A stretch of DNA of 64,000 nt from Anaerolineales bacterium (GTDB lineage Bacteria; Chloroflexota; Anaerolineae; Anaerolineales; UBA4823). How positions within the stretch are numbered: the stretch's first letter is position 1; each line of letters starts with the position of its first letter. The stretch is from positions 1 to 64,000 of the forward strand of contig JANXBJ010000010.1 of assembly GCA_025057645.1 (NCBI GenBank), read 5' to 3'. The position numbers and the translations under genes were made by a program. Below the pieces are notes generated by a model that was not told where the DNA came from, searched no databases, and saw only the letters and a program-made list of their open reading frames with translations. Positions 1 through 64,000 of the stretch are shown here, in pieces.

Positions 1-152
1 GCTCACCCTAGCGGAATCGGACCGGATTTTCTCAGAGGTTATCCCAGTACCCTACTTCCTACAAAGTGAAGCCAGAGGGATAATCTGATCTCTACCTTGC
101 CTTGGAGGCGTGGAAAAAACTCGCTGCTTCTTACGGTGGAAAGCTCGCTTAA
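1..152 (+). pseudogene. Broken 3' end of an unidentified gene
   Basis: Two short coding-like stretches lie in different frames. Positions 2-85 read as a peptide ending ...LQSEARGII before a stop at 86-88. Positions 84-152 read ...DLYLALEAWKKLAASYGGKLA and stop at 150-152. The second has the look of a protein C-terminus, so this may be the tail of a frameshifted gene entering from the left edge. No family is recognised, and the left part is outside the window. Confidence 0.2.
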
Positions 153-478
153 GAAAATAGGGACTTTGGCAGGTGCTCTAGGAGAATACTTTCCAGCATT
201 GCCAGCGCCTTGGTGAGCAATCGGTCCAAGGCAACGCCAAGGGCAGGGAGAGTTTCCGGAAGTCCGTGAACGAACAGCAGCCCACCCGGCTTGAGCACCC
301 GAACAATCTCAGCCAGATACGCAGACAGGTCTTGATGTAAGGAATTCGGGATTGCTGCGCTCATGAGCAGGATGAAATCCAAGCTATCGGCCTTCCAGCC
401 GCTCACTCGTGAAGAGAATGTTTGCCAGTCCAGTTCGCAAATCATATCCCTGATTATATTCGGATATTTTATTTGCAC
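149..478 (-). pseudogene. Class I SAM methyltransferase-like fragment
   Basis: A 109-residue reading frame. Its middle resembles the post-motif-I half of class I SAM-dependent methyltransferases: a DFILL strand followed by a helix and the typical EIVRVLKPGGLLFVHG segment. The SAM-binding glycine motif (motif I) that should lie upstream is absent, and the product is about half the usual length. It is therefore probably a truncated remnant, although a small accessory protein cannot be excluded. It faces away from the transporter operon to its right and shares the edge region with another gene fragment, which suggests local decay. Confidence 0.4.
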
Positions 479-611
479 CTTTGCCCTTTGATCAGCCTTT
501 GCCTCGAGTCGGTTAAGAACCGGAGGACTCTCAGGCTGACCCTGTAGCGAGACCGTAAAAACCCTCCTTGAAGGCTTGGAGAAAGCTTATTCCACAAAGC
601 TGAGTTCGCTA

Positions 612-640
612 TTGACACTTTGAACCGTAACTCGTAAAGT
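612..640 (+). promoter_or_regulatory. Putative sigma-70 promoter of the potDBCA operon
   Basis: TTGACA at 612-617, a 17-base spacer, and TAAAGT at 635-640 (four of six consensus positions). It lies about 150 bases upstream of the chosen potD start, in the only sizeable gap before the transporter operon. The -35 box is perfect and the -10 is moderate. No operator is evident. Confidence 0.45.
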
Positions 641-793
641 TGGCATGTGACACCGATACCGCTCTCACTCTAGGGTGGAGCGGGCTTTGGTAAGTTGGCT
701 TAGGGCCTTACACCGCTTCCACCCTTTGGGCAATTTATGGTACACTACACGCAAACGTTTTCTTTATCCTCAGCCCCGATAGGAGAAGAAAAG

Positions 794-1903
794 ATGAAAG
801 CCCAAGCCCTGCTTTTTGTGCTACTCTCTATTTTTCTGATAACTGCCTGCGCAAGGGAGGCGGGTGCGCCGCCCGGCACAGCTCCAGCCACCGAGACAAC
901 TGCCCTGCCTGCGGAAACCGTCACCTTGCGAGTCATCAACTGGAACGGATACGGCTCCGATGAGTCCTTCGTGCTCGAAGAATTCGGCAAAAAGCTCAAC
1001 GTGAAAATCGAGCACGATTACATCAATTCTGAAGAAGAAATCCTGACCAAATTGCGCACCAGCCCGGCAACTTATGATGCCATCTTGCCCAATGTGGCTT
1101 ATCTGCAGATCGCCATGCAGGAAGGGTTGATCGAGCCTATTGACACCAGCCGCCTGCAAAACTGGGAGAAATTGCTTCCCCGCTTCAGGGATTTGCCCGG
1201 ACTTCGGGATGCATCTGGAGCTGTCTATGGCGTGCCGTGGGTGTGGGGGGCCACTGCCATAGCCTACAACACCGAGAAATTCCCCGGCGGCATCCAAAGC
1301 ATTCAGGCTTTGTGGGACCCGGCTAATAAAGGTCAGGTGGGGATTTTTGACTCGTTTGAGGATGCCGTTGTGTTTGCCGGCCTAGCCTTAGGCGATCGCA
1401 CGCCCTACCAACCGGACGATCTGCAAGCCGTCAAACAGAAACTGATGGAGTTATTGGATAACGTCAAAACCTTATGGGCCTCGGAGGATGAGTTCAATAA
1501 GCTCTTCGCCAACGGGGATATCACCCTAGGGAATTATTGGAGCGGTGCCGCCGCTCGCGCGGCCAAGATGGGATTGCCGATGGCTTTTGTCGTTCCCCCG
1601 GAAGGTGCTCTGGGCTGGATCGACACTTGGGCGATCCCCAAAAATGCTCCGCACAAGGACCTCGCTTATCAATGGCTGGACTATATGATCTCGCCTGAAT
1701 TCTACCTCACTTGGGACTCCGTGGCCGGAGCTCCTGCTCCAACCACCCAGGCGAGTCTAGACGCTTTGCCGGAGGATCATTTCAACCGCGCCGTGATGGG
1801 CGACCCAGAAGTCCTTGCGCGTCTGGTCTTTATGGAAACGATGACACCCGAAACGCGCGAGGAATGGAATCGGCTGTGGGAAGAAGTCAAAGCCGGCCAC
1901 TAG
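794..1903 (+). CDS. potD: Polyamine-type ABC transporter substrate-binding lipoprotein
   Basis: Extracytoplasmic solute-binding protein of the PotD family (spermidine/putrescine type), delivering substrate to the PotB/PotC channel encoded next. The product begins with a lipoprotein signal peptide (MKAQALLFVLLSIFLITAC) whose lipobox cysteine would be lipidated. The mature part opens with the family's LRVINWNGYG strand and has the two-lobe pattern to about residue 369, a normal length. An in-frame ATG at 737 exists, but 794 is preferred: AGGAGAA sits just upstream at 781-787 and the signal peptide then begins properly. Ligand specificity within the polyamine/iron/thiamine-like group cannot be read from sequence. 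It is first in an operon of order D-B-C-A. Confidence 0.85.
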   Translation: MKAQALLFVLLSIFLITACAREAGAPPGTAPATETTALPAETVTLRVINWNGYGSDESFVLEEFGKKLNVKIEHDYINSEEEILTKLRTSPATYDAILPNVAYLQIAMQEGLIEPIDTSRLQNWEKLLPRFRDLPGLRDASGAVYGVPWVWGATAIAYNTEKFPGGIQSIQALWDPANKGQVGIFDSFEDAVVFAGLALGDRTPYQPDDLQAVKQKLMELLDNVKTLWASEDEFNKLFANGDITLGNYWSGAAARAAKMGLPMAFVVPPEGALGWIDTWAIPKNAPHKDLAYQWLDYMISPEFYLTWDSVAGAPAPTTQASLDALPEDHFNRAVMGDPEVLARLVFMETMTPETREEWNRLWEEVKAGH

Positions 1904-2051
1904 AGTTCTCTGAGGCAAAGGGCCGAGAGCGGCCCGGAACGCACTGCGAGCGCAGCGGAGGACCGAATTCCGATCGGAGTCCCTGCTGCGCTCTGGCGAC
2001 ATCCTTGCTTTCAAAAAAGACCCTTACCGCTGTGGTGATTTGGGCAGAGGT

Positions 2052-2918
2052 ATGAGTCCTTGGCGACGTTCCCTCGCATTAGTCGCGCTGCTGGCGCCGG
2101 CCTATGGCTGGTTAGTCTTTGCAGTCATTGCACCCCTCACGATCATGTTGATCTTCAGCTTTCTTAACGATGTCCCTATTGGAGAGCGGGTTGTCTTCTT
2201 CACGTTTGAAAACTACCGCGATTTTTTTCAACATGCCTTTTATTGGCGTCTGACCGCCAAATCCCTCTTGACCGGCTTTTACACCACACTCCTCTGCCTG
2301 GTTTTGGGCTATCCCATGGCCTTGGTGATGGCTAAGGTGATCCCAAGTCACTGGCGCGCCGCACTATTTATGCTGGTCATTGTGCCCTTCTGGAGCAATA
2401 CAATCGTGCGCCTATACTCTTGGGCCATCGTGTTGCGCAAAGGAGGTGTACTCGATCTACTGCTTCAGGCACTTGGCTTGAGCCCGGGCAGCCTTGAAAT
2501 TCTCTACACTTATCGGGCGATTCTCATCGGTTTGGTTCACGGCTACCTACCCTATATGGTGCTCACCCTCTACATCGCCCTCGATCGAGTGGACGATTCT
2601 TTGTTAGAGGCTGCGGCCAGCTTGGGTGCGAACGCTTGGCAACGGTTTTGGCGCATTCTCTTTCCTTTGAGCATCCCTGGTATGATTTCCGGCTCAATTC
2701 TGATTTTTATTCCGGTGATTGGCTCGTTCGTTGAGCCGCGCTTGCTTGGCGGCCGAGCCGGCACGATGATTGGGACGATTATCGAGGACCAATTTGTGCA
2801 GTTGTTTAAGTGGAATTTCGGCGCCACTCTATCCTTCTTATTGCTGCTTATTGTATTGATTTTTATGCTCGCCTTCGGGCTTTTGCTGCGCCGCACTCGT
2901 CTACTCAGAGGAGAGTGA
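2052..2918 (+). CDS. potB: Polyamine-type ABC transporter permease PotB
   Basis: Inner-membrane permease of the spermidine/putrescine class, with about six hydrophobic segments. The EAAxxLGAxxxxxFxxIxLPL coupling loop that contacts the ATPase is visible as EAAASLGANAWQRFWRILF. An in-frame TTG lies at 2040. The ATG at 2052 is preferred, though its ribosome site (AGAGG) is very close, so the start is uncertain by four residues. A 148-base gap follows potD and contains no gene. The stop is one base before the potC start, showing tight coupling with the second permease. Confidence 0.85.
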   Translation: MSPWRRSLALVALLAPAYGWLVFAVIAPLTIMLIFSFLNDVPIGERVVFFTFENYRDFFQHAFYWRLTAKSLLTGFYTTLLCLVLGYPMALVMAKVIPSHWRAALFMLVIVPFWSNTIVRLYSWAIVLRKGGVLDLLLQALGLSPGSLEILYTYRAILIGLVHGYLPYMVLTLYIALDRVDDSLLEAAASLGANAWQRFWRILFPLSIPGMISGSILIFIPVIGSFVEPRLLGGRAGTMIGTIIEDQFVQLFKWNFGATLSFLLLLIVLIFMLAFGLLLRRTRLLRGE

Positions 2919-2919
2919 A

Positions 2920-3693
2920 ATGAGCCGCGTCACCCCTGCGCTTGCTTATCTCTATGCCCTTTTGGTGCTGGTCTTCCTGTATGGGCCGCTCATAGTAATG
3001 ATCCTTATGGGCCTAAACCGCTCGCCGTTCTATGAGCTTCCTCTCCAGTTTGATCTGGTCTGGTTTCGAAAGCTCGCCACGAACGAGCGCATTCTGAATG
3101 CCACTCGCAACAGCATTGTGCTGGCCTTCGGCGTTTCTTTGCTCTCCACCTTCATAGGTACGCTGGCTGCTTGGGCAATGACCCGCTATCGCTTTCAGGG
3201 CAGGAATCTCCTCCAAGTCCTGCTGATACCGCCAATCGCCATTCCTTGGTTGATCTTGGCGGTTGCTCTTCTGTTGATGTTCTATTGGCTCAAAATTCCC
3301 CGCAGCCTGTTTACTCTGCTTGTCGGACACGTGGGAGTTGCCTTACCCTATGTGATTTTGGTGATGATGACCCGCTTTCAGGGTTTAGATCGCACTCTTG
3401 AGGAGGCAGCCCGCAGTTTAGGGGCTTCACCTCTGGTTGTCTTTTTACGCATCACCCTGCCATTGATCCTGCCCGGTTTGGTGGCCTCGGTGATGTTCAC
3501 GTTTGCGGTTTCGTTCGACAATTTCACCCTATCTCACTTCCTCGCCCCCCAGGGAGTGTCCACGCTGCCGGTAGAGATTTATACCTCGATTCGCAAGGGT
3601 TTCACGCCGGAAATCAACGCTATCTCCGCAATTGTCTTCTTCTTTTCAGCGGCTTTGGTAGTGCTTTCGAGTCGCGAGATCAAATTTGTCTAA
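2920..3693 (+). CDS. potC: Polyamine-type ABC transporter permease PotC
   Basis: Second permease subunit, partner of PotB in the heterodimeric channel. It has the expected hydrophobic segments and the family coupling loop (LEEAARSLGASPLVVFLRITL). At 257 residues it is of normal length. The start is fixed by AGAGGAGAG at 2907-2915 just upstream, one base after the potB stop. It is followed directly by the ATPase gene. Confidence 0.87.
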   Translation: MSRVTPALAYLYALLVLVFLYGPLIVMILMGLNRSPFYELPLQFDLVWFRKLATNERILNATRNSIVLAFGVSLLSTFIGTLAAWAMTRYRFQGRNLLQVLLIPPIAIPWLILAVALLLMFYWLKIPRSLFTLLVGHVGVALPYVILVMMTRFQGLDRTLEEAARSLGASPLVVFLRITLPLILPGLVASVMFTFAVSFDNFTLSHFLAPQGVSTLPVEIYTSIRKGFTPEINAISAIVFFFSAALVVLSSREIKFV

Positions 3694-3715
3694 GCAAGAG
3701 GGATCGGTCGAAGCC

Positions 3716-4807
3716 ATGAGCCGTGTGGAAATCCTTCAAGTGTCCAAAAGCTACGATCGAGTGCAAGCGGTCAGCCAAGTAAGCCTTCAGATCGAAGATG
3801 GCGAGTTCTTTGCCCTGCTCGGTCCTAGTGGCAGCGGAAAGACGACAATTCTGCGCCTGATTGCGGGTTTTATCGAGCCCGATCAAGGCAAGATTCTGAT
3901 CGGCGGGCAGGACATGGCCGGCATTCCCCCCGAAAGGAGGGATATTGGGGTTGTGTTCCAAAATTACGCGTTGTTCCCCCACCTTACGGCATGGGAGAAT
4001 GTTGCCTTTGGTCTAGAAGTGCGACGCTTGCCCAAGCGGGAGATCGCAGAGCGTGTTAGAGAAGCCTTTGCCCTAGTGCAACTTGAGGGAATGGAACACC
4101 GTTATCCTCGTCAGTTGTCCGGCGGCCAGCAACAACGAGTGGCATTAGCGCGCGCGTTGGTTACCCATCCGCGTGTGCTACTGCTGGACGAGCCTCTAGG
4201 AGCCCTAGATAAGAAGTTGCGCACCCAAATGCAAGTCGAACTGCGCCAATTGCAGCAGTCGCTGGGAATCACGGCGATTTTCGTCACCCACGACCAAGAG
4301 GAGGCACTTACCCTAGCAGACCGCATCGCCGTTATGGATCGGGGAAGGATTTGTCAAGTTGGAGAACCTGCTTTAGTCTACGAACGACCGGCGAACCTCT
4401 TCGTCTCGAATTTCCTAGGGCAATCCAATGTGTTTCGCGGCATAATTAGCCATATCGAGGCCGAGTTTGCCCGAATCCAGACCGAGCAAGGCTACCAACT
4501 GGTTTCAGCCTGGCGCAAAAACAAGCGTCTTGGTGAAGCCGCAGTTTTAGTCGTGCGCCCTGAAAAGGTTCGGCTTGCTACCCAACCAACCGGGAGCGCT
4601 AATGAAGTGCGAGGTAAAGTCATCCATCGCATTTACCTCGGGACCAACACCACCTACTTAGTGGAGCTTGAAGGGGGAGAGGTGATCACTGCCTTCGTGC
4701 AGAACAGGTCTCCCAGAGCAGCATTCGAGCTTGGAGAGGTTGTCTACGCAAGTTGGGAAGCCGAAAATTGTTTTCTGCTTGATGAGGCCTTGCAGGACGG
4801 CTGCTAG
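3716..4807 (+). CDS. potA: Polyamine-type ABC transporter ATP-binding protein
   Basis: ATPase that powers the PotBC permease. All ABC motifs are present: Walker A GPSGSGKTT, Q-loop FQNYALFPHLT, signature LSGGQQQR, Walker B LLLDEPLGALD and H-loop VTHDQEEA. About 120 C-terminal residues form the regulatory TOBE-like domain typical of PotA, MalK and FbpC. A TTG at 3686 would overlap potC, but the ATG at 3716 with AGAGGGA upstream is the better start. Its stop codon shares a base with a GTG just before the next gene, so the downstream hydrolase is translationally coupled. Confidence 0.9.
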   Translation: MSRVEILQVSKSYDRVQAVSQVSLQIEDGEFFALLGPSGSGKTTILRLIAGFIEPDQGKILIGGQDMAGIPPERRDIGVVFQNYALFPHLTAWENVAFGLEVRRLPKREIAERVREAFALVQLEGMEHRYPRQLSGGQQQRVALARALVTHPRVLLLDEPLGALDKKLRTQMQVELRQLQQSLGITAIFVTHDQEEALTLADRIAVMDRGRICQVGEPALVYERPANLFVSNFLGQSNVFRGIISHIEAEFARIQTEQGYQLVSAWRKNKRLGEAAVLVVRPEKVRLATQPTGSANEVRGKVIHRIYLGTNTTYLVELEGGEVITAFVQNRSPRAAFELGEVVYASWEAENCFLLDEALQDGC

Positions 4808-4809
4808 TG

Positions 4810-6186
4810 ATGAAAGCTTGGCAAATCGAGCGGCAAATGCGTTCGGAAGCAGTGCCCCCAAAGCAACCTCGCACCCGGGGTTGGCAGAGCCATCTTCAGG
4901 CTCTCACGGTCGAAGACCCAATTCTGTCTTTCTGGCACAGTGAAGTGCCGGCCTCAGGGGCGCCGACCTCTTTATGTGTGGGAATGGTGCAATCTCTGGC
5001 GAATAAAGGCTATCGGGTAGAGGAGGCCGAGGCGTTTCTACTGCCCGGCCTCGAGCTTGCCCGCCAGGGGAATATCCCCGAACTAAAAGTGCTCACCGCC
5101 GAGCTACTGGAAAAGCTCCACCAAGCAGCGGTCGATCCCGCTCATCCTTACTATCGGTTTGAGCATCCCCTGGGATGGGAGGAGATCCGAGCTTCCATGG
5201 CCCAGCCGCCCGTTCAAGACAAGGTTTTTCCGATGGTTGATCTTGAACAGAAGATACTACAAGGCTGGCAGGGTCAACTGGCTGGCGCTGCCTTTGGCTC
5301 GCCCTTAGAGGGCTATCTCGGAGGACAAATCCGCAAGGTTTATGGTGTTGTAGATCATTATCTCACCTCGCCTGAAACGCTCAACGACGACGTGGTTTAT
5401 GAAATCGTCTTTCTTGAGGCCTGCGAGAAGTACGGTGTCGATCTCAACTCACGCTGTCTAGCCCTCGAGTGGTTGCGCTGGATTCCCTATGCTTATTCTG
5501 CCGAAGAAGTAGCCCTCAAAAATCTTCAGCAAGGCATCTTCCCCCCGCAATCGGGCTCGTGGCGTAATCCCTACTCGGATTGGATCGGTGCCCAAATGAG
5601 AGGGATGATCTGCGGGATGATTGCTCCCGGAAAACCTCTTGAAGCTGCTCGGCTTGCGCACCTCGACGCAGTGATCTCGCACTCGGCCAATGGCGTTTAT
5701 GGAGAAATGTTTGCTGCCGTGCTGACTTCCTTGGCGTTCATTGAGCGGGACCTTCCCTCGTTAATTGAACAAGCGATGGCTTACCTCCCTCAAAAGAGCG
5801 AATATTGCGCAGTGGTCGGGGAAATTCTAGAGGTGCTGAAGAGTACATCCGACTCGGCAGCGGCTTGGAAGGCCTTGGATCGGCGCTTTGAAACCTATCA
5901 TTGGATTCACGCTTACCCTAATATCGCAGCGGTGCTGTTCTCCCTTTGGTATGGTGAAGCACAGATGAGCCGCAGCTTTTCCCTGTTGGCAGATGCAGGA
6001 CTTGATGTCGATTGCAACGGTGGCCTAGTGGGCACGATCCTCGGCATTCAAGGGAGGCTCAGCGAAGAGTGGGTCGCTCCCCTTGGCGATGTTGTAGAAA
6101 CCTATTTGCGCAACCGGGAGGCACTCTCAATCCGATCTCTCGCTCAGCGAACCGCAAAAGTCGCCCAAGAACTCCGGAAGCTTTGA
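4810..6186 (+). CDS. ADP-ribosylglycohydrolase-family protein
   Basis: About 458 residues. From around residue 155 it resembles the ADP-ribosylglycohydrolase (DraG/ARH) fold: the opening LQGWQGQLAGAAFGSPLEGY helix, an LNDDVVYEI segment matching the first metal-binding acidic motif, and DAGLDVDCNGGLVGTILG matching the second metal site near the C-terminus. The second motif usually reads D-x-D-T-N; here it is DVDCN, so the metal site may be altered. The N-terminal 150 residues are extra and unassigned. It is coupled to potA (GTG at 4807, ATG at 4810), so it is part of the transporter operon. It may act on an ADP-ribosyl or nucleoside-like substrate; the true substrate is unknown. Confidence 0.7.
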   Translation: MKAWQIERQMRSEAVPPKQPRTRGWQSHLQALTVEDPILSFWHSEVPASGAPTSLCVGMVQSLANKGYRVEEAEAFLLPGLELARQGNIPELKVLTAELLEKLHQAAVDPAHPYYRFEHPLGWEEIRASMAQPPVQDKVFPMVDLEQKILQGWQGQLAGAAFGSPLEGYLGGQIRKVYGVVDHYLTSPETLNDDVVYEIVFLEACEKYGVDLNSRCLALEWLRWIPYAYSAEEVALKNLQQGIFPPQSGSWRNPYSDWIGAQMRGMICGMIAPGKPLEAARLAHLDAVISHSANGVYGEMFAAVLTSLAFIERDLPSLIEQAMAYLPQKSEYCAVVGEILEVLKSTSDSAAAWKALDRRFETYHWIHAYPNIAAVLFSLWYGEAQMSRSFSLLADAGLDVDCNGGLVGTILGIQGRLSEEWVAPLGDVVETYLRNREALSIRSLAQRTAKVAQELRKL

Positions 6187-6235
6187 CGGGGCCTTAGAGG
6201 GGTAATTCTATACCCTAGAGGACCCTCGAAAGGAC

Positions 6236-6264
6236 TTGACAAGCGCAAAGTTTTAGGTTAATAT
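6236..6264 (+). promoter_or_regulatory. Sigma-70 promoter of the marR/globin operon
   Basis: TTGACA at 6236-6241, exactly 17 bases, then TAATAT at 6259-6264. The predicted transcription start (about 6271) lies only some 15 bases before the ATG at 6286, leaving no Shine-Dalgarno sequence, so the first gene is near-leaderless. The -10 box lies inside the palindrome at 6258-6284. Confidence 0.75.
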
Positions 6265-6284
6265 TTCGCACTACGAAATATTAA
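6258..6284 (+). promoter_or_regulatory. Palindromic operator over the marR promoter
   Basis: A perfect 11-bp inverted repeat, TTAATATTTCG and CGAAATATTAA, separated by the five bases CACTA. It covers the -10 box and runs to two bases before the marR start. MarR-family dimers typically bind palindromes of this size and position, so this is almost certainly the autorepression site of the adjacent regulator. I did not notice a second full copy in the window. Confidence 0.8.
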
Positions 6285-6285
6285 C

Positions 6286-6909
6286 ATGAAGGCCCTAAAC
6301 CCTCGCTATCGTCAATCGCCCAGTGGTCAGATTGCCGTTGCGCTCTATCGTGTCACACAGGCAGTCCAGCATCTGCTACGTCGCCGTGCCGAGCAGGAAG
6401 ACCTCTCTGCGGCTCAGGTGCAAGCGTTAATCTTCCTTAACACCAGCCGTTCTTCCGCTCATACGGTTGGCGGTTTGGCTAAGGGGATTGCGCTCGCTTA
6501 CCCAACGACAAGTGCGGTAGTGGATGCATTAGAGCGCAAGGAACTAGTAGAACGCCGCCCATCCGAGAGCGACCGCCGCACGATTAACTTGCGCCTAACG
6601 CAGCGAGGAAAAGAAAAGAGCGCAACGCTCGAAGACTTATTGGACGAGATCGAACAAGCCGTTCAGAGTTTACCCTCTACTGAACAGCAAGTTCTTCAAC
6701 GAGCGCTCCAAGCGATCGTTGCCCATCTCAACAGGGCCGGGTATATCCATCTCCACGAGATGTGTTGGCACTGCCAGTTCTTCCGTCGTAATGCTCATCC
6801 TAACGACCCGCGCGGACCACATCATTGTACTTTTATGGATGCCCCTTTGGCGGAAGAAGACACCTTCTTCGATTGTCCGGATTTTCAGCTTCCATCCGAA
6901 AGGAGGTGA
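6286..6909 (+). CDS. MarR-family regulator with four-cysteine C-terminal tail
   Basis: A winged-helix MarR-type repressor of 207 residues. The HTH spans about residues 40-100 (ALAYPTTSAVVDALERKELV recognition region, ERRPSESDRRTINLRLTQRG wing). Unlike classic MarR it has a tail with C160, C163, C181 and C197, plus H179-H180 beside C181. This could bind zinc or an Fe-S cluster, or act as a redox switch. This cysteine-tailed subfamily is known from other bacteria, but its ligand is not established here. The gene starts at the edge of a perfect palindrome and is followed five bases after its stop by the glutaredoxin-protoglobin gene, which it presumably controls together with itself. Confidence 0.85.
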   Translation: MKALNPRYRQSPSGQIAVALYRVTQAVQHLLRRRAEQEDLSAAQVQALIFLNTSRSSAHTVGGLAKGIALAYPTTSAVVDALERKELVERRPSESDRRTINLRLTQRGKEKSATLEDLLDEIEQAVQSLPSTEQQVLQRALQAIVAHLNRAGYIHLHEMCWHCQFFRRNAHPNDPRGPHHCTFMDAPLAEEDTFFDCPDFQLPSERR

Positions 6910-6914
6910 TGGTG

Positions 6915-7793
6915 ATGCTCCCTCCGGTCATTATTTATGGGACGACCTATTGCGAGGATACTGAGCAAGTGCGCCGTTTTCTTCAAGCCCATGGCGTTCC
7001 TTTTATTGAGGTGGACATCGACCGTGATCAACAAGCCGAAAGCTTCGTCCTCTTCATCAACCGTGGCTACCGCAGCACTCCCACCGTTGTGATCGGAGAG
7101 GGAAAAGCGAAGATCGTCCTAACTGAACCAAGCGACCAGGAACTGGCCCAATCTCTTCGTCAAGCTGGTTACACCTTGTCTAACACTTTATCGGATAAGG
7201 AGGATGCGATGAGCGAGATTTCCGGCTACACCTATGGCACCCCGGCAGTGGCGAGATCGCCTATTTCAAGCGAGGAATTCGAGGACCTTAAGAAGGCGGT
7301 GCTTTTCAGCAAGGAAGATGAGCGGTATTTACGCCAGGCAGGGGAAGTGCTAAAAGACCAAGTCGAAGAAGTGCTCGATTTGTGGTACGGCTTTGTCGGT
7401 TCTCATCCTCACTTGGTGTACTATTTCACCGATGGCCAGGGCAATGCTCTCGGTGATTATCTTGCTGCTGTGCGCAAGCGCTTCGGGCAGTGGATCCTAG
7501 ACACCTGCAACCGTCCCTATGACCAGAGCTGGTTGGATTATCAACACGAGATCGGCTTGCGTCACCACCGCACAAAGAAAAATCAAACAGACGGTGTGAA
7601 TGCAGTAGAACATGTTCCGTTACGTTATCTGATTGCGTTCATTTACCCGATAACCGCTACCATCAAACCCTTTTTAGCTAAGAAAGGCCACAGTCCGGAG
7701 GACGTGGACAAAATGTATCAGGCGTGGTTTAAGTCGGTGGTATTGCAGGTTGCTCTGTGGAGCGCCCCTTACGCTAACGCAGGCGATCACTAG
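6915..7793 (+). CDS. Glutaredoxin-protoglobin fusion
   Basis: A single 292-residue frame. Residues 1-95 are a thioredoxin-fold glutaredoxin (IIYGTTYCEDTEQV, cis-proline segment STPTVVI) with only the first active-site cysteine, C13; the second position is threonine, so it is monothiol. From residue 99 the sequence is a complete protoglobin of 194 residues. In protoglobin numbering it has W59-Y60 at the distal side and H119-H120 in EIGLRHH, matching the proximal haem-ligand region. Protoglobins bind O2, CO and NO. The start at 6915 is set by a perfect AAAGGAGGTGA ending just before it; upstream ATGs lie inside marR. A second ribosome site and ATG at 7209 could yield protoglobin alone. Confidence 0.85.
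   Translation: MLPPVIIYGTTYCEDTEQVRRFLQAHGVPFIEVDIDRDQQAESFVLFINRGYRSTPTVVIGEGKAKIVLTEPSDQELAQSLRQAGYTLSNTLSDKEDAMSEISGYTYGTPAVARSPISSEEFEDLKKAVLFSKEDERYLRQAGEVLKDQVEEVLDLWYGFVGSHPHLVYYFTDGQGNALGDYLAAVRKRFGQWILDTCNRPYDQSWLDYQHEIGLRHHRTKKNQTDGVNAVEHVPLRYLIAFIYPITATIKPFLAKKGHSPEDVDKMYQAWFKSVVLQVALWSAPYANAGDH
7197..7211 (+). promoter_or_regulatory. Internal ribosome-binding site and start for free protoglobin
   Basis: AAGGAGG at 7197-7203 is followed five bases later by ATG at 7209-7211, in frame within the glutaredoxin-protoglobin gene. Translation from it would give a 194-residue protoglobin beginning MSEISGYTYG, close to the length of free protoglobins. This suggests that two products are made, or that two genes fused recently. 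Confidence 0.6.
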
Positions 7794-7845
7794 TGATCTT
7801 TGCGTCAACGCACACCAACTGCAGCCCACTAGGCTCACACAATTC

Positions 7846-7890
7846 AGCTCTGGGTTCGGCGTCTGCTTATCTGACGCGAAACCCAGAGCT
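7846..7890. terminator. Long imperfect hairpin after the globin gene
   Basis: Arms 7846-7863 and 7873-7890 pair over 18 bases with two mismatches (AGCTCTGGGTT...AACCCAGAGCT outer part) around a nine-base loop. There is no run of T after it, so intrinsic termination is doubtful. It may instead stabilise the 3' end or be a small repeat element. The rest of 7794-8064 shows nothing else beyond a weak TAAAAT box near 8032. Confidence 0.4.
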
Positions 7891-8064
7891 TACATCGAGC
7901 CTTCCGAATATAGAAACAAGGCATCGGTGATCTGAGCAGAGGTAGACATGGCACCATATCGGCACACCGTCCAACTAGAAGCATAGCGATGCAAGACCCT
8001 TTCTAGAGACCCCATTCTGCTAAAAATGTGATAAAATATACCTTGCCCGCTAGGCTATATGAGA

Positions 8065-8135
8065 TGGGGCGTGGTGCAATGGCAGCACAACAGACTTTGG
8101 ATCTGTGTATCCTGGTTCGAATCCGGGCGCCCCAG
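8065..8135 (+). tRNA. tRNA-Gln (anticodon TTG)
   Basis: A full cloverleaf can be drawn: acceptor TGGGGCG pairs with CGCCCCA (8128-8134), D-arm GTGC/GCAC, anticodon stem ACAGA/TCTGT with loop CTTTGGA giving anticodon TTG, and T-arm CCTGG-TTCGAAT-CCGGG. The U1-A72 start is typical of glutamine tRNAs. The 3' CCA is not encoded. It stands alone between the globin gene and glmU. Confidence 0.95.
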
Positions 8136-8141
8136 CCTTGA

Positions 8142-8191
8142 TTTTTTAGGTAGGCGAGAACAAGCACAATGAGTTCTCACCTGCTTGGCTT
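8142..8191 (+). terminator. Possible terminator region after tRNA-Gln
   Basis: A T6 run at 8142-8147 directly follows the tRNA. Next comes a hairpin with arms 8150-8161 and 8173-8184 (ten of twelve pairs), then TTGGCTTTT. An alternative stem, CAAGCA/TGCTTG, overlaps it. Either could end the tRNA transcript before glmU. Confidence 0.35.
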
Positions 8192-8291
8192 TTACCCTCT
8201 CTATTCCCCAGGGGGATTATGCCAAGGAGATAAGGTGCTACCTAAGGTCTCGATGAACATCTCCTAGTTCTTATCACTGAGGTAAAAGGAC

Positions 8292-9647
8292 ATGAGACTT
8301 GGAACGATTGTATTAGCCGCTGGCAAAAGCACTCGTATGAAAACGGCTATTCCCAAGGTCCTACATCGGCTGGCAGGTAAGCCGATCATCGAGTATGTCC
8401 TCGAAGCTGTGAGTCCCCTTAGTGATCTCCCCCCGGTGGTGGTTGTCGGCTATCAAGGCGAAGAAGTCCAAAAAGCCCTCGGCGAGCGCGCTCAATTCGC
8501 CTTTCAAGAGCCTCAACTCGGAACGGCTCACGCAGTTGCTCAGACACAACCGCTTTTAGAAGGGAAAGTTGAGGCTGTGCTAATCACCTATGCAGACATG
8601 CCTTTAGTAACCCGAGAGACACTGCTCGCTCTTTATGAGGCCCAAAAACACAACCCCGGTCCGCTTTCTCTGCTTACGTTTAGTTCTCAGAACTCGCGGG
8701 GGTTTGGCCGGATTGTGCGCAATTCCAAGGGGGAGGTGCAAGCTATTGTCGAAGAAGCAGTGGCCTCCCCAGAACAACTCTCCATTCAGGAGCTGAATGT
8801 AGGCCTCTACTGTGTTCGGGCGGATTGGTTGTGGGACACCTTACCCCGGATCACCCTTTCGCAGAAAGGGGAGTACTTCCTCACCGATCTGGTTGCCCTG
8901 GCGGTTAAAGAGGGTTTAGAGGTCAAAACGGTCTCCCTGGCCGATCCCGTAGAGGCTATCGGGATCAATCACCGCGCTCACCTGGCCGAAGCAGAAGCCG
9001 TTCTTCGGGAACGAATTAACACCCACTGGATGCTGGAGGGTGTGACCATCCTTGATCCACAAAGCACTTATATTGAAGCCGATGTCTACCTCGGCCAAGA
9101 TACGGTGATCTATCCTAACACCTATTTACAGGGCAAAACGGTGATTGGCCAAAGCTGCACCATTGGACCGAATACCCTTATTCGCGATTCGCAAATTGGT
9201 TCGAAGTGTCAAATTGTCTTTTCGGTTGTAGAAAGAGCCGTACTCGAGGATGAAGTGGACGTAGGCCCCTTTGCTCATCTTCGCCAAGGTGCTCACCTAG
9301 CAAGAGGGGTTCACATGGGAAATTTCGGCGAGGTCAAGAACTCATACCTAGGTCCTGGAACAAAGATGGGACATTTCTCCTATATTGGCGACGCTACCAT
9401 CGGGGCGGGAGTGAATATTGGCGCCGGAACGATCACCTGCAATTACGATGGCGAAAAGAAAAACCCGACCGAGGTGGGAGATGGGGCCTTTATCGGCAGT
9501 GACACGATGCTGGTCGCCCCGGTGAAGCTCGGCGAAGGGGCGCGCACCGGAGCCGGCGCTGTGGTCACCAAAGACATCCCTCCTCATTGTTTAGCCGTCG
9601 GAGTGCCTGCGAGAGTTATTCGCAAATTCAAAGAAACGGGTGGATGA
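8292..9647 (+). CDS. glmU: Bifunctional GlcN-1-P acetyltransferase / GlcNAc-1-P uridyltransferase
   Basis: Makes UDP-GlcNAc in two steps, the precursor of peptidoglycan and of the amino sugars used by the glycan genes further right. The N-terminal pyrophosphorylase begins LAAGKSTRM with the following PKVLHRLAGKP segment. From about residue 250 a left-handed beta helix of hexapeptide repeats carries the acetyltransferase. KMGHFSYIGDA holds the catalytic histidine, and VNIGAGTITCNYDG is a GlmU hallmark. The length of 451 is normal. GAGGTAAAAGGAC precedes the ATG. The next gene starts four bases after the stop. Confidence 0.95.
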   Translation: MRLGTIVLAAGKSTRMKTAIPKVLHRLAGKPIIEYVLEAVSPLSDLPPVVVVGYQGEEVQKALGERAQFAFQEPQLGTAHAVAQTQPLLEGKVEAVLITYADMPLVTRETLLALYEAQKHNPGPLSLLTFSSQNSRGFGRIVRNSKGEVQAIVEEAVASPEQLSIQELNVGLYCVRADWLWDTLPRITLSQKGEYFLTDLVALAVKEGLEVKTVSLADPVEAIGINHRAHLAEAEAVLRERINTHWMLEGVTILDPQSTYIEADVYLGQDTVIYPNTYLQGKTVIGQSCTIGPNTLIRDSQIGSKCQIVFSVVERAVLEDEVDVGPFAHLRQGAHLARGVHMGNFGEVKNSYLGPGTKMGHFSYIGDATIGAGVNIGAGTITCNYDGEKKNPTEVGDGAFIGSDTMLVAPVKLGEGARTGAGAVVTKDIPPHCLAVGVPARVIRKFKETGG

Positions 9648-9650
9648 GAG

Positions 9651-10910
9651 TTGGTCCTTGGAGCAACTCTGGTCTTTTGCTATTTCCTTATCTTGCTCAT
9701 CTTCGCTACCCAAACTGTCTTTAGCAATCCTTTTCGGGTGTGGGAACTCTTTGAAGAAAAGGAAGGGGGAGCTGCAAAGCCTGGCTCCAGAGAATTACGC
9801 GTCGCAGCTTTGCATGGGGGTCTGGCAGCGATGCAAGCCATTTCGTGGCTTGGGCTGGGAGTTACTGTCTATTTACTCCTAAACCATCTGGATCTCCCCT
9901 TAGTTGGACAATTACTCCTCATTCTCTTTGTGCTCCTCTCGATCGTTGTGGGGGAGTGGACGCTTCAAGCTCTGCTTCAAGCTGACCTAGAAAGCTGGGA
10001 ACATCGTCTTCGGCCCGTTGCCCGGGCAGTTGCATGGGTTTTCTCGCCTTTCCTCTCCGCCTTCGCTGGAGGAATTCACAGGCTCGTTCCTGCACTCTCT
10101 TCGACCTCCTCACAGGAAATGGCGGAAGAATTGATGGAGTGGGTCAATGTTGCCCAAGAGCAGGGAGAGATTGAGTCTGAACATGGGAAGTTAATTCACT
10201 CAATCTTCGAGCTGAGCGATACTTTGGCTCGGGAGATCATGGTGCCCAGAGTGGACATGGTTGCCTTGGAACAAGACATGAGCCTGACTGAGGCAGCTCA
10301 GGTTTTTATCACCTCAGGTCATTCGCGACTGCCTCTTTATAAGGAGACGATTGACCAAATCCAAGGTGTCATCTATGCCAAGGACCTACTGCGCGTCTGG
10401 GTTGAGGGCAGAGAAGGGGTCTCGCTGAGCCAATTGGCGCGTCCGGCCTATTTTATTCCCGAAGCAAAACAAATTGATGAACTCCTAGGTGAAATGCAGC
10501 AACAGAGGGTACATCTTGCAATTGTGGTCGATGAGTATGGTGGTGTGGCCGGCCTGGTCACCTTGGAGGATATCATCGAAGAAATCCTCGGCGAGATTCA
10601 GGACGAGTATGATCAGGCGGAGGAGCTACCCTATCAGGAACTCGGTGCAGGGGAGTATCTCTTTCAAGGGAGGATTGATCTGGGAGATTTTAACGAAATC
10701 ATGGGGAGCGAGTTTTCCAAAGAGGAGGCGGACACCTTAGGGGGCTTCATTTTACAACAACTAGGCCGTTTGCCAACAGCAGGGGAAAAACTCTGCGTTG
10801 CAGGGATCGAATTAGTAGTGGAACAAGTGAGCGGGCGGCGAATCCGTAAGGTGCGAGCGCGCCGCCTAGATGGAGAATGTGCGGTGGAGGACCAGGATGC
10901 TCTCGGATGA
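9651..10910 (+). CDS. CNNM/CBS-domain membrane protein (CorC/HlyC type)
   Basis: Integral membrane protein of the CNNM family, implicated in divalent cation (Mg2+/Co2+) efflux. The N-terminal 130 residues carry three or four hydrophobic segments. A CBS pair follows at about 190-315 (the EIMVPRVDMVALE opening and LVTLEDIIEEILGEI end are typical), then a C-terminal CorC_HlyC domain (DTLGGFILQQLGRLP). It probably starts at TTG 9651, because no in-frame ATG fits, only four bases after glmU. Its end overlaps the deaminase gene by 14 bases, so the three genes form one operon. Confidence 0.88.
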   Translation: MVLGATLVFCYFLILLIFATQTVFSNPFRVWELFEEKEGGAAKPGSRELRVAALHGGLAAMQAISWLGLGVTVYLLLNHLDLPLVGQLLLILFVLLSIVVGEWTLQALLQADLESWEHRLRPVARAVAWVFSPFLSAFAGGIHRLVPALSSTSSQEMAEELMEWVNVAQEQGEIESEHGKLIHSIFELSDTLAREIMVPRVDMVALEQDMSLTEAAQVFITSGHSRLPLYKETIDQIQGVIYAKDLLRVWVEGREGVSLSQLARPAYFIPEAKQIDELLGEMQQQRVHLAIVVDEYGGVAGLVTLEDIIEEILGEIQDEYDQAEELPYQELGAGEYLFQGRIDLGDFNEIMGSEFSKEEADTLGGFILQQLGRLPTAGEKLCVAGIELVVEQVSGRRIRKVRARRLDGECAVEDQDALG

Positions 10911-11355
10911 GATGCGTCAAAAGTTGATCGAAAGCGCCCTCGAGGCCAGACACTGGGCATATGCACCTTATTCGGGGTATACCGTAGGGGCTGCCCTCCT
11001 GACCGCCTCGGGGCGCATTTATGACGGGGTGAATGTTGAGAATGCCGCTTACCCGAACACCATCTGTGCTGAGCAAGTCGCCGTCTTTAAGGCTGTCTCT
11101 GAAGGAGAACGGGAGTTTATTGCGATCGCTGTGGTCACTTCGGACGGCGGAGCTCCCTGTGGTTCTTGTCGACAAGTACTCTCGGAATTTGGGCTGGAGA
11201 CATTGGTGCTGATCGCGGACGAAAATGGCAATCTCCTAGCCGAGACTACGGTAAGGGAGTTGCTCCCAAACGCCTTCCGGGCAGACTGGATCAAAAAGTC
11301 CCCCTTCACTCCTGAGGGGGACTTTCCGGAAGGAACCTCTACCGGCTCGGTTTAG
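10897..11355 (+). CDS. cdd: Cytidine deaminase
   Basis: Zinc enzyme of pyrimidine salvage that converts cytidine or deoxycytidine to uridine forms. The substrate and zinc motifs are clear: NVENAAYPNTICAEQ contains the cysteine ligand and catalytic glutamate, and PCGSCRQ gives two more cysteines. It is 152 residues, slightly longer than the usual 130-140 because of an acidic tail. ATG 10897 follows GGAGGA and lies inside the preceding gene. The stop overlaps that of the convergent glycosyltransferase, leaving no room for a terminator. Confidence 0.93.
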   Translation: MLSDEMRQKLIESALEARHWAYAPYSGYTVGAALLTASGRIYDGVNVENAAYPNTICAEQVAVFKAVSEGEREFIAIAVVTSDGGAPCGSCRQVLSEFGLETLVLIADENGNLLAETTVRELLPNAFRADWIKKSPFTPEGDFPEGTSTGSV

Positions 11356-12209
11356 CCGCCGATCATTCGACGGCGCTTCCAGCGCAGATAAGGAGCAACC
11401 AATCTGCGCATCCAGCTCTTCCAGACAATGATCGCAAAGGGAGACCCGCCTTCGCGGTAGTGGACGCGCAACATTTCCGGCCAGCAACGTTCATCAGCTG
11501 CAAGCGTTTTTGCCGCATCGTGCAAGCGGAAATTTGCCCATAGACGAGGAAGATACGTAATCTTAGATAAGCGCGCAATGCGCACCCATAAGTCGTAGTC
11601 CATTGCAAAATAAAACGATGGGTCTAGAGGTCCGACCCTTTGCCACAGTTCAGCGCGAAAGAAGGCTGCTTGTTGAGGAATGTGAACATATCCGCGCCGC
11701 AAACGGCGATAGTCGGTTTGGCGAGCAGGGAATCTGCCAAGGATTCGGCCCGTTTTGTCGATAAAGTTTGCATCCCCATACACCATCCCGACTTCTGGAT
11801 GTTGTTGTAAAAACATAACCGCTTCTCTTACGGCATAAGGATAATAGGTGTCATCGGAGTTCAACCAAGCAAAAATTTCCCCTCGAGCGCGAGCAAAGCC
11901 TTTATTGATAGCATCGGCCTGACCGCAATCTGCCTCCGAGACCCACCAAGCTAGACGCTCAGCATACCGATGAATGATTTCAAGGCTGCCATCGGTCGAG
12001 CCACCGTCAACAACCAAGTACTCTAGGTTTGGGTAATCCTGGTTTAGGACCGAGAGAATGGTTTCTTCTAGGAAAGCTGCCTGGTTGAAAGAAGGAGTGA
12101 CAATGGAAACCAGCGGGAGATCACCGCTTGTCTTCCCTTCTTCGTAGTGCGACTCTCTCTCATTCAATCTGTCCTCGGTGTGCTTGCCCTGAATTTCTCT
12201 TCCTTGCAT
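11352..12209 (-). CDS. GT2 family glycosyltransferase
   Basis: GT-A fold inverting glycosyltransferase. It shows VSIVTPSFNQAAFLEETI at the start, VDGGSTDGS for nucleotide binding, WLNSDDTYYP as the DxD-like metal site, and a C-terminal acceptor region (FRAELWQRVGPLDPSFYFAMDYDLW). It is closely similar in layout to the gene at 14202, and both share the WWVSE...GQA(D/E)AINKG stretch. A GTG 33 bases upstream is also possible. It is the last gene of the minus-strand island and probably adds one sugar to a surface polysaccharide. Confidence 0.85.
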   Translation of the reverse strand: MQGREIQGKHTEDRLNERESHYEEGKTSGDLPLVSIVTPSFNQAAFLEETILSVLNQDYPNLEYLVVDGGSTDGSLEIIHRYAERLAWWVSEADCGQADAINKGFARARGEIFAWLNSDDTYYPYAVREAVMFLQQHPEVGMVYGDANFIDKTGRILGRFPARQTDYRRLRRGYVHIPQQAAFFRAELWQRVGPLDPSFYFAMDYDLWVRIARLSKITYLPRLWANFRLHDAAKTLAADERCWPEMLRVHYREGGSPFAIIVWKSWMRRLVAPYLRWKRRRMIGG

Positions 12210-12271
12210 AAGGCACTCTGAAACCTCAGCTCCTAATCGCACAAAGCGGAGTGTGCCTACCGAGGATTATC

Positions 12272-13204
12272 TCAGACCCAACTTTCGGCTGGATAGTAAT
12301 GGGAGGCTGCTCTCCAAGTGATCGACTTGATCTGCTCTACTTCCTCGGCAGTTAGCCTTCTTTGCCAATTCATCACACTGGATCGGCTGTCCAGTCGAAT
12401 CGAATGTGCGCGACCTTTTGCTAATTCCTTTGGGTTTTCAGCGCTGCTGGAGCGTTCGATGATCCATCTAGCCTTCTCAGTGTAACTCAGTCCCAACCAC
12501 TGATATAGTTCTTGGAAGCGGCCCACCGGATTCGAAGCAAGGTCTTCGTGGCGCACAAGGTAGATAGGGTACCCCTGGTCTACGAAGCTTCTTACCGTTT
12601 GATACACCATAACCCATAACAGACCGGCCTGCTGGAGAAGGTTATCCGGTTGCGCTAAACAAGCTCGCATTTGTGCCTCATAGGGGCCCAAGTGATCTCG
12701 TATTAATAAAGGCTGGGCAAGCAAATTCCCCATGTTGAAGGACCACCCTAGCCGCCTGAGACTGCTGGCAAATGCTGCCGGATGGCGTAGGGTTACTACC
12801 ACCTGACAGGCAAAACGTTCGATGAACCAAGGGATAGAAAAGACGGCGAAGGGGTCTTTGAGCAAAGGCCGACGATGAAAAAGCCTTCCAAGGAGGAAGG
12901 TACTTCCATCGCGGGTCATTCTAGCGAGATCGCGCAAAGAGCGCAAAGAGCGCAGTTCTTCTATCCAACCGTAGCGATAGCTTAGCAACTCCTTGAAAGC
13001 CGAGAGGTACTTTTCTTCGTTCTCTGAACAAAGATATAGGTACCAATAGGGTACATCGACATTCAGCACTCCGCGCCGATGCCAAACATTGAGAGGCTCG
13101 CTAATATAAGCCGCTTCCCCACTGGCGGCAAGCATCTTGCCCACCCAAGTGGTTCCACTCCGATGCACGCCTGTTACTAAGATCGGTCTTTGCTCTAGAT
13201 CCAT
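12272..13204 (-). CDS. PAPS-dependent sulfotransferase
   Basis: Transfers sulfate from PAPS to a hydroxyl or amino group. The 5'-phosphosulfate loop is VTGVHRSGTTWVGKML near residue 12, and the 3'-phosphate site is VVTLRHPAAFASSL. The rest matches the Sulfotransfer family in length (310). The target is unknown; a glycan is likely given flanking glycosyltransferases. It is one of four such enzymes here, with PAPS supplied by the bifunctional enzyme at 49725-51521. Confidence 0.82.
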   Translation of the reverse strand: MDLEQRPILVTGVHRSGTTWVGKMLAASGEAAYISEPLNVWHRRGVLNVDVPYWYLYLCSENEEKYLSAFKELLSYRYGWIEELRSLRSLRDLARMTRDGSTFLLGRLFHRRPLLKDPFAVFSIPWFIERFACQVVVTLRHPAAFASSLRRLGWSFNMGNLLAQPLLIRDHLGPYEAQMRACLAQPDNLLQQAGLLWVMVYQTVRSFVDQGYPIYLVRHEDLASNPVGRFQELYQWLGLSYTEKARWIIERSSSAENPKELAKGRAHSIRLDSRSSVMNWQRRLTAEEVEQIKSITWRAASHYYPAESWV

Positions 13205-13276
13205 TCCGGCAAGCTCGGCTAAGAGGCGCTTAGAACCTCGACCCTATTCCCCCTCTAAAATTGGACCTAGGCCAAT

Positions 13277-14254
13277 TCATCGGTCCGCAGGCGGAATTAG
13301 CCCCGCTGGCTCGACTTGCTCCCCACGATCGGTAATCAACCCGACCCCGAACTTCCGGGCCGCTTCATAGGCGCTGGGATCGGCACGCATCCCGTAAACG
13401 TAGACAAGATATGGCCCTGGGTAGCCTTTCTCAGCTAGGCGCTGCCGCAGTTCGACGGAATTGATGGCTCTAGCCCATCTATCCACTGCGCTGTAGCCAA
13501 GGCGTGTCTTGGCCTCTAGCACCGCTGTCAGCGTTCTCCCTTCTGCATCCTGAACGGAGTAAAGTACGTCGATTTCGCCGTCAAGAGGGAGGTTGAAGGG
13601 GCCGCTGAGGATTTCATAGCCTTTATGACGCAACACATAGCTCAACATGTCTGCCGCTTCTTGCTCTGTGCTCACCCCGATGCGCTCATCGAGACGAGCA
13701 AGTTTGGAAGACATTTGTTTCTGGGCTTCGGTGAGGGCTGCAATGGCCATTTCTATTCTCGCAAAGCGTTTCTCATTCTCTTTCCGCACTTCGGCGAGCT
13801 CTGCCATAGTCGCCTCTAGATGTCGGATGCGCTCTTCGCTGCCCTCCTGAGCTGCGGCCAGCTTTTCGAGGCGTTCCTCGCTGCGCCTCTGGGCTGCGGT
13901 GAGCTCCGCCATGGTCGCCTCTAGATGTCGGATGCGCTCCTCACTGCCCTCCTGAGCTGCGGCCAACCTCTTGAGGGCTTCTTCGGTGCCTTTCTGAGCG
14001 ACAGCGAGCTCGTTAAGACACTCTTCAGTGCGCTTCTGAGCCTTAGCTAGTTCATCAAGAGTGAGTGAGACTCTCGCAACATTGGCTGAAGTCTCCTGGA
14101 CAAGTTTCAACAGGTTATATTCCTCGTCCGGCAAGATAGCGCGCCGAAACTCGGTCCGCAGCTCATTATCGCCGGCGATCCTTTGAATTAAGGCACGGAT
14201 TTCATCTACGGAAGACATCCTCTCGGTCACCGAGAGCATTATACCACGTTTCAT
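13277..14254 (-). CDS. Coiled-coil protein with PD-(D/E)XK nuclease-like domain
   Basis: 325 residues. Residues 55-195 are a charged coiled coil with repeated heptads; the phrase AAQEGSEERIRHLEATMAEL occurs twice, 35 residues apart, with nearly identical DNA. The C-terminal 120 residues carry a PD-(D/E)XK-like core: GEIDVLY then VLEAKTRLG. This architecture is common in Chloroflexota and cyanobacteria as uncharacterised DUF3782-like proteins. The ATG at 14254 has AAAGGAAG upstream; it overlaps the previous gene by 53 bases. A perfect palindrome CTCTCGGT-C-ACCGAGAG (14220-14236) lies just inside the frame. Its role is unknown. Confidence 0.7.
   Translation of the reverse strand: MKRGIMLSVTERMSSVDEIRALIQRIAGDNELRTEFRRAILPDEEYNLLKLVQETSANVARVSLTLDELAKAQKRTEECLNELAVAQKGTEEALKRLAAAQEGSEERIRHLEATMAELTAAQRRSEERLEKLAAAQEGSEERIRHLEATMAELAEVRKENEKRFARIEMAIAALTEAQKQMSSKLARLDERIGVSTEQEAADMLSYVLRHKGYEILSGPFNLPLDGEIDVLYSVQDAEGRTLTAVLEAKTRLGYSAVDRWARAINSVELRQRLAEKGYPGPYLVYVYGMRADPSAYEAARKFGVGLITDRGEQVEPAGLIPPADR
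13810..13968 (-). repeat. 105-bp period duplication inside the coiled-coil gene
   Basis: The segment around 13811-13860 recurs at about 13916-13965 with few differences (CTCTAGATGTCGGATGCGCT in both). The period of 105 bases is 35 codons, or exactly five heptads, so the coiled coil was lengthened without breaking its register. Confidence 0.75.
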
Positions 14255-15251
14255 TCGAGTGGCTTCCTTTCAGAGTCACGGAGGCGAGAAAAGCTCTAGC
14301 GAATTTATTTCGCCGCTTCCGGTTCACGGTCTCCATCCAAATCTTAACCTTTTTACCGCCCACCCACAAGAGGGTAGCATAAAGCATGCGATGCCAATGT
14401 TTAAGCGCATAAGGAGGGTCGTAGTACAGTGCCCGAGCGTAGTAACGCAGGGCGGGGCTCGGCTCTCCTCCGTCCAGGGAGTAGCGGGCTTGGAGACGAT
14501 ACATCCCTCCAAGAACTTTTCGGCGATCAGCTGCGATCATAGAGGCTAAGTTAGGCTGGGCGAGCATCCATTCATAGACTCTTTGGGTCTCTTCGCTGAA
14601 GCGCCTTGCCCAAGCTACATTCTTGGCCTGATTATGTTGACGAGCCGCTGCCCACAGGGAGGCTACATGACAGACGCGGCTGTGTACGGCAATGCGAATC
14701 CAAAGGTGATGATCTAACATGCAATGGTAGCTTTCATCTAAATATCCAACTCTCTCCACGACAGAACGACGCAAAAAGACCGCAGGCTGACAGATCACGC
14801 GGAATCGTAGGAACTCCCTCAGCCCCCAATTGCCAAAGGACCAGCGATGGATCGGTTGCGCGCTCTCGTCAATGGCAATCGCATCCCCGAAGACCATCCC
14901 GAGGGAGGAATCCTGCTCCAAAATCCGGACGGCTTGGGCAAGTGCACCGGGTAAGTAAAGATCATCTGAGTTTAACCAAGCCACAATCTCCCCCCTTGCC
15001 CGCCGTAATCCTTTGTTAATCGCCTCGGCTTGGCCGTGGTCTCTTTCCGAAACCCACCATGCCAGAGAGGACTGATACTTGCGGATGATGTCTTGACTTC
15101 CATCCGTAGAACCGCCATCGACAATGATATATTCCAGATCGAAGATCTCGCCGCAAGCGGGCTGATAGATAACCGACTGTATGGTTTGTTCTAGGTATCG
15201 CGCCTGATTGTAGGAAGGGGTGACGATACTCACAAGAGGACGAACGCCCAT
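14202..15251 (-). CDS. GT2 family glycosyltransferase
   Basis: 349 residues. VSIVTPSYNQARYLEQTI, VDGGSTDGSQD and WLNSDDLYLPGAL mark the GT-A nucleotide and metal sites. The C-terminal 120 residues extend beyond the catalytic core and end in a basic region. It is paralogous to the gene at 11352. It lies one base downstream of the GT-C gene at 15253 and overlaps the coiled-coil gene that follows, so the three are one transcription unit. It likely assembles a repeat unit of a surface glycan. Confidence 0.85.
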   Translation of the reverse strand: MGVRPLVSIVTPSYNQARYLEQTIQSVIYQPACGEIFDLEYIIVDGGSTDGSQDIIRKYQSSLAWWVSERDHGQAEAINKGLRRARGEIVAWLNSDDLYLPGALAQAVRILEQDSSLGMVFGDAIAIDESAQPIHRWSFGNWGLREFLRFRVICQPAVFLRRSVVERVGYLDESYHCMLDHHLWIRIAVHSRVCHVASLWAAARQHNQAKNVAWARRFSEETQRVYEWMLAQPNLASMIAADRRKVLGGMYRLQARYSLDGGEPSPALRYYARALYYDPPYALKHWHRMLYATLLWVGGKKVKIWMETVNRKRRNKFARAFLASVTLKGSHSNETWYNALGDREDVFRR

Positions 15252-15252
15252 T

Positions 15253-16752
15253 TCACCGCAAAGGATGCCTTAGATCGAAGATGAGATAGCCATTTCCCTC
15301 GACAATCAGGGGATATCTCTGGTATAAGGCCTTCTTAAGCTCTTTTTGAGCCTCGAATTGATTCAGAGCCGTGACTAAAAAATAATCCATCCCTTCCAAG
15401 CGATTCGTGAAAGCGGCTTCAAAATCCTTTTCTCGTCTGCGCAATGCGGCGAGCTCTTGTTCTCCGGTGCTTTGCCAAAGGGTGACTTTGCGCCAGCCGT
15501 AGTACATGAGCGGATAGCCGTAACTTTGGGTCAGGGCGATAATTTTGCCTTCGGGCGGCAATAAGGCACCGATTTGCGCCCAGTACTGCGGGGCGGTGCG
15601 GTGATCCTCTGCTCGGGCGGTTGTGATGCTGATCCAAGCCGGATAAGCTACGACAAAGACAACCCAAAAGGCAAAGCTCCAGCGCCAGAATCCCTCTAAA
15701 CCGCTCAGCCGTTCCCTTAGTACTTCTGCCACAGGTGCTAGGGAGAGTGCTAGGATCGGCACAAGCTGGAGGGAATAATAACTGTGCGTATAGATCTGAT
15801 AGGGCACAGTTGTCCCGTAAAGGAAATAGCCTATCCACCAGCCGATCAGGAGGCTGCGGAAGTGCGTAGAAGAAGTGAGCCAGATGCCCAGTAGACCCAG
15901 GACAATCGAGGAGAATCCGACCAAGTCACTGAGAAAGGAAATCCAGCGCACGTAGAAAGAGGGCTCTTTGAGCAAATAGGTCAGGGAGGCTGTCCAGTTA
16001 CTGTAGTAGTTAAGTATGCTGTCCTGTCGATTGGAAAGGTAATACGTGCCCGGAATTGCCGCCATGACCGAAGCCATAACCCATATTTGTAGACTTCTGA
16101 GAGCGCGGTTGAACCTGTAACGACTCAGCACCGTCAACAGCGCTCCCATAAAGACAATATAGCCAGCGACCGGCTTGGTTAGCACGGCCATGCCTGAAGT
16201 GGCGCCAGCCAAGAGGGCCCAGCGCCAAGTAAGAGTCTCTTGCCAGCGTAGGAGACTGTAACCGGAGATCACAATCCACATGGTCATTCCCGGATCGGGT
16301 TGGAAAACGCGGCTGCCCTGCACGGCGAAAGGTAAGAGAAGCATGTAACCTAAGGAAAACAACGCTGCATCCGGGTCGGTTGCTCGTTTTGCAATGAGGT
16401 AGACGAAGAACGCACCGATCAGCCAAAATAAGATACTATAAGCCCTTCCCACCCAGAGTTGCTCGTTTCCAAGCAGGCGGTAAGTATAAGCCGCAAGGGT
16501 TTCTAGGATTGGGGCTTCGAAACGCCCCGTTGAGCGGGCAATGGATATGGAAAGCTCTCGTTTAAGTGGGTCAGCGTCCGGTAGCATTTGGTAGTAAATG
16601 CTCCGGGCAATAATTGCGCCGCGCAGTTGGCGGGAGGGATGATAGTCGAGGGGAGGATCCGTAAGATCGTAAAGGCGAAGCGCAGCTCCTAGCGCAAGGA
16701 GAAAGAGGGGAATCCAACGATACGGTGAGGCGAGGGATTTCAGCTTAATCAC
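15253..16752 (-). CDS. GT-C membrane glycosyltransferase (GT39/ArnT-like)
   Basis: About 499 residues with ten or more hydrophobic segments and a soluble C-terminal part. The first luminal loop has the acidic DYHPSRQLRG stretch, in the place where dolichol-phosphate-mannose and ArnT-type enzymes carry their catalytic Asp/Glu. These enzymes move a sugar from a polyprenyl-phosphate carrier to a lipid or protein outside the membrane. The acceptor cannot be inferred. It is followed one base later by the GT2 gene at 14202. Confidence 0.75.
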   Translation of the reverse strand: MIKLKSLASPYRWIPLFLLALGAALRLYDLTDPPLDYHPSRQLRGAIIARSIYYQMLPDADPLKRELSISIARSTGRFEAPILETLAAYTYRLLGNEQLWVGRAYSILFWLIGAFFVYLIAKRATDPDAALFSLGYMLLLPFAVQGSRVFQPDPGMTMWIVISGYSLLRWQETLTWRWALLAGATSGMAVLTKPVAGYIVFMGALLTVLSRYRFNRALRSLQIWVMASVMAAIPGTYYLSNRQDSILNYYSNWTASLTYLLKEPSFYVRWISFLSDLVGFSSIVLGLLGIWLTSSTHFRSLLIGWWIGYFLYGTTVPYQIYTHSYYSLQLVPILALSLAPVAEVLRERLSGLEGFWRWSFAFWVVFVVAYPAWISITTARAEDHRTAPQYWAQIGALLPPEGKIIALTQSYGYPLMYYGWRKVTLWQSTGEQELAALRRREKDFEAAFTNRLEGMDYFLVTALNQFEAQKELKKALYQRYPLIVEGNGYLIFDLRHPLR

Positions 16753-16909
16753 ACTTTCAGTTCATCCTTGGGTATAAATTCATAAGGGAGCAAGCTCAAC
16801 TTCAGCAAAGACGGCCAGAACCCCTCTAGAGTGGCCGGACTCTGCCTCATACTGCCTATGCCTGTCCAGCGCAGATGGCCAAGGAAGTTGGTAACCGTTA
16901 GATTCTTGT

Positions 16910-17752
16910 CTACTTTGAGCCGGCAGGCTTTTGATCGAACAATTTCTCGTAATCCACTTTTGGAAACACTTGCAATTTTCCGCCGATTGTCGCATCCAAT
17001 ACTTCCCTTCCGGCGCGCTCAAAGGCTTCTTTGGCCATCCGGTAGGCACGTTCCGAAGTCTCCAAGTCAGGAAGCTGCCATCGGAAGCCTTTGCCAAAAT
17101 AACTGGCGTGAAAGTGATCACGATCCTCGCCTTGGGAGACCACGGTGGTGTTGGGTTTTCCCTGGGTCGAAAAGCTATGATCGACCCCGACCAGGATCAC
17201 CCGTTGAAACCCCATATAGTAGGCAAGCTGTAAGGCGACATACGTGACCGTTGCCCCTTCCCAAAGGCGCTCGCGCGCATCTGCGGCAAATTTCGGACCG
17301 GTGTGGGTGGTATGCAAGAAAATTGTTGTCTCATCGGGGGGATAGGTAAAAAAGCGGCGCGAGCGCCAAGAAAGAAACTTGGGCATGGGCAGCGCAAGAA
17401 TCTCGCGCAGACATTGTTCGATCACCAAGTCGTTGACCGAAACGTAATAAGTAGGCAGAAAGCCCATCTGGTCAAAGGCAAGGTAAATGCGATTCAACCC
17501 GAAGGTAAATTCTCTCTTCAGTTTCGAGAGATCGGTTTGCCTGAGGCTGGGCCCGTTACCGATGATAAAACACCGTTGCCCCCGATGGAGATTGTGATAC
17601 CTCCCCAGGAGAGAGAGGCTTTTGCGGCGCCAAGGGTGGAAAGTAGCCGCAGGCCACTGAGCGATACGATCTAGGGCGTAGCGCACTTGGCTGGCCGGAC
17701 GCCAAAGTGCAGGAGGGATTAGACGCTTGAGCAGAGGAAGATAGGTGCTCAT
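16910..17752 (-). CDS. DUF115/MptE-like protein, possible sugar transferase
   Basis: About 280 residues of the DUF115 (6-hydroxymethylpterin diphosphokinase MptE-like) family. The CFIIGNGPSLRQTDLSKL loop and FGLNRIYLAF that follow, then LVGVDHSF, are family signatures. In glycan clusters this domain is found in Maf-type nonulosonate transferases and resembles GT42 sialyltransferases. With three sugar cytidylyltransferases in the same island, a CMP-sugar transferase role is a reasonable inference, not a proof. The stop of the SDR upstream is four bases from ATG 17752. The 157 bases between this gene and 16752 contain no gene. Confidence 0.65.
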   Translation of the reverse strand: MSTYLPLLKRLIPPALWRPASQVRYALDRIAQWPAATFHPWRRKSLSLLGRYHNLHRGQRCFIIGNGPSLRQTDLSKLKREFTFGLNRIYLAFDQMGFLPTYYVSVNDLVIEQCLREILALPMPKFLSWRSRRFFTYPPDETTIFLHTTHTGPKFAADARERLWEGATVTYVALQLAYYMGFQRVILVGVDHSFSTQGKPNTTVVSQGEDRDHFHASYFGKGFRWQLPDLETSERAYRMAKEAFERAGREVLDATIGGKLQVFPKVDYEKLFDQKPAGSK

Positions 17753-17756
17753 CACC

Positions 17757-18533
17757 TCATTCTGTACTCAGTCGGGCGGTTGCACCACCGTCAACCACCA
17801 AGGCCTGGCCGGTCATGAAAGAGGACTGGGTATCGTCAGCGAGGAAATAAATGGCATGAGCAATCTCTTCGGGCTTGCCGATTCGGCCGCTGACCGTCTT
17901 TCGGGCTAAGTTATCCAGTCGCTCGCGTACGTCGCTCCCCGCAAGATGCCCTCGCCCTAGGCCGGCGCGCAGCATGGGGGTATCCACTGCACCAGGCAAG
18001 ACCGCATTGGCGCGGATATTATCCTTGGCAAATTCGATAGCCATGGCCCGAGTCAAGGCTAGTAGACCCCCTTTACTGGCCGCATAAGCTGCAATGTTTG
18101 CCGAAGTCGCTATGGCGTGTACCGAGGAGACGTTCACAATCGCTCCTCCGCCAGCCGCTTTGAGTAATGGGTAAGCCAATTTGACACCTAAAAAGACCGA
18201 GGTGAGGTTGGAAGCGAGCACCATATTCCATTCCTCGATAGTCGTTTCTAAGAGCGGTTTAGCCACTTGAATCGCCGCGTTATTCACTAGAGCGTGCAGG
18301 CAAGGAGTGATCTTCTGGGTGGCTTCGAAGAGGGCTTGCAGGTTTTCGCTCACCGCAATGTCCGATTGGATAAACGCTCCATCAGACGGAAAACCCTCAC
18401 CAAACGGTGCTCGGTCCACGCCGATCACTTTCCAACCCATGTGCGCAAAGTGATGAACGGTTGCCCGCCCAATTCCGCCGGCGGCACCGGTGATCAGCAC
18501 AACCCTTGGAAACCCCCGCTCAGACTTCTCCAT
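17757..18533 (-). CDS. Short-chain dehydrogenase/reductase
   Basis: Classical SDR of 258 residues: TGAAGGIGRA nucleotide motif, NNAAI, the catalytic serine in VSSVHAIA, and YAASK active site. ATG 18533 is chosen because GGAGGAG precedes it; longer frames upstream lack a ribosome site. Substrate unknown. With the 2-hydroxyacid dehydrogenase and the cytidylyltransferase immediately upstream it may make or modify a keto-sugar acid before CMP activation. It is coupled to the DUF115 gene after it. Confidence 0.82.
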   Translation of the reverse strand: MEKSERGFPRVVLITGAAGGIGRATVHHFAHMGWKVIGVDRAPFGEGFPSDGAFIQSDIAVSENLQALFEATQKITPCLHALVNNAAIQVAKPLLETTIEEWNMVLASNLTSVFLGVKLAYPLLKAAGGGAIVNVSSVHAIATSANIAAYAASKGGLLALTRAMAIEFAKDNIRANAVLPGAVDTPMLRAGLGRGHLAGSDVRERLDNLARKTVSGRIGKPEEIAHAIYFLADDTQSSFMTGQALVVDGGATARLSTE

Positions 18534-18693
18534 AATACTCCTCCGATGCTTAGGAACTTTCGAGCGCATCGAGTTCGCCAGCGTTGAAAGAGAGCACCAA
18601 AGGAATACCCCGGACTTCCCCAGGTGCACAATTCCTCCCGTTTTCGAGGAGGTCTGGCAAGCACATTCTCTCTTCTGCTTTCTTGAGGTTTTT

Positions 18694-19686
18694 TCATTGT
18701 CCAGAGTTCGAAGTAAAGCGTAGATATCGTTCTTCTAGGTCTTCACAGGGGATCTCCAAACCCTGGAGCAGGTTTCGCAAAGTGTTGCGGTGGACACGCT
18801 CCCAAGCACTGGGGCTGGAGTTGGCGTTGTGTGGAGCCAGCATTACCTGATCCATTTTGAGCAGAGGTGAGTCAAGAGGAAGAGGCTCGCTCTCGAAGAC
18901 GTCCAATGCTGCCCCAGCAATCTGCCCGGTTTGGAGGGCATGGATTAGCGCATGCTCGTCCACAACCGCACCGCGAGCTGTGTTAATCAGAATCGCTGTC
19001 GGTTTCATCAAGCGCAGGGTCTCAGCGTTGATCAGGTGGTAGCTGGTGGGATTGAGATCGCAATTCAAGCTCACAAAATCCGAGCGTTGCAACAGCTCTT
19101 CTAGGCTGGTCATTTCCACTCGGTACTCGGCGATGAAATCGGGAGCGATCTCAGCGATATCGTTGCCCAGAATGCGCATTCCAAAAGCATGCGCACGGCG
19201 GATCACAGCTTTGCCGATGTTCCCTACTCCAATAACCCCGAGCGTACACTCGCTCAGCGAGCGCCCAGGGAGCTTCTCCCACCTTCCGGCTTTCATTGCC
19301 CGGTCCAGCCACGGCTGGCGGCGGGCAAAGGCCAAGATATATCCCAGGACGGTGTCTGCTACCGGAAGGGTGAAAGCGTTGGGAGTGCGACACACTCGGA
19401 CTCCGAGCCGCTCTGCAGCCTTCTGATCTATGGAATCTACACCGGATCCCCACTTGGAGATGACCTTCAGGCGTGGCGCACAGGCCTCGAGCACTCGCGC
19501 TGTATAGCGGTCATCCCCGCAGATGGTGGCGTCGTAGTGACCGGCGAAGGAGAGCAATTGCTCCTCGGACAAGCGCTCTTGGACTTGAACAGGTAGCACT
19601 TTGAGTTGGTAACTTTCCAGCAGTGGTTGGAAGTGATGGAGGCGGGGCAACATGTAAGGGGCAGAAAAAAGCACCACCCGGCTCAT
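18694..19686 (-). CDS. D-2-hydroxyacid dehydrogenase (SerA-like)
   Basis: 330 residues, NAD-dependent. Rossmann motif GVIGVGNIGKAV; the arginine, glutamate and histidine catalytic set is seen in NTARGAVVDE, ALDVFESEPLP and LAPHNA. There is no ACT domain, so a housekeeping 3-phosphoglycerate dehydrogenase role is less likely than a role with the neighbouring cytidylyltransferase, nine bases upstream. A 160-base gap follows before the SDR. Confidence 0.82.
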   Translation of the reverse strand: MSRVVLFSAPYMLPRLHHFQPLLESYQLKVLPVQVQERLSEEQLLSFAGHYDATICGDDRYTARVLEACAPRLKVISKWGSGVDSIDQKAAERLGVRVCRTPNAFTLPVADTVLGYILAFARRQPWLDRAMKAGRWEKLPGRSLSECTLGVIGVGNIGKAVIRRAHAFGMRILGNDIAEIAPDFIAEYRVEMTSLEELLQRSDFVSLNCDLNPTSYHLINAETLRLMKPTAILINTARGAVVDEHALIHALQTGQIAGAALDVFESEPLPLDSPLLKMDQVMLAPHNANSSPSAWERVHRNTLRNLLQGLEIPCEDLEERYLRFTSNSGQ

Positions 19687-19695
19687 TGAAGCTCC

Positions 19696-20382
19696 TCAAC
19701 TCAGTTCGGGGTTATTTTTGCGGAGGAGAAAGTCGACAATTGCAAAGTCCAGCTCGTCATCGATATCCCAGGCTTCCGAGGGGTCGATTTCGAACATCAA
19801 AGGGCGCTCGCCGAGGCGGTTGCGACGTCGCACCAATGTCTCCGCGGAGAAGATATACAGGCACGAATTTTCCTCGTAAACCGGGGGGAGGTCTTGGGTT
19901 TGCAATAAAATGGCCGGATTGTGGTTAATAGCCCGTCCGAGCTGATCCCACAAGCGTGTGTGCAGCCGCGTGACCGAAAACAACGAGTCGTAAGCCGGAT
20001 AATTCTCTAGAAAGGTGTGGACTGCGCGGGAGATTGTCTCTGCCTTCAACAGCGGGTTCGTGCTATGGGTCTGGAGATAAAAATCTGCTTTCACTTGGGC
20101 GACGTCGTAGAGCAAAATCTCGTTCATTGGCACCCGATCCCCACATAATTCCTTAGGCCGCTCGATGAGATAGACAGCTGGGAAATGCCTCTTGACCTCT
20201 TGGAGGATCAGCGGGCTATCGGTATCAACCGCAATTTCGGCGATTTCCGGGCATCTTTGTAGGGTCTCAAGGATGTGGTAGAAGAGGGGCTTGCCAGCCA
20301 GCGGACGGTAGTTTTTCCCCGGCACTCGCTGGGAGTGATGTCGCATGGGCACGAGAGCGACAAATTTGGGCACAGGGTTCAC
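19696..20382 (-). CDS. Acylneuraminate-type cytidylyltransferase
   Basis: 228 residues of the NeuA/KdsB fold that activates a keto-acid sugar as its CMP derivative. The CTP-binding start is VALVPMRHHSQRVPGKNYRPL, a variant of the usual ARGGSKGIPRKN; the two-glycine loop is replaced by HHSQ, so it is a divergent subtype. DTDSPLI and EAWDIDDELDF match the family metal and end motifs. A GTG start overlaps the GT2 stop (GTGA). The next genes are 2-hydroxyacid dehydrogenase and SDR. Confidence 0.82.
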   Translation of the reverse strand: MNPVPKFVALVPMRHHSQRVPGKNYRPLAGKPLFYHILETLQRCPEIAEIAVDTDSPLILQEVKRHFPAVYLIERPKELCGDRVPMNEILLYDVAQVKADFYLQTHSTNPLLKAETISRAVHTFLENYPAYDSLFSVTRLHTRLWDQLGRAINHNPAILLQTQDLPPVYEENSCLYIFSAETLVRRRNRLGERPLMFEIDPSEAWDIDDELDFAIVDFLLRKNNPELS

Positions 20383-21362
20383 TTGAGCTTTTCCTCTTGA
20401 GCGTAGGTCTCATTATACCGAATCGGCGCAACGTTGCGCGTTAGCGAGGCAACCCTTGCCTCTTTTAGTCCCCTTGGGTAGTAGAACGTCCGACGCAGTT
20501 CCCAGGTCAAGTGGCCTGCCTGGCGATAACCGCAGTAAGTGCCCCAAAACTGCATAAAACGGAACCAGAGAATCTCGCGCCAGTGGAGACGCAGTTCCTT
20601 ACTCTGATGGGCGTGCCACAGGTCGTTGATCACGTTGCTTAAGGTCAAGCGCAGAAAATCGCGAAAGGTGAAGGTTTCTTGAGGAAAGATGCGCTTGAGT
20701 GCCATCGCTTCGCGGCGGTAGCGGTTATAAACGGCGCGTGGGGTCTCGTGGTGAATGTGAATGACCTCCGCCTCCGCTACGTATGCGATGCGATAGCCTT
20801 GTTCCAAAGCCCACTTTGCCCAGGCAAGGTCCTCTAATCCGCTTAGCGTCTCGTCGTAAGGATGCTGTTGCCACAACCTGCGGCGGATCGCTGCATTGGC
20901 ATTGTTGCAGAAAGGGTGAGCCTGGGAGAGGTTCGTTCGTTCCCCATACCATTGAAGGAAGATCTGCCTCTCCGAGAAACGGCTTTGCTCGTTGCCGCGT
21001 TGTTTCCCATAAGTGAGGGCTACCTTTTCATCCTCAAAGGGTGCCAGCAATCGCTCTAGCCAGTCCGGGTAAACGGGGTAGACATGGGCGCTAGCGATAA
21101 CGACCAAGTCTTGTGTGGCTCGGTGAAGGCCCAAATTGAGTGAACGGCCGAAAGTGAACTGCTGAGGCTCGATTCGCTCAATCTGCGCGCCGTACCCTCT
21201 GGCAATTTCAACCGTTCGATCCGTTGAGCCCGAATCGACCAAGATCACTTCAACCGCTTTTACGGTTTGGTGGGCAATTCCCTCGAGTAAGCGGCCAATA
21301 TGGTTTTCTTCGTTATATGCTCGGATAACGACAGAGCAGGAGCGCAAGCTACCGAGACCCAA
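20379..21362 (-). CDS. GT2 family glycosyltransferase (rhamnosyltransferase-like)
   Basis: 327 residues. SVVIRAYNEENHIGRLL, VDSGSTDRTVEIA and an SAHVYPV stretch are seen, and GLEDLAWAKWALEQGY is the typical acceptor-side ED motif. The C-terminal helical region (YNRYRREAMALKRIFP) resembles rhamnosyltransferases. The start appears to be TTG 21362, overlapping the end of the DUF3592 gene by 14 bases. It overlaps the cytidylyltransferase in a GTGA junction, so the two are co-expressed, and it could use that enzyme's CMP-sugar or an ordinary NDP-sugar. Confidence 0.8.
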   Translation of the reverse strand: MGLGSLRSCSVVIRAYNEENHIGRLLEGIAHQTVKAVEVILVDSGSTDRTVEIARGYGAQIERIEPQQFTFGRSLNLGLHRATQDLVVIASAHVYPVYPDWLERLLAPFEDEKVALTYGKQRGNEQSRFSERQIFLQWYGERTNLSQAHPFCNNANAAIRRRLWQQHPYDETLSGLEDLAWAKWALEQGYRIAYVAEAEVIHIHHETPRAVYNRYRREAMALKRIFPQETFTFRDFLRLTLSNVINDLWHAHQSKELRLHWREILWFRFMQFWGTYCGYRQAGHLTWELRRTFYYPRGLKEARVASLTRNVAPIRYNETYAQEEKLK

Positions 21363-21873
21363 GATTGCTAATCAGACTCCCGAGAACTCCGCAAAGACTG
21401 CATAACCCAATCAGCAGAGCAAGGATTCCGAAGATCAACATAAAGTTTGATCCTATGGTGCGCAGCTCCAAAACCGCTTCCTTGGGGTCTTCGGGGTTGA
21501 AGTATGCCCTGACCTGGGCACCGACAGGGTAGCGTGCAAGCTCTTGACGAGCTCTCGCTGGAGAAGGATAGCCCACTCTTGCGCCTAAAGTGAGCGCGTC
21601 CCCCTGATAGGTCACCCCGGCAACTTGATAGCGATATTCCACATGGGGGTAGTAGTAGCGGCGAGTATCCCCCTCGTTATCGTATTGGCTCCTTTCGCGC
21701 ACCTCGGCAAGGATGATCTCGGCGATCGTTGTCGGCCAGTTTTGGCTTCTTTCTAGTTTTTGACGTTGTTTGCGGCTGCTAGCGATCAGCCAGATCCCTA
21801 GCCCGCCAAAGACTAAGAAGAAAAAGCCCCCACACAGCAGGCTAAATACGATTGGGAAACTATCATTAGCCAT
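21349..21873 (-). CDS. DUF3592 membrane protein
   Basis: 174 residues with one hydrophobic helix at each end (about 8-30 and 142-166) and a beta-rich domain between. YYYPHVEYRYQVAGVTYQGD and the following PVGAQVRAYFNPEDPKEAVL are typical of DUF3592, a family of unknown function. ATG 21873 follows GAGGAC. It overlaps the next glycosyltransferase gene. Nothing in it suggests an enzyme; it may be a membrane accessory. Confidence 0.78.
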   Translation of the reverse strand: MANDSFPIVFSLLCGGFFFLVFGGLGIWLIASSRKQRQKLERSQNWPTTIAEIILAEVRERSQYDNEGDTRRYYYPHVEYRYQVAGVTYQGDALTLGARVGYPSPARARQELARYPVGAQVRAYFNPEDPKEAVLELRTIGSNFMLIFGILALLIGLCSLCGVLGSLISNLGSR

Positions 21874-21947
21874 CAGAAGTCCTCACTTTCTGTGATTGAG
21901 TTATCTTCATCGAGATCCCCCCGCTCTCGGAAAACGCAATTTGAAGT

Positions 21948-22835
21948 TTACCAGTTTTCGTCCTCCTCATACCCTAGGGCTTCAACTATGCCAGCGCAGT
22001 ATTCTTTGAACAACTGCTTATGGCGTGGAGTGAATACTTCGCGCCATCCTCCAGTCCCTCCTTTGCGAAAGGTGGGCGAGCGCTGCGGCCGGATATGGCT
22101 TTCCAAAATCTGAACGGCCTCCTCGAACGACCGATATAAGGGAAAGCCTCGTTTCACTGCGTGTTCGAGAATGGCTCTGAGTGTGGTTTGCCGATCTTGA
22201 AAAAAATCTTCATATCTCAAGGTCAACACGCTCGCATCTTCTAGCCATCCTAAATACGGCGCAAGACGGAGAGCGAGCCCCGGTAGAGGAGGTTGGATGT
22301 CATACACCCCTCTAATTGTAGCAGCTAGCCGTTCTTCAAAGCTCGATAATTCTTGAGCAAAGTAGCGGTGGTGGACATGACGAGGCTCCAGCTCGGTCAC
22401 ATAATACACATGGGAGACAGCCACATCTCTGGGATCACGGAGGATAAAGTAGGTAGCAAAGGGAGGGGAAGAGAGGGTCATGGCTGCTAAAGAAGTGGAG
22501 TGGACATGTCCATAACCAATGTCACCCGGTAAAAACCGCTTCAGCTCAGCGGTGATTTCCTCGTCCGAACGCAGGCGACCTACGTCTCCCTCATACATGA
22601 CTACTGCGGGCAAGCCACTGTCCACCGCCGGACCGATTTCCTGAAAGGCTTGAAGCACTTGGGTCAGCAAGTGTGTACCACTTTTTGGGAAAGAGTTAGC
22701 GAACAGGATCGGTAACCCCTGCAGAGAGAGACGCGCATAGCGCATTTGCTGGCGCAAGCGGCGAAGTAAACGGCGCAGCAAACGTGCGGTCAACATCCAG
22801 GATGATTGCCGGAGAGGACGGGAAGTCTTTTTCAC
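21948..22835 (-). CDS. PAPS-dependent sulfotransferase
   Basis: About 295 residues. SFPKSGTHLL is the 5'-phosphosulfate loop, FILRDPRDVAVSHVYY the 3'-phosphate region, and a late FRKGGTGGWREVF the second PAPS contact. The start is best placed at GTG 22835, overlapping the preceding DUF1232 stop as GTGA, though a longer frame exists. It is a clear paralogue of the gene at 25729: both share the motif spacing, end in ...GYE-D-NW, and even have similar bases just past the stop. The two flank a decayed stretch. Confidence 0.82.
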   Translation of the reverse strand: MKKTSRPLRQSSWMLTARLLRRLLRRLRQQMRYARLSLQGLPILFANSFPKSGTHLLTQVLQAFQEIGPAVDSGLPAVVMYEGDVGRLRSDEEITAELKRFLPGDIGYGHVHSTSLAAMTLSSPPFATYFILRDPRDVAVSHVYYVTELEPRHVHHRYFAQELSSFEERLAATIRGVYDIQPPLPGLALRLAPYLGWLEDASVLTLRYEDFFQDRQTTLRAILEHAVKRGFPLYRSFEEAVQILESHIRPQRSPTFRKGGTGGWREVFTPRHKQLFKEYCAGIVEALGYEEDENW

Positions 22836-23239
22836 TGCGCTCGGTAAATGCCCGAAGCGGCGGCTAGCCGATAAAGAATGAAGCCCAATAAGCCGAATGC
22901 CACCAACCAAACGGCCACTACCAACCAGAGTCCTGCTCGGCTGGTTAGCTTGCCCTCCTGTTCGAGAGAGATGGCTTGTTGCCGTGCCTCTGCCATGAGG
23001 GAGGGAGGAATCATCTTTAGAGCGAGATAAATCCCCAAGGGAGTGATCACAAGGTCATCCAAATAACCCAGAAGAGGGATAAAGTCGGGGACGAGATCAA
23101 TGGGGCTAAAAGTATGGGCAACGACCAACGCAGTGAAAACTTTTGCGTACCACGGACAACGGGGGTCTCGGTAGACAAAATAGAGGGCATAAGCTTTGCG
23201 TTTAAGATCACGGGCTTTTTGTTTGAGAACCTCGATCAT
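22832..23239 (-). CDS. DUF1232 (YkvA-like) membrane protein
   Basis: 135 residues. The DUF1232 core is plain: LVVAHTFSPIDLVPDFIPLL and GYLDDLVITPLGIYLALKMIP. A C-terminal hydrophobic helix (LWLVVAVWLVAFGLLGFILY) anchors it. The family is widespread and its function unknown. The stop overlaps the sulfotransferase start, so the two are co-translated. Confidence 0.85.
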   Translation of the reverse strand: MIEVLKQKARDLKRKAYALYFVYRDPRCPWYAKVFTALVVAHTFSPIDLVPDFIPLLGYLDDLVITPLGIYLALKMIPPSLMAEARQQAISLEQEGKLTSRAGLWLVVAVWLVAFGLLGFILYRLAAASGIYRAQ

Positions 23240-23326
23240 TTTAACTCAACGCTTAAAATAAAAAGTTCATCCTGTACGAATGATATTTCAAGTTTATCCA
23301 AAACAACCACAGTCGAAAATAAAAAC

Positions 23327-23713
23327 TCAAAAATCTATACAGCTCTCCGTATAAGAGAATTGTTCACAAATCAAACCCTCCCTGATCTTGAAGACCTCTG
23401 CCCCACGCAGGGTCTTTGGTTGTCCTTGTTTATCCAACCACTGAAGTCGCCAACAAGACCACACACCGATTACCCAAACCGAAAATCTCCTCAATCTCAA
23501 GATGAGGTTCTTTTTTTTGGAGCAAAAAATCTTGCCAATACTGGCAACCGCTTGTTTGCCATGATAGAGAGCACCCTGCGGAGCAGGGGCAGCAGCCTCA
23601 AGTGTACAATCATCATTCAGACAAGCCATTATTTGGGATATATCTTGGCGATTGAAGGCCGCAAAGTAATCCAAAACAACACGTGTTCCTGCTTCAAGCC
23701 GGGACATTTTCAT
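23327..23713 (-). CDS. SnoaL/NTF2-like protein
   Basis: 128 residues with the SnoaL-like pattern: a helix ending DYFAAFNRQDI, then CLNDDCTLEAAAPAPQGALY-H-GKQAV, and a C-terminal GAEVFKIREGLICEQFSY sheet. The fold serves many roles, including polyketide cyclases, isomerases and non-catalytic binding. No specific substrate can be named. It is isolated, with AT-rich non-coding DNA on both sides, next to a pseudogene. Confidence 0.7.
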   Translation of the reverse strand: MKMSRLEAGTRVVLDYFAAFNRQDISQIMACLNDDCTLEAAAPAPQGALYHGKQAVASIGKIFCSKKKNLILRLRRFSVWVIGVWSCWRLQWLDKQGQPKTLRGAEVFKIREGLICEQFSYTESCIDF

Positions 23714-23872
23714 CTCAAATCATCCCTTTATTGTCACGGAAGGGAACTGTTTGAAAAGGAGGAAACAGTAGCTCAATTCATGCGAAGCAGCGAATGAGCA
23801 ACCATGACAGCTTGTTCGGCATTCGGAGCTGTTCCATCAGCGCCAACCTTTTGCCACAGATCGGGATATAAA

Positions 23873-24495
23873 TTAGGGGTATCCCCCCGTGAGGATCTTA
23901 AAATCCACTTTAGATTTTCGCACAAGACGAATTAACTCTTCTACATCTCGGATGTGGATCGGAATCGTGGTTGAGATGGCGAGGAGGTTTGCTTGGGTTG
24001 ATTCTAGGTAATCGACTAGGGTTGAAGGCGGTGTATTTGCGCCAAGATAGTGGGTATCCCAGCCTTTCTCCTTTAGAAATCGACAACCATGCGCAGTCCA
24101 ATTTCGTGGAGTTCGTTTGCTACACAAGCCGCAACCATGCGCCGCCCGTTGCGCAGAGATTGAAAAATAAGAGGATAAAGTTGCGCCATGATGAATTGGG
24201 TTGAAGCGGTGAAATAATGCTCCTGAGCAATACTAATTTGCTGTGTTTGCCAAAGTCGGCCAACCTCGTGTAGGCAGGGCTCAAATACTCGTAGATATCT
24301 TGAATAGAAATTCCTTGAGCCACAGCCTCTTGAATAAGTTTCAGAGCCATTTATCCGATCGTTGCGTAAAAGAGCATCAAAATATTGGTGAGCAAGTCTT
24401 CCTGATGGCTTTTCCCGCCACCACTCGTGAGTGATCAGTTTTGCAAAGTATGATTTCTGATTTTCGAGCTTGCTTGCCAGACTCACCCTGTCCAT
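23873..24495 (-). pseudogene. Frameshifted cobalamin-binding (B12-domain) protein
   Basis: A B12-binding module broken over three frames. From 24495 the start reads MDRVSLASKLENQK; near 24350 the cap helices continue in a second frame (MALKLIQEAVAQGISIQDIY); it returns to the first frame from about 24270 for AQEHYFTASTQFIMAQLYP and NELHEIGLRMVVDF; finally a third frame from 24127 has EKGWDTHYLGANTP and stops at 23873. The E-x-HEIG and GWDxxYLGANxP phrases identify the helix cap plus cobalamin-binding pair of sensory B12 or light-sensing proteins. The end is also shortened. At least three frameshifts make it non-functional. Confidence 0.8.
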
Positions 24496-25276
24496 CTGAT
24501 CGCTACTCTTTATTCCTACGCTAATCTTCGATGTCGCTTCTCTATTTTCTAACGCAATTCCCGACCATTACGGAAAAATATGTGGTGGTCACTCAAATAG
24601 TCACCTACCAAATTGCCTTTCTTTAGATTTATGACACAATCTTCCCAATTGGTCATACTCGACTTAATGCTTTTACCCATAAGAATTTTCCAAACCATCA
24701 AAACTTCTTGAGATCTACTAACCAGAGAATCAGAACCTGACGGCTATCTTTATCCCGCATCTATGTTTGTGCCTATTGAATTGCCAGAGATCGCGCAGCG
24801 TGCGTTGATGACAGCGGATGCCTGAAAAAAAAAGAAACTCGCCTCACACGTGCTTGCACCTAACGCGGCTTCGCTGCGCAGAGCAGGTGAAGTAGCGTCA
24901 ACCTATCAAAAAAAGCAGTATCTTGCTGTAATTCGGGTGCCGATGTTGTCCTCCACTCCGTAGCGCTAAGGTCACCTTCAACTTTATCAGAGATGCCTAG
25001 AGCTTCTTTCTTAGCCCCAAGTTGGTAACTTGGGTTAAGTAGTGAGGTATTCCAAATGACTACGTTTTCCGTCGAAGAGCAAATCGTAGCACTCCGGCCC
25101 ACTATGAGCTATGCAGCCCATTTTCACAATTGGCTGTTGTTCATTGCGGCATTGGACCTCATTATTATGACGTCCGCAGCGTGACATCGAACATTGAAAT
25201 CCTCCTAATCTTGTCTTTCATTACCACGCGAAAGTAACCTTTACTCAGCTTAACTTGAGAAGCGTTCGCTGAGGAG
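24496..25276. other. 781-base gene-poor stretch
   Basis: No convincing gene. The composition is more AT-rich than the neighbours and short frames on both strands match no family. Together with the adjacent pseudogene it looks like decaying DNA. A short GC-rich patch at 24861-24900 (AACGCGGCTTCGCTGCGCAG) is the only visible structure; it has a small self-complementary core but no clear role. Confidence 0.6.
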
Positions 25277-25663
25277 CTAACCTCGGTGCTCCTCTATCTC
25301 GTGAACCTGCCAATTCTCATCCACCCATAGACCAATTACGTCCATCTCCGGGTAGACTTGACGCAAATACTCGACCGATTGGAGAATATGGCGAGCCTGG
25401 ATTTCAGGCGGGTTAGGGTTGCCGGCACAATCATAGTGTCCAACTACTGCGATGCCGCAAGAACGGTGTGCAGTGATTGAAATCGATAGTTTGTGCAGCA
25501 CTGATTCGAGGATGGTTGAGGGGCTCTGTTCCGCAATGACCCTGTTGACCCCGGCTTCCGTAATGGTATCCACGTACTCTGCACCAAATCTCTCTTGGAC
25601 ATACTGGTTGACAGGCAATTGGATGCGTCCATCGATGCAACTGACCACTGTGCAAAATTTCAT
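25277..25663 (-). CDS. Small beta-carbonic-anhydrase-like protein
   Basis: 128 residues. The zinc ligands of beta-class carbonic anhydrases can be matched: C and D in SCIDGR near residue 9, and H and C in VVGHYDCAGN near residue 75. The usual 190-220-residue enzyme is longer and has a C-terminal subdomain missing here, so catalysis of CO2 hydration is uncertain. Short members of this clan are known. It stands next to the second copy of the paralogous sulfotransferases with no obvious operon partner. Confidence 0.6.
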   Translation of the reverse strand: MKFCTVVSCIDGRIQLPVNQYVQERFGAEYVDTITEAGVNRVIAEQSPSTILESVLHKLSISITAHRSCGIAVVGHYDCAGNPNPPEIQARHILQSVEYLRQVYPEMDVIGLWVDENWQVHEIEEHRG

Positions 25664-25728
25664 AGCTAACTCCTTTATCTGGGATTTTGTTCGCTAGATT
25701 TCAACTTCTGCGAAATGCAATTTTATTT

Positions 25729-26598
25729 TTACCAATTGTTATCTTTTTCGTAGCCTAATCGAATCAAGAGATCGCCCGCCACGTTCTTGAAGGCTATTTT
25801 GTTCGCTTCTGTAAAATATTCCCGCCAATTGCCGGGCTGAGCCTTGCGAAACGTGCCTGATCGTTTGGGGACGATAGCCTCTTCTAAAGCGCTTATTGCC
25901 TGCTCCCGAGCCACACGCAATTCAAACCCCCGTTCACCCAAATAATCCAAAATACGGTGTAGAGCTTGTCGGCGGTTTAAGATCAGATCTTCAAAACGTA
26001 GGCATAAAATTCCGGGTGTTTCCAGCCAGCCAAGATAATCCAAGTACTTTTGACGCACCCCTGACAGCCGCGCATCCGGTTCATCTACACCATATATGGC
26101 AGCGTTCAAGCGCTGCTCCATATCTCTCAAGCGTTGGGTATAGTATTCGTGCATCCCGTGTCCGCGATGTATCTGCGTAGCATAGAAAACGTGCGAAACC
26201 AACATATCGCGCGGATCCCGATAGACGAAAATCGTAGCATATTTGGGTTGCGTGAGCAGCGAGAGAAAGGGCTCGCGGGCTTGGATATAGCCATAGGCAA
26301 TATCCCCTGCCCGCAAACTTTGCAGGTTGCGCAGGGTTTCGGAGTCGTCTAACTTGCGGTTGTCCTCGGTGCGGTTGACGGGAGGAAAGCCGGGATTGAC
26401 GAAGGGCGCAATGCGCGTTAAACCCTGTAACACTTGAATGATCAGGTGCGAGCCCGACTTGGGCATGGCGTTGCCCAAGACGGCCGGCAGACTGGCTTGA
26501 TAGCTAAATCCCCAGCGCAAGCCGGCTCGCCAACGACGCGCTTGCCAGCGTAGATGCTTGAGCGGAACCTTGAGCGGCAAAGGAAGAGCAGACGGCAT
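25729..26598 (-). CDS. PAPS-dependent sulfotransferase
   Basis: 289 residues. NAMPKSGSHLIIQVL is the 5'-phosphosulfate loop, VYRDPRDMLVSHVFYA the 3'-phosphate region, and SGTFRKAQPGNWREYF the late PAPS contact. The product ends ...RLGYEKDNNW. It is paralogous to the gene at 21948, and both carry the same GCAATTT...TTTACCA sequence straddling the stop. The start follows the upstream ATPase gene by six bases. A glycan acceptor is likely. Confidence 0.85.
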   Translation of the reverse strand: MPSALPLPLKVPLKHLRWQARRWRAGLRWGFSYQASLPAVLGNAMPKSGSHLIIQVLQGLTRIAPFVNPGFPPVNRTEDNRKLDDSETLRNLQSLRAGDIAYGYIQAREPFLSLLTQPKYATIFVYRDPRDMLVSHVFYATQIHRGHGMHEYYTQRLRDMEQRLNAAIYGVDEPDARLSGVRQKYLDYLGWLETPGILCLRFEDLILNRRQALHRILDYLGERGFELRVAREQAISALEEAIVPKRSGTFRKAQPGNWREYFTEANKIAFKNVAGDLLIRLGYEKDNNW

Positions 26599-26604
26599 AA
26601 GATC

Positions 26605-27822
26605 TCACAAAGAAGAAAGAGGGATCGCTAAAATATCCTTCCCTAAAGGTAAGATTTGATCTCCGCTGTGAATTAAGTAACTTTGGGTAACTTGTTCAGC
26701 AAAAAGGGACTTAAAAGCTACTAACCCTTTTGCCAGATCAGGGAAGGGGGTGGCTGTCTGCTTGATTTCAATTGGGATCAGTCGATGGCCATCCTCAATG
26801 ACCAGATCGACTTCTTGACCGCTCGAAGTGCGCCAAAAATATAAAAGACACTCTTCAGCTTGGTGCATTTTTCTCTTGTAGATCTCAGCGATGACATAAT
26901 TTTCAAAAACGGCTCCACTAAGCGGGCCAGCAGCCAACCCATGAACGTCACGCAACCCAAGAAGATAGCATAACAACCCGCTATCTGTAAAGTATACTTT
27001 GGGGGATTTGACCAATCTCTTCCCCAAATTCCGCGCAAACGGGCGCATGAAGAAGATTTGCATGTTGGCTTCCAAAAGGGACAGCCATTCTTTGATGGTG
27101 TTCACCGAGGACCCGACCTCGCGGGCAAGGTCACTCAAGTTCAAGAGCTGCGTTACACGAAATGCGAGGAGGCGGAGAAATGTTTGAAAGCGAGTGAGAT
27201 CGCCGATCTCCCTTTGCAAGCGAATATCGCGCTCGAGGTAAGTTTGCAAATAACTAGCATACCAGAGTTGGATGTCTCTTCCTGGCTGGGACACAATTTC
27301 GGGGAAGGAGCCGCGCAGAATCTGCTGCCAATGATTCCTTTTCTGCTCCTGAGTAGGGAGAAACTCCGGGGTTTGCCAGGGGAAAGGCCTCTGAGGCTGA
27401 TCGTTGATCTCGTTACAAGTAAGGGGAAAGAGTTTTAAGACGGCTGCCCGCCCAGCAAGGCTTTCACTAACGCGATCCATGAGAAGTATGTTTTGCGAGC
27501 CAGTTAAGATATATTGCCCGCTCTGATGGCGGTTTTGATCGATTCGCTCTTTGATATAGGGTAAAAGGATTGGTGCATACTGGATCTCGTCGAGGATCAC
27601 AGGCGGGGAATATAGGCGAAGGAATGTTCGTGGGTCTTGCTCGGCAGCCAAGCGCACGTCAGGCAGCTCTAAAGAGATCAGCCGCCGCTCTCCGCCGAAA
27701 AGGTGCTTGAGCAACGTCGTCTTTCCGGATTGACGGGGCCCAACTAAAACAACCGCCGGAAATTCGGCTGCTGCACGAAGAATTGTCGCCTCTAAAGTGC
27801 GTGAAATATAAAACTCTTGCAT
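26605..27822 (-). CDS. AAA_14 / DUF4143 ATPase
   Basis: About 405 residues. The N-terminal AAA domain has Walker A VLVGPRQSGKTTLL, Walker B PPVILDEIQYAP and sensor ILTGSQNILL. A C-terminal DUF4143 domain follows, including YFTDSGLLCYLLG and the nuclease-like STGQEVDLVIEDGHRLIPIEIK-type stretch (here SSGQEVDLVIEDG then IPIEIKQT). Such ATPases are common, stand-alone and of unclear role. ATG 27822 is chosen over a TTG at 27837 that sits inside the palindrome. There is no ribosome site and only about eight bases separate the likely transcription start from ATG, so it is probably leaderless. Confidence 0.85.
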   Translation of the reverse strand: MQEFYISRTLEATILRAAAEFPAVVLVGPRQSGKTTLLKHLFGGERRLISLELPDVRLAAEQDPRTFLRLYSPPVILDEIQYAPILLPYIKERIDQNRHQSGQYILTGSQNILLMDRVSESLAGRAAVLKLFPLTCNEINDQPQRPFPWQTPEFLPTQEQKRNHWQQILRGSFPEIVSQPGRDIQLWYASYLQTYLERDIRLQREIGDLTRFQTFLRLLAFRVTQLLNLSDLAREVGSSVNTIKEWLSLLEANMQIFFMRPFARNLGKRLVKSPKVYFTDSGLLCYLLGLRDVHGLAAGPLSGAVFENYVIAEIYKRKMHQAEECLLYFWRTSSGQEVDLVIEDGHRLIPIEIKQTATPFPDLAKGLVAFKSLFAEQVTQSYLIHSGDQILPLGKDILAIPLSSL

Positions 27823-27829
27823 ATTGATT

Positions 27830-27850
27830 TTTTGCAATTATACTGCAAAA
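27830..27850 (-). promoter_or_regulatory. Palindrome around the -10 box of the ATPase gene
   Basis: TTTTGCA (27830-27836) and TGCAAAA (27844-27850) form a perfect 7-bp inverted repeat. On the minus strand the spacer and its edge contain TATAAT, a perfect -10 box. The matching -35 is poor (CTGAAG). The layout suggests a repressor site sitting on the promoter. Confidence 0.5.
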
Positions 27851-27887
27851 TTTCACAGCCTTCAGAAGGCGCAAAGGGGTAAGTTAC

Positions 27888-29195
27888 CTATCTCCATGGC
27901 GAAGTTGGGAACGGAGAACGAGAAAAGGAAACTAACCCCTTTTGATGAAAAAGCGAGACGACCTCCCAAACCGCTTGAAAAGAAATATCGAGCTCTTGGG
28001 CGATGTCTGAGACCGTATGTTCCCCATCGCAGCGTTCCATGATCTCAAACAAGCGCAAACTGCCTTCGGGGTTGGTGCGGTAGTCAATCCAAATGCCATA
28101 GCCGGAGAGAAAAATTTCGCCCTTGAAGTGATTGACGATATATTGATCTCTTTCCCAGGCTTGCAACAGTCCCAAGACCACCTCTCGCGAGGCTTCTAAT
28201 CGCTCCTGGGTGACAATTTCGGGTGTGTCGAAACTGGAATGATATTCGCGGTAGGGTTGGGGTGGATAGGAGGGCTTTTCCACGCGAGAAATGGAGAGCA
28301 TTGGCACGCGCACACCCGGCGCATTGAACTGGCGCTCGTCGTTGGGCACAATCTTGCGGTAAGGGCCAGTATAACCAGCCGGGTCTAGGCCTTTGAACGC
28401 GGCAGCCAGACAGCGATCGACTCGGCTCTGAGACTGCAAGGAAAACTGTAGAGCATGGGGGCTGTCATTGCCCAGCATTTCAAGGAATAGCCCGCCGACC
28501 ATTTTGGGAATCAGGTCTTCGTGGTGGCTCAGGTATGCTACCGAGCCGATCGTTTCCGGCACAATCAGAAACCGATAGGTATAGTAGGGCCGAGGTTGTA
28601 CGAGCAAGTGGCGCATCACATCTAACCCGACTACGACCCCGGTCAAGTCGTCGTTGACCATCGCCGGGTGACACAGGTGGGCGACAAGCACAAAGGTTTT
28701 CTCGCTCTCGCCTGGCACAACCACTTCGCCCACTTTCAGCATGCCGGGTTCAAAGGTGGTGCGGATGACCACGCGATATTTTTCATCCGTTAGCGACTCC
28801 TTCAACCTCTGCGAGCAACACAAGCCCCAATCGCGTTGATAGTACTTAAAGACAAACGGGATCGCTTCCGGCAGGGTTGGGTGGGTGTGCAAATGGGCAA
28901 ACAGCTCATCACGGCTGACCACCCCTTCAAAGGGCAACGAGTAGGAGACAACATGTAAGGGATGCTCGGCAGCATCAATCAAGCGTTTCCCGTCCAGCGT
29001 TTCCAAGTAGGCTTCGTGGCAGGTCCATTTTTCGGGGATGCGCCAGGTCCAACACGGCTCGCCGGTGGGATACTCGTGGACGGTCATCGGCACCTCTTGC
29101 GCTAAGCGATAGAGGGCTTGATCGAAACCGTCGGACACAATATCGCGGCGCAGAAACCAAAGTTCATGGATAAGGTCAATCATGGAAGTGAGCAT
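27888..29195 (-). CDS. DUF4910 aminopeptidase-like protein
   Basis: 435 residues of the DUF2172/DUF4910 plus winged-helix family, a zinc-aminopeptidase fold (M28-like) often found in polysaccharide clusters. Likely metal ligands: H173/H176 in HLCHP, D182/D183 in NDDLTG, E214 in VPETIGS, and the histidine in REYHSSFDTPE. The final 60 residues (SDIAQELDISFQAVWEVVSLFHQKG) are the winged helix. Function is unproven: it could trim amino acids from an aminoacylated sugar, which would fit the carrier-protein ligase genes upstream at 31794-34668. Alternatively it may be a peptidase or amidase for another substrate. Confidence 0.8.
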   Translation of the reverse strand: MLTSMIDLIHELWFLRRDIVSDGFDQALYRLAQEVPMTVHEYPTGEPCWTWRIPEKWTCHEAYLETLDGKRLIDAAEHPLHVVSYSLPFEGVVSRDELFAHLHTHPTLPEAIPFVFKYYQRDWGLCCSQRLKESLTDEKYRVVIRTTFEPGMLKVGEVVVPGESEKTFVLVAHLCHPAMVNDDLTGVVVGLDVMRHLLVQPRPYYTYRFLIVPETIGSVAYLSHHEDLIPKMVGGLFLEMLGNDSPHALQFSLQSQSRVDRCLAAAFKGLDPAGYTGPYRKIVPNDERQFNAPGVRVPMLSISRVEKPSYPPQPYREYHSSFDTPEIVTQERLEASREVVLGLLQAWERDQYIVNHFKGEIFLSGYGIWIDYRTNPEGSLRLFEIMERCDGEHTVSDIAQELDISFQAVWEVVSLFHQKGLVSFSRSPFPTSPWR

Positions 29196-29458
29196 AGCTA
29201 AGGTTTTCCCGCTTGATTCGATTTCGGATGGGCGACAGGCTCAATTAGAGGAGATGAATTTTGCAGGGGTTGCCAGCATTCTCGCCGATCTCCGAGAAAT
29301 CCTGGGCGTCTGCGGACACAACGGATAGGGATTTCCGCTCTCTGCGGAGTCGTCTGGATATGGAGCTGACGACCTATTCAACTCCCTACACTGCTCGATA
29401 GGTTTGAGTAGCCAGCAATGCGTAAGCCTATTGAAGTCCGCCCATCTACCCCGAAAAA

Positions 29459-30982
29459 TTAGCGCGAAAGGAATGGCAAATAGGTGCAAGACAACGGCGG
29501 TGGCTGGGGCTCTTTGAGTAAAATGACCCCGTTTAGGGCCGGAATATTAAACTGGGTGGCTGGGGCAACCGTTTCAGGCTCTTTGAAGTTGGTGTGATCT
29601 AACAAGCGCGCCTTGCCTTTCGGGACGTCAACTACTTTAGGGGTTAGCGTTGGATTGACCACCACCCAGCCACGCCGAAATTCCCGAATCCAAAGCCCAT
29701 TCTCCAGCTTGCGTGCCTTCTCTTGTGGCAGGCCGAGATGCAGAAAACGTGGGTCATATTCGTCAAACCAAAAGCTGCCTCGATACTCCCAGAGGGAGAA
29801 GTAAAAGTACGCATTTTGACGTTGGGGTTCGTAAGCCAGCCAGTAGCTGCCCAAGCTGTACCACAACCACTTCCAACCGTTCTGACAAATCCCCTCGGCA
29901 CAGAACGTGGAGTCCATCGCTTGCGCAGAATTGTCATCATCGTAGCCCGGTGCTAGATTTACGGTGATATAGCTGTAATGAGTTGCCTCCTGCATCGAAC
30001 GCAGCTTCTTTTCCCACTCAGTCAGTTCAACCCGTCCAGTGCACAGGAAACCGCACTCTTCCATGGCGATCACCCCGAGGCGCTGATAGAGGGCGATCTG
30101 ATCGGGGTGAATAATGCGCCAGGCGTTCAAGCCAAACTTGAGATTGCGTTGACGGAAGTACGGCACGGCGCGCTCGAGGAATTCCCCGTAGTGCTGTCTC
30201 CAGAGGGATTGATTGTAGGTATTGTTCTGGTAGTAGGTGGCGGGATGGTCTTTTTGGGCGCAGGTAGCGTTGCTAGGGTTGTAGGCACTCTCAGCGCACC
30301 AATTGTTCGCCCAAGACACGCCGTATTGCATCCCATCAGCAAAGATTCCGTCCGTATAGCTGCCGTTCATGGAATTGATTCGATCGACCCAAATGTCCTT
30401 ATAGTTTCGTTCCATCCAGTAGGTCTGCCAATTGCGGTTGCCGAGTTCCATCGCCCGCTCTACGGGGTAGGGCAGTGAAACTAGGTAGTCTTGGGTTAGG
30501 ACGCCCAAAGCCGTCCAGCGATCGGGTTTGCCCTTGCCGTGGTTGGCCTTGATCCACGCCCAACCATCGCCAACATTGCCCCAGGTGCTGGTGATATATT
30601 GCCCCGGTCCCATCCGATAGAGCACGATTTGCGTTCTAGGGTTGAGTGCCTTGATGGCCTGGAAGGCATTGGGCGGGTTTTCACACCACCGGCGCGTGGC
30701 ATGGCTCTGTGGACCCGTGTCGATGAGGTCAAACTTAGCTGCTTCAGCGATGGGATAGCATTGACTCGGACGGGGTTTTCCAAAGCTGCCGTAAAGAACT
30801 TCAGCCGTATAGACGAAGGGATATGGCTCGCAAGTGGTCTCCGAGGCAGAACTCAAGCCCGGCTGTTCGGCCCTCGCTGGGACCCGGCTCAGTGCAAGAA
30901 TCGCAAGGGTGGCAAGAAGAAAGCCGGAGAAAAGGGCGCCCGATATCCGCCTGAAGTTCCCGCTTAGGCCTAGTCTTAGCAT
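29459..30982 (-). CDS. Secreted putative glycoside hydrolase
   Basis: About 507 residues with a signal peptide (hydrophobic ISGALFSGFLLATLAILALS, cleavage near ARA). The body is TIM-barrel-like and resembles the hypothetical glycosyl hydrolase (GHL) families: strands ending DGIFADGMQYG and AMEECGFLC may carry acidic residues. A short C-terminal beta domain ends ...CTYLPFLSR, a C-terminus type very common in secreted Chloroflexota proteins. ATG 30982 has AGAGGAAGAG upstream. It may cut or remodel the surface glycan. The 263 bases to the next gene on the left hold nothing clear. Confidence 0.7.
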   Translation of the reverse strand: MLRLGLSGNFRRISGALFSGFLLATLAILALSRVPARAEQPGLSSASETTCEPYPFVYTAEVLYGSFGKPRPSQCYPIAEAAKFDLIDTGPQSHATRRWCENPPNAFQAIKALNPRTQIVLYRMGPGQYITSTWGNVGDGWAWIKANHGKGKPDRWTALGVLTQDYLVSLPYPVERAMELGNRNWQTYWMERNYKDIWVDRINSMNGSYTDGIFADGMQYGVSWANNWCAESAYNPSNATCAQKDHPATYYQNNTYNQSLWRQHYGEFLERAVPYFRQRNLKFGLNAWRIIHPDQIALYQRLGVIAMEECGFLCTGRVELTEWEKKLRSMQEATHYSYITVNLAPGYDDDNSAQAMDSTFCAEGICQNGWKWLWYSLGSYWLAYEPQRQNAYFYFSLWEYRGSFWFDEYDPRFLHLGLPQEKARKLENGLWIREFRRGWVVVNPTLTPKVVDVPKGKARLLDHTNFKEPETVAPATQFNIPALNGVILLKEPQPPPLSCTYLPFLSR

Positions 30983-31116
30983 GGTTCTGCTCTTCCTCTC
31001 GTCTCGACCCTTACAACCGTCCGACATAAGCAACCCATGGGCCATTCCCGCTTACTCAGGTGCAATTGTACCAAGTGGGAGATAGCCCGAGTACAACTTT
31101 ACAGAAATGTAAGGTT

Positions 31117-31587
31117 TCAGTGCAAGGGTTGTCGAGGAGGCGGGGGAAATAGGGTGGGGAATATTCCTCCCATGAATATCCCTAAGCCTACCCAGCCTAA
31201 GACCGTCTCAAAACTGAGGCTTGTATATGATCTGTCTTCGCTCCAAGCCAATTCTATGATCGCCCCGCCCAAGGCCCAAGCGAAGACCCATCCTCTGAGC
31301 CAACCCTTTTGTACCAACCACCGACTTTGGATGAGGAAACCACCGACAGACCCGCCCACCCAACCGCTTAGCCCGCCGCTGATGGGGAGGCCGAGAGCCA
31401 ACATGCCCCCAAGGATGAGTCCGCCGATCAAAAAGTCCTCGCTGCGATCCGCCACCCAAGAAGAAAAGTAGAAGATCGCGCTTCTCAGAAAGTAACTCAC
31501 CGCAAAGGAGACCATGGCCGCTATCCCGCCGAGTCCCACCATCAGCAGGCGGCTTAGCAAAGAGGGTTCAGGAATTTGAGCTTTCAT
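31117..31587 (-). CDS. Hypothetical four-helix membrane protein
   Basis: 156 residues, glycine-rich, with about four hydrophobic helices (LLMVGLGGIAAMVSFAVSYF, LIGGLILGGMLALGLPISGG, WVFAWALGGAIIELAW, VLGWVGLGIFMGGIF). It ends in a proline-rich tail. No family recognised. It lies between the secreted hydrolase and the AAC(3)-like gene in the same orientation, with gaps of over 70 bases on either side. Confidence 0.6.
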   Translation of the reverse strand: MKAQIPEPSLLSRLLMVGLGGIAAMVSFAVSYFLRSAIFYFSSWVADRSEDFLIGGLILGGMLALGLPISGGLSGWVGGSVGGFLIQSRWLVQKGWLRGWVFAWALGGAIIELAWSEDRSYTSLSFETVLGWVGLGIFMGGIFPTLFPPPPRQPLH

Positions 31588-31793
31588 GTCCTAGACCCTT
31601 TCTCCTACATGGAGTTCCGATAGTCCGTGGGCTTTCTCGTCACCAAGCGGGCTTGGCACCTGCCCGGATACGAGAGGTCTATCCAACAGATCAAGGATGA
31701 GGCTGTTTGCTCTTTAGGTTGCTTTTCGAGCGTTATAAGTTGAACGGAGAGACAATTTGGGCCTTGGGAGCTGCTGGCAAACCGACTTCGCCG

Positions 31794-32588
31794 TCAGCTC
31801 TTAGAAGGTCGATTGATCACCAAACTCCACGGATCCTCTCGCAGAAACTCTTCCACTGCCTCGACAAAGTCCCGCATGCGGCACACGGAAATGAACCCAT
31901 AATTGACTGCTTGGCTGTGCCACTTCCCTCGTTCGGCAAGGCGCTGTTGCACGGGGTGCAAGTCAATCTTCGGATCTAGGTCGAGGTCACGCACATACAT
32001 CTGATAAGCCCGCTCTTCCCATTTATCGTCCATGCGCGCCGGGCCGCGAAATTCCTTCCAGTAACGGTAGGGAACCCCAATGCGCTGCTCAGCATAATGC
32101 AACAGTGAGATCGCCTGCACATCGGCGCCCAAGAGCAAAATCTTAAAGTCCAACTCCACCATGCGCTCGAAGGCCGAGCCAGGGTCAAAGGCGCCCAGGG
32201 TATGGCGGCTGGCAAGGTCGGCTGCGTAGCGCCCGAGGGCAGTCACTGATTGTAGGGGGTGGGGCGTACGCTGGGCTAAAGGGTGCCTGCGCACCAGCTC
32301 GGAGAAGACCCCCATTCCCACCGAGGGTGTGTTTTGGCGATCAAACGGCTCACCGCGCGCAAAGGCAAAATTGAAGGTCGGCACCACCAATGTTCCCGCC
32401 GAAGCGGTGGGAGAAGAGTCTTCTAGGCTGATGCCGAGGACCTCGGCCAAGACTCGCAAAATCATCTCCGCCCCGCCCTCGGGCTTGCCGAGGAAATGCA
32501 AGGCCGAATGAACCAGCACACCGTCGCCACGCTGGAGACTGAGGGAGAGCAGCGAGTCCTTTAGCTGTGCGTATATCAGAACCCGCAT
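31794..32588 (-). CDS. AAC(3)-family N-acyltransferase
   Basis: 264 residues of the aminoglycoside 3-N-acetyltransferase fold: DGVLVHSALHFLG at the start, TLVVPTFNFAFA, and SLLHYAEQRIGVPYRY with the family's catalytic His-Glu pair. Homologues in sugar clusters acylate amino sugars rather than drugs, and some take the acyl group from carrier proteins. The gene follows the GNAT gene by 111 bases, downstream of a carrier protein and its amino-acid ligase, so an aminoacyl transfer to a sugar is one attractive inference. Antibiotic resistance is unlikely. Confidence 0.78.
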   Translation of the reverse strand: MRVLIYAQLKDSLLSLSLQRGDGVLVHSALHFLGKPEGGAEMILRVLAEVLGISLEDSSPTASAGTLVVPTFNFAFARGEPFDRQNTPSVGMGVFSELVRRHPLAQRTPHPLQSVTALGRYAADLASRHTLGAFDPGSAFERMVELDFKILLLGADVQAISLLHYAEQRIGVPYRYWKEFRGPARMDDKWEERAYQMYVRDLDLDPKIDLHPVQQRLAERGKWHSQAVNYGFISVCRMRDFVEAVEEFLREDPWSLVINRPSKS

Positions 32589-32699
32589 TGTTCTTGGTTG
32601 AAATGTTCGCTCGAGAAGGAAAATGTTTCAGGTTGGTATCGGCTAGCGCCCTATGTTTTGAAATGCACCCTTGCTTACATGGCCAGGACTGAAAGCGAG

Positions 32700-33215
32700 C
32701 TATTCCTCAACATACTCCTCCCACAGCAAACGCCCAACGCGAAATTCGAGCTTGAAGCCCATGCGCTCGTAGAGTTTCCAACTGGCTTCGTTGTCGCGCA
32801 GCACTTGAATTTCAACCGAATGTACCCCTTGTTCGCGCAGCCAGTTCAAGGCTAACCGCGAGAGTTTATCGCCGATGCCCATGCGGCGCGCTTCGGGCTC
32901 GATCCACATGTCGCTTAGCTCACCGACGAGCACGCCTCCCATGTAGGCGGGCACGCGCTTAATGCGACAGAGCATAAACCCCACCACACGTCCATCGATC
33001 TCTGCGACATCCACGCGGCTAAAGCGGCCCAACGTACGGCGGAAAGAATCTAGCCACACCTCGCCAACGTTTTCCGGGTGGGGCAAACGATAGCCTACCT
33101 GGTAAAAAAACTGGTTGAGCTTTGTATAGAATTCCTTCAGAACCGGGAAATCGGCCTCGGTTGCCAGACGGTAGTGAACAACCGGCTGGGTGGTTTCACT
33201 TGGCGCTTCGCTCAT
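32700..33215 (-). CDS. GNAT-family acyltransferase
   Basis: 171 residues with the full GNAT core: the beta4 strand VGELSDMWIEPEARRMGIGDKL carries the R-x-x-G-x-G acyl-CoA loop, and EIQVLRDNEASWKLYERMGF the late helix-strand. ATG 33215 overlaps the upstream ligase stop as ATGA, with GGAGGTG just before it. The coupling to an amino acid:carrier-protein ligase suggests it either acetylates the loaded amino acid or moves it from the carrier to an acceptor. The usual donor of this family is acetyl-CoA. Confidence 0.88.
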   Translation of the reverse strand: MSEAPSETTQPVVHYRLATEADFPVLKEFYTKLNQFFYQVGYRLPHPENVGEVWLDSFRRTLGRFSRVDVAEIDGRVVGFMLCRIKRVPAYMGGVLVGELSDMWIEPEARRMGIGDKLSRLALNWLREQGVHSVEIQVLRDNEASWKLYERMGFKLEFRVGRLLWEEYVEE

Positions 33216-34405
33216 CCGAACACCTCCTGCATTGAGGACGGCCAATGGATTGAATCAAAGCCGAATTGAGCTAGAAAGGCAAAAGCAATGCGCTCCAAGC
33301 CGAAGGCAACGCAGCCCGTATGGGCAGGTGAGCCATCAGGCAAGCGGATGTTCAGGTGACGCCCGAAGAAATCTTGGTGATAGTTATAGGAGCCGACCGC
33401 CAGTGTTCCATCCTTAAAGGGCAAGCGGGCGCGGATCTCGTACTTCAATTGAAAGGCGCTCTGGAATGCAGCTTGTTTGCGGAATTCGCCGATGAAAAAC
33501 GGATCGTTGGCACTCTCGACGCGGTAAGCAAAGCCGATTTCTCCAAAAACACGTTGCATCCGCTGACGAGCAAGCTCGCGGTTTGCCAGCACGAATTCCT
33601 TGTCACCGACAAAGATCACCTCACGCATGGTGAAGTTCCACAACCGTTCCAAGGAATGCAAGTTCAACGACTCGTAGCGAAAGCAATTTCCAACCGCAGT
33701 AGCGACCACTCCTTGCGGGGGAAGGGTTTGGTCGGCCAAGGTGAAATACAAGTGATAGCACACGGCTGGCGAAAGCAAAGTCCGGACGGGGGCGAAGCTC
33801 TCTAAGGGCACCTTCAGATGGCCGTGCTCATCGCAGGATGCTCCTTCGGCAAAGGCATCGATCTGGTCTAAATCAGTGCGTAAGTGCGTGGCAAAAGAAA
33901 GGGAATGGGGGAAAGCCCGGAAGTATCCCACCCGTTCCAAAAAACGCGCCGGGATCAGTGTGGGGAAGCGATAAGGGCGAGCCGAAAAGGAGTCGGCTAG
34001 CTGGAGAAAGCGGTTCTCAAACCACTCAATCAGCCGAGTGAACAGCGGACCTAGAGCATAGATCCCCTCTGCCTCTTGGAAGAGCTCGCCGCGGCGCAGT
34101 AGCTCGGGCATCGGGTCGGCGGCAAATGGAGTCGGGCGATCAAGGTAATCCTCCAGCACCTGCACCTTCGGACGGATAGCGCCCTTTGCCATCGAAAGCA
34201 CCACCCGTTGTACCTTCTCTTCGATTGCAGCTCGTTCGGCGGCGGGGATGGCGTATTTGAGTTCCAGCGTAATTTGATCGCCGGAGGGCGAAATGTGGGC
34301 CTTTGCAATGCGTTCATCCACGTAGGCGAGCTTAGAATGCACTTCGCCGATCAGGTGGTCGGGGATGGTTACTGCTGCGGCAAATTGGAGGCTTGAGGAG
34401 GTCAT
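33212..34405 (-). CDS. Amino acid:[carrier protein] ligase, SerRS-like
   Basis: 397 residues with a class II aminoacyl-tRNA synthetase core but no tRNA-binding arm. Motif 2 is FRYE (R243, E245), motif 3 GCVAFGLERIA (R372). C216, E262 and C365 are placed like the zinc ligands of the atypical methanogen-type SerRS and of the known amino acid:carrier-protein ligases; the E-to-C distance of 103 residues matches those. Such enzymes adenylate a small amino acid (Gly or Ala in studied cases) and load it on a phosphopantetheine arm. The ATG overlaps the carrier-protein stop (ATGA) and its own stop overlaps the GNAT start. The N-terminal 110 residues are extra and unassigned. The amino acid used is unknown. 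Confidence 0.85.
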   Translation of the reverse strand: MTSSSLQFAAAVTIPDHLIGEVHSKLAYVDERIAKAHISPSGDQITLELKYAIPAAERAAIEEKVQRVVLSMAKGAIRPKVQVLEDYLDRPTPFAADPMPELLRRGELFQEAEGIYALGPLFTRLIEWFENRFLQLADSFSARPYRFPTLIPARFLERVGYFRAFPHSLSFATHLRTDLDQIDAFAEGASCDEHGHLKVPLESFAPVRTLLSPAVCYHLYFTLADQTLPPQGVVATAVGNCFRYESLNLHSLERLWNFTMREVIFVGDKEFVLANRELARQRMQRVFGEIGFAYRVESANDPFFIGEFRKQAAFQSAFQLKYEIRARLPFKDGTLAVGSYNYHQDFFGRHLNIRLPDGSPAHTGCVAFGLERIAFAFLAQFGFDSIHWPSSMQEVFG

Positions 34406-34668
34406 GAGGGCGCTGCGAGGTGATTACTTTCGAGGTATTGGCGGATCGCTGCAACGCTGGTCAGCGCAGCGATGGTCTCGGCGTTAATCTCGATGCCGAA
34501 AGATTCTTCGAGGCGCATCATCACCTCCATGTGACCCATAGAGTCCCACTGGGGGAGGTCACCGAAAGCCAAATCGTCAGAAATCCCCTCAATCGGCACT
34601 TGCAGCGCCAACGATAACGCCTCACGGATTCGATTGGTCAAGGGGTTCGAAGAAACGTTCTCGCTCAT
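34402..34668 (-). CDS. Acyl/aminoacyl carrier protein
   Basis: 88 residues. The phosphopantetheine serine is S43 in LPQWDSMGHMEVMMRLEE, a standard carrier-protein helix-2 start. Acidic overall with a four-helix pattern. ATG 34668 has GGAG six bases upstream; the longer frame to 34743 would run into the gene before. It is translationally coupled to the SerRS-like ligase, which strongly suggests it is that enzyme's substrate. It is not accompanied by fatty-acid or polyketide synthase genes, so a housekeeping ACP role is unlikely. Confidence 0.9.
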   Translation of the reverse strand: MSENVSSNPLTNRIREALSLALQVPIEGISDDLAFGDLPQWDSMGHMEVMMRLEESFGIEINAETIAALTSVAAIRQYLESNHLAAPS

Positions 34669-34687
34669 AGAAACTCCGGTAGGTGGA

Positions 34688-35296
34688 TTAGGGTATGGAT
34701 AACCTCTGTGTTTCAGAGATGCTCTTAGAATAGGTTTTCCCATGATGGAGGTAAGTTACATCCAGCTTTTTCGGCTCTCCGGGGAAGGGATCAACTCCAA
34801 ATTCTTCGTTGGTGGCAACCACATCCAGTTTTCCATCCCTTACTTTCGCCCTGAGCAGAGGGGTGACATCCATCCAATTGTCCCTAGCGCCGTATTTTGC
34901 CGAAAGGATAACCGGCTCGTCTTCGAGGGTCGAAGAACGGCTTGGGGTCTCGAAGAATTTTGCTTCGCTTTTGTCCAATTGCGTGATTGGAGCCAGTTTG
35001 GTCATGAAGTCGGGGTTGAACACAATCTTCCAGATGCTGATGACCAATCCTAGTGCATCCACGAATAAGGCAGCTCCAGCAGCAGTAACCACACTGCTCG
35101 AGTAGGCTTGGTGATTGAATAAGATTAAGGAGGAAATAACGATGATACTCGCAAGAAGGACAACCGAGGAATAGCCCATGATAAGCCGCAACTGAAACCA
35201 GCGATTTTCATGCGCCTTGTGCTGATCAAACGTCTCGCGCTCTTGGCGCAGACGCTCTTTGATGCGCTCGATTTCGGGTTCAAAGGTTTTGTCCAT
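34688..35296 (-). CDS. Two-helix membrane protein with DUF3395-like C-terminal domain
   Basis: 202 residues. A charged helix (EIERIKERLRQERETFDQH) leads into two membrane helices (about 35-95). The C-terminal 90 residues (ILSAKYGARDNWMDVTPLLR, VDPFPGEPKKLDVTYLHHG) resemble the small beta domain DUF3395 seen at the end of some DnaJ-type proteins. ATG 35296 follows AGAGAAGAG. Nineteen bases separate it from the carrier-protein gene, so it heads the ligase operon and may be a membrane docking or scaffold subunit. That role is inference. Confidence 0.6.
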   Translation of the reverse strand: MDKTFEPEIERIKERLRQERETFDQHKAHENRWFQLRLIMGYSSVVLLASIIVISSLILFNHQAYSSSVVTAAGAALFVDALGLVISIWKIVFNPDFMTKLAPITQLDKSEAKFFETPSRSSTLEDEPVILSAKYGARDNWMDVTPLLRAKVRDGKLDVVATNEEFGVDPFPGEPKKLDVTYLHHGKTYSKSISETQRLSIP

Positions 35297-35320
35297 AGGC
35301 TCTTCTCTTTGCTTTGGCAC

Positions 35321-35701
35321 TTAACGCTTGAACTATAAGAAACCGGAAATTGCTTTCATGAAGTGTGGGGCGTTGTTTTGAGAGTATATCGCAAAACGGA
35401 AGGGAAAATCAAGAACAGAAATCCTTTGGGCAGGTTCAAAGTTGGCAATTTTCCCTAGGAGCAGGGCTTGCTCAGTTTGTGTTTTTACTGCTTTTCTCGT
35501 ATTGTGTTTTTCTGCAAAGGGTGCACTGGGCTGGTCATCACCGCTGGAGCAATCCTTAGCCTCGCTGTGATAATGCCGATTACCGCCAAAGTAGATTGGG
35601 CGAGAGTCTTCCGCAAGATAAAAAAGCCAGCGGCATAGCTTACATCACTCCGTTCAAATCTTCTTTATTGCATGGGAGATGGATGAGGCACCTTCACCTT
35701 A
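35321..35701. other. Intergenic region with the ligase-operon promoter
   Basis: No gene supported on either strand. It contains the minus-strand promoter at 35383-35412 and a weak inverted repeat GTTTTG/CAAAAC (about 35375-35397) overlapping it. The remainder is unremarkable. Confidence 0.55.
35383..35412 (-). promoter_or_regulatory. Putative sigma-70 promoter of the carrier-protein/ligase operon
   Basis: On the minus strand TTGATT (35412-35407), an 18-base spacer, and TATACT (35388-35383). The start of transcription would fall about 80 bases before the membrane-protein gene at 35296. A GTTTTG/CAAAAC inverted repeat brackets the -10. Confidence 0.5.
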
Positions 35702-36730
35702 TTATCCGTGTGCTTTCACTTTCAACACCCCCACACTCTGATATTGTGGATCCCACTTGCCCCACGGCATCCCGTTATCCCCAGAGCGGAAGTAAAAACT
35801 GGCGAGGTTATCGCGCAGTTCGGCACACTCCCGCAGGGCTTGCATCAGCTCGGCGTAGCGGTCGTAGTTAGAAGGGGCATCGGGGGAAAGGTTGAAGGCG
35901 CAGCGCAAGGTGGCTTCGCTGTAACACCACCCCTTCGAGGGTTCATGGAACCAGTCTCGATCGGGCGAGGCGCCAAGCGTAGCGAGGAGGACACCGCCGG
36001 GTTTGAGGACGCGCATCAGTTCTCGGATAACCAACGGCAAGCGGTCAGGAGGGTTGTGTTCCAGCGCTGAGAGGGCAGCAACGGCATCGATAGAATTGTC
36101 GGCAATGTCGGAAAGATGACTGAGGTCTTGATTGTAGAGGATAATTTCTCCATCATTCCTCCCCTCGCCCCATGGGAGAGGGGTCGGGGGTGAGGGCCTC
36201 CCCTCGCCCCATGGGAGAGGGGTCGGGGGTGAGGGCCTCCCCTCGCCCCGTGGGATAGGGGTCGGGGGTGAGGGCCTCCCCTCGCCCTGTGGGAGAGGCT
36301 TTGGAGATAAGGGGCGGTAAAGACCGCTCACCACCTGCTTCATCGCCCGCAAGCGCTCTTTCAACGAACCGCCCTTGCGCCCGGCGTTCAGCAGAGCGGT
36401 TAGGGCTGGATTCAAGTCCGTTGGGCGCAGTCCTTTCACCCTTGTCCAGCGCCGAAAGCGCCAAGGCAAATCGGCGCGGCTGGTGCGGTCAACGCTGATG
36501 ACCGTTGCCCCATGCGCTGCTAGATACCATTGTAAAACCCCCGTCCCGGCGCCGGCATCCAGGATCGTTTTCCCCTTGACATCCCCTAAGTGGGAGAGAA
36601 TCCACGCCAAATCCAGCAAGTAATGCCAGCCAAATTCGAGTTGGAGGTGCCGGGCAACGGCTTTCAGCTCTTCAACCAGCGGACGGTGACGATCGAGGAG
36701 TTCGACCGAGAGGATCTCAATCTTCTCCAT
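35702..36730 (-). CDS. SAM-dependent methyltransferase with in-frame repeat insertion
   Basis: About 342 residues. Motif I is ILDAGAGTGVLQWYL with acidic VISVDR after it; NSIDAVAALSALEHN and LVIRELMRVLKPGGVLLATLG follow. Between motif I and motif IV the coding sequence contains four copies of a 13-residue unit (GEGRPSPPTPLPW) from a 39-bp DNA repeat inserted in frame, so the protein carries a proline-rich loop of about 50 residues. Activity may survive because the insert is in a surface loop. ATG 36730 overlaps the glycosyltransferase gene upstream. The methyl acceptor is probably a sugar or lipid of the glycan pathway. Confidence 0.75.
   Translation of the reverse strand: MEKIEILSVELLDRHRPLVEELKAVARHLQLEFGWHYLLDLAWILSHLGDVKGKTILDAGAGTGVLQWYLAAHGATVISVDRTSRADLPWRFRRWTRVKGLRPTDLNPALTALLNAGRKGGSLKERLRAMKQVVSGLYRPLSPKPLPQGEGRPSPPTPIPRGEGRPSPPTPLPWGEGRPSPPTPLPWGEGRNDGEIILYNQDLSHLSDIADNSIDAVAALSALEHNPPDRLPLVIRELMRVLKPGGVLLATLGASPDRDWFHEPSKGWCYSEATLRCAFNLSPDAPSNYDRYAELMQALRECAELRDNLASFYFRSGDNGMPWGKWDPQYQSVGVLKVKAHG
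36158..36300. repeat. 39-bp tandem repeat, about 3.6 copies, inside a gene
   Basis: Units at 36158-36196, 36197-36235 and 36236-36274, with a partial one from 36275. The core is CCCCTCGCCCCATGGGAGAG followed by GGGTCGGGGGTGAGGG; copies differ by a few bases (CATGGG, CGTGGG, CTGTGGG). Its CTCGCCCC/GGGGTGAG ends are partly self-complementary. It resembles a dispersed repeat found between and within genes of many Chloroflexota and proteobacteria. The 39-base length keeps the frame. Confidence 0.9.
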
Positions 36731-38369
36731 AGGCAATCCATTCTACCTCTTCGGGCAGCAGAAAATCGCCCCCTTCCTGAAAGCCGCGCAGGATGGTCTG
36801 GATAGTAGGAGAGCGTTCGGGTAGCAGCTCCTCCCAACCGAAATCGCGCAATTGGACAAAACCTGCTCGTTGCGCAGGCTCGAGGTATCTGCCAAAAGGT
36901 AGAGAAGCGCGGTAAAGTTGGTAGTACAAAAACCGCCGCGCATTACGCCGAAATTCGGGTGGAAACTCGATCTTTTCGACAGTTAGCATCGCCTCTGCCA
37001 ACTGTTCAAACTCATCAATCGATTGGGCAAAGAACACGGTTGGATATTGGGTGTAGCGGGCTTTCCCGGCACAGAGCACTGGGACAGAGAGCAAGGTTGC
37101 CTCCAAGCCGATCGAGGAGTTATACACCATCAGAAACTTGGAGCGTTGGATCAGCTCATAGGAGCTAAGGTATTCCTGTGAGTCGACAAAGATCACATTC
37201 GACAGCTTGTTCACTGCATTAGCTTCGATCCAACTACGCACGCTCTCGCGGGCTTGTTTTGCGGTGCCGGGGCGCATCTCATCGGGATGAGCACGGATGA
37301 CAAACAGCGTCTCCGGATGAACACGAATGATCTTCAACACATGATCTAGCCAGTGAAACATGTGCCGAAAAGCTACGTTGGCATGAACCTGACTGGTATC
37401 ATAAACCACGTTGGTAAAAACCGGGACAATCTGACGAAATTGAGCAGCTTTTTGTAGAAAGGATTCATCTAACCCTTGCATTTCCGGCCAAAAACGAATG
37501 CCGGCCATGGTGAACTTGCCCTGAAAGCGCCGTTCCAAGTAGGCATCCAGACGCTGATTTTGCCGTTCGTTCAGCTCAAACGAGGCAGGGATGGGAATCG
37601 GATATGCAGTAGCTTCGCCATCGGTAAAAAAGGCGGAGAGGGGTTGAAAGCCCACTTCCTGTGTCACAACTCGAACGCCTTTTTGCAAGGCGACCCAGCG
37701 GGCGGTTGCTTCGGGATAGAGAATGCCATTGAAGATCAAGCAGGCAAAGGGCTGTTCTCTGTCCAGCAGGGTCTCGAAATGGAGAGCAACGTTGTAAGCT
37801 GAAAGAAGATATTGGCGAAGGAGGTAGCGCGTAGGCTCGTTATCCGGCAAGTGATGGCAGCGCAGTGCCCAGCGAATCGAGGGCAACACCAACTTTCCCA
37901 ACGGGATCGGCTCTTCATACCGGGGAGATGAAAGTTGAAACTCACTCAGCTCCTCAACGCTCAACTCACCGAGCTTGCGCAATAAATCGGAGTCGGGTCG
38001 GAAGCGAAACCAATGCGTCGCAAAAGTTTGTGTGAGCCGCTTGGTTTGAGCAATACAGGGCTCACAGGGAGGGGGCAGACGATGATTCTGACGATTGGTG
38101 CCTAACACACAATGGGACATCCCTGCCTGACAGGCAAATTGGATGATGCGGTAACCTGCCAACCTTAGCCCAAGGCTGGCCAGGAGGGTGAAAGCTGCGT
38201 TTTGGCTTATGCCTGCCAAGCGGGAGGAGGCGTTGAAGACCACGATTTTCGGCGAGTCCTCTGTTCTGGGAGCATGCGCTCGCACCTGATAAGCTAAGCG
38301 CCTAAGCCGCTGGCGGTTTTGCCAGCCTGCCCAACGCAGTTGGAGTTGCCTCCAAAAAGGTTGTTTCAT
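36717..38369 (-). CDS. GT-B type capsule/polysaccharide transferase-like protein
   Basis: 550 residues with a GT-B-like C-terminal half: FVIRAHPDEMRPGT and SKFLMVYNSSIGLEATLLSVPVL match the donor-binding segments of capsular polysaccharide and polysialyltransferase-type proteins. The N-terminal half includes a cysteine-rich patch (CQAGMSHCVLG, PPPCEPCIAQTK) that could bind a metal, as in some wall-glycan glycosyltransferases. It is upstream of the methyltransferase gene, with a short overlap. The sugar it transfers cannot be deduced. Confidence 0.65.
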   Translation of the reverse strand: MKQPFWRQLQLRWAGWQNRQRLRRLAYQVRAHAPRTEDSPKIVVFNASSRLAGISQNAAFTLLASLGLRLAGYRIIQFACQAGMSHCVLGTNRQNHRLPPPCEPCIAQTKRLTQTFATHWFRFRPDSDLLRKLGELSVEELSEFQLSSPRYEEPIPLGKLVLPSIRWALRCHHLPDNEPTRYLLRQYLLSAYNVALHFETLLDREQPFACLIFNGILYPEATARWVALQKGVRVVTQEVGFQPLSAFFTDGEATAYPIPIPASFELNERQNQRLDAYLERRFQGKFTMAGIRFWPEMQGLDESFLQKAAQFRQIVPVFTNVVYDTSQVHANVAFRHMFHWLDHVLKIIRVHPETLFVIRAHPDEMRPGTAKQARESVRSWIEANAVNKLSNVIFVDSQEYLSSYELIQRSKFLMVYNSSIGLEATLLSVPVLCAGKARYTQYPTVFFAQSIDEFEQLAEAMLTVEKIEFPPEFRRNARRFLYYQLYRASLPFGRYLEPAQRAGFVQLRDFGWEELLPERSPTIQTILRGFQEGGDFLLPEEVEWIAYGED

Positions 38370-38625
38370 TGCTGGATTTCTACCTAATCGGGAATAATCT
38401 AAGCTCTAACAGAGGCAAAGGCAAAGTATTCCTCACTGGAGCCGCTATTAGCATAAAGCGCTGTTGTTTTAGCACCTCGGAGCGCAGGTCTCCCCATTGG
38501 CGAAGTATTGGGAGACAAGGACGTTGACTCTCAACTGCTTTACCCTTTCCCCTCTCTTTTCCGAATCTTAGGCGCCTTCACCCAAAAACTCTGATGGGCG
38601 GGAGTATCTCTCTTTCCGAGACGCG

Positions 38626-39348
38626 TCAGAACCGCAGGTCGATCAACAGCAATTCGTCTGTGCCATGTGGCGATTCGGCGAGCAACTCGCCGCTCGCGCT
38701 CACCACCATTGCCCCACCAAAGGCGCCCTCTTCGGGGAGGTTTTCTAAAGCATTGACGATGGCGGCAGTCCTGCCGACTTTCTTCACCGCCACAAGATAG
38801 GCTTGGCGCTCTTCGTTCATCCAGCGTTGTGGGTCGGGGGAGATGTCAGCAAAACCACGCGACATCGGGACAAGGAGCAAATCCAAATTCGGGGCAATCT
38901 TTGCCATGCTCTCTGCGTGGAAGAGATCGCCGCAAATCAGAATGCCGATCCTCCCAAGTTCGGTCTTAGCACTGCCGACCTCGGCTCCGCTACGATACGG
39001 GGGTTGCTCGTTCACTTTGCGGTGCTTGAGGAGGATTTCCCCGTTAGGGTTTAGCAGGAGAGCTGTGTTATAAAAGCCCTCGGCAGCGGACTCGATCATG
39101 CCAAAGCACAAGTGAATCCTGTCGGATCGCGCCAAATTGGCCATCCTCTGAACCGTCTCACCAGGGATAGGTTCGGCAAAGGTTGCCAAGTCTTTCTCTT
39201 CCCACAGGTAGCCCGTTAAGGCGCATTCGGGGAGGCAAACCAAATCGGGTTGGAAGGCTCGGGCCTCGTTTAGCCTCTTGCGTACCTGCTGGAGGTTGAG
39301 CGCAGGATTGCGCGGCTCGGTTTTTAGGGGAATAAGGCAGAGACGCAT
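38626..39348 (-). CDS. Carbon-nitrogen hydrolase (nitrilase superfamily)
   Basis: 240 residues with the Glu-Lys-Cys set: E in CLPECALTGY, K in LKHRKVNEQ, C in ILICGDLFHAE. The family hydrolyses amides or transfers acyl groups. The size suits an amidase or beta-ureidopropionase-type enzyme. It lies 256 bases upstream of the GT-B-like gene with no gene in the gap. In this island it might release an amide during sugar or amino-acid modification; this is only a guess. Confidence 0.82.
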   Translation of the reverse strand: MRLCLIPLKTEPRNPALNLQQVRKRLNEARAFQPDLVCLPECALTGYLWEEKDLATFAEPIPGETVQRMANLARSDRIHLCFGMIESAAEGFYNTALLLNPNGEILLKHRKVNEQPPYRSGAEVGSAKTELGRIGILICGDLFHAESMAKIAPNLDLLLVPMSRGFADISPDPQRWMNEERQAYLVAVKKVGRTAAIVNALENLPEEGAFGGAMVVSASGELLAESPHGTDELLLIDLRF

Positions 39349-39446
39349 TCGAGGCGATTAACCTACTTTGGAGAGATGCTGCTAGCACGCATAGGCAGGA
39401 ATGCCTACGCTCCGAAAAAGCTGACGATGAGAGCGGATCACGAGGG

Positions 39447-40604
39447 TCAAGGTAGCGTATTTGCAACATCCACAGAAGGGACAACACCATTCGGAAGGAG
39501 TGGTTCCAACTGATGATAGAAATTCAGGCGGACGATCTCCACTGCATTCGAGCGGGGAAGCAGCGCATACACCCGACCCTCGCGCCCGATGGCCAGGCTA
39601 CGTAGCACGTAATAGAAATATTCATCTAACGGAAAGCGTGCTACCCCTCGTTGGTGCCCTTGGGCGTCGAGATAGTGAACGGTCTTATCCACCTTGACCA
39701 CAGAGAGATCGAGAACGTCCTCGCGGGTCACATACAAACTGCCGTCCGCCAATACACCTAGCAGACCCAGCCCGCCGAAGCCGGTAGTAAGCGAGGTAGT
39801 CAGGGCGACATCGCCGGCCATCAGGATTGGCGTTCCTTCCCGATCCCCGCGCACCGCTCGATAGGCCTTTCCCTGGCAGCGATACTCACTAGGCGCCACC
39901 TTGTCGGCGGGCTTTTCCAACACCTCCGCCAAGCGGTAGAGCCGAAAGCCGCCTTCGATCTCCAGAAAGATGTCGCCCTCGCAATCGACCGCAATGCCGC
40001 TCAGCCCATTTTCCAAGCGAAAGCCTTCGGGGATCTCCGCCGTGGCAATCAATTCTCCATCAAACGAAAGGCGATGAACGCGAAAGCGCGGCGGGGCAAC
40101 ATTCAAACTGATCTCCAAAAGGACAAGCCCCGTCTCTGAGGCTCTCAGATCAACGACGTTGAGGATATCCAAACTGAGTAGGTCGATTGCGCTGAGAAAT
40201 CGACCGCTCAGGTCATATTTCAATAAGCGATAGCTCACCGGGTCGGTCAAGATCAATGCGTCATCCGGTGTAAAAGCCAACGCATTGGGACCGTTGGTTT
40301 GCATCTCCGCCACGCCACCGCCCCGATAGGTAACCCCTCCTTCGCCGACCGGTATAGAAAAGAGTGTCTCGTAAAGCGGACCGGGCTGCTCTCGGATTTC
40401 CACAGCGGGGGATAGAGTAATAGTAGGTGGGGGCGCCGTTGGGGGTAAAGGAGTGAGAGAAGGTTGAACGAATGGTGTTGGGGAAAGCACCGATGTTTGG
40501 CGTTGTAGTTCGGGGGTAGTTATTGCGCAGGCACTAAGCGCCAACCCGCAAGCCGCCCAATAAATTCGAAGAGTTCGTAAGCAGCGGCAATGAAACACCT
40601 TCAA
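39447..40604 (-). CDS. Beta-propeller (NHL-like) lipoprotein
   Basis: 385 residues. The N-terminal signal ends in a lipobox (ALSAC) after a short basic region; a Thr/Pro-rich linker (SPTPFVQPSLTPLPPTAPPP) follows. The body has repeated four-strand blades such as NALAFTPDDALILTDPVSYRLLKYDLSGR-type units (here separated by short loops), typical of a six-bladed NHL propeller. It lies 18 bases after the membrane LuxR gene and so belongs to the importer operon. A sensing or binding role at the cell surface is likely. Confidence 0.7.
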   Translation of the reverse strand: MKVFHCRCLRTLRIYWAACGLALSACAITTPELQRQTSVLSPTPFVQPSLTPLPPTAPPPTITLSPAVEIREQPGPLYETLFSIPVGEGGVTYRGGGVAEMQTNGPNALAFTPDDALILTDPVSYRLLKYDLSGRFLSAIDLLSLDILNVVDLRASETGLVLLEISLNVAPPRFRVHRLSFDGELIATAEIPEGFRLENGLSGIAVDCEGDIFLEIEGGFRLYRLAEVLEKPADKVAPSEYRCQGKAYRAVRGDREGTPILMAGDVALTTSLTTGFGGLGLLGVLADGSLYVTREDVLDLSVVKVDKTVHYLDAQGHQRGVARFPLDEYFYYVLRSLAIGREGRVYALLPRSNAVEIVRLNFYHQLEPLLPNGVVPSVDVANTLP

Positions 40605-40622
40605 CCCTTTGAGGTAGGCAGT

Positions 40623-41423
40623 TTAGACTTCTCTTTGGGTTGGAGAGGGGCAGCCATTAACTTGGATGTCGATCGAAATTCGTTGAAAGAGGATGCCCAA
40701 GAAGATAGCCAACCCGCACCAGAGTCCGAGCATGACTGCAATAGCTAGGTCAAAAGCCAATTTAGCCGGCATTGTGGCCGGATCCAGCAAACCCAATCCG
40801 GCAAAAACCTGACCAATCGGGACAACTACGTAGCGCATCAGAGGGAGTATGAAGAGGGGGCTAATTCCCGTTCCCAAAAGTGCGCTCAGAAGCACCCGAA
40901 TCAGCGATCGGCCTCGAAGTGTCCCGAACCAACCGACAATACTGCCAGCCGCCGCCAAGAGCAACAGGAACGGGATCAGAAATCCCGCAAAGTCTTCCCT
41001 ATCCAGGTTCCCGCTTGCGCTCATCCCAAACACCCATAGTCCGCCCCCCAACAGCGTTGCTAGCACACAACCCACAAGATGAGAGAGCCGGATGCGTTTC
41101 ATTTCGATCTCCTTGCCGAAAATGGACTTTACCCAATGGATCAACCCATTGAGCTTAGCCCGATTTTCGGCCTTTTTCACCCGGCGCGCAACTGTGGATT
41201 GCCCCAGTGCTTCATTTTCCAATTCACCTGGGAGTTTGCCCAGTTTCAAGACCAACTCAATTCGCGAGCTGACTCCGAACTTGGCATAGATGTTTTTTAG
41301 GTGAAATTCAACCGTCCGTTCGGAGATGCCCAATTCCCACGCAATGCGCTTGTTAGCCTTCCCTTGCAGCAGCAACTTGAGAACATCCCATTCTCGGTTG
41401 GTCAGGCGGGGGAATTTTTCCAC
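40623..41423 (-). CDS. LuxR-type HTH fused to a membrane domain
   Basis: 266 residues. Residues 1-65 form a GerE/LuxR helix-turn-helix (LTNREWDVLKLLLQGKANKR then IAWELGISERTVEFHLKNIY). From about 113 onward there are four hydrophobic helices (LVGCVLATLLGGGLWVFGM, FLIPFLLLLAAAGSIVGWFG, LLSALLGTGISPLFILPL, LAIAVMLGLWCGLAIFLGI). Thus DNA-binding and membrane parts are in one chain, in N-to-C order opposite to most LuxR sensors. The GTG start has GGAGGG five bases upstream and lies just after the ATPase stop. It may sense transport or membrane state and regulate this operon. Confidence 0.8.
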   Translation of the reverse strand: MEKFPRLTNREWDVLKLLLQGKANKRIAWELGISERTVEFHLKNIYAKFGVSSRIELVLKLGKLPGELENEALGQSTVARRVKKAENRAKLNGLIHWVKSIFGKEIEMKRIRLSHLVGCVLATLLGGGLWVFGMSASGNLDREDFAGFLIPFLLLLAAAGSIVGWFGTLRGRSLIRVLLSALLGTGISPLFILPLMRYVVVPIGQVFAGLGLLDPATMPAKLAFDLAIAVMLGLWCGLAIFLGILFQRISIDIQVNGCPSPTQREV

Positions 41424-41425
41424 GG

Positions 41426-42211
41426 TTACCCTCCTGTGCGCCGCACCTCTTCGTGCAGCAGGCGCAGGGCTTCGTGGCGCAGTTCGGCAAAGTGCAGCGA
41501 ACCTTCCGTCTCCAGCCAGTGACGTGGGCGAGGTAGGTCAACGCGCAGTTCCGCCTTGATGCGTCCCGGACGTGCCGTCATCACGTAGATGCGGTCGGAG
41601 AGCAGGATCGCTTCATCGACATCGTGTGTGACGAAAAGCACCGTTGTGCGATCCTGCTGCCAGACCTCCAACAACAGTTCCTGCATCAACATCCGTGTCT
41701 GGGCATCGAGGGCACCAAACGGTTCATCCATCAGCAAAATCTGTGGACGATAGACCAGGGCACGGGCGATGGCAACTCGCTGGCGCATCCCACCCGAAAG
41801 TTGGTTGGGATAAGCAGAGGCAAACGCAGCCAATCCTACCAGTTCAAGATGATGGCGGACGCGTTCCTCCTGTTCCGCCGCAGTGAGGTTCGATTTTTTG
41901 AGGGCGAAGCGCACATTTTCGGCAACAGTCAGCCAGGGGAAAAGGGTGTAAGTCTGGAAGACCACGCCGCGGTCTAAGCCGGGTCCTTCGACCTCACGCC
42001 CATCCACAAAAATGTGCCCGGAGGTAATCTCTTCCAACCCGGCAGCCATCATTAGCAAGGTGGACTTCCCACACCCCGAGGGGCCGAGCAAAGAGACAAA
42101 CTCATTGGGTTGTACGGTGAGCGAAACATCCTGAAGGGCAAGCAGGCTCTCTCCGTGCCCGAGATCGTACCACTTAGAAACGCGCTCGACCGAAAGTTTG
42201 GGGTAGGTCAT
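41426..42211 (-). CDS. ssuB: Sulfonate/nitrate/taurine-type ABC transporter ATPase
   Basis: 261 residues with Walker A LGPSGCGKSTLL, signature LSGGMRQR, Walker B ILLMDEPFGALDA, and H-loop FVTHDVDEA. The GMRQR variant is typical of the SsuB/TauB/NrtD group. It overlaps the permease gene by four bases (ATGA). The gene after it is the membrane LuxR. The gene symbol marks the group only; the substrate is not determined. Confidence 0.85.
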   Translation of the reverse strand: MTYPKLSVERVSKWYDLGHGESLLALQDVSLTVQPNEFVSLLGPSGCGKSTLLMMAAGLEEITSGHIFVDGREVEGPGLDRGVVFQTYTLFPWLTVAENVRFALKKSNLTAAEQEERVRHHLELVGLAAFASAYPNQLSGGMRQRVAIARALVYRPQILLMDEPFGALDAQTRMLMQELLLEVWQQDRTTVLFVTHDVDEAILLSDRIYVMTARPGRIKAELRVDLPRPRHWLETEGSLHFAELRHEALRLLHEEVRRTGG

Positions 42212-43017
42212 CGGGTCTGCAGCGCCCAGCGGAAGAATTTCTTATAAGTGATTTTGAAGAGATAATCGGTGATCAACCCCATAGCGCCGATGATCAGAAT
42301 GCCCAGAATGATGGTCTCGGTCTCCAAAAAGCGCTGGGCACGCATAATGCGGTAACCCAGCCCGACGCTGGCGGCCACTAATTCGGCGACCACCAAATAG
42401 GTCCAGGCCCAACCCAAGGTGATACGGAAGGTATCCCAGATGCCCGGTAGGGCGGCGCGCAGGATAACATGGCGCAGAATCTCCCACTTGCTCAATCCAA
42501 AAGTGGAACTGATCTGGATCAGTTCGCGCGGCACGGTCTTGACGTTATCCATGATCAGCAGCACTTCTTGAAAGAATGTGCCGATGAACAAGATGGCGAA
42601 CTTCTGTGTGTCGCCCACGCCCAGCCAGAGGATGGTCAAGGGCACAAACGCTACTGCGGGCATATAGCGCACAAGATCGATAAATGGCTCGAACAAACCC
42701 TCAAAAAAGTGGAAATTGCCCATCAGGATACCGATAGGAACCGCCAGCAGGGTAGAGAGCAGCCAGCCTACAAAGATACGATAAAGGCTGATGCTGGCAT
42801 CCTGCCAGAGGATACCGCTCTGTGCTTGGCGGACAAGCTCGTTCGCCACCGCTAGCGGTGAAGGGAGAAAGATACGCGGCACTAGACCTAGCGAGGTCAG
42901 CAAAACCCAAGCGAGCAGGAAAGCACCGATGAAACTCAGCCCCGCCCCCCAGTACCAAGTCTGAGGGATAGGGCGACGTAGTTCGAGGAGGGGAGGAGCT
43001 CTTCTTTTCATTTTCAT
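42208..43017 (-). CDS. ssuC: Sulfonate/nitrate/taurine-type ABC transporter permease
   Basis: 269 residues with about six membrane helices and the coupling loop EILRHVILRAALPGIWDTFRI. It fits the SsuC/TauC family length. It overlaps the ATPase gene (ATGA). A 410-base structured gap separates it from the binding-protein gene, which is unusual for this operon type. Confidence 0.85.
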   Translation of the reverse strand: MKMKRRAPPLLELRRPIPQTWYWGAGLSFIGAFLLAWVLLTSLGLVPRIFLPSPLAVANELVRQAQSGILWQDASISLYRIFVGWLLSTLLAVPIGILMGNFHFFEGLFEPFIDLVRYMPAVAFVPLTILWLGVGDTQKFAILFIGTFFQEVLLIMDNVKTVPRELIQISSTFGLSKWEILRHVILRAALPGIWDTFRITLGWAWTYLVVAELVAASVGLGYRIMRAQRFLETETIILGILIIGAMGLITDYLFKITYKKFFRWALQTR

Positions 43018-43243
43018 CGTTTGTCGTTAACCTCGTGCTTTGATTTCACCCGTGTAGAGAAGACCGCATATATGGGGAAGCGATCAATCTCTCTCCAGCT
43101 CATTCAGAAAGAGCACCAGCCACTGAGGAATCTAAGAGTTCTTCCTTCGGTCGAAGTGACATGCTTGCAGCAGCAATGAGAAGTACGTCAACCTCGGCAA
43201 CCTTCGGATCGCAGACGTCCCTGCCGAGAACTCTCGGAGTCAT

Positions 43244-43298
43244 AGGCCTTCCCAGTGGATGGGAAGGCGGACGTTCTTGTCCGCCTTCCGAAAGGCCT
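43244..43298. promoter_or_regulatory. Competing-hairpin element inside the ABC importer operon
   Basis: Three segments share pairing. CCTTCCCA (43247-43254) pairs with TGGGAAGG (43260-43267). That second segment is also the start of GGAAGGCGGAC (43262-43272), which pairs perfectly over 11 bases with GTCCGCCTTCC (43279-43289). An outer stem AGGCCTT/AAGGCCT (43244-43250, 43292-43298) encloses both. Mutually exclusive stems of this kind are typical of attenuators, but no T-run follows on the minus strand. It could also be a palindromic repeat element. The rest of 43018-43427 has no supported gene. Confidence 0.5.
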
Positions 43299-43427
43299 GA
43301 ATCTCGGGCATCCTCGTCTGCGCGTCGAGCATAGTAGAGGTGCACATCCCTAGGCGAAGGCACCCTCAGCGGATGCCAAACGAATAGACGGGCCCGGAAA
43401 GAAACCAGAGGCAGCAATGACTTAGCT

Positions 43428-44390
43428 CTACTTCAAGAACGAGGTATCCACCATTGCCTTAAGGTCGGGGATTGTATCGATCAAACCGATCGACTTGGAA
43501 ACCTCGGCCACGTCTTGGATTGTCTCCATAAAGGCGCCGCTCAGGGCAGTTTGATTGGCTTTCAGGTCGTAGAACTCAACGCCGTCAAAGGCAGTGGCCA
43601 GTTCCTCCAGCGAGCTGCCGACAGCCTCGGCGATGATCCTCTTGCCCTCTTCGGGGTTTGAGTTATAGAAGGCCATCGCTTCATCCCAAACTTTCAGCAG
43701 GGCTTTCACGGCATCAGGGTTTTCGCGGGCGAACTTGCCGCTTACCACGAAGACGTCCGAAATCAAGCCAGGACGCTCGCCGGCGGTGTAGAGAACTTTG
43801 ATGTCCTTGCTCTCTGCCAAGGCTGCGGAAATATACGGCTCATAGGTGACGGCAACTTCCACCCGCCCGGCGATCAACGCTGCGCCAGCATCCGAAGCCG
43901 GCATCGGAACGGGGGTAATATCCGCCAAGGACATCCCGTTTTGAGCTAGGGCGTAGTTGAGCAACAGATCGCTGGTTGAACCCTCTTCGTAGGCAACGCC
44001 TTTTCCTTTCAGGTCGGCGATAGAGTTGATCCCTGCGCCGGCAAGGATCGCATCGGCCTCGTAGGAGGCATCCTCCAATAGCACCACCTTCAGGTCGACC
44101 CCGTTGGCAAACAGCTTAATTGCTGTGTGGGTAGCGAGATTAGCCGCATCCATTTCCCCGGAAGCAAAGGCAGCGTTGACCTCGGTATCTTGAACAAAGT
44201 CCACCAGTTCAACCTCCAATCCATGCTTGGCGAACAAACCTTTCTCCTGTGCGATCCACCAGGGCCCGTAGCCGATCCACGGTTGCGTGCCAATACGGAC
44301 TTTGACGGGGCCACTCGGCCGGGGGGCACAGGCGCTCAGTGCTATTATGGAAGTCAAAAGAATGGCCAAAAGAATTCGAAGTGTTTTCAT
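43428..44390 (-). CDS. ssuA: ABC transporter substrate-binding lipoprotein (SsuA/TauA type)
   Basis: 320 residues. Lipoprotein signal MKTLRILLAILLTSIIALSAC; mature start follows the cysteine. IGTQPWIGYGPWWIAQEKGLF, AAFASGEMDAANLATHTAIK and GKGVAYEEGSTSDLL are the hallmarks of NMT1/SsuA-like proteins that bind nitrate, sulfonates or thiamine precursors. ATG is preceded by GGAGGAG and by a strong promoter at 44421-44450. Sulfur-source uptake would suit the sulfation genes nearby, but that is inference. Confidence 0.85.
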   Translation of the reverse strand: MKTLRILLAILLTSIIALSACAPRPSGPVKVRIGTQPWIGYGPWWIAQEKGLFAKHGLEVELVDFVQDTEVNAAFASGEMDAANLATHTAIKLFANGVDLKVVLLEDASYEADAILAGAGINSIADLKGKGVAYEEGSTSDLLLNYALAQNGMSLADITPVPMPASDAGAALIAGRVEVAVTYEPYISAALAESKDIKVLYTAGERPGLISDVFVVSGKFARENPDAVKALLKVWDEAMAFYNSNPEEGKRIIAEAVGSSLEELATAFDGVEFYDLKANQTALSGAFMETIQDVAEVSKSIGLIDTIPDLKAMVDTSFLK

Positions 44391-44878
44391 GGTGCTCCTC
44401 CGGAACAGAATTTGGCTGATATTTTAGTCTATCGGTTGTGCTTTTGTCAAAACCGGAGAAAGAGCAGTTCTTCCAGTTAGAGCTTTGCATAACGCTTCAG
44501 CCTAACACCTTAGGCGCTTTGCATTGGCGGACTTATGGCGCCGAATGCCTCGAGAAATAGAAATTTGCGTATCTTCTGTCTGTTTTGCCGATATGAATGA
44601 TGATCCGTGTAAACGAGTCGTTCAATGCTTTGCAAAACGCGGCCTCATCCGCTGTTTCAATTTGCGGTTGTAGTTGTTGAAACCCCCTCTTGAAGTTGTC
44701 ATGAATTCTTCTTGTGCTCTTCGAGCTATGGAAAGTCTATGCTTTCCATAAATGCTTCCTCGTGAGCAAGGTGCTCCACGACGTAGCCAGATAACGCCTT
44801 GGTGAAATGATGATGGGCTTGCTCTCACTTTCCGTCGCTCAGCAAAGCGTAGACTTCGTTGAACTTTGGGCTTATCGT
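44391..44878. other. Intergenic region upstream of ssuA
   Basis: About 490 bases between ssuA and the NeuB-type gene. It holds the ssuA promoter and otherwise no supported gene; the short frames around 44622-44828 match no family. No clear terminator for the NeuB-type gene was seen. Confidence 0.5.
44421..44450 (-). promoter_or_regulatory. Sigma-70 promoter of the ssuACB-luxR operon
   Basis: On the minus strand TTGACA (44450-44445), 18 bases, TAAAAT (44426-44421). It sits 31 bases upstream of the ssuA start, which has a strong GGAGGAG ribosome site. Confidence 0.7.
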
Positions 44879-46777
44879 TCAGCTTGCTGGTTCAGTCTGC
44901 CGCGCTTTGAAATAAGCCTCCGAGAGCCGCTGAATAGCAATTAGAAAGCCCTCGCCTTGGCGTTGGTGACCGCGCCAAATTTCAGGGATCATGGTGCCCT
45001 GGTAGTCGCCTAACACTTGGAAAAAATGCACCCAGTCAATCGTACCCTCGCCGATTTGCAACCCTTCCCCATCCAACCCGGAGGCATCCGAGAGGTGCAG
45101 ATGGCGAATATAGGGTAAGAGAACGCGCACCTGTTCAAAGAAATCGACATGCGCCCAGTTGCAATAAAGCTTTGAATGGGAAGTATCGAAGCAGATTTTT
45201 AGCCCCAGTGGCTCGATAAAGTCGCGAATCTCATAGGCGTCCATGAAGGCGTTGGTCAACCATTGACCACCGAAGTACCACGGGCGCGGGGGAAGGTTTT
45301 CCAGCAAGAGCTCTACCCCTTCGGCGTCAATTTCTTCCAGCGAGCGACGCAGATTATCATAGAGCATCTTTTTGTCGCGGATAGGGTAATCGAGGCTCAT
45401 TGCCCCCGGATGCACTACTACCTTGGGCGTGCCCACAAAATGTGGTGCCATTTCCCGAGTCAGGTTAATGGTCTTTTGGACCAATTCCACCGAGCCCTTG
45501 CGCTGCCACTCATCGCGCGAGCACAAATCCACCAAGGTACGTTCCCAAAACTCTGGCGCGTGCACCACCAGTTTGAGGTTGTAATCTCCGCCCGGGTAGT
45601 GCTCCTCTAAATCTTGGTCGGTGAAGTGGTATTCCAACATGCGCGGGCTATACTGTAAGAGTTCGTGCGAATCGCGGAAACGCACGGTGAAGCCATAGTC
45701 CATGGGCAAGGTGTGGGTAGTATCCAGTTCAATCTTGATCCCAAGATCGCGCTCCAAGAACGGTTCGTCCTCTTCGATCACTCGTTCTGCCACTCGGCCT
45801 AGCAACTGCTCGTAATGCTGGGGCGATAAGCCCAGCGCCGGCCCCTTGACGGCGATCTTGTCGCGAGTGATCACTTCGCCGATCTCAATGCGCTTGGCAG
45901 CCACCAAGCTCTTGCCCAAAACTTCGCGGTTGAGGATCTCACCGCGAGAGAAGAATTTTTCCTCGCCGGTGCCAAGGGCAAGGGTTACTTGACGGATGTC
46001 ACGCACCATCTTCTTAAACCCCTGAGGCTCAAGGCTAGCGGCGTGGTCAGGGCCTTCCATGGTGCGGTCGAGGGTGAGGTGGCGCTCGATGATCGCAGCG
46101 CCTAGCGCTGCGGCGACAGTTGAGACCGCAATGCCGCGTTCGTGTCCGGAGTAACCCACCGGTACCCCAAAGCGCCGCAGTTTTTCCATAAAGCGCAGGT
46201 TGATATCCTCAAAAGCTGCTGGGTAGGTGCTGTTGCAGTGCAGCAGGGCAAATTCAACATTGCGTTGCTTGAGGAAATTGACCGTAAACTCCACCTCCTC
46301 CATGCGTGACATGCCGGTGGAGAGGATCAAAGGCTTGCCCTTCGAAGCGAGGTGATCCAAGAGGGGCAAATTGGTCAGATCGGCAGAGGCCACTTTATAA
46401 GCCGGCACACCAAGGGTTTCGAGGAAGTCAGCGCTTTCGGGGTCAAAGGCGGAGCAGAGAAACGTAATATTGCGCTTCTGGCAGTGTTCAACAATGGTGT
46501 AGAAATCGTGCTCTGGCAATTCCACTTGCTGGAGGATGGGCAATAGATAACGCAGCGTTTTCTCTCCGGCGTTAGCGTTTTCAAGGTACTTCTTGGCATA
46601 AAGTTTCTCCAGCTTGCGCTTTTGGAACTTGACCGCATCGGCGCCGGCATCGGCGGCGATGTCGATCAACTTTAATGCCAAGGCTAGGATGCCGTTATGG
46701 TTGACTCCGATCTCGGCGATAATATAGGTGGGCTGGCCGTCTCCGACCAAACGGTCACCGATCTTAATCACAGGCAT
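44879..46777 (-). CDS. NeuB-type nonulosonate synthase fused to a TIM-barrel isomerase
   Basis: 632 residues in three parts. Residues 1-285 are a NeuB synthase (AEIGVNHNG, AVKFQKRK, STGMSRMEEV, YSGHERGIAVS) that condenses PEP with a hexosamine to make a nine-carbon keto acid. Residues 290-350 are the SAF lid (KSLVAAKRIEIGEVITRDKI). Residues 370-625 are a xylose-isomerase-like TIM barrel (LVVHAPEF, LLLENLPPRPWY, LKICFDTSHSKLY, HLHLSDASG). Normal NeuB is about 340 residues. The fusion may couple substrate epimerisation or isomerisation to condensation. A CMP-sugar synthetase lies upstream. Confidence 0.88.
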   Translation of the reverse strand: MPVIKIGDRLVGDGQPTYIIAEIGVNHNGILALALKLIDIAADAGADAVKFQKRKLEKLYAKKYLENANAGEKTLRYLLPILQQVELPEHDFYTIVEHCQKRNITFLCSAFDPESADFLETLGVPAYKVASADLTNLPLLDHLASKGKPLILSTGMSRMEEVEFTVNFLKQRNVEFALLHCNSTYPAAFEDINLRFMEKLRRFGVPVGYSGHERGIAVSTVAAALGAAIIERHLTLDRTMEGPDHAASLEPQGFKKMVRDIRQVTLALGTGEEKFFSRGEILNREVLGKSLVAAKRIEIGEVITRDKIAVKGPALGLSPQHYEQLLGRVAERVIEEDEPFLERDLGIKIELDTTHTLPMDYGFTVRFRDSHELLQYSPRMLEYHFTDQDLEEHYPGGDYNLKLVVHAPEFWERTLVDLCSRDEWQRKGSVELVQKTINLTREMAPHFVGTPKVVVHPGAMSLDYPIRDKKMLYDNLRRSLEEIDAEGVELLLENLPPRPWYFGGQWLTNAFMDAYEIRDFIEPLGLKICFDTSHSKLYCNWAHVDFFEQVRVLLPYIRHLHLSDASGLDGEGLQIGEGTIDWVHFFQVLGDYQGTMIPEIWRGHQRQGEGFLIAIQRLSEAYFKARQTEPAS

Positions 46778-47085
46778 AGGTTGCTCCTAAAAGTAGTTCT
46801 CCTCGCTTGATTGTATATTTAACCCAAGGAGGATGCGGTTAGGGTTTCTTAAAGTGGGAGAAGAAAGGTTAACTTTGTGAGCTGAGAGCAAAGCAGGGCT
46901 ATCCTTCAGGGAGTTAACAGGGAGAAGATGCGAAGACCCACTCATCCCGGCAATGTTCTCCCGGAGAGTTTTTTCTAGAAGCCCCTAAGTCTAAGCCAAG
47001 GCCGATTGGCTTTAGGTTGGTTTCGATCCACACCGAACCAACGGGATCACCTCGAGAAAGGGGAGAATTGCGTTAGGTACCGCCG
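46778..47085. other. Gap with two adjacent hairpins
   Basis: No gene. Two hairpins follow one another: CTAAGCCAA and TTGGCTTTAG around a six-base loop (46991-47014), and GTTGGTTTCG with CGAACCAAC (47016-47042) around eight bases, each with one bulge. They lie 3' of the cytidylyltransferase gene on the minus strand. No strong T-run follows, so a terminator is only possible. Confidence 0.4.
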
Positions 47086-47856
47086 TCACCAATTCAGATG
47101 GAGGTAGTGATCGGGTTCAAAGCCTAAATCGTCCCAAGTGAGTTCACCGCTCTCCAGTAGGCGTTCGGCGCGCTTCCAATCCTCTTCAGAGTCGATGTCG
47201 ATCCACTCGGAGGAGGGCAAGACTAGCGGTAAGATACGTTCGCCGGTCATGGAATGCTTTTGCAGGATTGTATCGCTCCAAGCCGCATCGACATAGCCGG
47301 TCTGCCAATACACTCTGGGGAGCATCTGGCGGGGCAGGTTGTATGCTTCGGGCACCCCGATTTCCAGTAGAGGCTTCAGGAAGCCATCGGAGTCAATTTT
47401 CCACATCTTGTAGGGGTTCTGGAACGGTTCAATCACCGCGCGCACCGAGTCTGCTTCGGGCTGAAGCAGGAGTTTGTGCACTGCTTGGTCGATGTATTGC
47501 ACTCGGCGCAGCGGCGAGGTAGGACGCAACTGCACCACAATCTGAGGGGAATATTGTTCGTTTTCTGCCAACCATTGCAGCGCGTGAAGGAAAACGGGCA
47601 AGTCCGGAGTGTCGTCTTGGGCAAGCTCAACTGGGCGCAGGAAAGGCACCTCGGCGCCGTACTGACGGGCAGTGGCTGCAATTTCCTCATCGTCCGTTGA
47701 AACGACCACACGCGTCACCGTCTCGGCTGCAAGGGCAGCGGCGATGCTGTATGCGATCAGCGGGTGGCCGAAGAAAGGACGGATGTTTTTGCGCGGAATG
47801 CTCTTCGAACCGCCGCGCGCAGGGATCAGAGCCAGGACTTCTGTACGCGGTTCCAT
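47086..47856 (-). CDS. CMP-nonulosonate cytidylyltransferase (PtmB/NeuA-like)
   Basis: 256 residues. ALIPARGGSKSIPRKN is the canonical CTP loop, QLRPTSPLRR and EWIDIDSEEDWKRAE are the family sugar and end motifs. It activates a nonulosonic acid such as sialic, legionaminic or pseudaminic acid with CTP. ATG 47856 has AGAGAAAGCGAAG before it; a TTG at 47883 would overlap the SDR. The SDR gene just upstream resembles PtmA, and the PtmA-PtmB pair is known in legionaminate clusters of Campylobacter. Confidence 0.88.
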   Translation of the reverse strand: MEPRTEVLALIPARGGSKSIPRKNIRPFFGHPLIAYSIAAALAAETVTRVVVSTDDEEIAATARQYGAEVPFLRPVELAQDDTPDLPVFLHALQWLAENEQYSPQIVVQLRPTSPLRRVQYIDQAVHKLLLQPEADSVRAVIEPFQNPYKMWKIDSDGFLKPLLEIGVPEAYNLPRQMLPRVYWQTGYVDAAWSDTILQKHSMTGERILPLVLPSSEWIDIDSEEDWKRAERLLESGELTWDDLGFEPDHYLHLNW

Positions 47857-47867
47857 CTTCGCTTTCT

Positions 47868-48692
47868 CTACCAGGCGGTCCAACCGCCGTCTACGATCAA
47901 ATTTGCCCCGGTCACGTAGGCAGAGGCGTCCGAAGCTAAGAAGAGCAAAGCCCCGTTCAACTCATCGAGGTTTGCCATACGCCCAAGCATTGTGCGCGCA
48001 GAGTATGCGCGCACGAATTCTTCATCGTGTTGATTATATACGCCGCCCGGGGTCAGGGCGTTGACGCGGATGTTTCGGGCACCGTAGTAGGCGGCAAGAT
48101 ATGCGGTCAAACCTAACACACCCGCCTTAGTAACGGTGTAGTAAGCGGGTTTGTACTGGGGGGGATGACCCGGCCGTTGGTAGATGCGCTGATCGGGTGC
48201 ATTCAATCCATAGATTGAGGCAATGTTGATAATCACCCCCTTTCCTTGGCGAAGCATGGGCGGAATTGCTGCTTGGCAGCAGAGGAATACACCGGTCAGG
48301 TTGACCGCCAAGGCCCGATTCCAGAGTTCAAGGGGATAGTCTTCGAAATCAGTCGAGTGAGCGCTGTGCTGAGGATCGAATTTGGGGTCTAGGGCGGCGC
48401 TGTTAACTAGGATGTCTACTGCGCCGAACGCCTCTAAGGTTTGGGCGATCATCTGGCGAACTGAGATGGGAGAAGTCACATCTACTTGCAGCGGCAAAGC
48501 CTGCTGCCCCTGACGACTTAAGCTTTCCGCCGTCGCCGCGGCTGCCTCTTCATTCAGGTCGGCGACGACCACTTTAGCGCCGGCTTCGGCAAGTGTGCGG
48601 CAGAACTCTCTGCCCAACAATCCCGCACCGCCAGTCACAATGGCGACCCGGTCGGTGATCTTAAAGCTCTCTAAAACGGAAGACCGAGACAT
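47868..48692 (-). CDS. SDR oxidoreductase, PtmA-like
   Basis: 274 residues. Nucleotide motif VTGGAGLLGREF, acidic ADLNEE after strand 2, NSAALDPKF, and IASIYGLNAPDQ with AYYTVTKAG giving the Ser-Tyr-Lys set. The overall pattern, with the TGGAGLLG start and the long insert before the active-site tyrosine, resembles PtmA-type proteins next to cytidylyltransferases. The reaction is unproven. The adjacent CMP-sugar gene supports a role in nonulosonate precursor supply. Confidence 0.83.
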   Translation of the reverse strand: MSRSSVLESFKITDRVAIVTGGAGLLGREFCRTLAEAGAKVVVADLNEEAAAATAESLSRQGQQALPLQVDVTSPISVRQMIAQTLEAFGAVDILVNSAALDPKFDPQHSAHSTDFEDYPLELWNRALAVNLTGVFLCCQAAIPPMLRQGKGVIINIASIYGLNAPDQRIYQRPGHPPQYKPAYYTVTKAGVLGLTAYLAAYYGARNIRVNALTPGGVYNQHDEEFVRAYSARTMLGRMANLDELNGALLFLASDASAYVTGANLIVDGGWTAW

Positions 48693-48728
48693 ATTCCATT
48701 TTCACTCGAAGACTAAGCACAGGGCTGT

Positions 48729-49136
48729 TTACCGGATTATGCGCTCTGCAACTTGGACAACAAAATGGGCATCCTGGATGGCCCTTTCGGCGTCTTCTGA
48801 GACGTATTGCTCTGTGGGAACAAAGTCTATGTCCCCGTAGAAAGAAAATTCTCGTTCCTTACGCAACCAAGCAGAAATCTTGGCCATTTGATCTGCCTGC
48901 AACGCAACGTCCTCGGGCAGGCGCTCTCGGTTATCGAGTAGGATTGATCCCACATCATGCCATTTGGGGGGGTCAATGCCGACGTAGCGTAAGATTCCCT
49001 TCAGGGCTAGTTCGACGATCTCTTGCGCTTCTCGGACCACATCGGAGTAAGCCTCTTCGGCCAAAAGGACCGGAAGGATTTTCAAGCGCTTTTGGGCTTT
49101 TTCTAAATATGCCTTTGCGAGGGACACGCTCATCAT
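48729..49136 (-). CDS. HEPN-domain protein
   Basis: 135 residues of four-helix HEPN type: KAYLEKAQKRLKI, DVVREAQEIVELALKGILRYVG, and a histidine in KWHDVG. The usual R-x4-6-H RNase motif is not exact: R50 and H60 are nine residues apart, as in some MNT-partner HEPNs. Two ATGs (49136, 49133) overlap the stop of the nucleotidyltransferase gene. Pairs like this act as toxin-antitoxin modules or nucleotidyl-transfer pairs. Confidence 0.82.
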   Translation of the reverse strand: MMSVSLAKAYLEKAQKRLKILPVLLAEEAYSDVVREAQEIVELALKGILRYVGIDPPKWHDVGSILLDNRERLPEDVALQADQMAKISAWLRKEREFSFYGDIDFVPTEQYVSEDAERAIQDAHFVVQVAERIIR

Positions 49137-49648
49137 GTCTCGAATACTTCCCCCGGGCGATAATCCGGCTTGAGGTCCCAGTACCAGGCATTGCCCAGCC
49201 AAACCCGCTTCGCCCCCAGTTTGCGCAATCGCTCGCGAAGGCTTTCTAGAAAGCGCTCAAAAAAGCGATTGCGATCGAAAAGCAGGATTGCGTCTTCGGT
49301 CATATCTAGGAACAGGGGGCTGCCGACTTGAACTTCGGCAGGGGTTTTGAAGACCGGGGAAAGCTCAAAATGGAAATTGAACTCTTCTCTTAGTTGCCAT
49401 TCAATGCCGAGGAAATCCTGCACCCGAGGAATGCGACCTTTGGGTAGATTCTCTGCAACGATCAGCAAATCCACATCAGACTCGGGAGTGGCTGTCCCCC
49501 GCCCCAGCGAGCCATAAATAACCAAACTCACCAGACGCTCTCCATAGTGCGCATGACAGAGCTGGGTCAAGCGCTCGATCAAGCGGTTATATGGAGCAGG
49601 GAAGACCCATTGATCGTTCACGAGTTTATTATACTCAGGCAGAGCCAT
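49133..49648 (-). CDS. MNT-type nucleotidyltransferase, partner of HEPN protein
   Basis: About 171 residues. IYGSLGRGTATPESDVDLLIV gives the G-S...D-x-D polymerase-beta site (G46-S47, D58, D60). ATG 49648 is chosen for a normal length; longer in-frame starts reach into the sulfurylase gene. In this class the enzyme adds AMPs to the HEPN toxin to silence it, or acts alone. The HEPN gene starts inside its stop codon. Confidence 0.82.
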   Translation of the reverse strand: MALPEYNKLVNDQWVFPAPYNRLIERLTQLCHAHYGERLVSLVIYGSLGRGTATPESDVDLLIVAENLPKGRIPRVQDFLGIEWQLREEFNFHFELSPVFKTPAEVQVGSPLFLDMTEDAILLFDRNRFFERFLESLRERLRKLGAKRVWLGNAWYWDLKPDYRPGEVFET

Positions 49649-49724
49649 TGCAGATAGCCGTTGGCAGATAGAGTATTCGTGCCAATTTCGGGTTGTGAAC
49701 TCTGTGGAGAGCGAGTCTCCTATC

Positions 49725-52572
<2,848 letters not shown>

Positions 52573-52576
52573 CGCC

Positions 52577-53611
52577 TTACCCTTCCAAAGGATACCGCCA
52601 TTCTCGAAGCAGATATCCTGCCTTCTTTACAAAGAACTCTTTCTCGGCTGGGGTCAGCAACTGCTTCCACACCTCGCTCTTCCCTTTGGGCAGAGCCCGA
52701 GCAATTTCGCTTGCCTTTTGGTTTTGCCATTCCGCATCCGGGTTCGCCTGGACTTCAAGCTCTACACTCTCCCGGAGACCAGCCTCTTCTATAGCGCCGA
52801 GGAAACGCCACACCTTTTGTATTTCTCCCCAGGGGTCAGCGATGAGGTCCTCATAGCGCAGGACGTAGAAACGCTCGCCATAGAGTTGTCTCCCCAAGGC
52901 GAGCGTCTGTTCCACGTTCTTGATCCACTCTTCTACTGCGCGTTGGAAAGCGCTAGGAGTGAAGACCGACTTCTGTCCGCCGAGAAAAGGCTGTGGGTTT
53001 CGAGCAAATTCTTCCCTGAGTTTGAGATCTTGGGCCGAGAGGTGTTGTATGGAATCGATAAAACTCTGGAAACGGTGGGAAAGGACGGTGTCGCGCCCGT
53101 CGCGCAGAATGTAAATGAGACTTGCGTCAGGATAGATCAGATGAGCGCGTTGCACGGCTTCCCCGTGGACCAAGCTGCTAGGGCTCTTATCCCCAACAAT
53201 GTTTTTGCCCAATCGAACCGCTTCTCGCTCTAGGATAAAGTCTGCTGCCACTCGTAGAAGAGCAGTGGAAAGGTTGTGTCCGCCGTTCCAGCGGTTGCTG
53301 CGTCGTCCAAGCCATTCCCTCACCGCCGGGTCTTCCACTAGGGCAGTCAAGAAAGGAGGACGGGTGAAAAAGTGAGCCTGCCAATTGCAATGGACTTGGG
53401 GGTGAAGGCGCACCAGCCGCGCCAACAGCGTGGTTCCGGAGCGCGCATGACCGAAGATGAAGAACTTAGGCATAGGGAAGAAGCGCTTGATCTCGGCTAG
53501 CTCTTCCTCGCTCAAGGGAGGCAAGACTGCTGCTTCCCTTCCTATAAACGGTCGCTTGTTCAACAAAATCAAGAGTGCGCTCTTGAGCCGCAAGAGAAGC
53601 TGCTTGCTCAT
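52577..53611 (-). CDS. PAPS-dependent sulfotransferase
   Basis: 344 residues. The 5'-phosphosulfate loop is FIFGHARSGTTLLARLV near residue 50, and YILRDGRDTVLSHRF is the 3'-phosphate site. It is of a different subgroup from the paralogous pair at 21948 and 25729: the RDGRD and NIVGDKSPSS phrases are like heparan/tyrosyl-type enzymes. ATG 53611 overlaps the upstream glycosyltransferase stop (ATGA). The acceptor is likely the sugar placed by that enzyme. Confidence 0.85.
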   Translation of the reverse strand: MSKQLLLRLKSALLILLNKRPFIGREAAVLPPLSEEELAEIKRFFPMPKFFIFGHARSGTTLLARLVRLHPQVHCNWQAHFFTRPPFLTALVEDPAVREWLGRRSNRWNGGHNLSTALLRVAADFILEREAVRLGKNIVGDKSPSSLVHGEAVQRAHLIYPDASLIYILRDGRDTVLSHRFQSFIDSIQHLSAQDLKLREEFARNPQPFLGGQKSVFTPSAFQRAVEEWIKNVEQTLALGRQLYGERFYVLRYEDLIADPWGEIQKVWRFLGAIEEAGLRESVELEVQANPDAEWQNQKASEIARALPKGKSEVWKQLLTPAEKEFFVKKAGYLLREWRYPLEG

Positions 53612-55056
53612 TTTCCGTCCGCAGTATGAGCTAGTTGGGCGAGATAGGCTCCGGTACGCTTGCCCGCTTGGCCATCGGTGAAAGTACACTCTCGCTCGAC
53701 AAAACGCCACTGGGCTTCTCGGTCTCTGCCCGGGTTGAGCAGATACTCGTTGATCGCCTGGCGCAGTTCCTCCTCATTCGCCGCCACCCGCCCTGCCCCG
53801 GAACAGCGAAAGCGCTGATGGGTCGGCCATTCGCCGATTTGAGAGAGAGGTAAGGAGTATTTCGCTCCCGGCCAACCGTTCGGGGCATCGATGGTCACAC
53901 TCACGATCGGCGTGCGGTGGATCGAGGTTTCAACGACCATAGTCGAATAAACGGTGAGGAAAACGTCGGAGTGTGCCATCATCGAAGATTTCTCGTGCAT
54001 ATCTTCTCCCGAGTAGTAGCCCAGTTCCCCCCCGAGCGGGACCGGCTCAACTACATGAACATGAGGATAGCGTTGAGCTAGTTCGTAAATTTGATAGCGC
54101 TCGCCCGACCAGCGCTTGTTTTCCATAAAGTGGTTCGGATGCAAACGAATCAGCAACTGGCAGGGCGCCACCAACTGGTCCGAGGCAACTAAACGGGCAA
54201 TCGCCTCGATGTTTTGGATATTCGGCGAAAAGGTGACAAAACTACAAGCATAACTGAGCAACTTGCGGTTGGGATCCAAGTTGTGAAGCTGAAAATATCG
54301 TTCGCGCGGCAACAACCATTGCTGCCGAAAATATCCATCATAAGAGGGAATACCGCCGATGTGAATTTGCTCTTCCTTCCAATCCGAGCCGATCCTAAGC
54401 TCTTCTTTTTGAATTTCCGACCAGCAGGTGATGGCGTCCACCTTGGCTCCAGGAAGGGCATAACTGCTGGGGTTATCCCAACCTAGAACCACCGCTGCCG
54501 TGCGCACCCTGCGAGCGTTAGCCTCCCGAAGCAGATATCGGTCTAGCCGCCAGCCCGGGGTGCTGGCAACCACAAGGGATGGCCGATAGCGCTCAAAGAG
54601 ATCGGCGTAAATCTGCGGGGTGTAACGCCTTTGGGCGTTGACCAACACTCGGCGCGCAGCGTGGCTGTGGCGTAGTAGGAACAGCAAGAAGCGTACAATC
54701 GCGAACAGCGTCCGCCGCCTTGGAGGAGCTTCTGCATAGACCCAATCCACGAAGCTATCGATTGCTTCCAAGTTCAGGCGCGCCGAAGCTCCAGCACGAC
54801 GGAAAAAATCCAACCACCACTGTATGGAGTTGTCCACTTCTCGGAAGTACTTCCGGGCTTGATCCAAGCGTAAGCCCTCGACCACCAGTCCCTCACAGCC
54901 AAAGCTGTCCCGGATTTTCTCTAGCAAGTGCTCATCGGTTAGAAGCACAACGCGTAAGCCTGCTTCCAAGAGCGTTTTGACCACGTCACTTTGCAGAAAG
55001 TAGACGATTGCCAACCCGTGATCGGCGCTAATCAGGACGGTTTTCTTTTCCTCCAT
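53608..55056 (-). CDS. GT-B glycosyltransferase-like protein
   Basis: 482 residues. The N-terminal domain begins VLISADHGLAIVYFLQSDVV; the C-terminal half has LLIRLHPNHF and SSMMAHSDVFLTVYSTMVVE, the usual acceptor/donor segments of GT-B proteins such as capsule and teichoic-acid glycerophosphotransferases. It overlaps the sulfotransferase in an ATGA junction, suggesting that the two act on the same chain. Confidence 0.7.
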   Translation of the reverse strand: MEEKKTVLISADHGLAIVYFLQSDVVKTLLEAGLRVVLLTDEHLLEKIRDSFGCEGLVVEGLRLDQARKYFREVDNSIQWWLDFFRRAGASARLNLEAIDSFVDWVYAEAPPRRRTLFAIVRFLLFLLRHSHAARRVLVNAQRRYTPQIYADLFERYRPSLVVASTPGWRLDRYLLREANARRVRTAAVVLGWDNPSSYALPGAKVDAITCWSEIQKEELRIGSDWKEEQIHIGGIPSYDGYFRQQWLLPRERYFQLHNLDPNRKLLSYACSFVTFSPNIQNIEAIARLVASDQLVAPCQLLIRLHPNHFMENKRWSGERYQIYELAQRYPHVHVVEPVPLGGELGYYSGEDMHEKSSMMAHSDVFLTVYSTMVVETSIHRTPIVSVTIDAPNGWPGAKYSLPLSQIGEWPTHQRFRCSGAGRVAANEEELRQAINEYLLNPGRDREAQWRFVERECTFTDGQAGKRTGAYLAQLAHTADGK

Positions 55057-55063
55057 GCACTCC

Positions 55064-56023
55064 TCACTGATACAGCCACTCGAAGGTTTTGTGATTGAGC
55101 CAAATCAGCCATCGGCGTATAAGCTTGCTAGGAAGCCCTCTGCGGTGGGCCTTTCTGCCCTCCCCTTCCTCGGCTGCCCCCGCTAAACTCGGGAGGTCCA
55201 AGCCCCTCAGGGTGTTTCCTAGGTGTTGCACCCACCATTGTGCTGTGGACAAACGCAAGTAGCCTTTCTCGTTCAGGGCAATGTCCAGCGCCCTAACTTG
55301 CCCCATAGGCCTCTCAGAGGGCAACGGGAGCACCTGTTGGAGGACTTGCTTTTTAGCCACGAATTGAAAATGCCCAGCACCTACAAAATAACGTTCGCCT
55401 CGGTAGAGCAAACAGGTATCCTGAGAAGACTCAAAGTGTTGACGGGCCTCAGCCTCGGTTTTTCCAAGGCTGCGTGCGTGTCGCCAGTAATCCTCCCAAG
55501 CCAAAAACCGTCCTTGTCGGAGTTCGACTTCGGGAGTTCCTCTTGCCCAGCGCACCGTTTGATCGGCATATTCTGGGGGACTCCATAATGGCATTCCCGT
55601 GACCATGCCGACCGAAGGGAACCTTTCCAGTACTCTAACCAATGCCGAAAGCCAACCGGGGTAGAAATAAATGTCGCTATCGGCATAGGCGATGATTTCT
55701 CCCGGCGCTCCACCAAAGAGAATGTTCCATGCCCCAGATTTGCCTATGTTTTTATCGGACAACCAGAGAAACTGGATTTTGCCTCTTTCGTGAGCTTCTT
55801 GGAGGTAAGAGCGCACCTCTGGGCAACTAGCATTGTCAAAAACGAGCAAATCATACGCCAAGTCGGTGTTCTGCCAGATGCTGCCCAGGCAAACCTCAAG
55901 GACGTCTAGGCTCTCGGCATAATATCCTGCAAGAAAGGGGATGTAGGTGATCACCGCCACGGTGATCGGTTTTGGCTGAGCGACCTCACCAATGAACTTG
56001 GCCGGGTTTTGTCCGATCCGCAT
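55064..56023 (-). CDS. GT2 family glycosyltransferase
   Basis: 319 residues. VAVITYIPFLAGYYAESLDV, VFDNASCPEV, and IIAYADSDIYFYPGWL with the DSD metal site identify a GT-A enzyme. A long insert near residue 170-215 (EDYWRHARSLGKTEAEARQH) is not common in the family. It is one base from the gene at 56025 and seven from 53608, so the four form a run of glycan-assembly genes. Confidence 0.82.
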   Translation of the reverse strand: MRIGQNPAKFIGEVAQPKPITVAVITYIPFLAGYYAESLDVLEVCLGSIWQNTDLAYDLLVFDNASCPEVRSYLQEAHERGKIQFLWLSDKNIGKSGAWNILFGGAPGEIIAYADSDIYFYPGWLSALVRVLERFPSVGMVTGMPLWSPPEYADQTVRWARGTPEVELRQGRFLAWEDYWRHARSLGKTEAEARQHFESSQDTCLLYRGERYFVGAGHFQFVAKKQVLQQVLPLPSERPMGQVRALDIALNEKGYLRLSTAQWWVQHLGNTLRGLDLPSLAGAAEEGEGRKAHRRGLPSKLIRRWLIWLNHKTFEWLYQ

Positions 56024-56024
56024 C

Positions 56025-56930
56025 TCAGTTTTCCTTCATACGGAAGCGGCGCGCTCGTCGAAAACGCCGTGCGAGCCACCAGCGCCAGCCATGCCGTTGT
56101 TCCTCTGAAGGCATTAGCCGGAGTTCCAGCTTGCGCAAGAGCCGCAACAGGCTTTGCGGCGGGCGCCTTAGGCGGCCATCCTTGAGCTGGACATGACTAT
56201 CGAGGATGTAATACATCGCCCGCATCCCTCCGGCAAGTTCCAAGTTGCGTTGGGACTCTTCAAGGTTGTAGTGGGGCTGGCCACCGGGTAAGTGACTATA
56301 ATCGTGATCTTGATGGATGATCGTAACGGAAGGGGTGAGGTCAACGACCGGGATACCCTGCTGCCAGGAGGCGTAGATCATCCAGTTATCCCAACCTGCG
56401 CGACCGACAGCGAAATCGGGAATGGCGGTGAACTCTGTGCGCGGGAACAAAAAGAGATCACTTCCAGCGGGAGGATGCAGGCGCCCATGACGCATGATCT
56501 TCGCTTTTAGGCGTTGTTCCCATCCTTCAGAGAAATCGAGTTCGACCGTTACCTCTACGTCCCAACGCTGGCTGACGGCAAGGAAGCGCTCTCGTTGCGC
56601 CCAAAGCGTTTTCGCTGCTTGGACAAAGTCGGGCAGTAGAAGGATGTCGGCATTGACGTAGGCCATCAACGGCGCTTGAGAGGCTCGGCGGGCCAACTCG
56701 AAGATCGAACTGACTAACGGCGTGCCCAGCTCATTGCACCTTACAGGGGTCAGCTGAGGGACTCCGTACTCTTGGGCAACGTGGTCCAGCCCCTCCTCTT
56801 CTCCGACCAGAAAAACCTCCACTTCCTCGCCAAGGTGTAGCCAGGATTGAATTGCATTGCGTTGGATAAGGTTGATATGGGGGTTAGTAAAGGGTTTAGG
56901 CGCAGAAAAGAGGGTGATTAGCTTGGACAT
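56025..56930 (-). CDS. GT-A-like glycosyltransferase
   Basis: 301 residues. ITLFSAPKPFTNPHINLIQR at the N-terminus and LMAYVNADILLLPDF, with an N-A-D in the DxD position, suggest a GT-A fold. The latter half includes AGWDNWMIYASWQQGIPVVDL and VTIIHQDHDYSH, similar to glycosyltransferase-like proteins of surface glycan clusters. The C-terminus is strongly basic and might contact the membrane. The sugar is unknown. Confidence 0.65.
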   Translation of the reverse strand: MSKLITLFSAPKPFTNPHINLIQRNAIQSWLHLGEEVEVFLVGEEEGLDHVAQEYGVPQLTPVRCNELGTPLVSSIFELARRASQAPLMAYVNADILLLPDFVQAAKTLWAQRERFLAVSQRWDVEVTVELDFSEGWEQRLKAKIMRHGRLHPPAGSDLFLFPRTEFTAIPDFAVGRAGWDNWMIYASWQQGIPVVDLTPSVTIIHQDHDYSHLPGGQPHYNLEESQRNLELAGGMRAMYYILDSHVQLKDGRLRRPPQSLLRLLRKLELRLMPSEEQRHGWRWWLARRFRRARRFRMKEN

Positions 56931-57097
56931 ATTGTATCCAAAGGTATAGCCTTATGGATTCGATGTTGCGAGTTGCGGATAGCGATATTTACCTTAGGTG
57001 CAAGCAAATGGCAACCACTCTTGGATTTGGAGCGGCTAGGTAGTATTCGCAAGGGATGAGGACTCGAAGCGCAACACTGAAGTTCCCCAGCTTATTG

Positions 57098-58000
57098 TTA
57101 TCCATTGGTCTGTTTTCCGTGTGTTGATTCCTTGGTAACGAGTCTTTCGTCCACTTCGTGAACTGCTTTGTGTGGAACGCTGGCATTAATCTGAGCAAGC
57201 TCAGGGTGGCGTTTGAAGAGATCGAGAACTTCAAGCCAAGAGAAGTCGGAGCGGCTGCCAAAGTGGGCGTAAATTTGGCGCACTAGTTGTAAATCCTCCG
57301 GGGTATCCACAGTCCAGCGGTAAGAACCGTAGTCGGGGTCGTGATCGACCCGCAGGACGCGAAAGAACCCCGGTGGGGCTTCGGGAATAACCGGAGGCGA
57401 TTGCAAAGTGGAGACATGCACCGAGCGTTCCTCTTCGTAGATGTAGGGCATGACGTGTTCGCGATGATAGGGCTTGGTAGCCTCTCGCCAAGCCCGCTCC
57501 AAGGCTTGGAACGTACAAACTTCAACATCTAAGCCGATAGGATAAGTGCGCTTCCACGGCGGTGGCAAACGGTTCGCCGCAAAATCCCACCCCACCCTGT
57601 TCCCCGTTTCCGGAGGGAAATGGGCAGGGAATGAGGGCTTGCCCCATTCCCAAAACGCCTTCACTACTTGATCGATCACTGCGGGGTCAATCAAGGGGCA
57701 ATCTGCCGTGATGCGAACGACCACATTGGCTCGGAAATCCCGTGCTGCTCGGTAAAAGCGATCCAGCACATCCAGAACACTGCCCTGCGCAACGGGAACA
57801 CCCAGAGCACGGCAAAGTTGGACGATGGCTTCATCTTCCGGGGCGACCGTTGTGGCGACAATAACCTCGTCAATCTGTGTCGCCCGCTGAGTGCGTTCGA
57901 TCACCCGCTGCAGCATCGGTTTGCCGCCGATATCCAGCAAAACTTTCTCGGGCAGCCGCTTAGAGCCGCATCGCGCCTGAATGATCGCAACTCTTTTCAT
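57098..58000 (-). CDS. SpsF-type cytidylyltransferase
   Basis: 300 residues. AIIQARCGSKRLPEKVLLDI is the nucleotide loop of SpsF (spore-coat polysaccharide protein F) proteins, ITADCPLIDPAVID the metal/sugar part, and YRWTVDTPEDLQLV the family end. It probably forms a CMP-sugar. ATG 58000 overlaps the end of the GT-C gene upstream. The 167 bases to the next gene on the left hold nothing clear. Confidence 0.85.
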   Translation of the reverse strand: MKRVAIIQARCGSKRLPEKVLLDIGGKPMLQRVIERTQRATQIDEVIVATTVAPEDEAIVQLCRALGVPVAQGSVLDVLDRFYRAARDFRANVVVRITADCPLIDPAVIDQVVKAFWEWGKPSFPAHFPPETGNRVGWDFAANRLPPPWKRTYPIGLDVEVCTFQALERAWREATKPYHREHVMPYIYEEERSVHVSTLQSPPVIPEAPPGFFRVLRVDHDPDYGSYRWTVDTPEDLQLVRQIYAHFGSRSDFSWLEVLDLFKRHPELAQINASVPHKAVHEVDERLVTKESTHGKQTNG

Positions 58001-58005
58001 GGGCT

Positions 58006-60024
58006 TTAGTCTTCGGCACGCTTGCTGCACAGGTAGTCGTGCAGAACTCTCGGGTCTTCCTTTGAGATCCCAGATGGAGAGCTAAGCCACTCTCGACACA
58101 AAGAAGCCCTCAAGCTGCGATCTGAGCGGATCTTCCTGGCTAAGTCGTCAGCTTCTTTGGTTCTTCCCGTCATGGCATAGGCCACAAAGAAGGGAAGCCA
58201 CTCATACACATCCTTTGGGGCTAACTCTCTCTCGGCCACTTCCTCTGCGAGACGCAGGATTGCCTGCCATTCCCCTTTCTGACGGTGATAAGAGGCTTTC
58301 TGATAGTAATAACACCAAGTGTGGGGAGGTTCTTCGCCGAAGACCCTTTCATCAAGCCGTCTAAAGTCTTGGTCAATGAGAATCCTTTGGGTTTGGGAGT
58401 AACGCGCCGCCAGTCGGACAAGGGGCTCCTCTCGGCTTGAAACTTCAAGTCGTGTCCCGTCTAATACATACAAGCAAGAGTTAAGTGTCGGCATGCTGAG
58501 GACCAACGGGAATTCGAAGTTGCGGGTGAGAGGAATTCCCCGATAGACCCGCCTGCTTTTCTCTCTCCAGGCCAGTTCGCCTACCGAGTCTTGATCGATC
58601 AGTTCCCCACCTAGAGGAGGACGCCCTTCTCGGGGATAGTAGATCATATTTGCCGAAGCCCAAATTTCGTAGCCTTCGATAAAGTAAAACGGCTCGGGTA
58701 GATTGACCATCAGCAAGGTGTCAGGCTCGAGGTTAGGAGCGCGCCAACTCAATTGCCACCAGATTTGTCGTTGAACTTGCCAGAAGTCGATCATGTATCG
58801 GGCATATTGAGCATGGGTCAGCAAGGCGGAGAAAATTAGGGCTAAAACCGCCCAGAAACGCAGTTTCCCTCTCATGCCTTGGGTCAATAGGCAAGCTAAG
58901 AGAATGGCTGCCCCGATGGAAGCGGGGAGGCTATAGCGATCGTCGCGGGCGACAAACCGAATTTCTTGGAGTGTAGCCACCACGGGAAGAAGAGCTGAGA
59001 GTGCGCTGACCGCTCCGACTCCGCAAATTTCTCGAACTTTATCTGGAGGGAAGGGGAGCCCTTCCTGATGCGCAATCCACCGCCGGTGTTGTTTTAGAAG
59101 CAGCCCACCTCCGGCTGCACCGAGCAATGCAAGCAGGAAACCGATCAGTTGAGTTCGATAAGGCCCGTAGTACCACTGGTTGTAAAGTGGAACTGCCCAA
59201 GCCAAAAAGGCGGTCTCGATAAAATCGCGCCCCAATTCAACCCCTAGACGCAATAGACCGTGCTGGAGCGTAGCCCCGTAGGTTGAGAACAGGCGTTCCG
59301 TATTCAGAGTGGGACGAGTGCTCTGAAATACGAACACTCGCCAATACAAGAAGAGTGCAGTTATGAGTAAAAAAGGCAGCCATTCAAGGAGGAACTTTCG
59401 CAAAGACTTCGATGGCGTTTTTTGCCTGAACAAAACCCAGAGGAGCGCTAGTCGAGTCCCTTCAAGACCGATGTAGTATTCCATAGTGAAAGGGTAAAGC
59501 GCCGCACTGGCGATAGCTAGGAGGCGGTAGACCCAACCGTGCCACTGTACGGTGACCTGTAGCGAACAAATCAGCCAATACATGGAGAGCAAGGCGAGCA
59601 AGATGCCGTGAAAGTGCATTTGAAAGCAATTCGGCTGCACCTGTTGTAAAAACCCGGGATAAATTGCAAAGAAGAGTGTCGCCAAGAAGGTGAACTGAGG
59701 GCGCTCCCCCCAAACCCGGCGCAGCAGAGCATAGAAGACCAGCGCAGAGAGAAAACGCAGAAGGAAGGCATAGAGTCCCCAACTCCACGGCGGATTGCCC
59801 AGGATTGGATATAAGAACGCATAGAGGTACCCCATGAGCGGGCGCTCGCCTGCATACATCGGGATAAATCCCGACGGCCCTCGCACCACCCCATTCCAAA
59901 CCGTGTACCAGTCCTCACGGTATAAGCCGAGGAAGGGAATCCAAATCCCATACGCAATGAGCATGAGGAATAAAACAGCAACCGCAGTGTAGAAGGTTTC
60001 GTTTTGTAAATACCGCTTGAGCAC
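58006..60024 (-). CDS. Large polytopic membrane protein, GT-C-like
   Basis: 672 residues. About ten hydrophobic helices cover residues 10-420, starting YTAVAVLFLMLIAYGIWIP. Near the start is LGLYREDWYTVWNG, an acidic luminal loop in the position of GT-C catalytic residues. The C-terminal 230 residues are soluble and helical. It may be a lipid-linked-sugar transferase or a flippase/polymerase; neither is proven. It is one base from the GT4 gene and overlaps the SpsF gene's upstream region. Confidence 0.55.
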   Translation of the reverse strand: MLKRYLQNETFYTAVAVLFLMLIAYGIWIPFLGLYREDWYTVWNGVVRGPSGFIPMYAGERPLMGYLYAFLYPILGNPPWSWGLYAFLLRFLSALVFYALLRRVWGERPQFTFLATLFFAIYPGFLQQVQPNCFQMHFHGILLALLSMYWLICSLQVTVQWHGWVYRLLAIASAALYPFTMEYYIGLEGTRLALLWVLFRQKTPSKSLRKFLLEWLPFLLITALFLYWRVFVFQSTRPTLNTERLFSTYGATLQHGLLRLGVELGRDFIETAFLAWAVPLYNQWYYGPYRTQLIGFLLALLGAAGGGLLLKQHRRWIAHQEGLPFPPDKVREICGVGAVSALSALLPVVATLQEIRFVARDDRYSLPASIGAAILLACLLTQGMRGKLRFWAVLALIFSALLTHAQYARYMIDFWQVQRQIWWQLSWRAPNLEPDTLLMVNLPEPFYFIEGYEIWASANMIYYPREGRPPLGGELIDQDSVGELAWREKSRRVYRGIPLTRNFEFPLVLSMPTLNSCLYVLDGTRLEVSSREEPLVRLAARYSQTQRILIDQDFRRLDERVFGEEPPHTWCYYYQKASYHRQKGEWQAILRLAEEVAERELAPKDVYEWLPFFVAYAMTGRTKEADDLARKIRSDRSLRASLCREWLSSPSGISKEDPRVLHDYLCSKRAED

Positions 60025-60025
60025 T

Positions 60026-61156
60026 TCAGTTCGTTGTCGAAGAGGGTCGAGCGATTGGTCGGATAGAGGCAGTTGCCCAGTTTAGCGCTTGATACAGCTT
60101 AGGGAAGTTGCGCTGCCAATCGGCACGCTCCTCGACAAGTTGCCGCGCAGCCCTGCCCATCTGTTTGAGCTTCTTGCGGTTGAGAATAGCTTGTTCCATT
60201 GTGTGCGCCAGAGCTTGCCAATCCCCCTTAGGAAACAGCCATCCCACTTCGCCGGGCGTTATCCACTCGCGATTGCTCGGGAGGTCGGAAACGATCACCG
60301 GCCGACCGCAGGCCATTGCCTCCAGCATGGAAACCGAGGTTCCGTCGCTGTGCGAAGCGCTGAGGTAAACGTCCGCTAAGCGGTAATAGCGGGGCAAAGC
60401 CTGAAATCCGATCTGCCCCGGCATGGATATCTGTTCCCAGACCCCGGCACAAGAAAGAATGTTGCGTAAGAGGCCGGCCTGTGAACCTGTCCCCAGTAGG
60501 ATGAGGTGCGCTTGGGGGTATTGCTTTCCCAGCTCGCCGAAAGCGCGGGCAATGAGATCGACCCCATAAAGCGGTTCCCAACTGCGTGTAGAGAGGAAGA
60601 CAAATCCATCCCCTTGCCCCGGTTTGCGCTGATCGGGTGAGAAATGGCGCAAATCTACCCCCCACGGAAAGGTGACGATCCGCTCTGGGTTCATCCCATA
60701 GGCGATCGCTTGTCGGCGGACTGTCTCGCAGTCCCCGAGCAGCGCAGCGCTGCGCTTTAGGGTAAAGCGGGTTAGCCAAGCCATCCACTGAGTGCGCTGT
60801 GCATCGACGAGAAGGTCATATCCCCAAGACATGCTTACCAGACGCCGAAAACCGCTTGCCGCAACCAGGAAGGCACAGCTCTGCAGCGGGCCTGCCAACA
60901 CTACCTCGGGGTTGAGCCGTTTGAGCACCTCTTGCAGGCTACGCACGAAGGCAAGCAGACGGGTGTAGCGAAAAGGAACTCGGTCTGCTAACCAGTGAAT
61001 CCGTTCCACTCCAGGGGGCAAAGGACGGTCCTCTAGAGAGCGGGAGCGGTTTTCCAAGTGCATCACCCAGACTGCGTCTCCATGCTCCCGCATGGCTTGC
61101 AGAAAGCGGTGGTCATGGGGGGAATAGGTGCGGGAAAAGTAGAGAATGCGCGCCAA
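60026..61156 (-). CDS. GT4 family glycosyltransferase
   Basis: 376 residues of GT-B fold. The C-terminal half shows LSTRSWEPLYGVDLIARAFG, LILLGTGSQ, ADVYLSASHSDGTSVSMLEA with E-x7-E, and AMACGRPVIVSDLPSNREWI, the donor-sugar motifs of GT4. TTG start, immediately after the NeuB-type gene stop. It retains the anomeric configuration. The sugar is unknown. Confidence 0.87.
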   Translation of the reverse strand: MARILYFSRTYSPHDHRFLQAMREHGDAVWVMHLENRSRSLEDRPLPPGVERIHWLADRVPFRYTRLLAFVRSLQEVLKRLNPEVVLAGPLQSCAFLVAASGFRRLVSMSWGYDLLVDAQRTQWMAWLTRFTLKRSAALLGDCETVRRQAIAYGMNPERIVTFPWGVDLRHFSPDQRKPGQGDGFVFLSTRSWEPLYGVDLIARAFGELGKQYPQAHLILLGTGSQAGLLRNILSCAGVWEQISMPGQIGFQALPRYYRLADVYLSASHSDGTSVSMLEAMACGRPVIVSDLPSNREWITPGEVGWLFPKGDWQALAHTMEQAILNRKKLKQMGRAARQLVEERADWQRNFPKLYQALNWATASIRPIARPSSTTN

Positions 61157-62224
61157 TTACTCTCCCAAGTCCACCCAGCGCAACTCTTTGCCGGCTGGCA
61201 AGTCGACCAAGGCGCGCTTGCCGATGACTTGCGGGATTTCGTAGGGCAGGATTGCCCCTGGGGTAGCCGGGCGCAGCACGTCGATCATTTCGCGAGTCAG
61301 GATTTCACCCCGGCGGATGTCACGCGCTGCCCGCAGACAGCGCCGTTGGATGATCACCGTCTCGCGCTCGTTCTCGGCGACGAATTTATCGGCTGAGCCG
61401 AGCGCAGCTTCCAGCTCGCGCGCCCGATCAACCATTTCTCGCCAGGTTTTGGGTGTCATCGAGAAAGGGTGATCAGGACCAATACGGCTGTTATCGTCGG
61501 TGAAGTGCTTCTCGATCATCCGTGCCCCCAAGGCGATGGCTCCCAACACGGTTGCATGTCCTGGAGTATGGTCGGACAATCCCAGAACCACCTCTGGGAA
61601 CATGGTGCGGTAGGTGGTCAGCACACGCAAGTGAATGTGGCGAAAGTTTTCTAGGCTGCCGGTGTAATTCGTGTTGCATTGCATAAGCGCCAGTTGGGGG
61701 TTGATTTTCAGGATGGTGTGCACGGCTCGTTGCACATCGCCGATGTCTGAAGCACCGGTCGCCAGGATCACCGGTTTGCCCTTGCTGGCCATGCGCTCCA
61801 GAGCCTCTAGCCAGGTGATATCCCCGGAGCCGACTTTGTATGCAGGTACGTAGGGATCGAGCATGTCGATCGCTTCGAAATCGTAGGGCGAGGAAAAGTA
61901 ATCGATGCCGACCTTATCACACTCCTCCTTCAGGATAGGTGTCCATTCAAAGGGGATCGAGGCATCTTGGTAAACCTCGAAGACGCTTTTATGCCACTTT
62001 GCCTGATGGGAGAGCTGTTTTCCTAACGCCCTGAAGCCATAGTCAGAAACGATTTTAGGGGCGCGGAAATTCTGGAACTTGGCGGCATCAGCTCCGGCTT
62101 CCTTCGCTAAATGGATCAGCATTTTGGCCCGCTCTAAGTCCCCGTCATGATTTGCAGAGATATCGGCAATGAAATATGTGGGGTGTTGATCTCCGATAAG
62201 GTGGGCACCGATTCTTAGCTCCAT
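61157..62224 (-). CDS. NeuB/PseI-type nonulosonate synthase
   Basis: 355 residues. IADISANHDGDLERAK, AAKFQNFRAPKIVSDY, ILATGASDIGDVQRA, LGLSDHTPGHATVLGA and an SAF domain (CLRAARDIRRGEILTREMID) identify a PEP-dependent synthase of sialic, legionaminic or pseudaminic acid. ADISANHDG is a PseI-like variation of the NHNG motif. It differs from the fused synthase at 44879 and lacks the isomerase tail. The RmlD-like and PseB-like genes upstream suggest its substrate comes from UDP-GlcNAc. Confidence 0.87.
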   Translation of the reverse strand: MELRIGAHLIGDQHPTYFIADISANHDGDLERAKMLIHLAKEAGADAAKFQNFRAPKIVSDYGFRALGKQLSHQAKWHKSVFEVYQDASIPFEWTPILKEECDKVGIDYFSSPYDFEAIDMLDPYVPAYKVGSGDITWLEALERMASKGKPVILATGASDIGDVQRAVHTILKINPQLALMQCNTNYTGSLENFRHIHLRVLTTYRTMFPEVVLGLSDHTPGHATVLGAIALGARMIEKHFTDDNSRIGPDHPFSMTPKTWREMVDRARELEAALGSADKFVAENERETVIIQRRCLRAARDIRRGEILTREMIDVLRPATPGAILPYEIPQVIGKRALVDLPAGKELRWVDLGE

Positions 62225-62250
62225 ATTTGCTCTACTCCTCACTCAGGAAG

Positions 62251-63177
62251 TTACACCGTTTGATCTTCACCCATCGAGCGCAAGCGCTCGGGGTAGCCTG
62301 AACGGTAGAGAGCGACAAAGCGCTGTAGCCCTTGACGAATCGAGGGCAGTGGCTGAGGTAAGATTTTCTCCAATTTGGCCACCGAGAGGGTTAAGTTCGG
62401 CGAGCGCGCAGCGCGCAAGCCCGCCTGATTGACCGAGAGCGGTCGCACGAGACCGGCGTTAAGACCAAACGCATTTGCCAACTCCACCCCGAACTCGTAC
62501 TTGCTGATCGCCTGTGGGGCAACAACATGATAAATTCCGCATAAATTCATCTGGATCATTATAAGCAAAATTTGGGCTAGATCGTTGACCAACAGGGGAC
62601 AAAAGAAGACATCGATGAAGCCGGGAGTTTCTTTGCCGACTCGAAGATTATTGAAAAAGAATTCGGCTAAACTGCGCTTGCCGCTTAGGCTCCAACCGTA
62701 AAAATTGACCCGCACCACCAAGGCTCGGGGATCGGCTTCGAGAACTGCCCGCTCCCCCGCCAGTTTAGTTTGGGCGTAGACGCTTAACGGGCGCGGTTCG
62801 TCTTCTTCGGTATACCCCCCGCGCAGTCCATCAAAAACGGCATCAGTCGAGATGTGCAACAGGCGCGCTCCGCCCTTACTGACATCCCTTGCCAGCTTCG
62901 CCGGGAGTTCGGTATTCAGTTTTTTCGCCAGCGGCGGATCTGCTTCACAAGCCTCTAAGTCCGCCAGAGCCGCACAGTTGATAACCCAATCCGGTGCAAC
63001 TCGCTCCAATAAGTTTTGACGTGGGCTGTCCTCAGTTAAGTCACATTGCAGCACCGGAAACGGTGCCTGACGCAAACTGTGCCGGTTGACGACGCCGTAG
63101 ACCTCATGGTGACCGAAGGCCTCCAAAGCAAGGTTCAGACCCAACAAGCCGCTGGCACCGCTGATGAGAAGGCGCAT
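62251..63177 (-). CDS. RmlD-like NAD(P)-dependent sugar reductase
   Basis: 308 residues, extended SDR of the dTDP-4-dehydrorhamnose reductase type. LLISGASGLLGLNLALEA binds nucleotide; HISTDAVFDG, the acidic EEDEPRPLSVYAQTKLAGE and the YxxxK active site are clear. ATG 63177 is preferred over an upstream start without a ribosome site. It probably reduces a keto-sugar nucleotide made by PseB-like dehydratase. Confidence 0.82.
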   Translation of the reverse strand: MRLLISGASGLLGLNLALEAFGHHEVYGVVNRHSLRQAPFPVLQCDLTEDSPRQNLLERVAPDWVINCAALADLEACEADPPLAKKLNTELPAKLARDVSKGGARLLHISTDAVFDGLRGGYTEEDEPRPLSVYAQTKLAGERAVLEADPRALVVRVNFYGWSLSGKRSLAEFFFNNLRVGKETPGFIDVFFCPLLVNDLAQILLIMIQMNLCGIYHVVAPQAISKYEFGVELANAFGLNAGLVRPLSVNQAGLRAARSPNLTLSVAKLEKILPQPLPSIRQGLQRFVALYRSGYPERLRSMGEDQTV

Positions 63178-63276
63178 TGTGGTTGCCAGACCAAGCGCTA
63201 AGACTTGCAGGGTGCTGCATGCCCACACCCTGTATCTTGTAAGTCTGTGAGTTTATCTCACCTGCGCCATCTTCCC

Positions 63277-64000
63277 TCATGCCACCTCCTTTTCGAGGCC
63301 GCGGATGATGGCTTGAATCTCCTCAATAGTTAGCCATTGGGAGTTCGTGTCGCTTGCGTAGCGAAAACCTTCCGGTAGGGGCTTGCCGCGTGCCCGCCAA
63401 CTGTGTCCAAACCACAGCTCGGTGGTCGGTTGGACAACGTACATATCGTCCAATTCCACAGTTGAGCGCGCCTCGTCTTCGTGGATCAGCATCTCATGCA
63501 GTTTTTCACCGGGACGAATGCCGATGACCTCGAGTTCTGCCTCAGGAGCGATGGCACGAGCGAGATCGACAATGCGCATGCTCGGACTCTTGGGGATAAA
63601 AACCTCGCCTCCTTCCATTTGCTCGATGCACCGTATCACAAAGCGAACGCCGTCCTCCAAACTGATCCAGAAGCGGGTCATGCGCATGTCTGTGATAGTC
63701 AGCCGACCGTTCTCGCGCTGCTTCAGGAACGTCGGCACCACACTACCCCGGCTGCCCACGACATTGCCGTAACGCACACAGCTAAAGCGCGTCGGTTTAC
63801 CGGCTGCGTAGGCATTGCTCTGCACAAAGAGCTTTTCGGCGGCCAGTTTGGTAGCGCCATAAAGGTTGACCGGATTGACCGCCTTATCCGTACTGAGGGC
63901 TACCACTTTCTTTACGTTGCAGTCCAGAGCCGCTTCAATCACGTTGCTGCTGCCGAGGATGTTGGTTTTGATCGCCTCCATGGGGTTGTATTCGCAGGCC
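63277..64000 (-). CDS. PseB-like UDP-GlcNAc 4,6-dehydratase (5' end beyond window)
   Basis: Partial: the frame stays open to the right edge; the visible 241 residues begin ACEYNPMEAIKTN, a hallmark of the inverting PseB/CapD-like dehydratases, with LSTDKAVNPVNLYGATKLAAEK as the active-site Thr-Asp and YxxxK. The C-terminal GIRPGEKLHEMLIHEDEA is also typical. It starts the pseudaminate/legionaminate-type route by converting UDP-GlcNAc to a 4-keto-6-deoxy sugar. The start and upstream genes, such as a PseC-type aminotransferase, would be outside. Confidence 0.9.
   Translation of the reverse strand, partial: ACEYNPMEAIKTNILGSSNVIEAALDCNVKKVVALSTDKAVNPVNLYGATKLAAEKLFVQSNAYAAGKPTRFSCVRYGNVVGSRGSVVPTFLKQRENGRLTITDMRMTRFWISLEDGVRFVIRCIEQMEGGEVFIPKSPSMRIVDLARAIAPEAELEVIGIRPGEKLHEMLIHEDEARSTVELDDMYVVQPTTELWFGHSWRARGKPLPEGFRYASDTNSQWLTIEEIQAIIRGLEKEVA

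Follow-up and report, generated by a model that had tools for sequence, protein, structure and literature searches.

In Dlt D-alanylation (DltA-DltC-DltB-DltD), an amino acid destined for a surface polymer is placed on a carrier protein by a dedicated ligase. A carrier is also the partner of the Bll0957-type ligases (3mey, 3mf1, 4h2s; NF005479), which have a class II core resembling that of seryl-tRNA synthetase (SerRS), C/E/C zinc ligands and an adjacent carrier protein gene, and which occur in Rhizobium in the order ACP, acyl-CoA dehydrogenase, ligase and DUF1839. The purpose of such carrier-loading enzymes of the aminoacyl-tRNA synthetase (aaRS) type has so far been an open question. Amino-acylated nonulosonic acids (NulO) are known as products, such as the D-alanyl-legionaminic acid of E. 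coli O161 (PMC10609480), Leg5Ac7AcAla of V. vulnificus (PMC7371886) and Leg5GluNMe7Ac in C. botulinum flagellin (PMC5207245), and, as far as the excerpts of these accounts go, a route by which the amino acid is loaded is not described. The co-location of NeuB, a nucleotidyltransferase, DUF4910, an aminosugar N-acetyltransferase and an ACP has been reported (Das 2014; PMC4000134, CA_C2195), and the excerpted text proposes that perhaps a peptide or glutamine is transacylated to an amino sugar. Within the open-access PMC literature, no report linking aaRS-like carrier ligases to NulO sugars was found. Here we describe an operon of uncultured Chloroflexota in which an enzyme related to tRNA loaders probably loads an amino acid on a small carrier protein for sialic-acid-like surface sugars.

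The window analysed is a 64,000-nucleotide stretch of Anaerolineales bacterium GCA_025057645.1 (contig JANXBJ010000010.1, positions 1-64,000, forward strand), and all genes discussed lie on its minus strand. A carrier protein (CP; 34402..34668, 88 aa) with a phosphopantetheine site at S43 in DSMGHM is followed by a predicted SerRS-like amino acid:carrier-protein ligase (LIG; 33212..34405, 397 aa), an accessory GNAT acyltransferase (32700..33215; PF00583, 68.5 bits), an AAC(3)-fold acyltransferase (31794..32588; PF02522, 130.8 bits) and, beyond two other ORFs, a DUF4910/DUF2172 metallopeptidase-like protein (27888..29195; PF16254, 214.9 bits). All of these had been recognised in a preliminary description, as had two ATGA overlaps, which the sequence confirms: positions 34402-34405 belong both to the CP stop and to the LIG start, and positions 33212-33215 both to the LIG stop and to the GNAT start. 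GNAT and AAC(3) are separated by 111 bp without overlap. The same description placed a membrane protein (34688..35296) with its own promoter at the head of the unit. This does not hold, since relatives of that protein occur in only 4/43 loci, 39 of these 43 having upstream sequence, and it is rejected as operon head and placed outside the conserved unit. The promoter amounts to two sigma-70-like matches of 9/12 each, from a scan near the shuffle level (5 sites in the whole scanned region versus 2.7 +/- 1.6 in shuffles).

The closest solved protein to LIG is the glycine:carrier-protein ligase Bll0957 (E 1.8e-41), and the zinc-type ligands C216, E262 and C365 stand exactly where they had been placed and are invariant in all 41 aligned cassette ligases. 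The score against the NF005479 equivalog (180 bits, cut-off 357) makes LIG a separate subfamily and not a member of that family. Models of type-2 (archaeal) SerRS are likewise matched below their cut-offs (NF002120, 120.6 versus 611 bits; TIGR00415, 70.6 versus 489.55). The predicted structure (pLDDT 80.9) superimposes in VIA on the Bll0957 entries at Z 25.0-25.4 over 261-266 residues (rmsd 3.0-3.3) and on type-2 SerRS at Z 26.6-27.7. Trees that carry long-branch warnings on the SerRS and short-ligase rows place LIG apart from Bll0957, and in them a clade of cassette ligases separate from those of Magnetococcales is not proven.

LIG had been characterised as lacking the tRNA arm, which is incomplete: the class II core (89-397) is preceded by a ferredoxin-like (alpha/beta) domain (1-88) that is absent from Bll0957-type ligases. 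Foldseek with this domain alone gives no match below 0.001 (best 0.01), and VIA returns tied rows near Z 8. The structural matches include C-terminal domains from PheRS chains (6oz5_D, Z 8.1), which are anticodon-binding, and these would fit a ligase that charges tRNA, with tRNA-dependent acyltransferases and a CP serving a different enzyme. That arrangement is very improbable, as numerous unrelated proteins share the fold with Z values just as high, the host assembly already encodes one separate, ordinary SerRS, and the carrier is linked to the ligase in two distant groups. For the same reason of a separate SerRS, LIG is rejected as the SerRS of the host.

The CP adjoins LIG upstream in 38/39 testable cassette loci, and in Magnetococcales kin a carrier lies near the ligase in 11/15 loci, in 10 of them downstream of it and sharing its strand, so that the same partners appear in two arrangements in two distant groups. 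The window protein matches Pfam PP-binding (33.7 bits, cut-off 20.8), and DS[MLV][GA]HM is present in 38/39 aligned rows, including the window; the one other row, with YALGSL instead, probably represents another kind of protein. The assembly, with one AcpS and its own SerRS, gives just one PP-binding match besides the window CP, which argues against an NRPS fragment, and a role as NRPS/PKS piece is rejected. A SerRS-like ligase paired with a carrier thus stands, on the kinship to Bll0957, the invariant ligands, the adjacency in both groups and the separate SerRS, and LIG very probably loads the CP.

Which amino acid is loaded is not fixed by the pocket, because LIG has S339 and N341 in common with both the SerRS of M. 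kandleri and Bll0957; Gly or Ala, as named in the preliminary description, is not established. Ligase relatives with the N-terminal domain are found in Magnetococcales kin and also in polyketide clusters that carry genes of the aminomalonyl type, and the latter setting suggests Ser as the substrate in that group.

The cassette belongs to a nonulosonic-acid operon of Anaerolineales, in what the preliminary description called a glycan island. NeuB-family, glycosyltransferase and cytidylyltransferase/CMP-sugar genes flank LIG. The NulO synthase of the operon, a fusion of NeuB, SAF and a xylose-isomerase-like TIM barrel (44879..46777; PF03102, 294 bits), lies 10.5 kb from LIG in the window and 1.9-3.1 kb upstream of it in 28/34 loci. 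It scores 367.9 bits against TIGR03569 (cut-off 399.65), and the NeuB proteins reach neither the Neu nor the Pse equivalog cut-off, by which the kind of NulO is not fixed. A CMP-NulO synthetase-like gene (47086..47883; TIGR03584 PseF, 174.8 bits, cut-off 205.7) is present in 26/30 loci, next to an SDR oxidoreductase that keeps the conserved order (47868..48692; PF13561, 183.6 bits). A Capsule_synth-type glycosyltransferase (CAPS; 36717..38369; PF05159, 33.5 bits, cut-off 20) stands upstream of LIG in 30/35 loci, and an accessory SAM methyltransferase (35702..36736; PF08241, 46.2 bits) is found in 19/38. The downstream part holds a sulfotransferase-like gene (25729..26598; PF00685, 38.5 bits; 20/30 loci), whose relatives come after DUF4910, a family 2 glycosyltransferase (20379..21362; PF00535, 85.7 bits; 21/28), a second cytidylyltransferase (19696..20382; PF02348, 95.6 bits; 19/27) and a 2-hydroxyacid dehydrogenase (18694..19686; PF02826, 208.1 bits; relatives in 11 loci).

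The gene order recurs in other genomes, which refutes its being unique to one, and it is kept in relatives with LIG down to 57% identical, which is more than chance. These tallies count only loci with enough flanking sequence, so that n differs by gene, and leave the window out; the 43 LIG loci come mostly from one taxonomic order and are not independent events, three (L042, L044, L045) are cut at contig ends, and in L033 the reading near LIG seems to be disrupted. Distances correlate with those of LIG at r 0.83 for CAPS, 0.79 for NeuB, 0.77 for CP, 0.72 for AAC(3) and 0.21 for DUF4910 (n 19-39; genes with less than 75% profile coverage, L033 and L045 dropped). As CAPS and NeuB follow LIG as well as CP and AAC(3) do, the shared descent of the operon explains their values; DUF4910 hardly correlates, and AAC(3) is not singled out by the co-divergence tests. 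The NeuB family is present in 32/32 genomes (one counted twice, as G164 and G402, and the polyketide-type G329 included with weak matches only) and also in 9/14 controls; its presence alone therefore says little, and it is the position beside LIG that counts.

The cassette is rare. LIG is found in 3/396 genomes of the class sample, one of them polyketide-type, and 12/400 genomes of the phylum sample have a match, strong and full-length only in G000 and G164. The locus search relied on peptide patterns from the window ligase and so recovers close relatives only and understates the taxonomic spread.

The preliminary description had the loaded amino acid transferred to an amino sugar by GNAT or AAC(3). 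GNAT stands beside LIG in 36/42 loci, its copy number in relatives being 0, 1 or 2 (two in L027, L029 and L043), and because it is missing in 6/42, L045 included, it is rejected as the obligatory transferase; its best NCBIfam match in the window is MshD (37.7 bits, cut-off 163.1). AAC(3) is kept as the candidate. It follows LIG/GNAT in 38/39 loci, missing only in L045, from a genome whose class is here labelled 'Magnetococcia'. The AAC(3) fold uses pantetheine thioesters, and no other acyltransferase is found in almost every locus, which makes AAC(3) the best candidate for using aminoacyl-CP.

The locus might also combine two unlinked modules, AAC(3) and DUF4910 using acetyl- or other acyl-CoA on NulO while the aminoacyl-CP serves GNAT, a glycosyltransferase or an unseen enzyme. 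In four genomes without LIG from the same taxonomic order (L080, L082, L083, L096) AAC(3)-DUF4910 occurs near NeuB with neither CP nor LIG, so AAC(3) need not use aminoacyl-CP and the pair can work with another donor. Conversely, the LIG loci of Magnetococcales kin have no AAC(3), DUF4910, NeuB or other NulO gene as far as their sequence was read, and in L012, L018 and L023 a copy with no more than 31-32% identity to the rest takes the place of the usual DUF4910, LIG there being about 69% identical. This reading seems unlikely nonetheless, given the constancy of AAC(3) after LIG/GNAT, a tree in which 36 LIG-linked AAC(3) copies form a group of their own across a 100/100 branch from 5 unlinked ones, and the loci lacking GNAT, which cannot be the sole user of aminoacyl-CP.

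DUF4910 comes after AAC(3) in 34/37 loci; the three loci without it are L004, whose contig runs out after 2.8 kb of downstream sequence, L015, with no copy over 5.9 kb, and L045. All 34 cassette rows keep the one-zinc triad H176/D182/H319 and P213, and the M28 catalytic pair is absent; at the S191 position 28 rows have A, three S, two H and one G, and the comparison rows labelled 'LIG-less' include L097, which has LIG. Over its cut-off in 101/396 class genomes, with many partial matches, DUF4910 is far commoner than LIG.

On the acceptor side, two DegT-type aminotransferase queries have no match in the cassette loci, and none of the genome's eight DegT-family matches lies on the contig of the window, so an amino acceptor is only putative; among the aminotransferase and other Pse-pathway genes queried in the cassette loci and the window, only PseB was found. 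A hydroxyl may serve instead, as some amino acids on Pse are described, in the excerpted account, as ester-linked (PMC5207245).

Taken together, gene content, order, motifs and kinship make a carrier-protein-dependent amino-acylation module within a nonulosonic-acid surface-glycan operon the reading that we favour, if by a modest degree of confidence. The ligase would adenylate one of the small amino acids Gly, Ala and Ser and load it on the phosphopantetheine arm of its dedicated CP, and the resulting thioester would be the donor for acylation of NulO or of a sugar next to it, with an amino group as the most probable site. That the amino acid ends up on a surface glycan is fairly probable; that AAC(3) carries out the transfer has about an even chance. 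GNAT, where present, might cap the alpha-amine, which is a tentative and rather doubtful assignment, and DUF4910 may work on the amide, by acyl removal or transacylation. An unlikely extension is a cytoplasmic acyl-swap cycle, in which DUF4910 as one-zinc amidase would strip an existing N-acyl group from the sugar and AAC(3) would re-acylate the freed amine from the aminoacyl-CP of the aaRS-derived ligase, with capping by GNAT; in genomes lacking CP and LIG, the same pair would swap in another acyl group. Such a cycle would account for the recurrence of this pair alongside NeuB where no aminotransferase is close by and, if true, would be the first biological role for SerRS-like carrier ligases.

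The amino acid could instead be oxidised, methylated or decarboxylated on the CP, so that a derived acyl group is attached. Ligase relatives adjoin acyl-CoA and 3-hydroxyacyl-CoA dehydrogenases in polyketide clusters and an acyl-CoA dehydrogenase in Rhizobium, Priestia and one Chloroflexota genome, and the operon itself has the methyltransferase and the hydroxyacid dehydrogenase. No such dehydrogenase pair is evident in the set of genes that recur across cassette loci, although not every cluster of that set is identified, and the hydroxyacid dehydrogenase adjoins the second cytidylyltransferase, far from CP; we regard this conversion as quite improbable.

Direct transfer of the amino acid would suggest a route to amino-acylated nonulosonic acids, whose products are known from structures. 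With one subfamily fixed in a surface-sugar operon beside candidate transferase, carrier and sugar-activating genes, the question of purpose becomes directly testable with a few purified proteins.

Among known systems, mycothiol synthesis by MshC/MshD resembles this proposal in that an aaRS-like enzyme and a GNAT equip an amino sugar with an N-capped amino acid, but MshC is a class I enzyme and is not known to use a carrier protein. In the excerpted source, MhC is tabulated as a CysRS paralogue (PMC9437257). The Dlt system shares the dedicated ligase and carrier that provide an amino acid for a surface polymer, and differs in ligase fold and glycan type; a Pfam scan of 20 window ORFs shows none of AMP-binding DltA, MBOAT DltB and DltD, whereas two loci of Magnetococcales kin combine LIG, CP and an MBOAT protein of the DltB kind. 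Compared with LIG, the Bll0957-type ligases have about 28-33% identity in the core and a context other than the NulO operon. The amino acyl ligase in the excerpted table of Das 2014 (PMC4000134) is of the ATP-grasp type, and SerRS-like ligases are absent from that table. The co-location of DUF4910, ACP, N-acetyltransferase and NeuB described there, and found in the window too, was thus known before; what is new is that the carrier has an aaRS-type loader of its own.

The cassette is encoded on the minus strand of the window and comprises the carrier protein CP (34402-34668), the SerRS-like ligase LIG (33212-34405), a GNAT protein (32700-33215), the AAC(3)-fold acyltransferase (31794-32588) and, downstream of the latter, a DUF4910 protein (27888-29195). 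The preliminary description had placed a serine at position 43 of CP, zinc-type ligands at C216, E262 and C365 of LIG, and ATGA overlaps at the CP/LIG and LIG/GNAT junctions, and the window sequence bears out each of these exactly.

Peptide patterns from the window ligase, searched against the genome collection, retrieved 43 loci with close relatives of LIG, all of them in Chloroflexota except L045, which belongs to Magnetococcales. The usual gene order is SDR, CMP-nonulosonic acid (NulO) synthetase, NeuB (often in a long form with a TIM barrel), Capsule_synth-type glycosyltransferase, an optional methyltransferase, CP, LIG, an optional GNAT, AAC(3) and DUF4910, followed by optional sulfotransferases, GT2, a second cytidylyltransferase, a hydroxyacid dehydrogenase and another SDR. 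Counting only loci with enough flank, so that the denominator varies by gene, CP and AAC(3) are each present in 38 of 39 loci, GNAT in 36/42, DUF4910 in 34/37, the Capsule_synth-type glycosyltransferase in 30/35, NeuB in 28/34, the CMP synthetase in 26/30 and the methyltransferase in 19/38. NeuB-family matches occur in all 32 genomes searched, yet also in 9 of 14 controls; it is therefore the place of NeuB, 1.9-3.1 kb upstream of LIG in the relatives, that is informative, rather than its mere presence.

The window operon contains the same genes in a dispersed arrangement. Two ORFs lie between AAC(3) and DUF4910, one of which (29459-31045) encodes a 528-residue protein with no Pfam match that is shared, among the cassette loci, with L006 only. 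NeuB and the Capsule_synth-type glycosyltransferase, neighbours in most relatives, are kept apart by other ORFs (38.6-44.4 kb), an apparent insertion into the operon; by eye, this block (38626-44390) seems to hold genes for a hydrolase of the nitrilase type, a regulator of the LuxR type and an ABC transporter together with its substrate-binding protein. The methyltransferase ORF carries a 39-bp repeat (36158-36298; 3.6 copies, 96% match) and reads through it.

The closest solved relative of LIG is Bll0957 (E 1.8e-41), a glycine:[carrier protein] ligase from Bradyrhizobium, followed by type-2 SerRS. LIG scores below the curated cut-off of the carrier-ligase family NF005479 (180 vs 357 bits) and also below those of the SerRS models. 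Its zinc ligands are kept in all 41 rows of the cassette group, and its predicted structure (pLDDT 80.9) matches the SerRS of M. barkeri (Z 27.7) and M. kandleri (27.1) and Bll0957 (25.0-25.4). LIG has an extra N-domain (residues 1-88) that is missing from Bll0957 and from the further short ligases in the comparison; modelled alone, this domain is predicted to adopt a ferredoxin-like fold and gives no significant Foldseek match. Since the host assembly (95.75% complete) contains one canonical SerRS above cut-off, one AcpS-type PPTase match and two PP-binding matches, the one other than CP being on another contig, LIG is not the SerRS that serves translation in the host, and CP appears to be a dedicated carrier.

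The N-domain is common to two other groups of ligases, found in polyketide clusters and in the class of the L045 genome. In trees that carry long-branch warnings, two groups, that of Bll0957 and the polyketide one (100/99 each), are separate from the cassette ligases, which group, with weaker support (82/98), with Magnetococcales ligases. The polyketide-cluster ligases, from Streptomyces (L077, L078) and one Chloroflexota genome (L095), neighbour genes for a ketosynthase, a 3-hydroxyacyl-CoA dehydrogenase and an acyl-CoA dehydrogenase. In zwittermicin biosynthesis, such genes convert seryl-ACP to aminomalonyl-ACP, an analogy that suggests serine as the amino acid of this group.

In the class of L045, N-domain ligases occur in 14 of 48 genomes. 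Of 15 loci, 11 have a WDS-motif CP no more than 2.5 kb away, and the stretches read there (3.7-18 kb) contain neither AAC(3) nor DUF4910 nor NeuB. The ligases of L134-L147 and L045 are full-length and mostly have such a carrier close by. L136 and L045 further contain an MBOAT protein and a ketoacyl-synthase-III-like protein (in L045 at 23.4 bits, slightly below the cut-off of 24), and L134 and L135 a polysaccharide deacetylase-like gene and a GNAT gene; this set may be a Dlt-like system with an aaRS-type loader. Lined up in a row on a small plasmid of Apilactobacillus kunkeei (L150, 3751-6399) are an ORF of 249 bp, a gene distantly related to the ligase (19.5% identity) and an annotated D-alanine--D-alanine ligase gene, perhaps another carrier-ligase pair. 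On a Tsukamurella plasmid (L102, 3011-5843), a short carrier ligase, an ACP and a PPTase lie amid exopolysaccharide and glycosyltransferase genes, an independent hint that such ligases can serve polysaccharides.

The 36 LIG-linked AAC(3) copies lie across a 100/100 branch from five unlinked ones. DUF4910 retains in 34/34 rows the one-zinc triad of CA_C2195, a site described by Das et al. (PMC4000134). Tight coupling to LIG is argued against by the exchange of DUF4910 in L012, L018 and L023, by its being far commoner across the class than LIG, and by four LIG-less genomes of the same order, in which AAC(3)-DUF4910 stands without CP or LIG in another NulO cluster that also has genes for NeuB, RmlD-like proteins and glycosyltransferases (a composite of L080, L082, L083 and L096). 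By eye, the counterpart of this cluster, here without AAC(3) and DUF4910, lies at 54-64 kb of the window, with PseB (from 63.3 kb; 506.9 bits vs a cut-off of 407.75), RmlD, NeuB, glycosyltransferases and a cytidylyltransferase; it runs on into L098 with an ABC transporter pair bearing a Wzt C-terminal domain. Searches with PseC, PseG, PseH and another DegT query gave no match in the window, in the 30 kb read beyond it or in the cassette loci, and the three strong DegT-family aminotransferases of the host are all off the window contig.

Taken together, LIG very probably makes an aminoacyl-CP, and, as LIG is fixed in NulO operons, surface-sugar acylation is its likeliest use, with AAC(3) the likeliest transferase. 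The amino acid, the acceptor and the DUF4910 chemistry of the cassette can only be inferred. Known products among amino-acylated NulOs and amino sugars include D-alanyl-Leg (PMC10609480), Leg5Ac7AcAla (PMC7371886), Leg5GluNMe7Ac and Pse with ester-linked glycine or N-acetylglutamine (PMC5207245), and amino sugars bearing N-acetylglycyl or N-acetylalanyl groups (PMC3210612); passages from PMC13317340 and PMC11339370 contribute nothing about the loader. NulO operons with DUF4910 and a carrier protein are already known: those of Das et al. (2014; PMC4000134) resemble the cassette in combining DUF4910 with NeuB, ACP and N-acetyltransferases, and also include an ATP-grasp amino acyl ligase, for which neighbourhood the authors proposed that perhaps a peptide or glutamine is transacylated onto an amino sugar. 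New here are the loader of aaRS type, which has an additional N-domain, and the recurrence of CP, LIG and AAC(3) as one unit.
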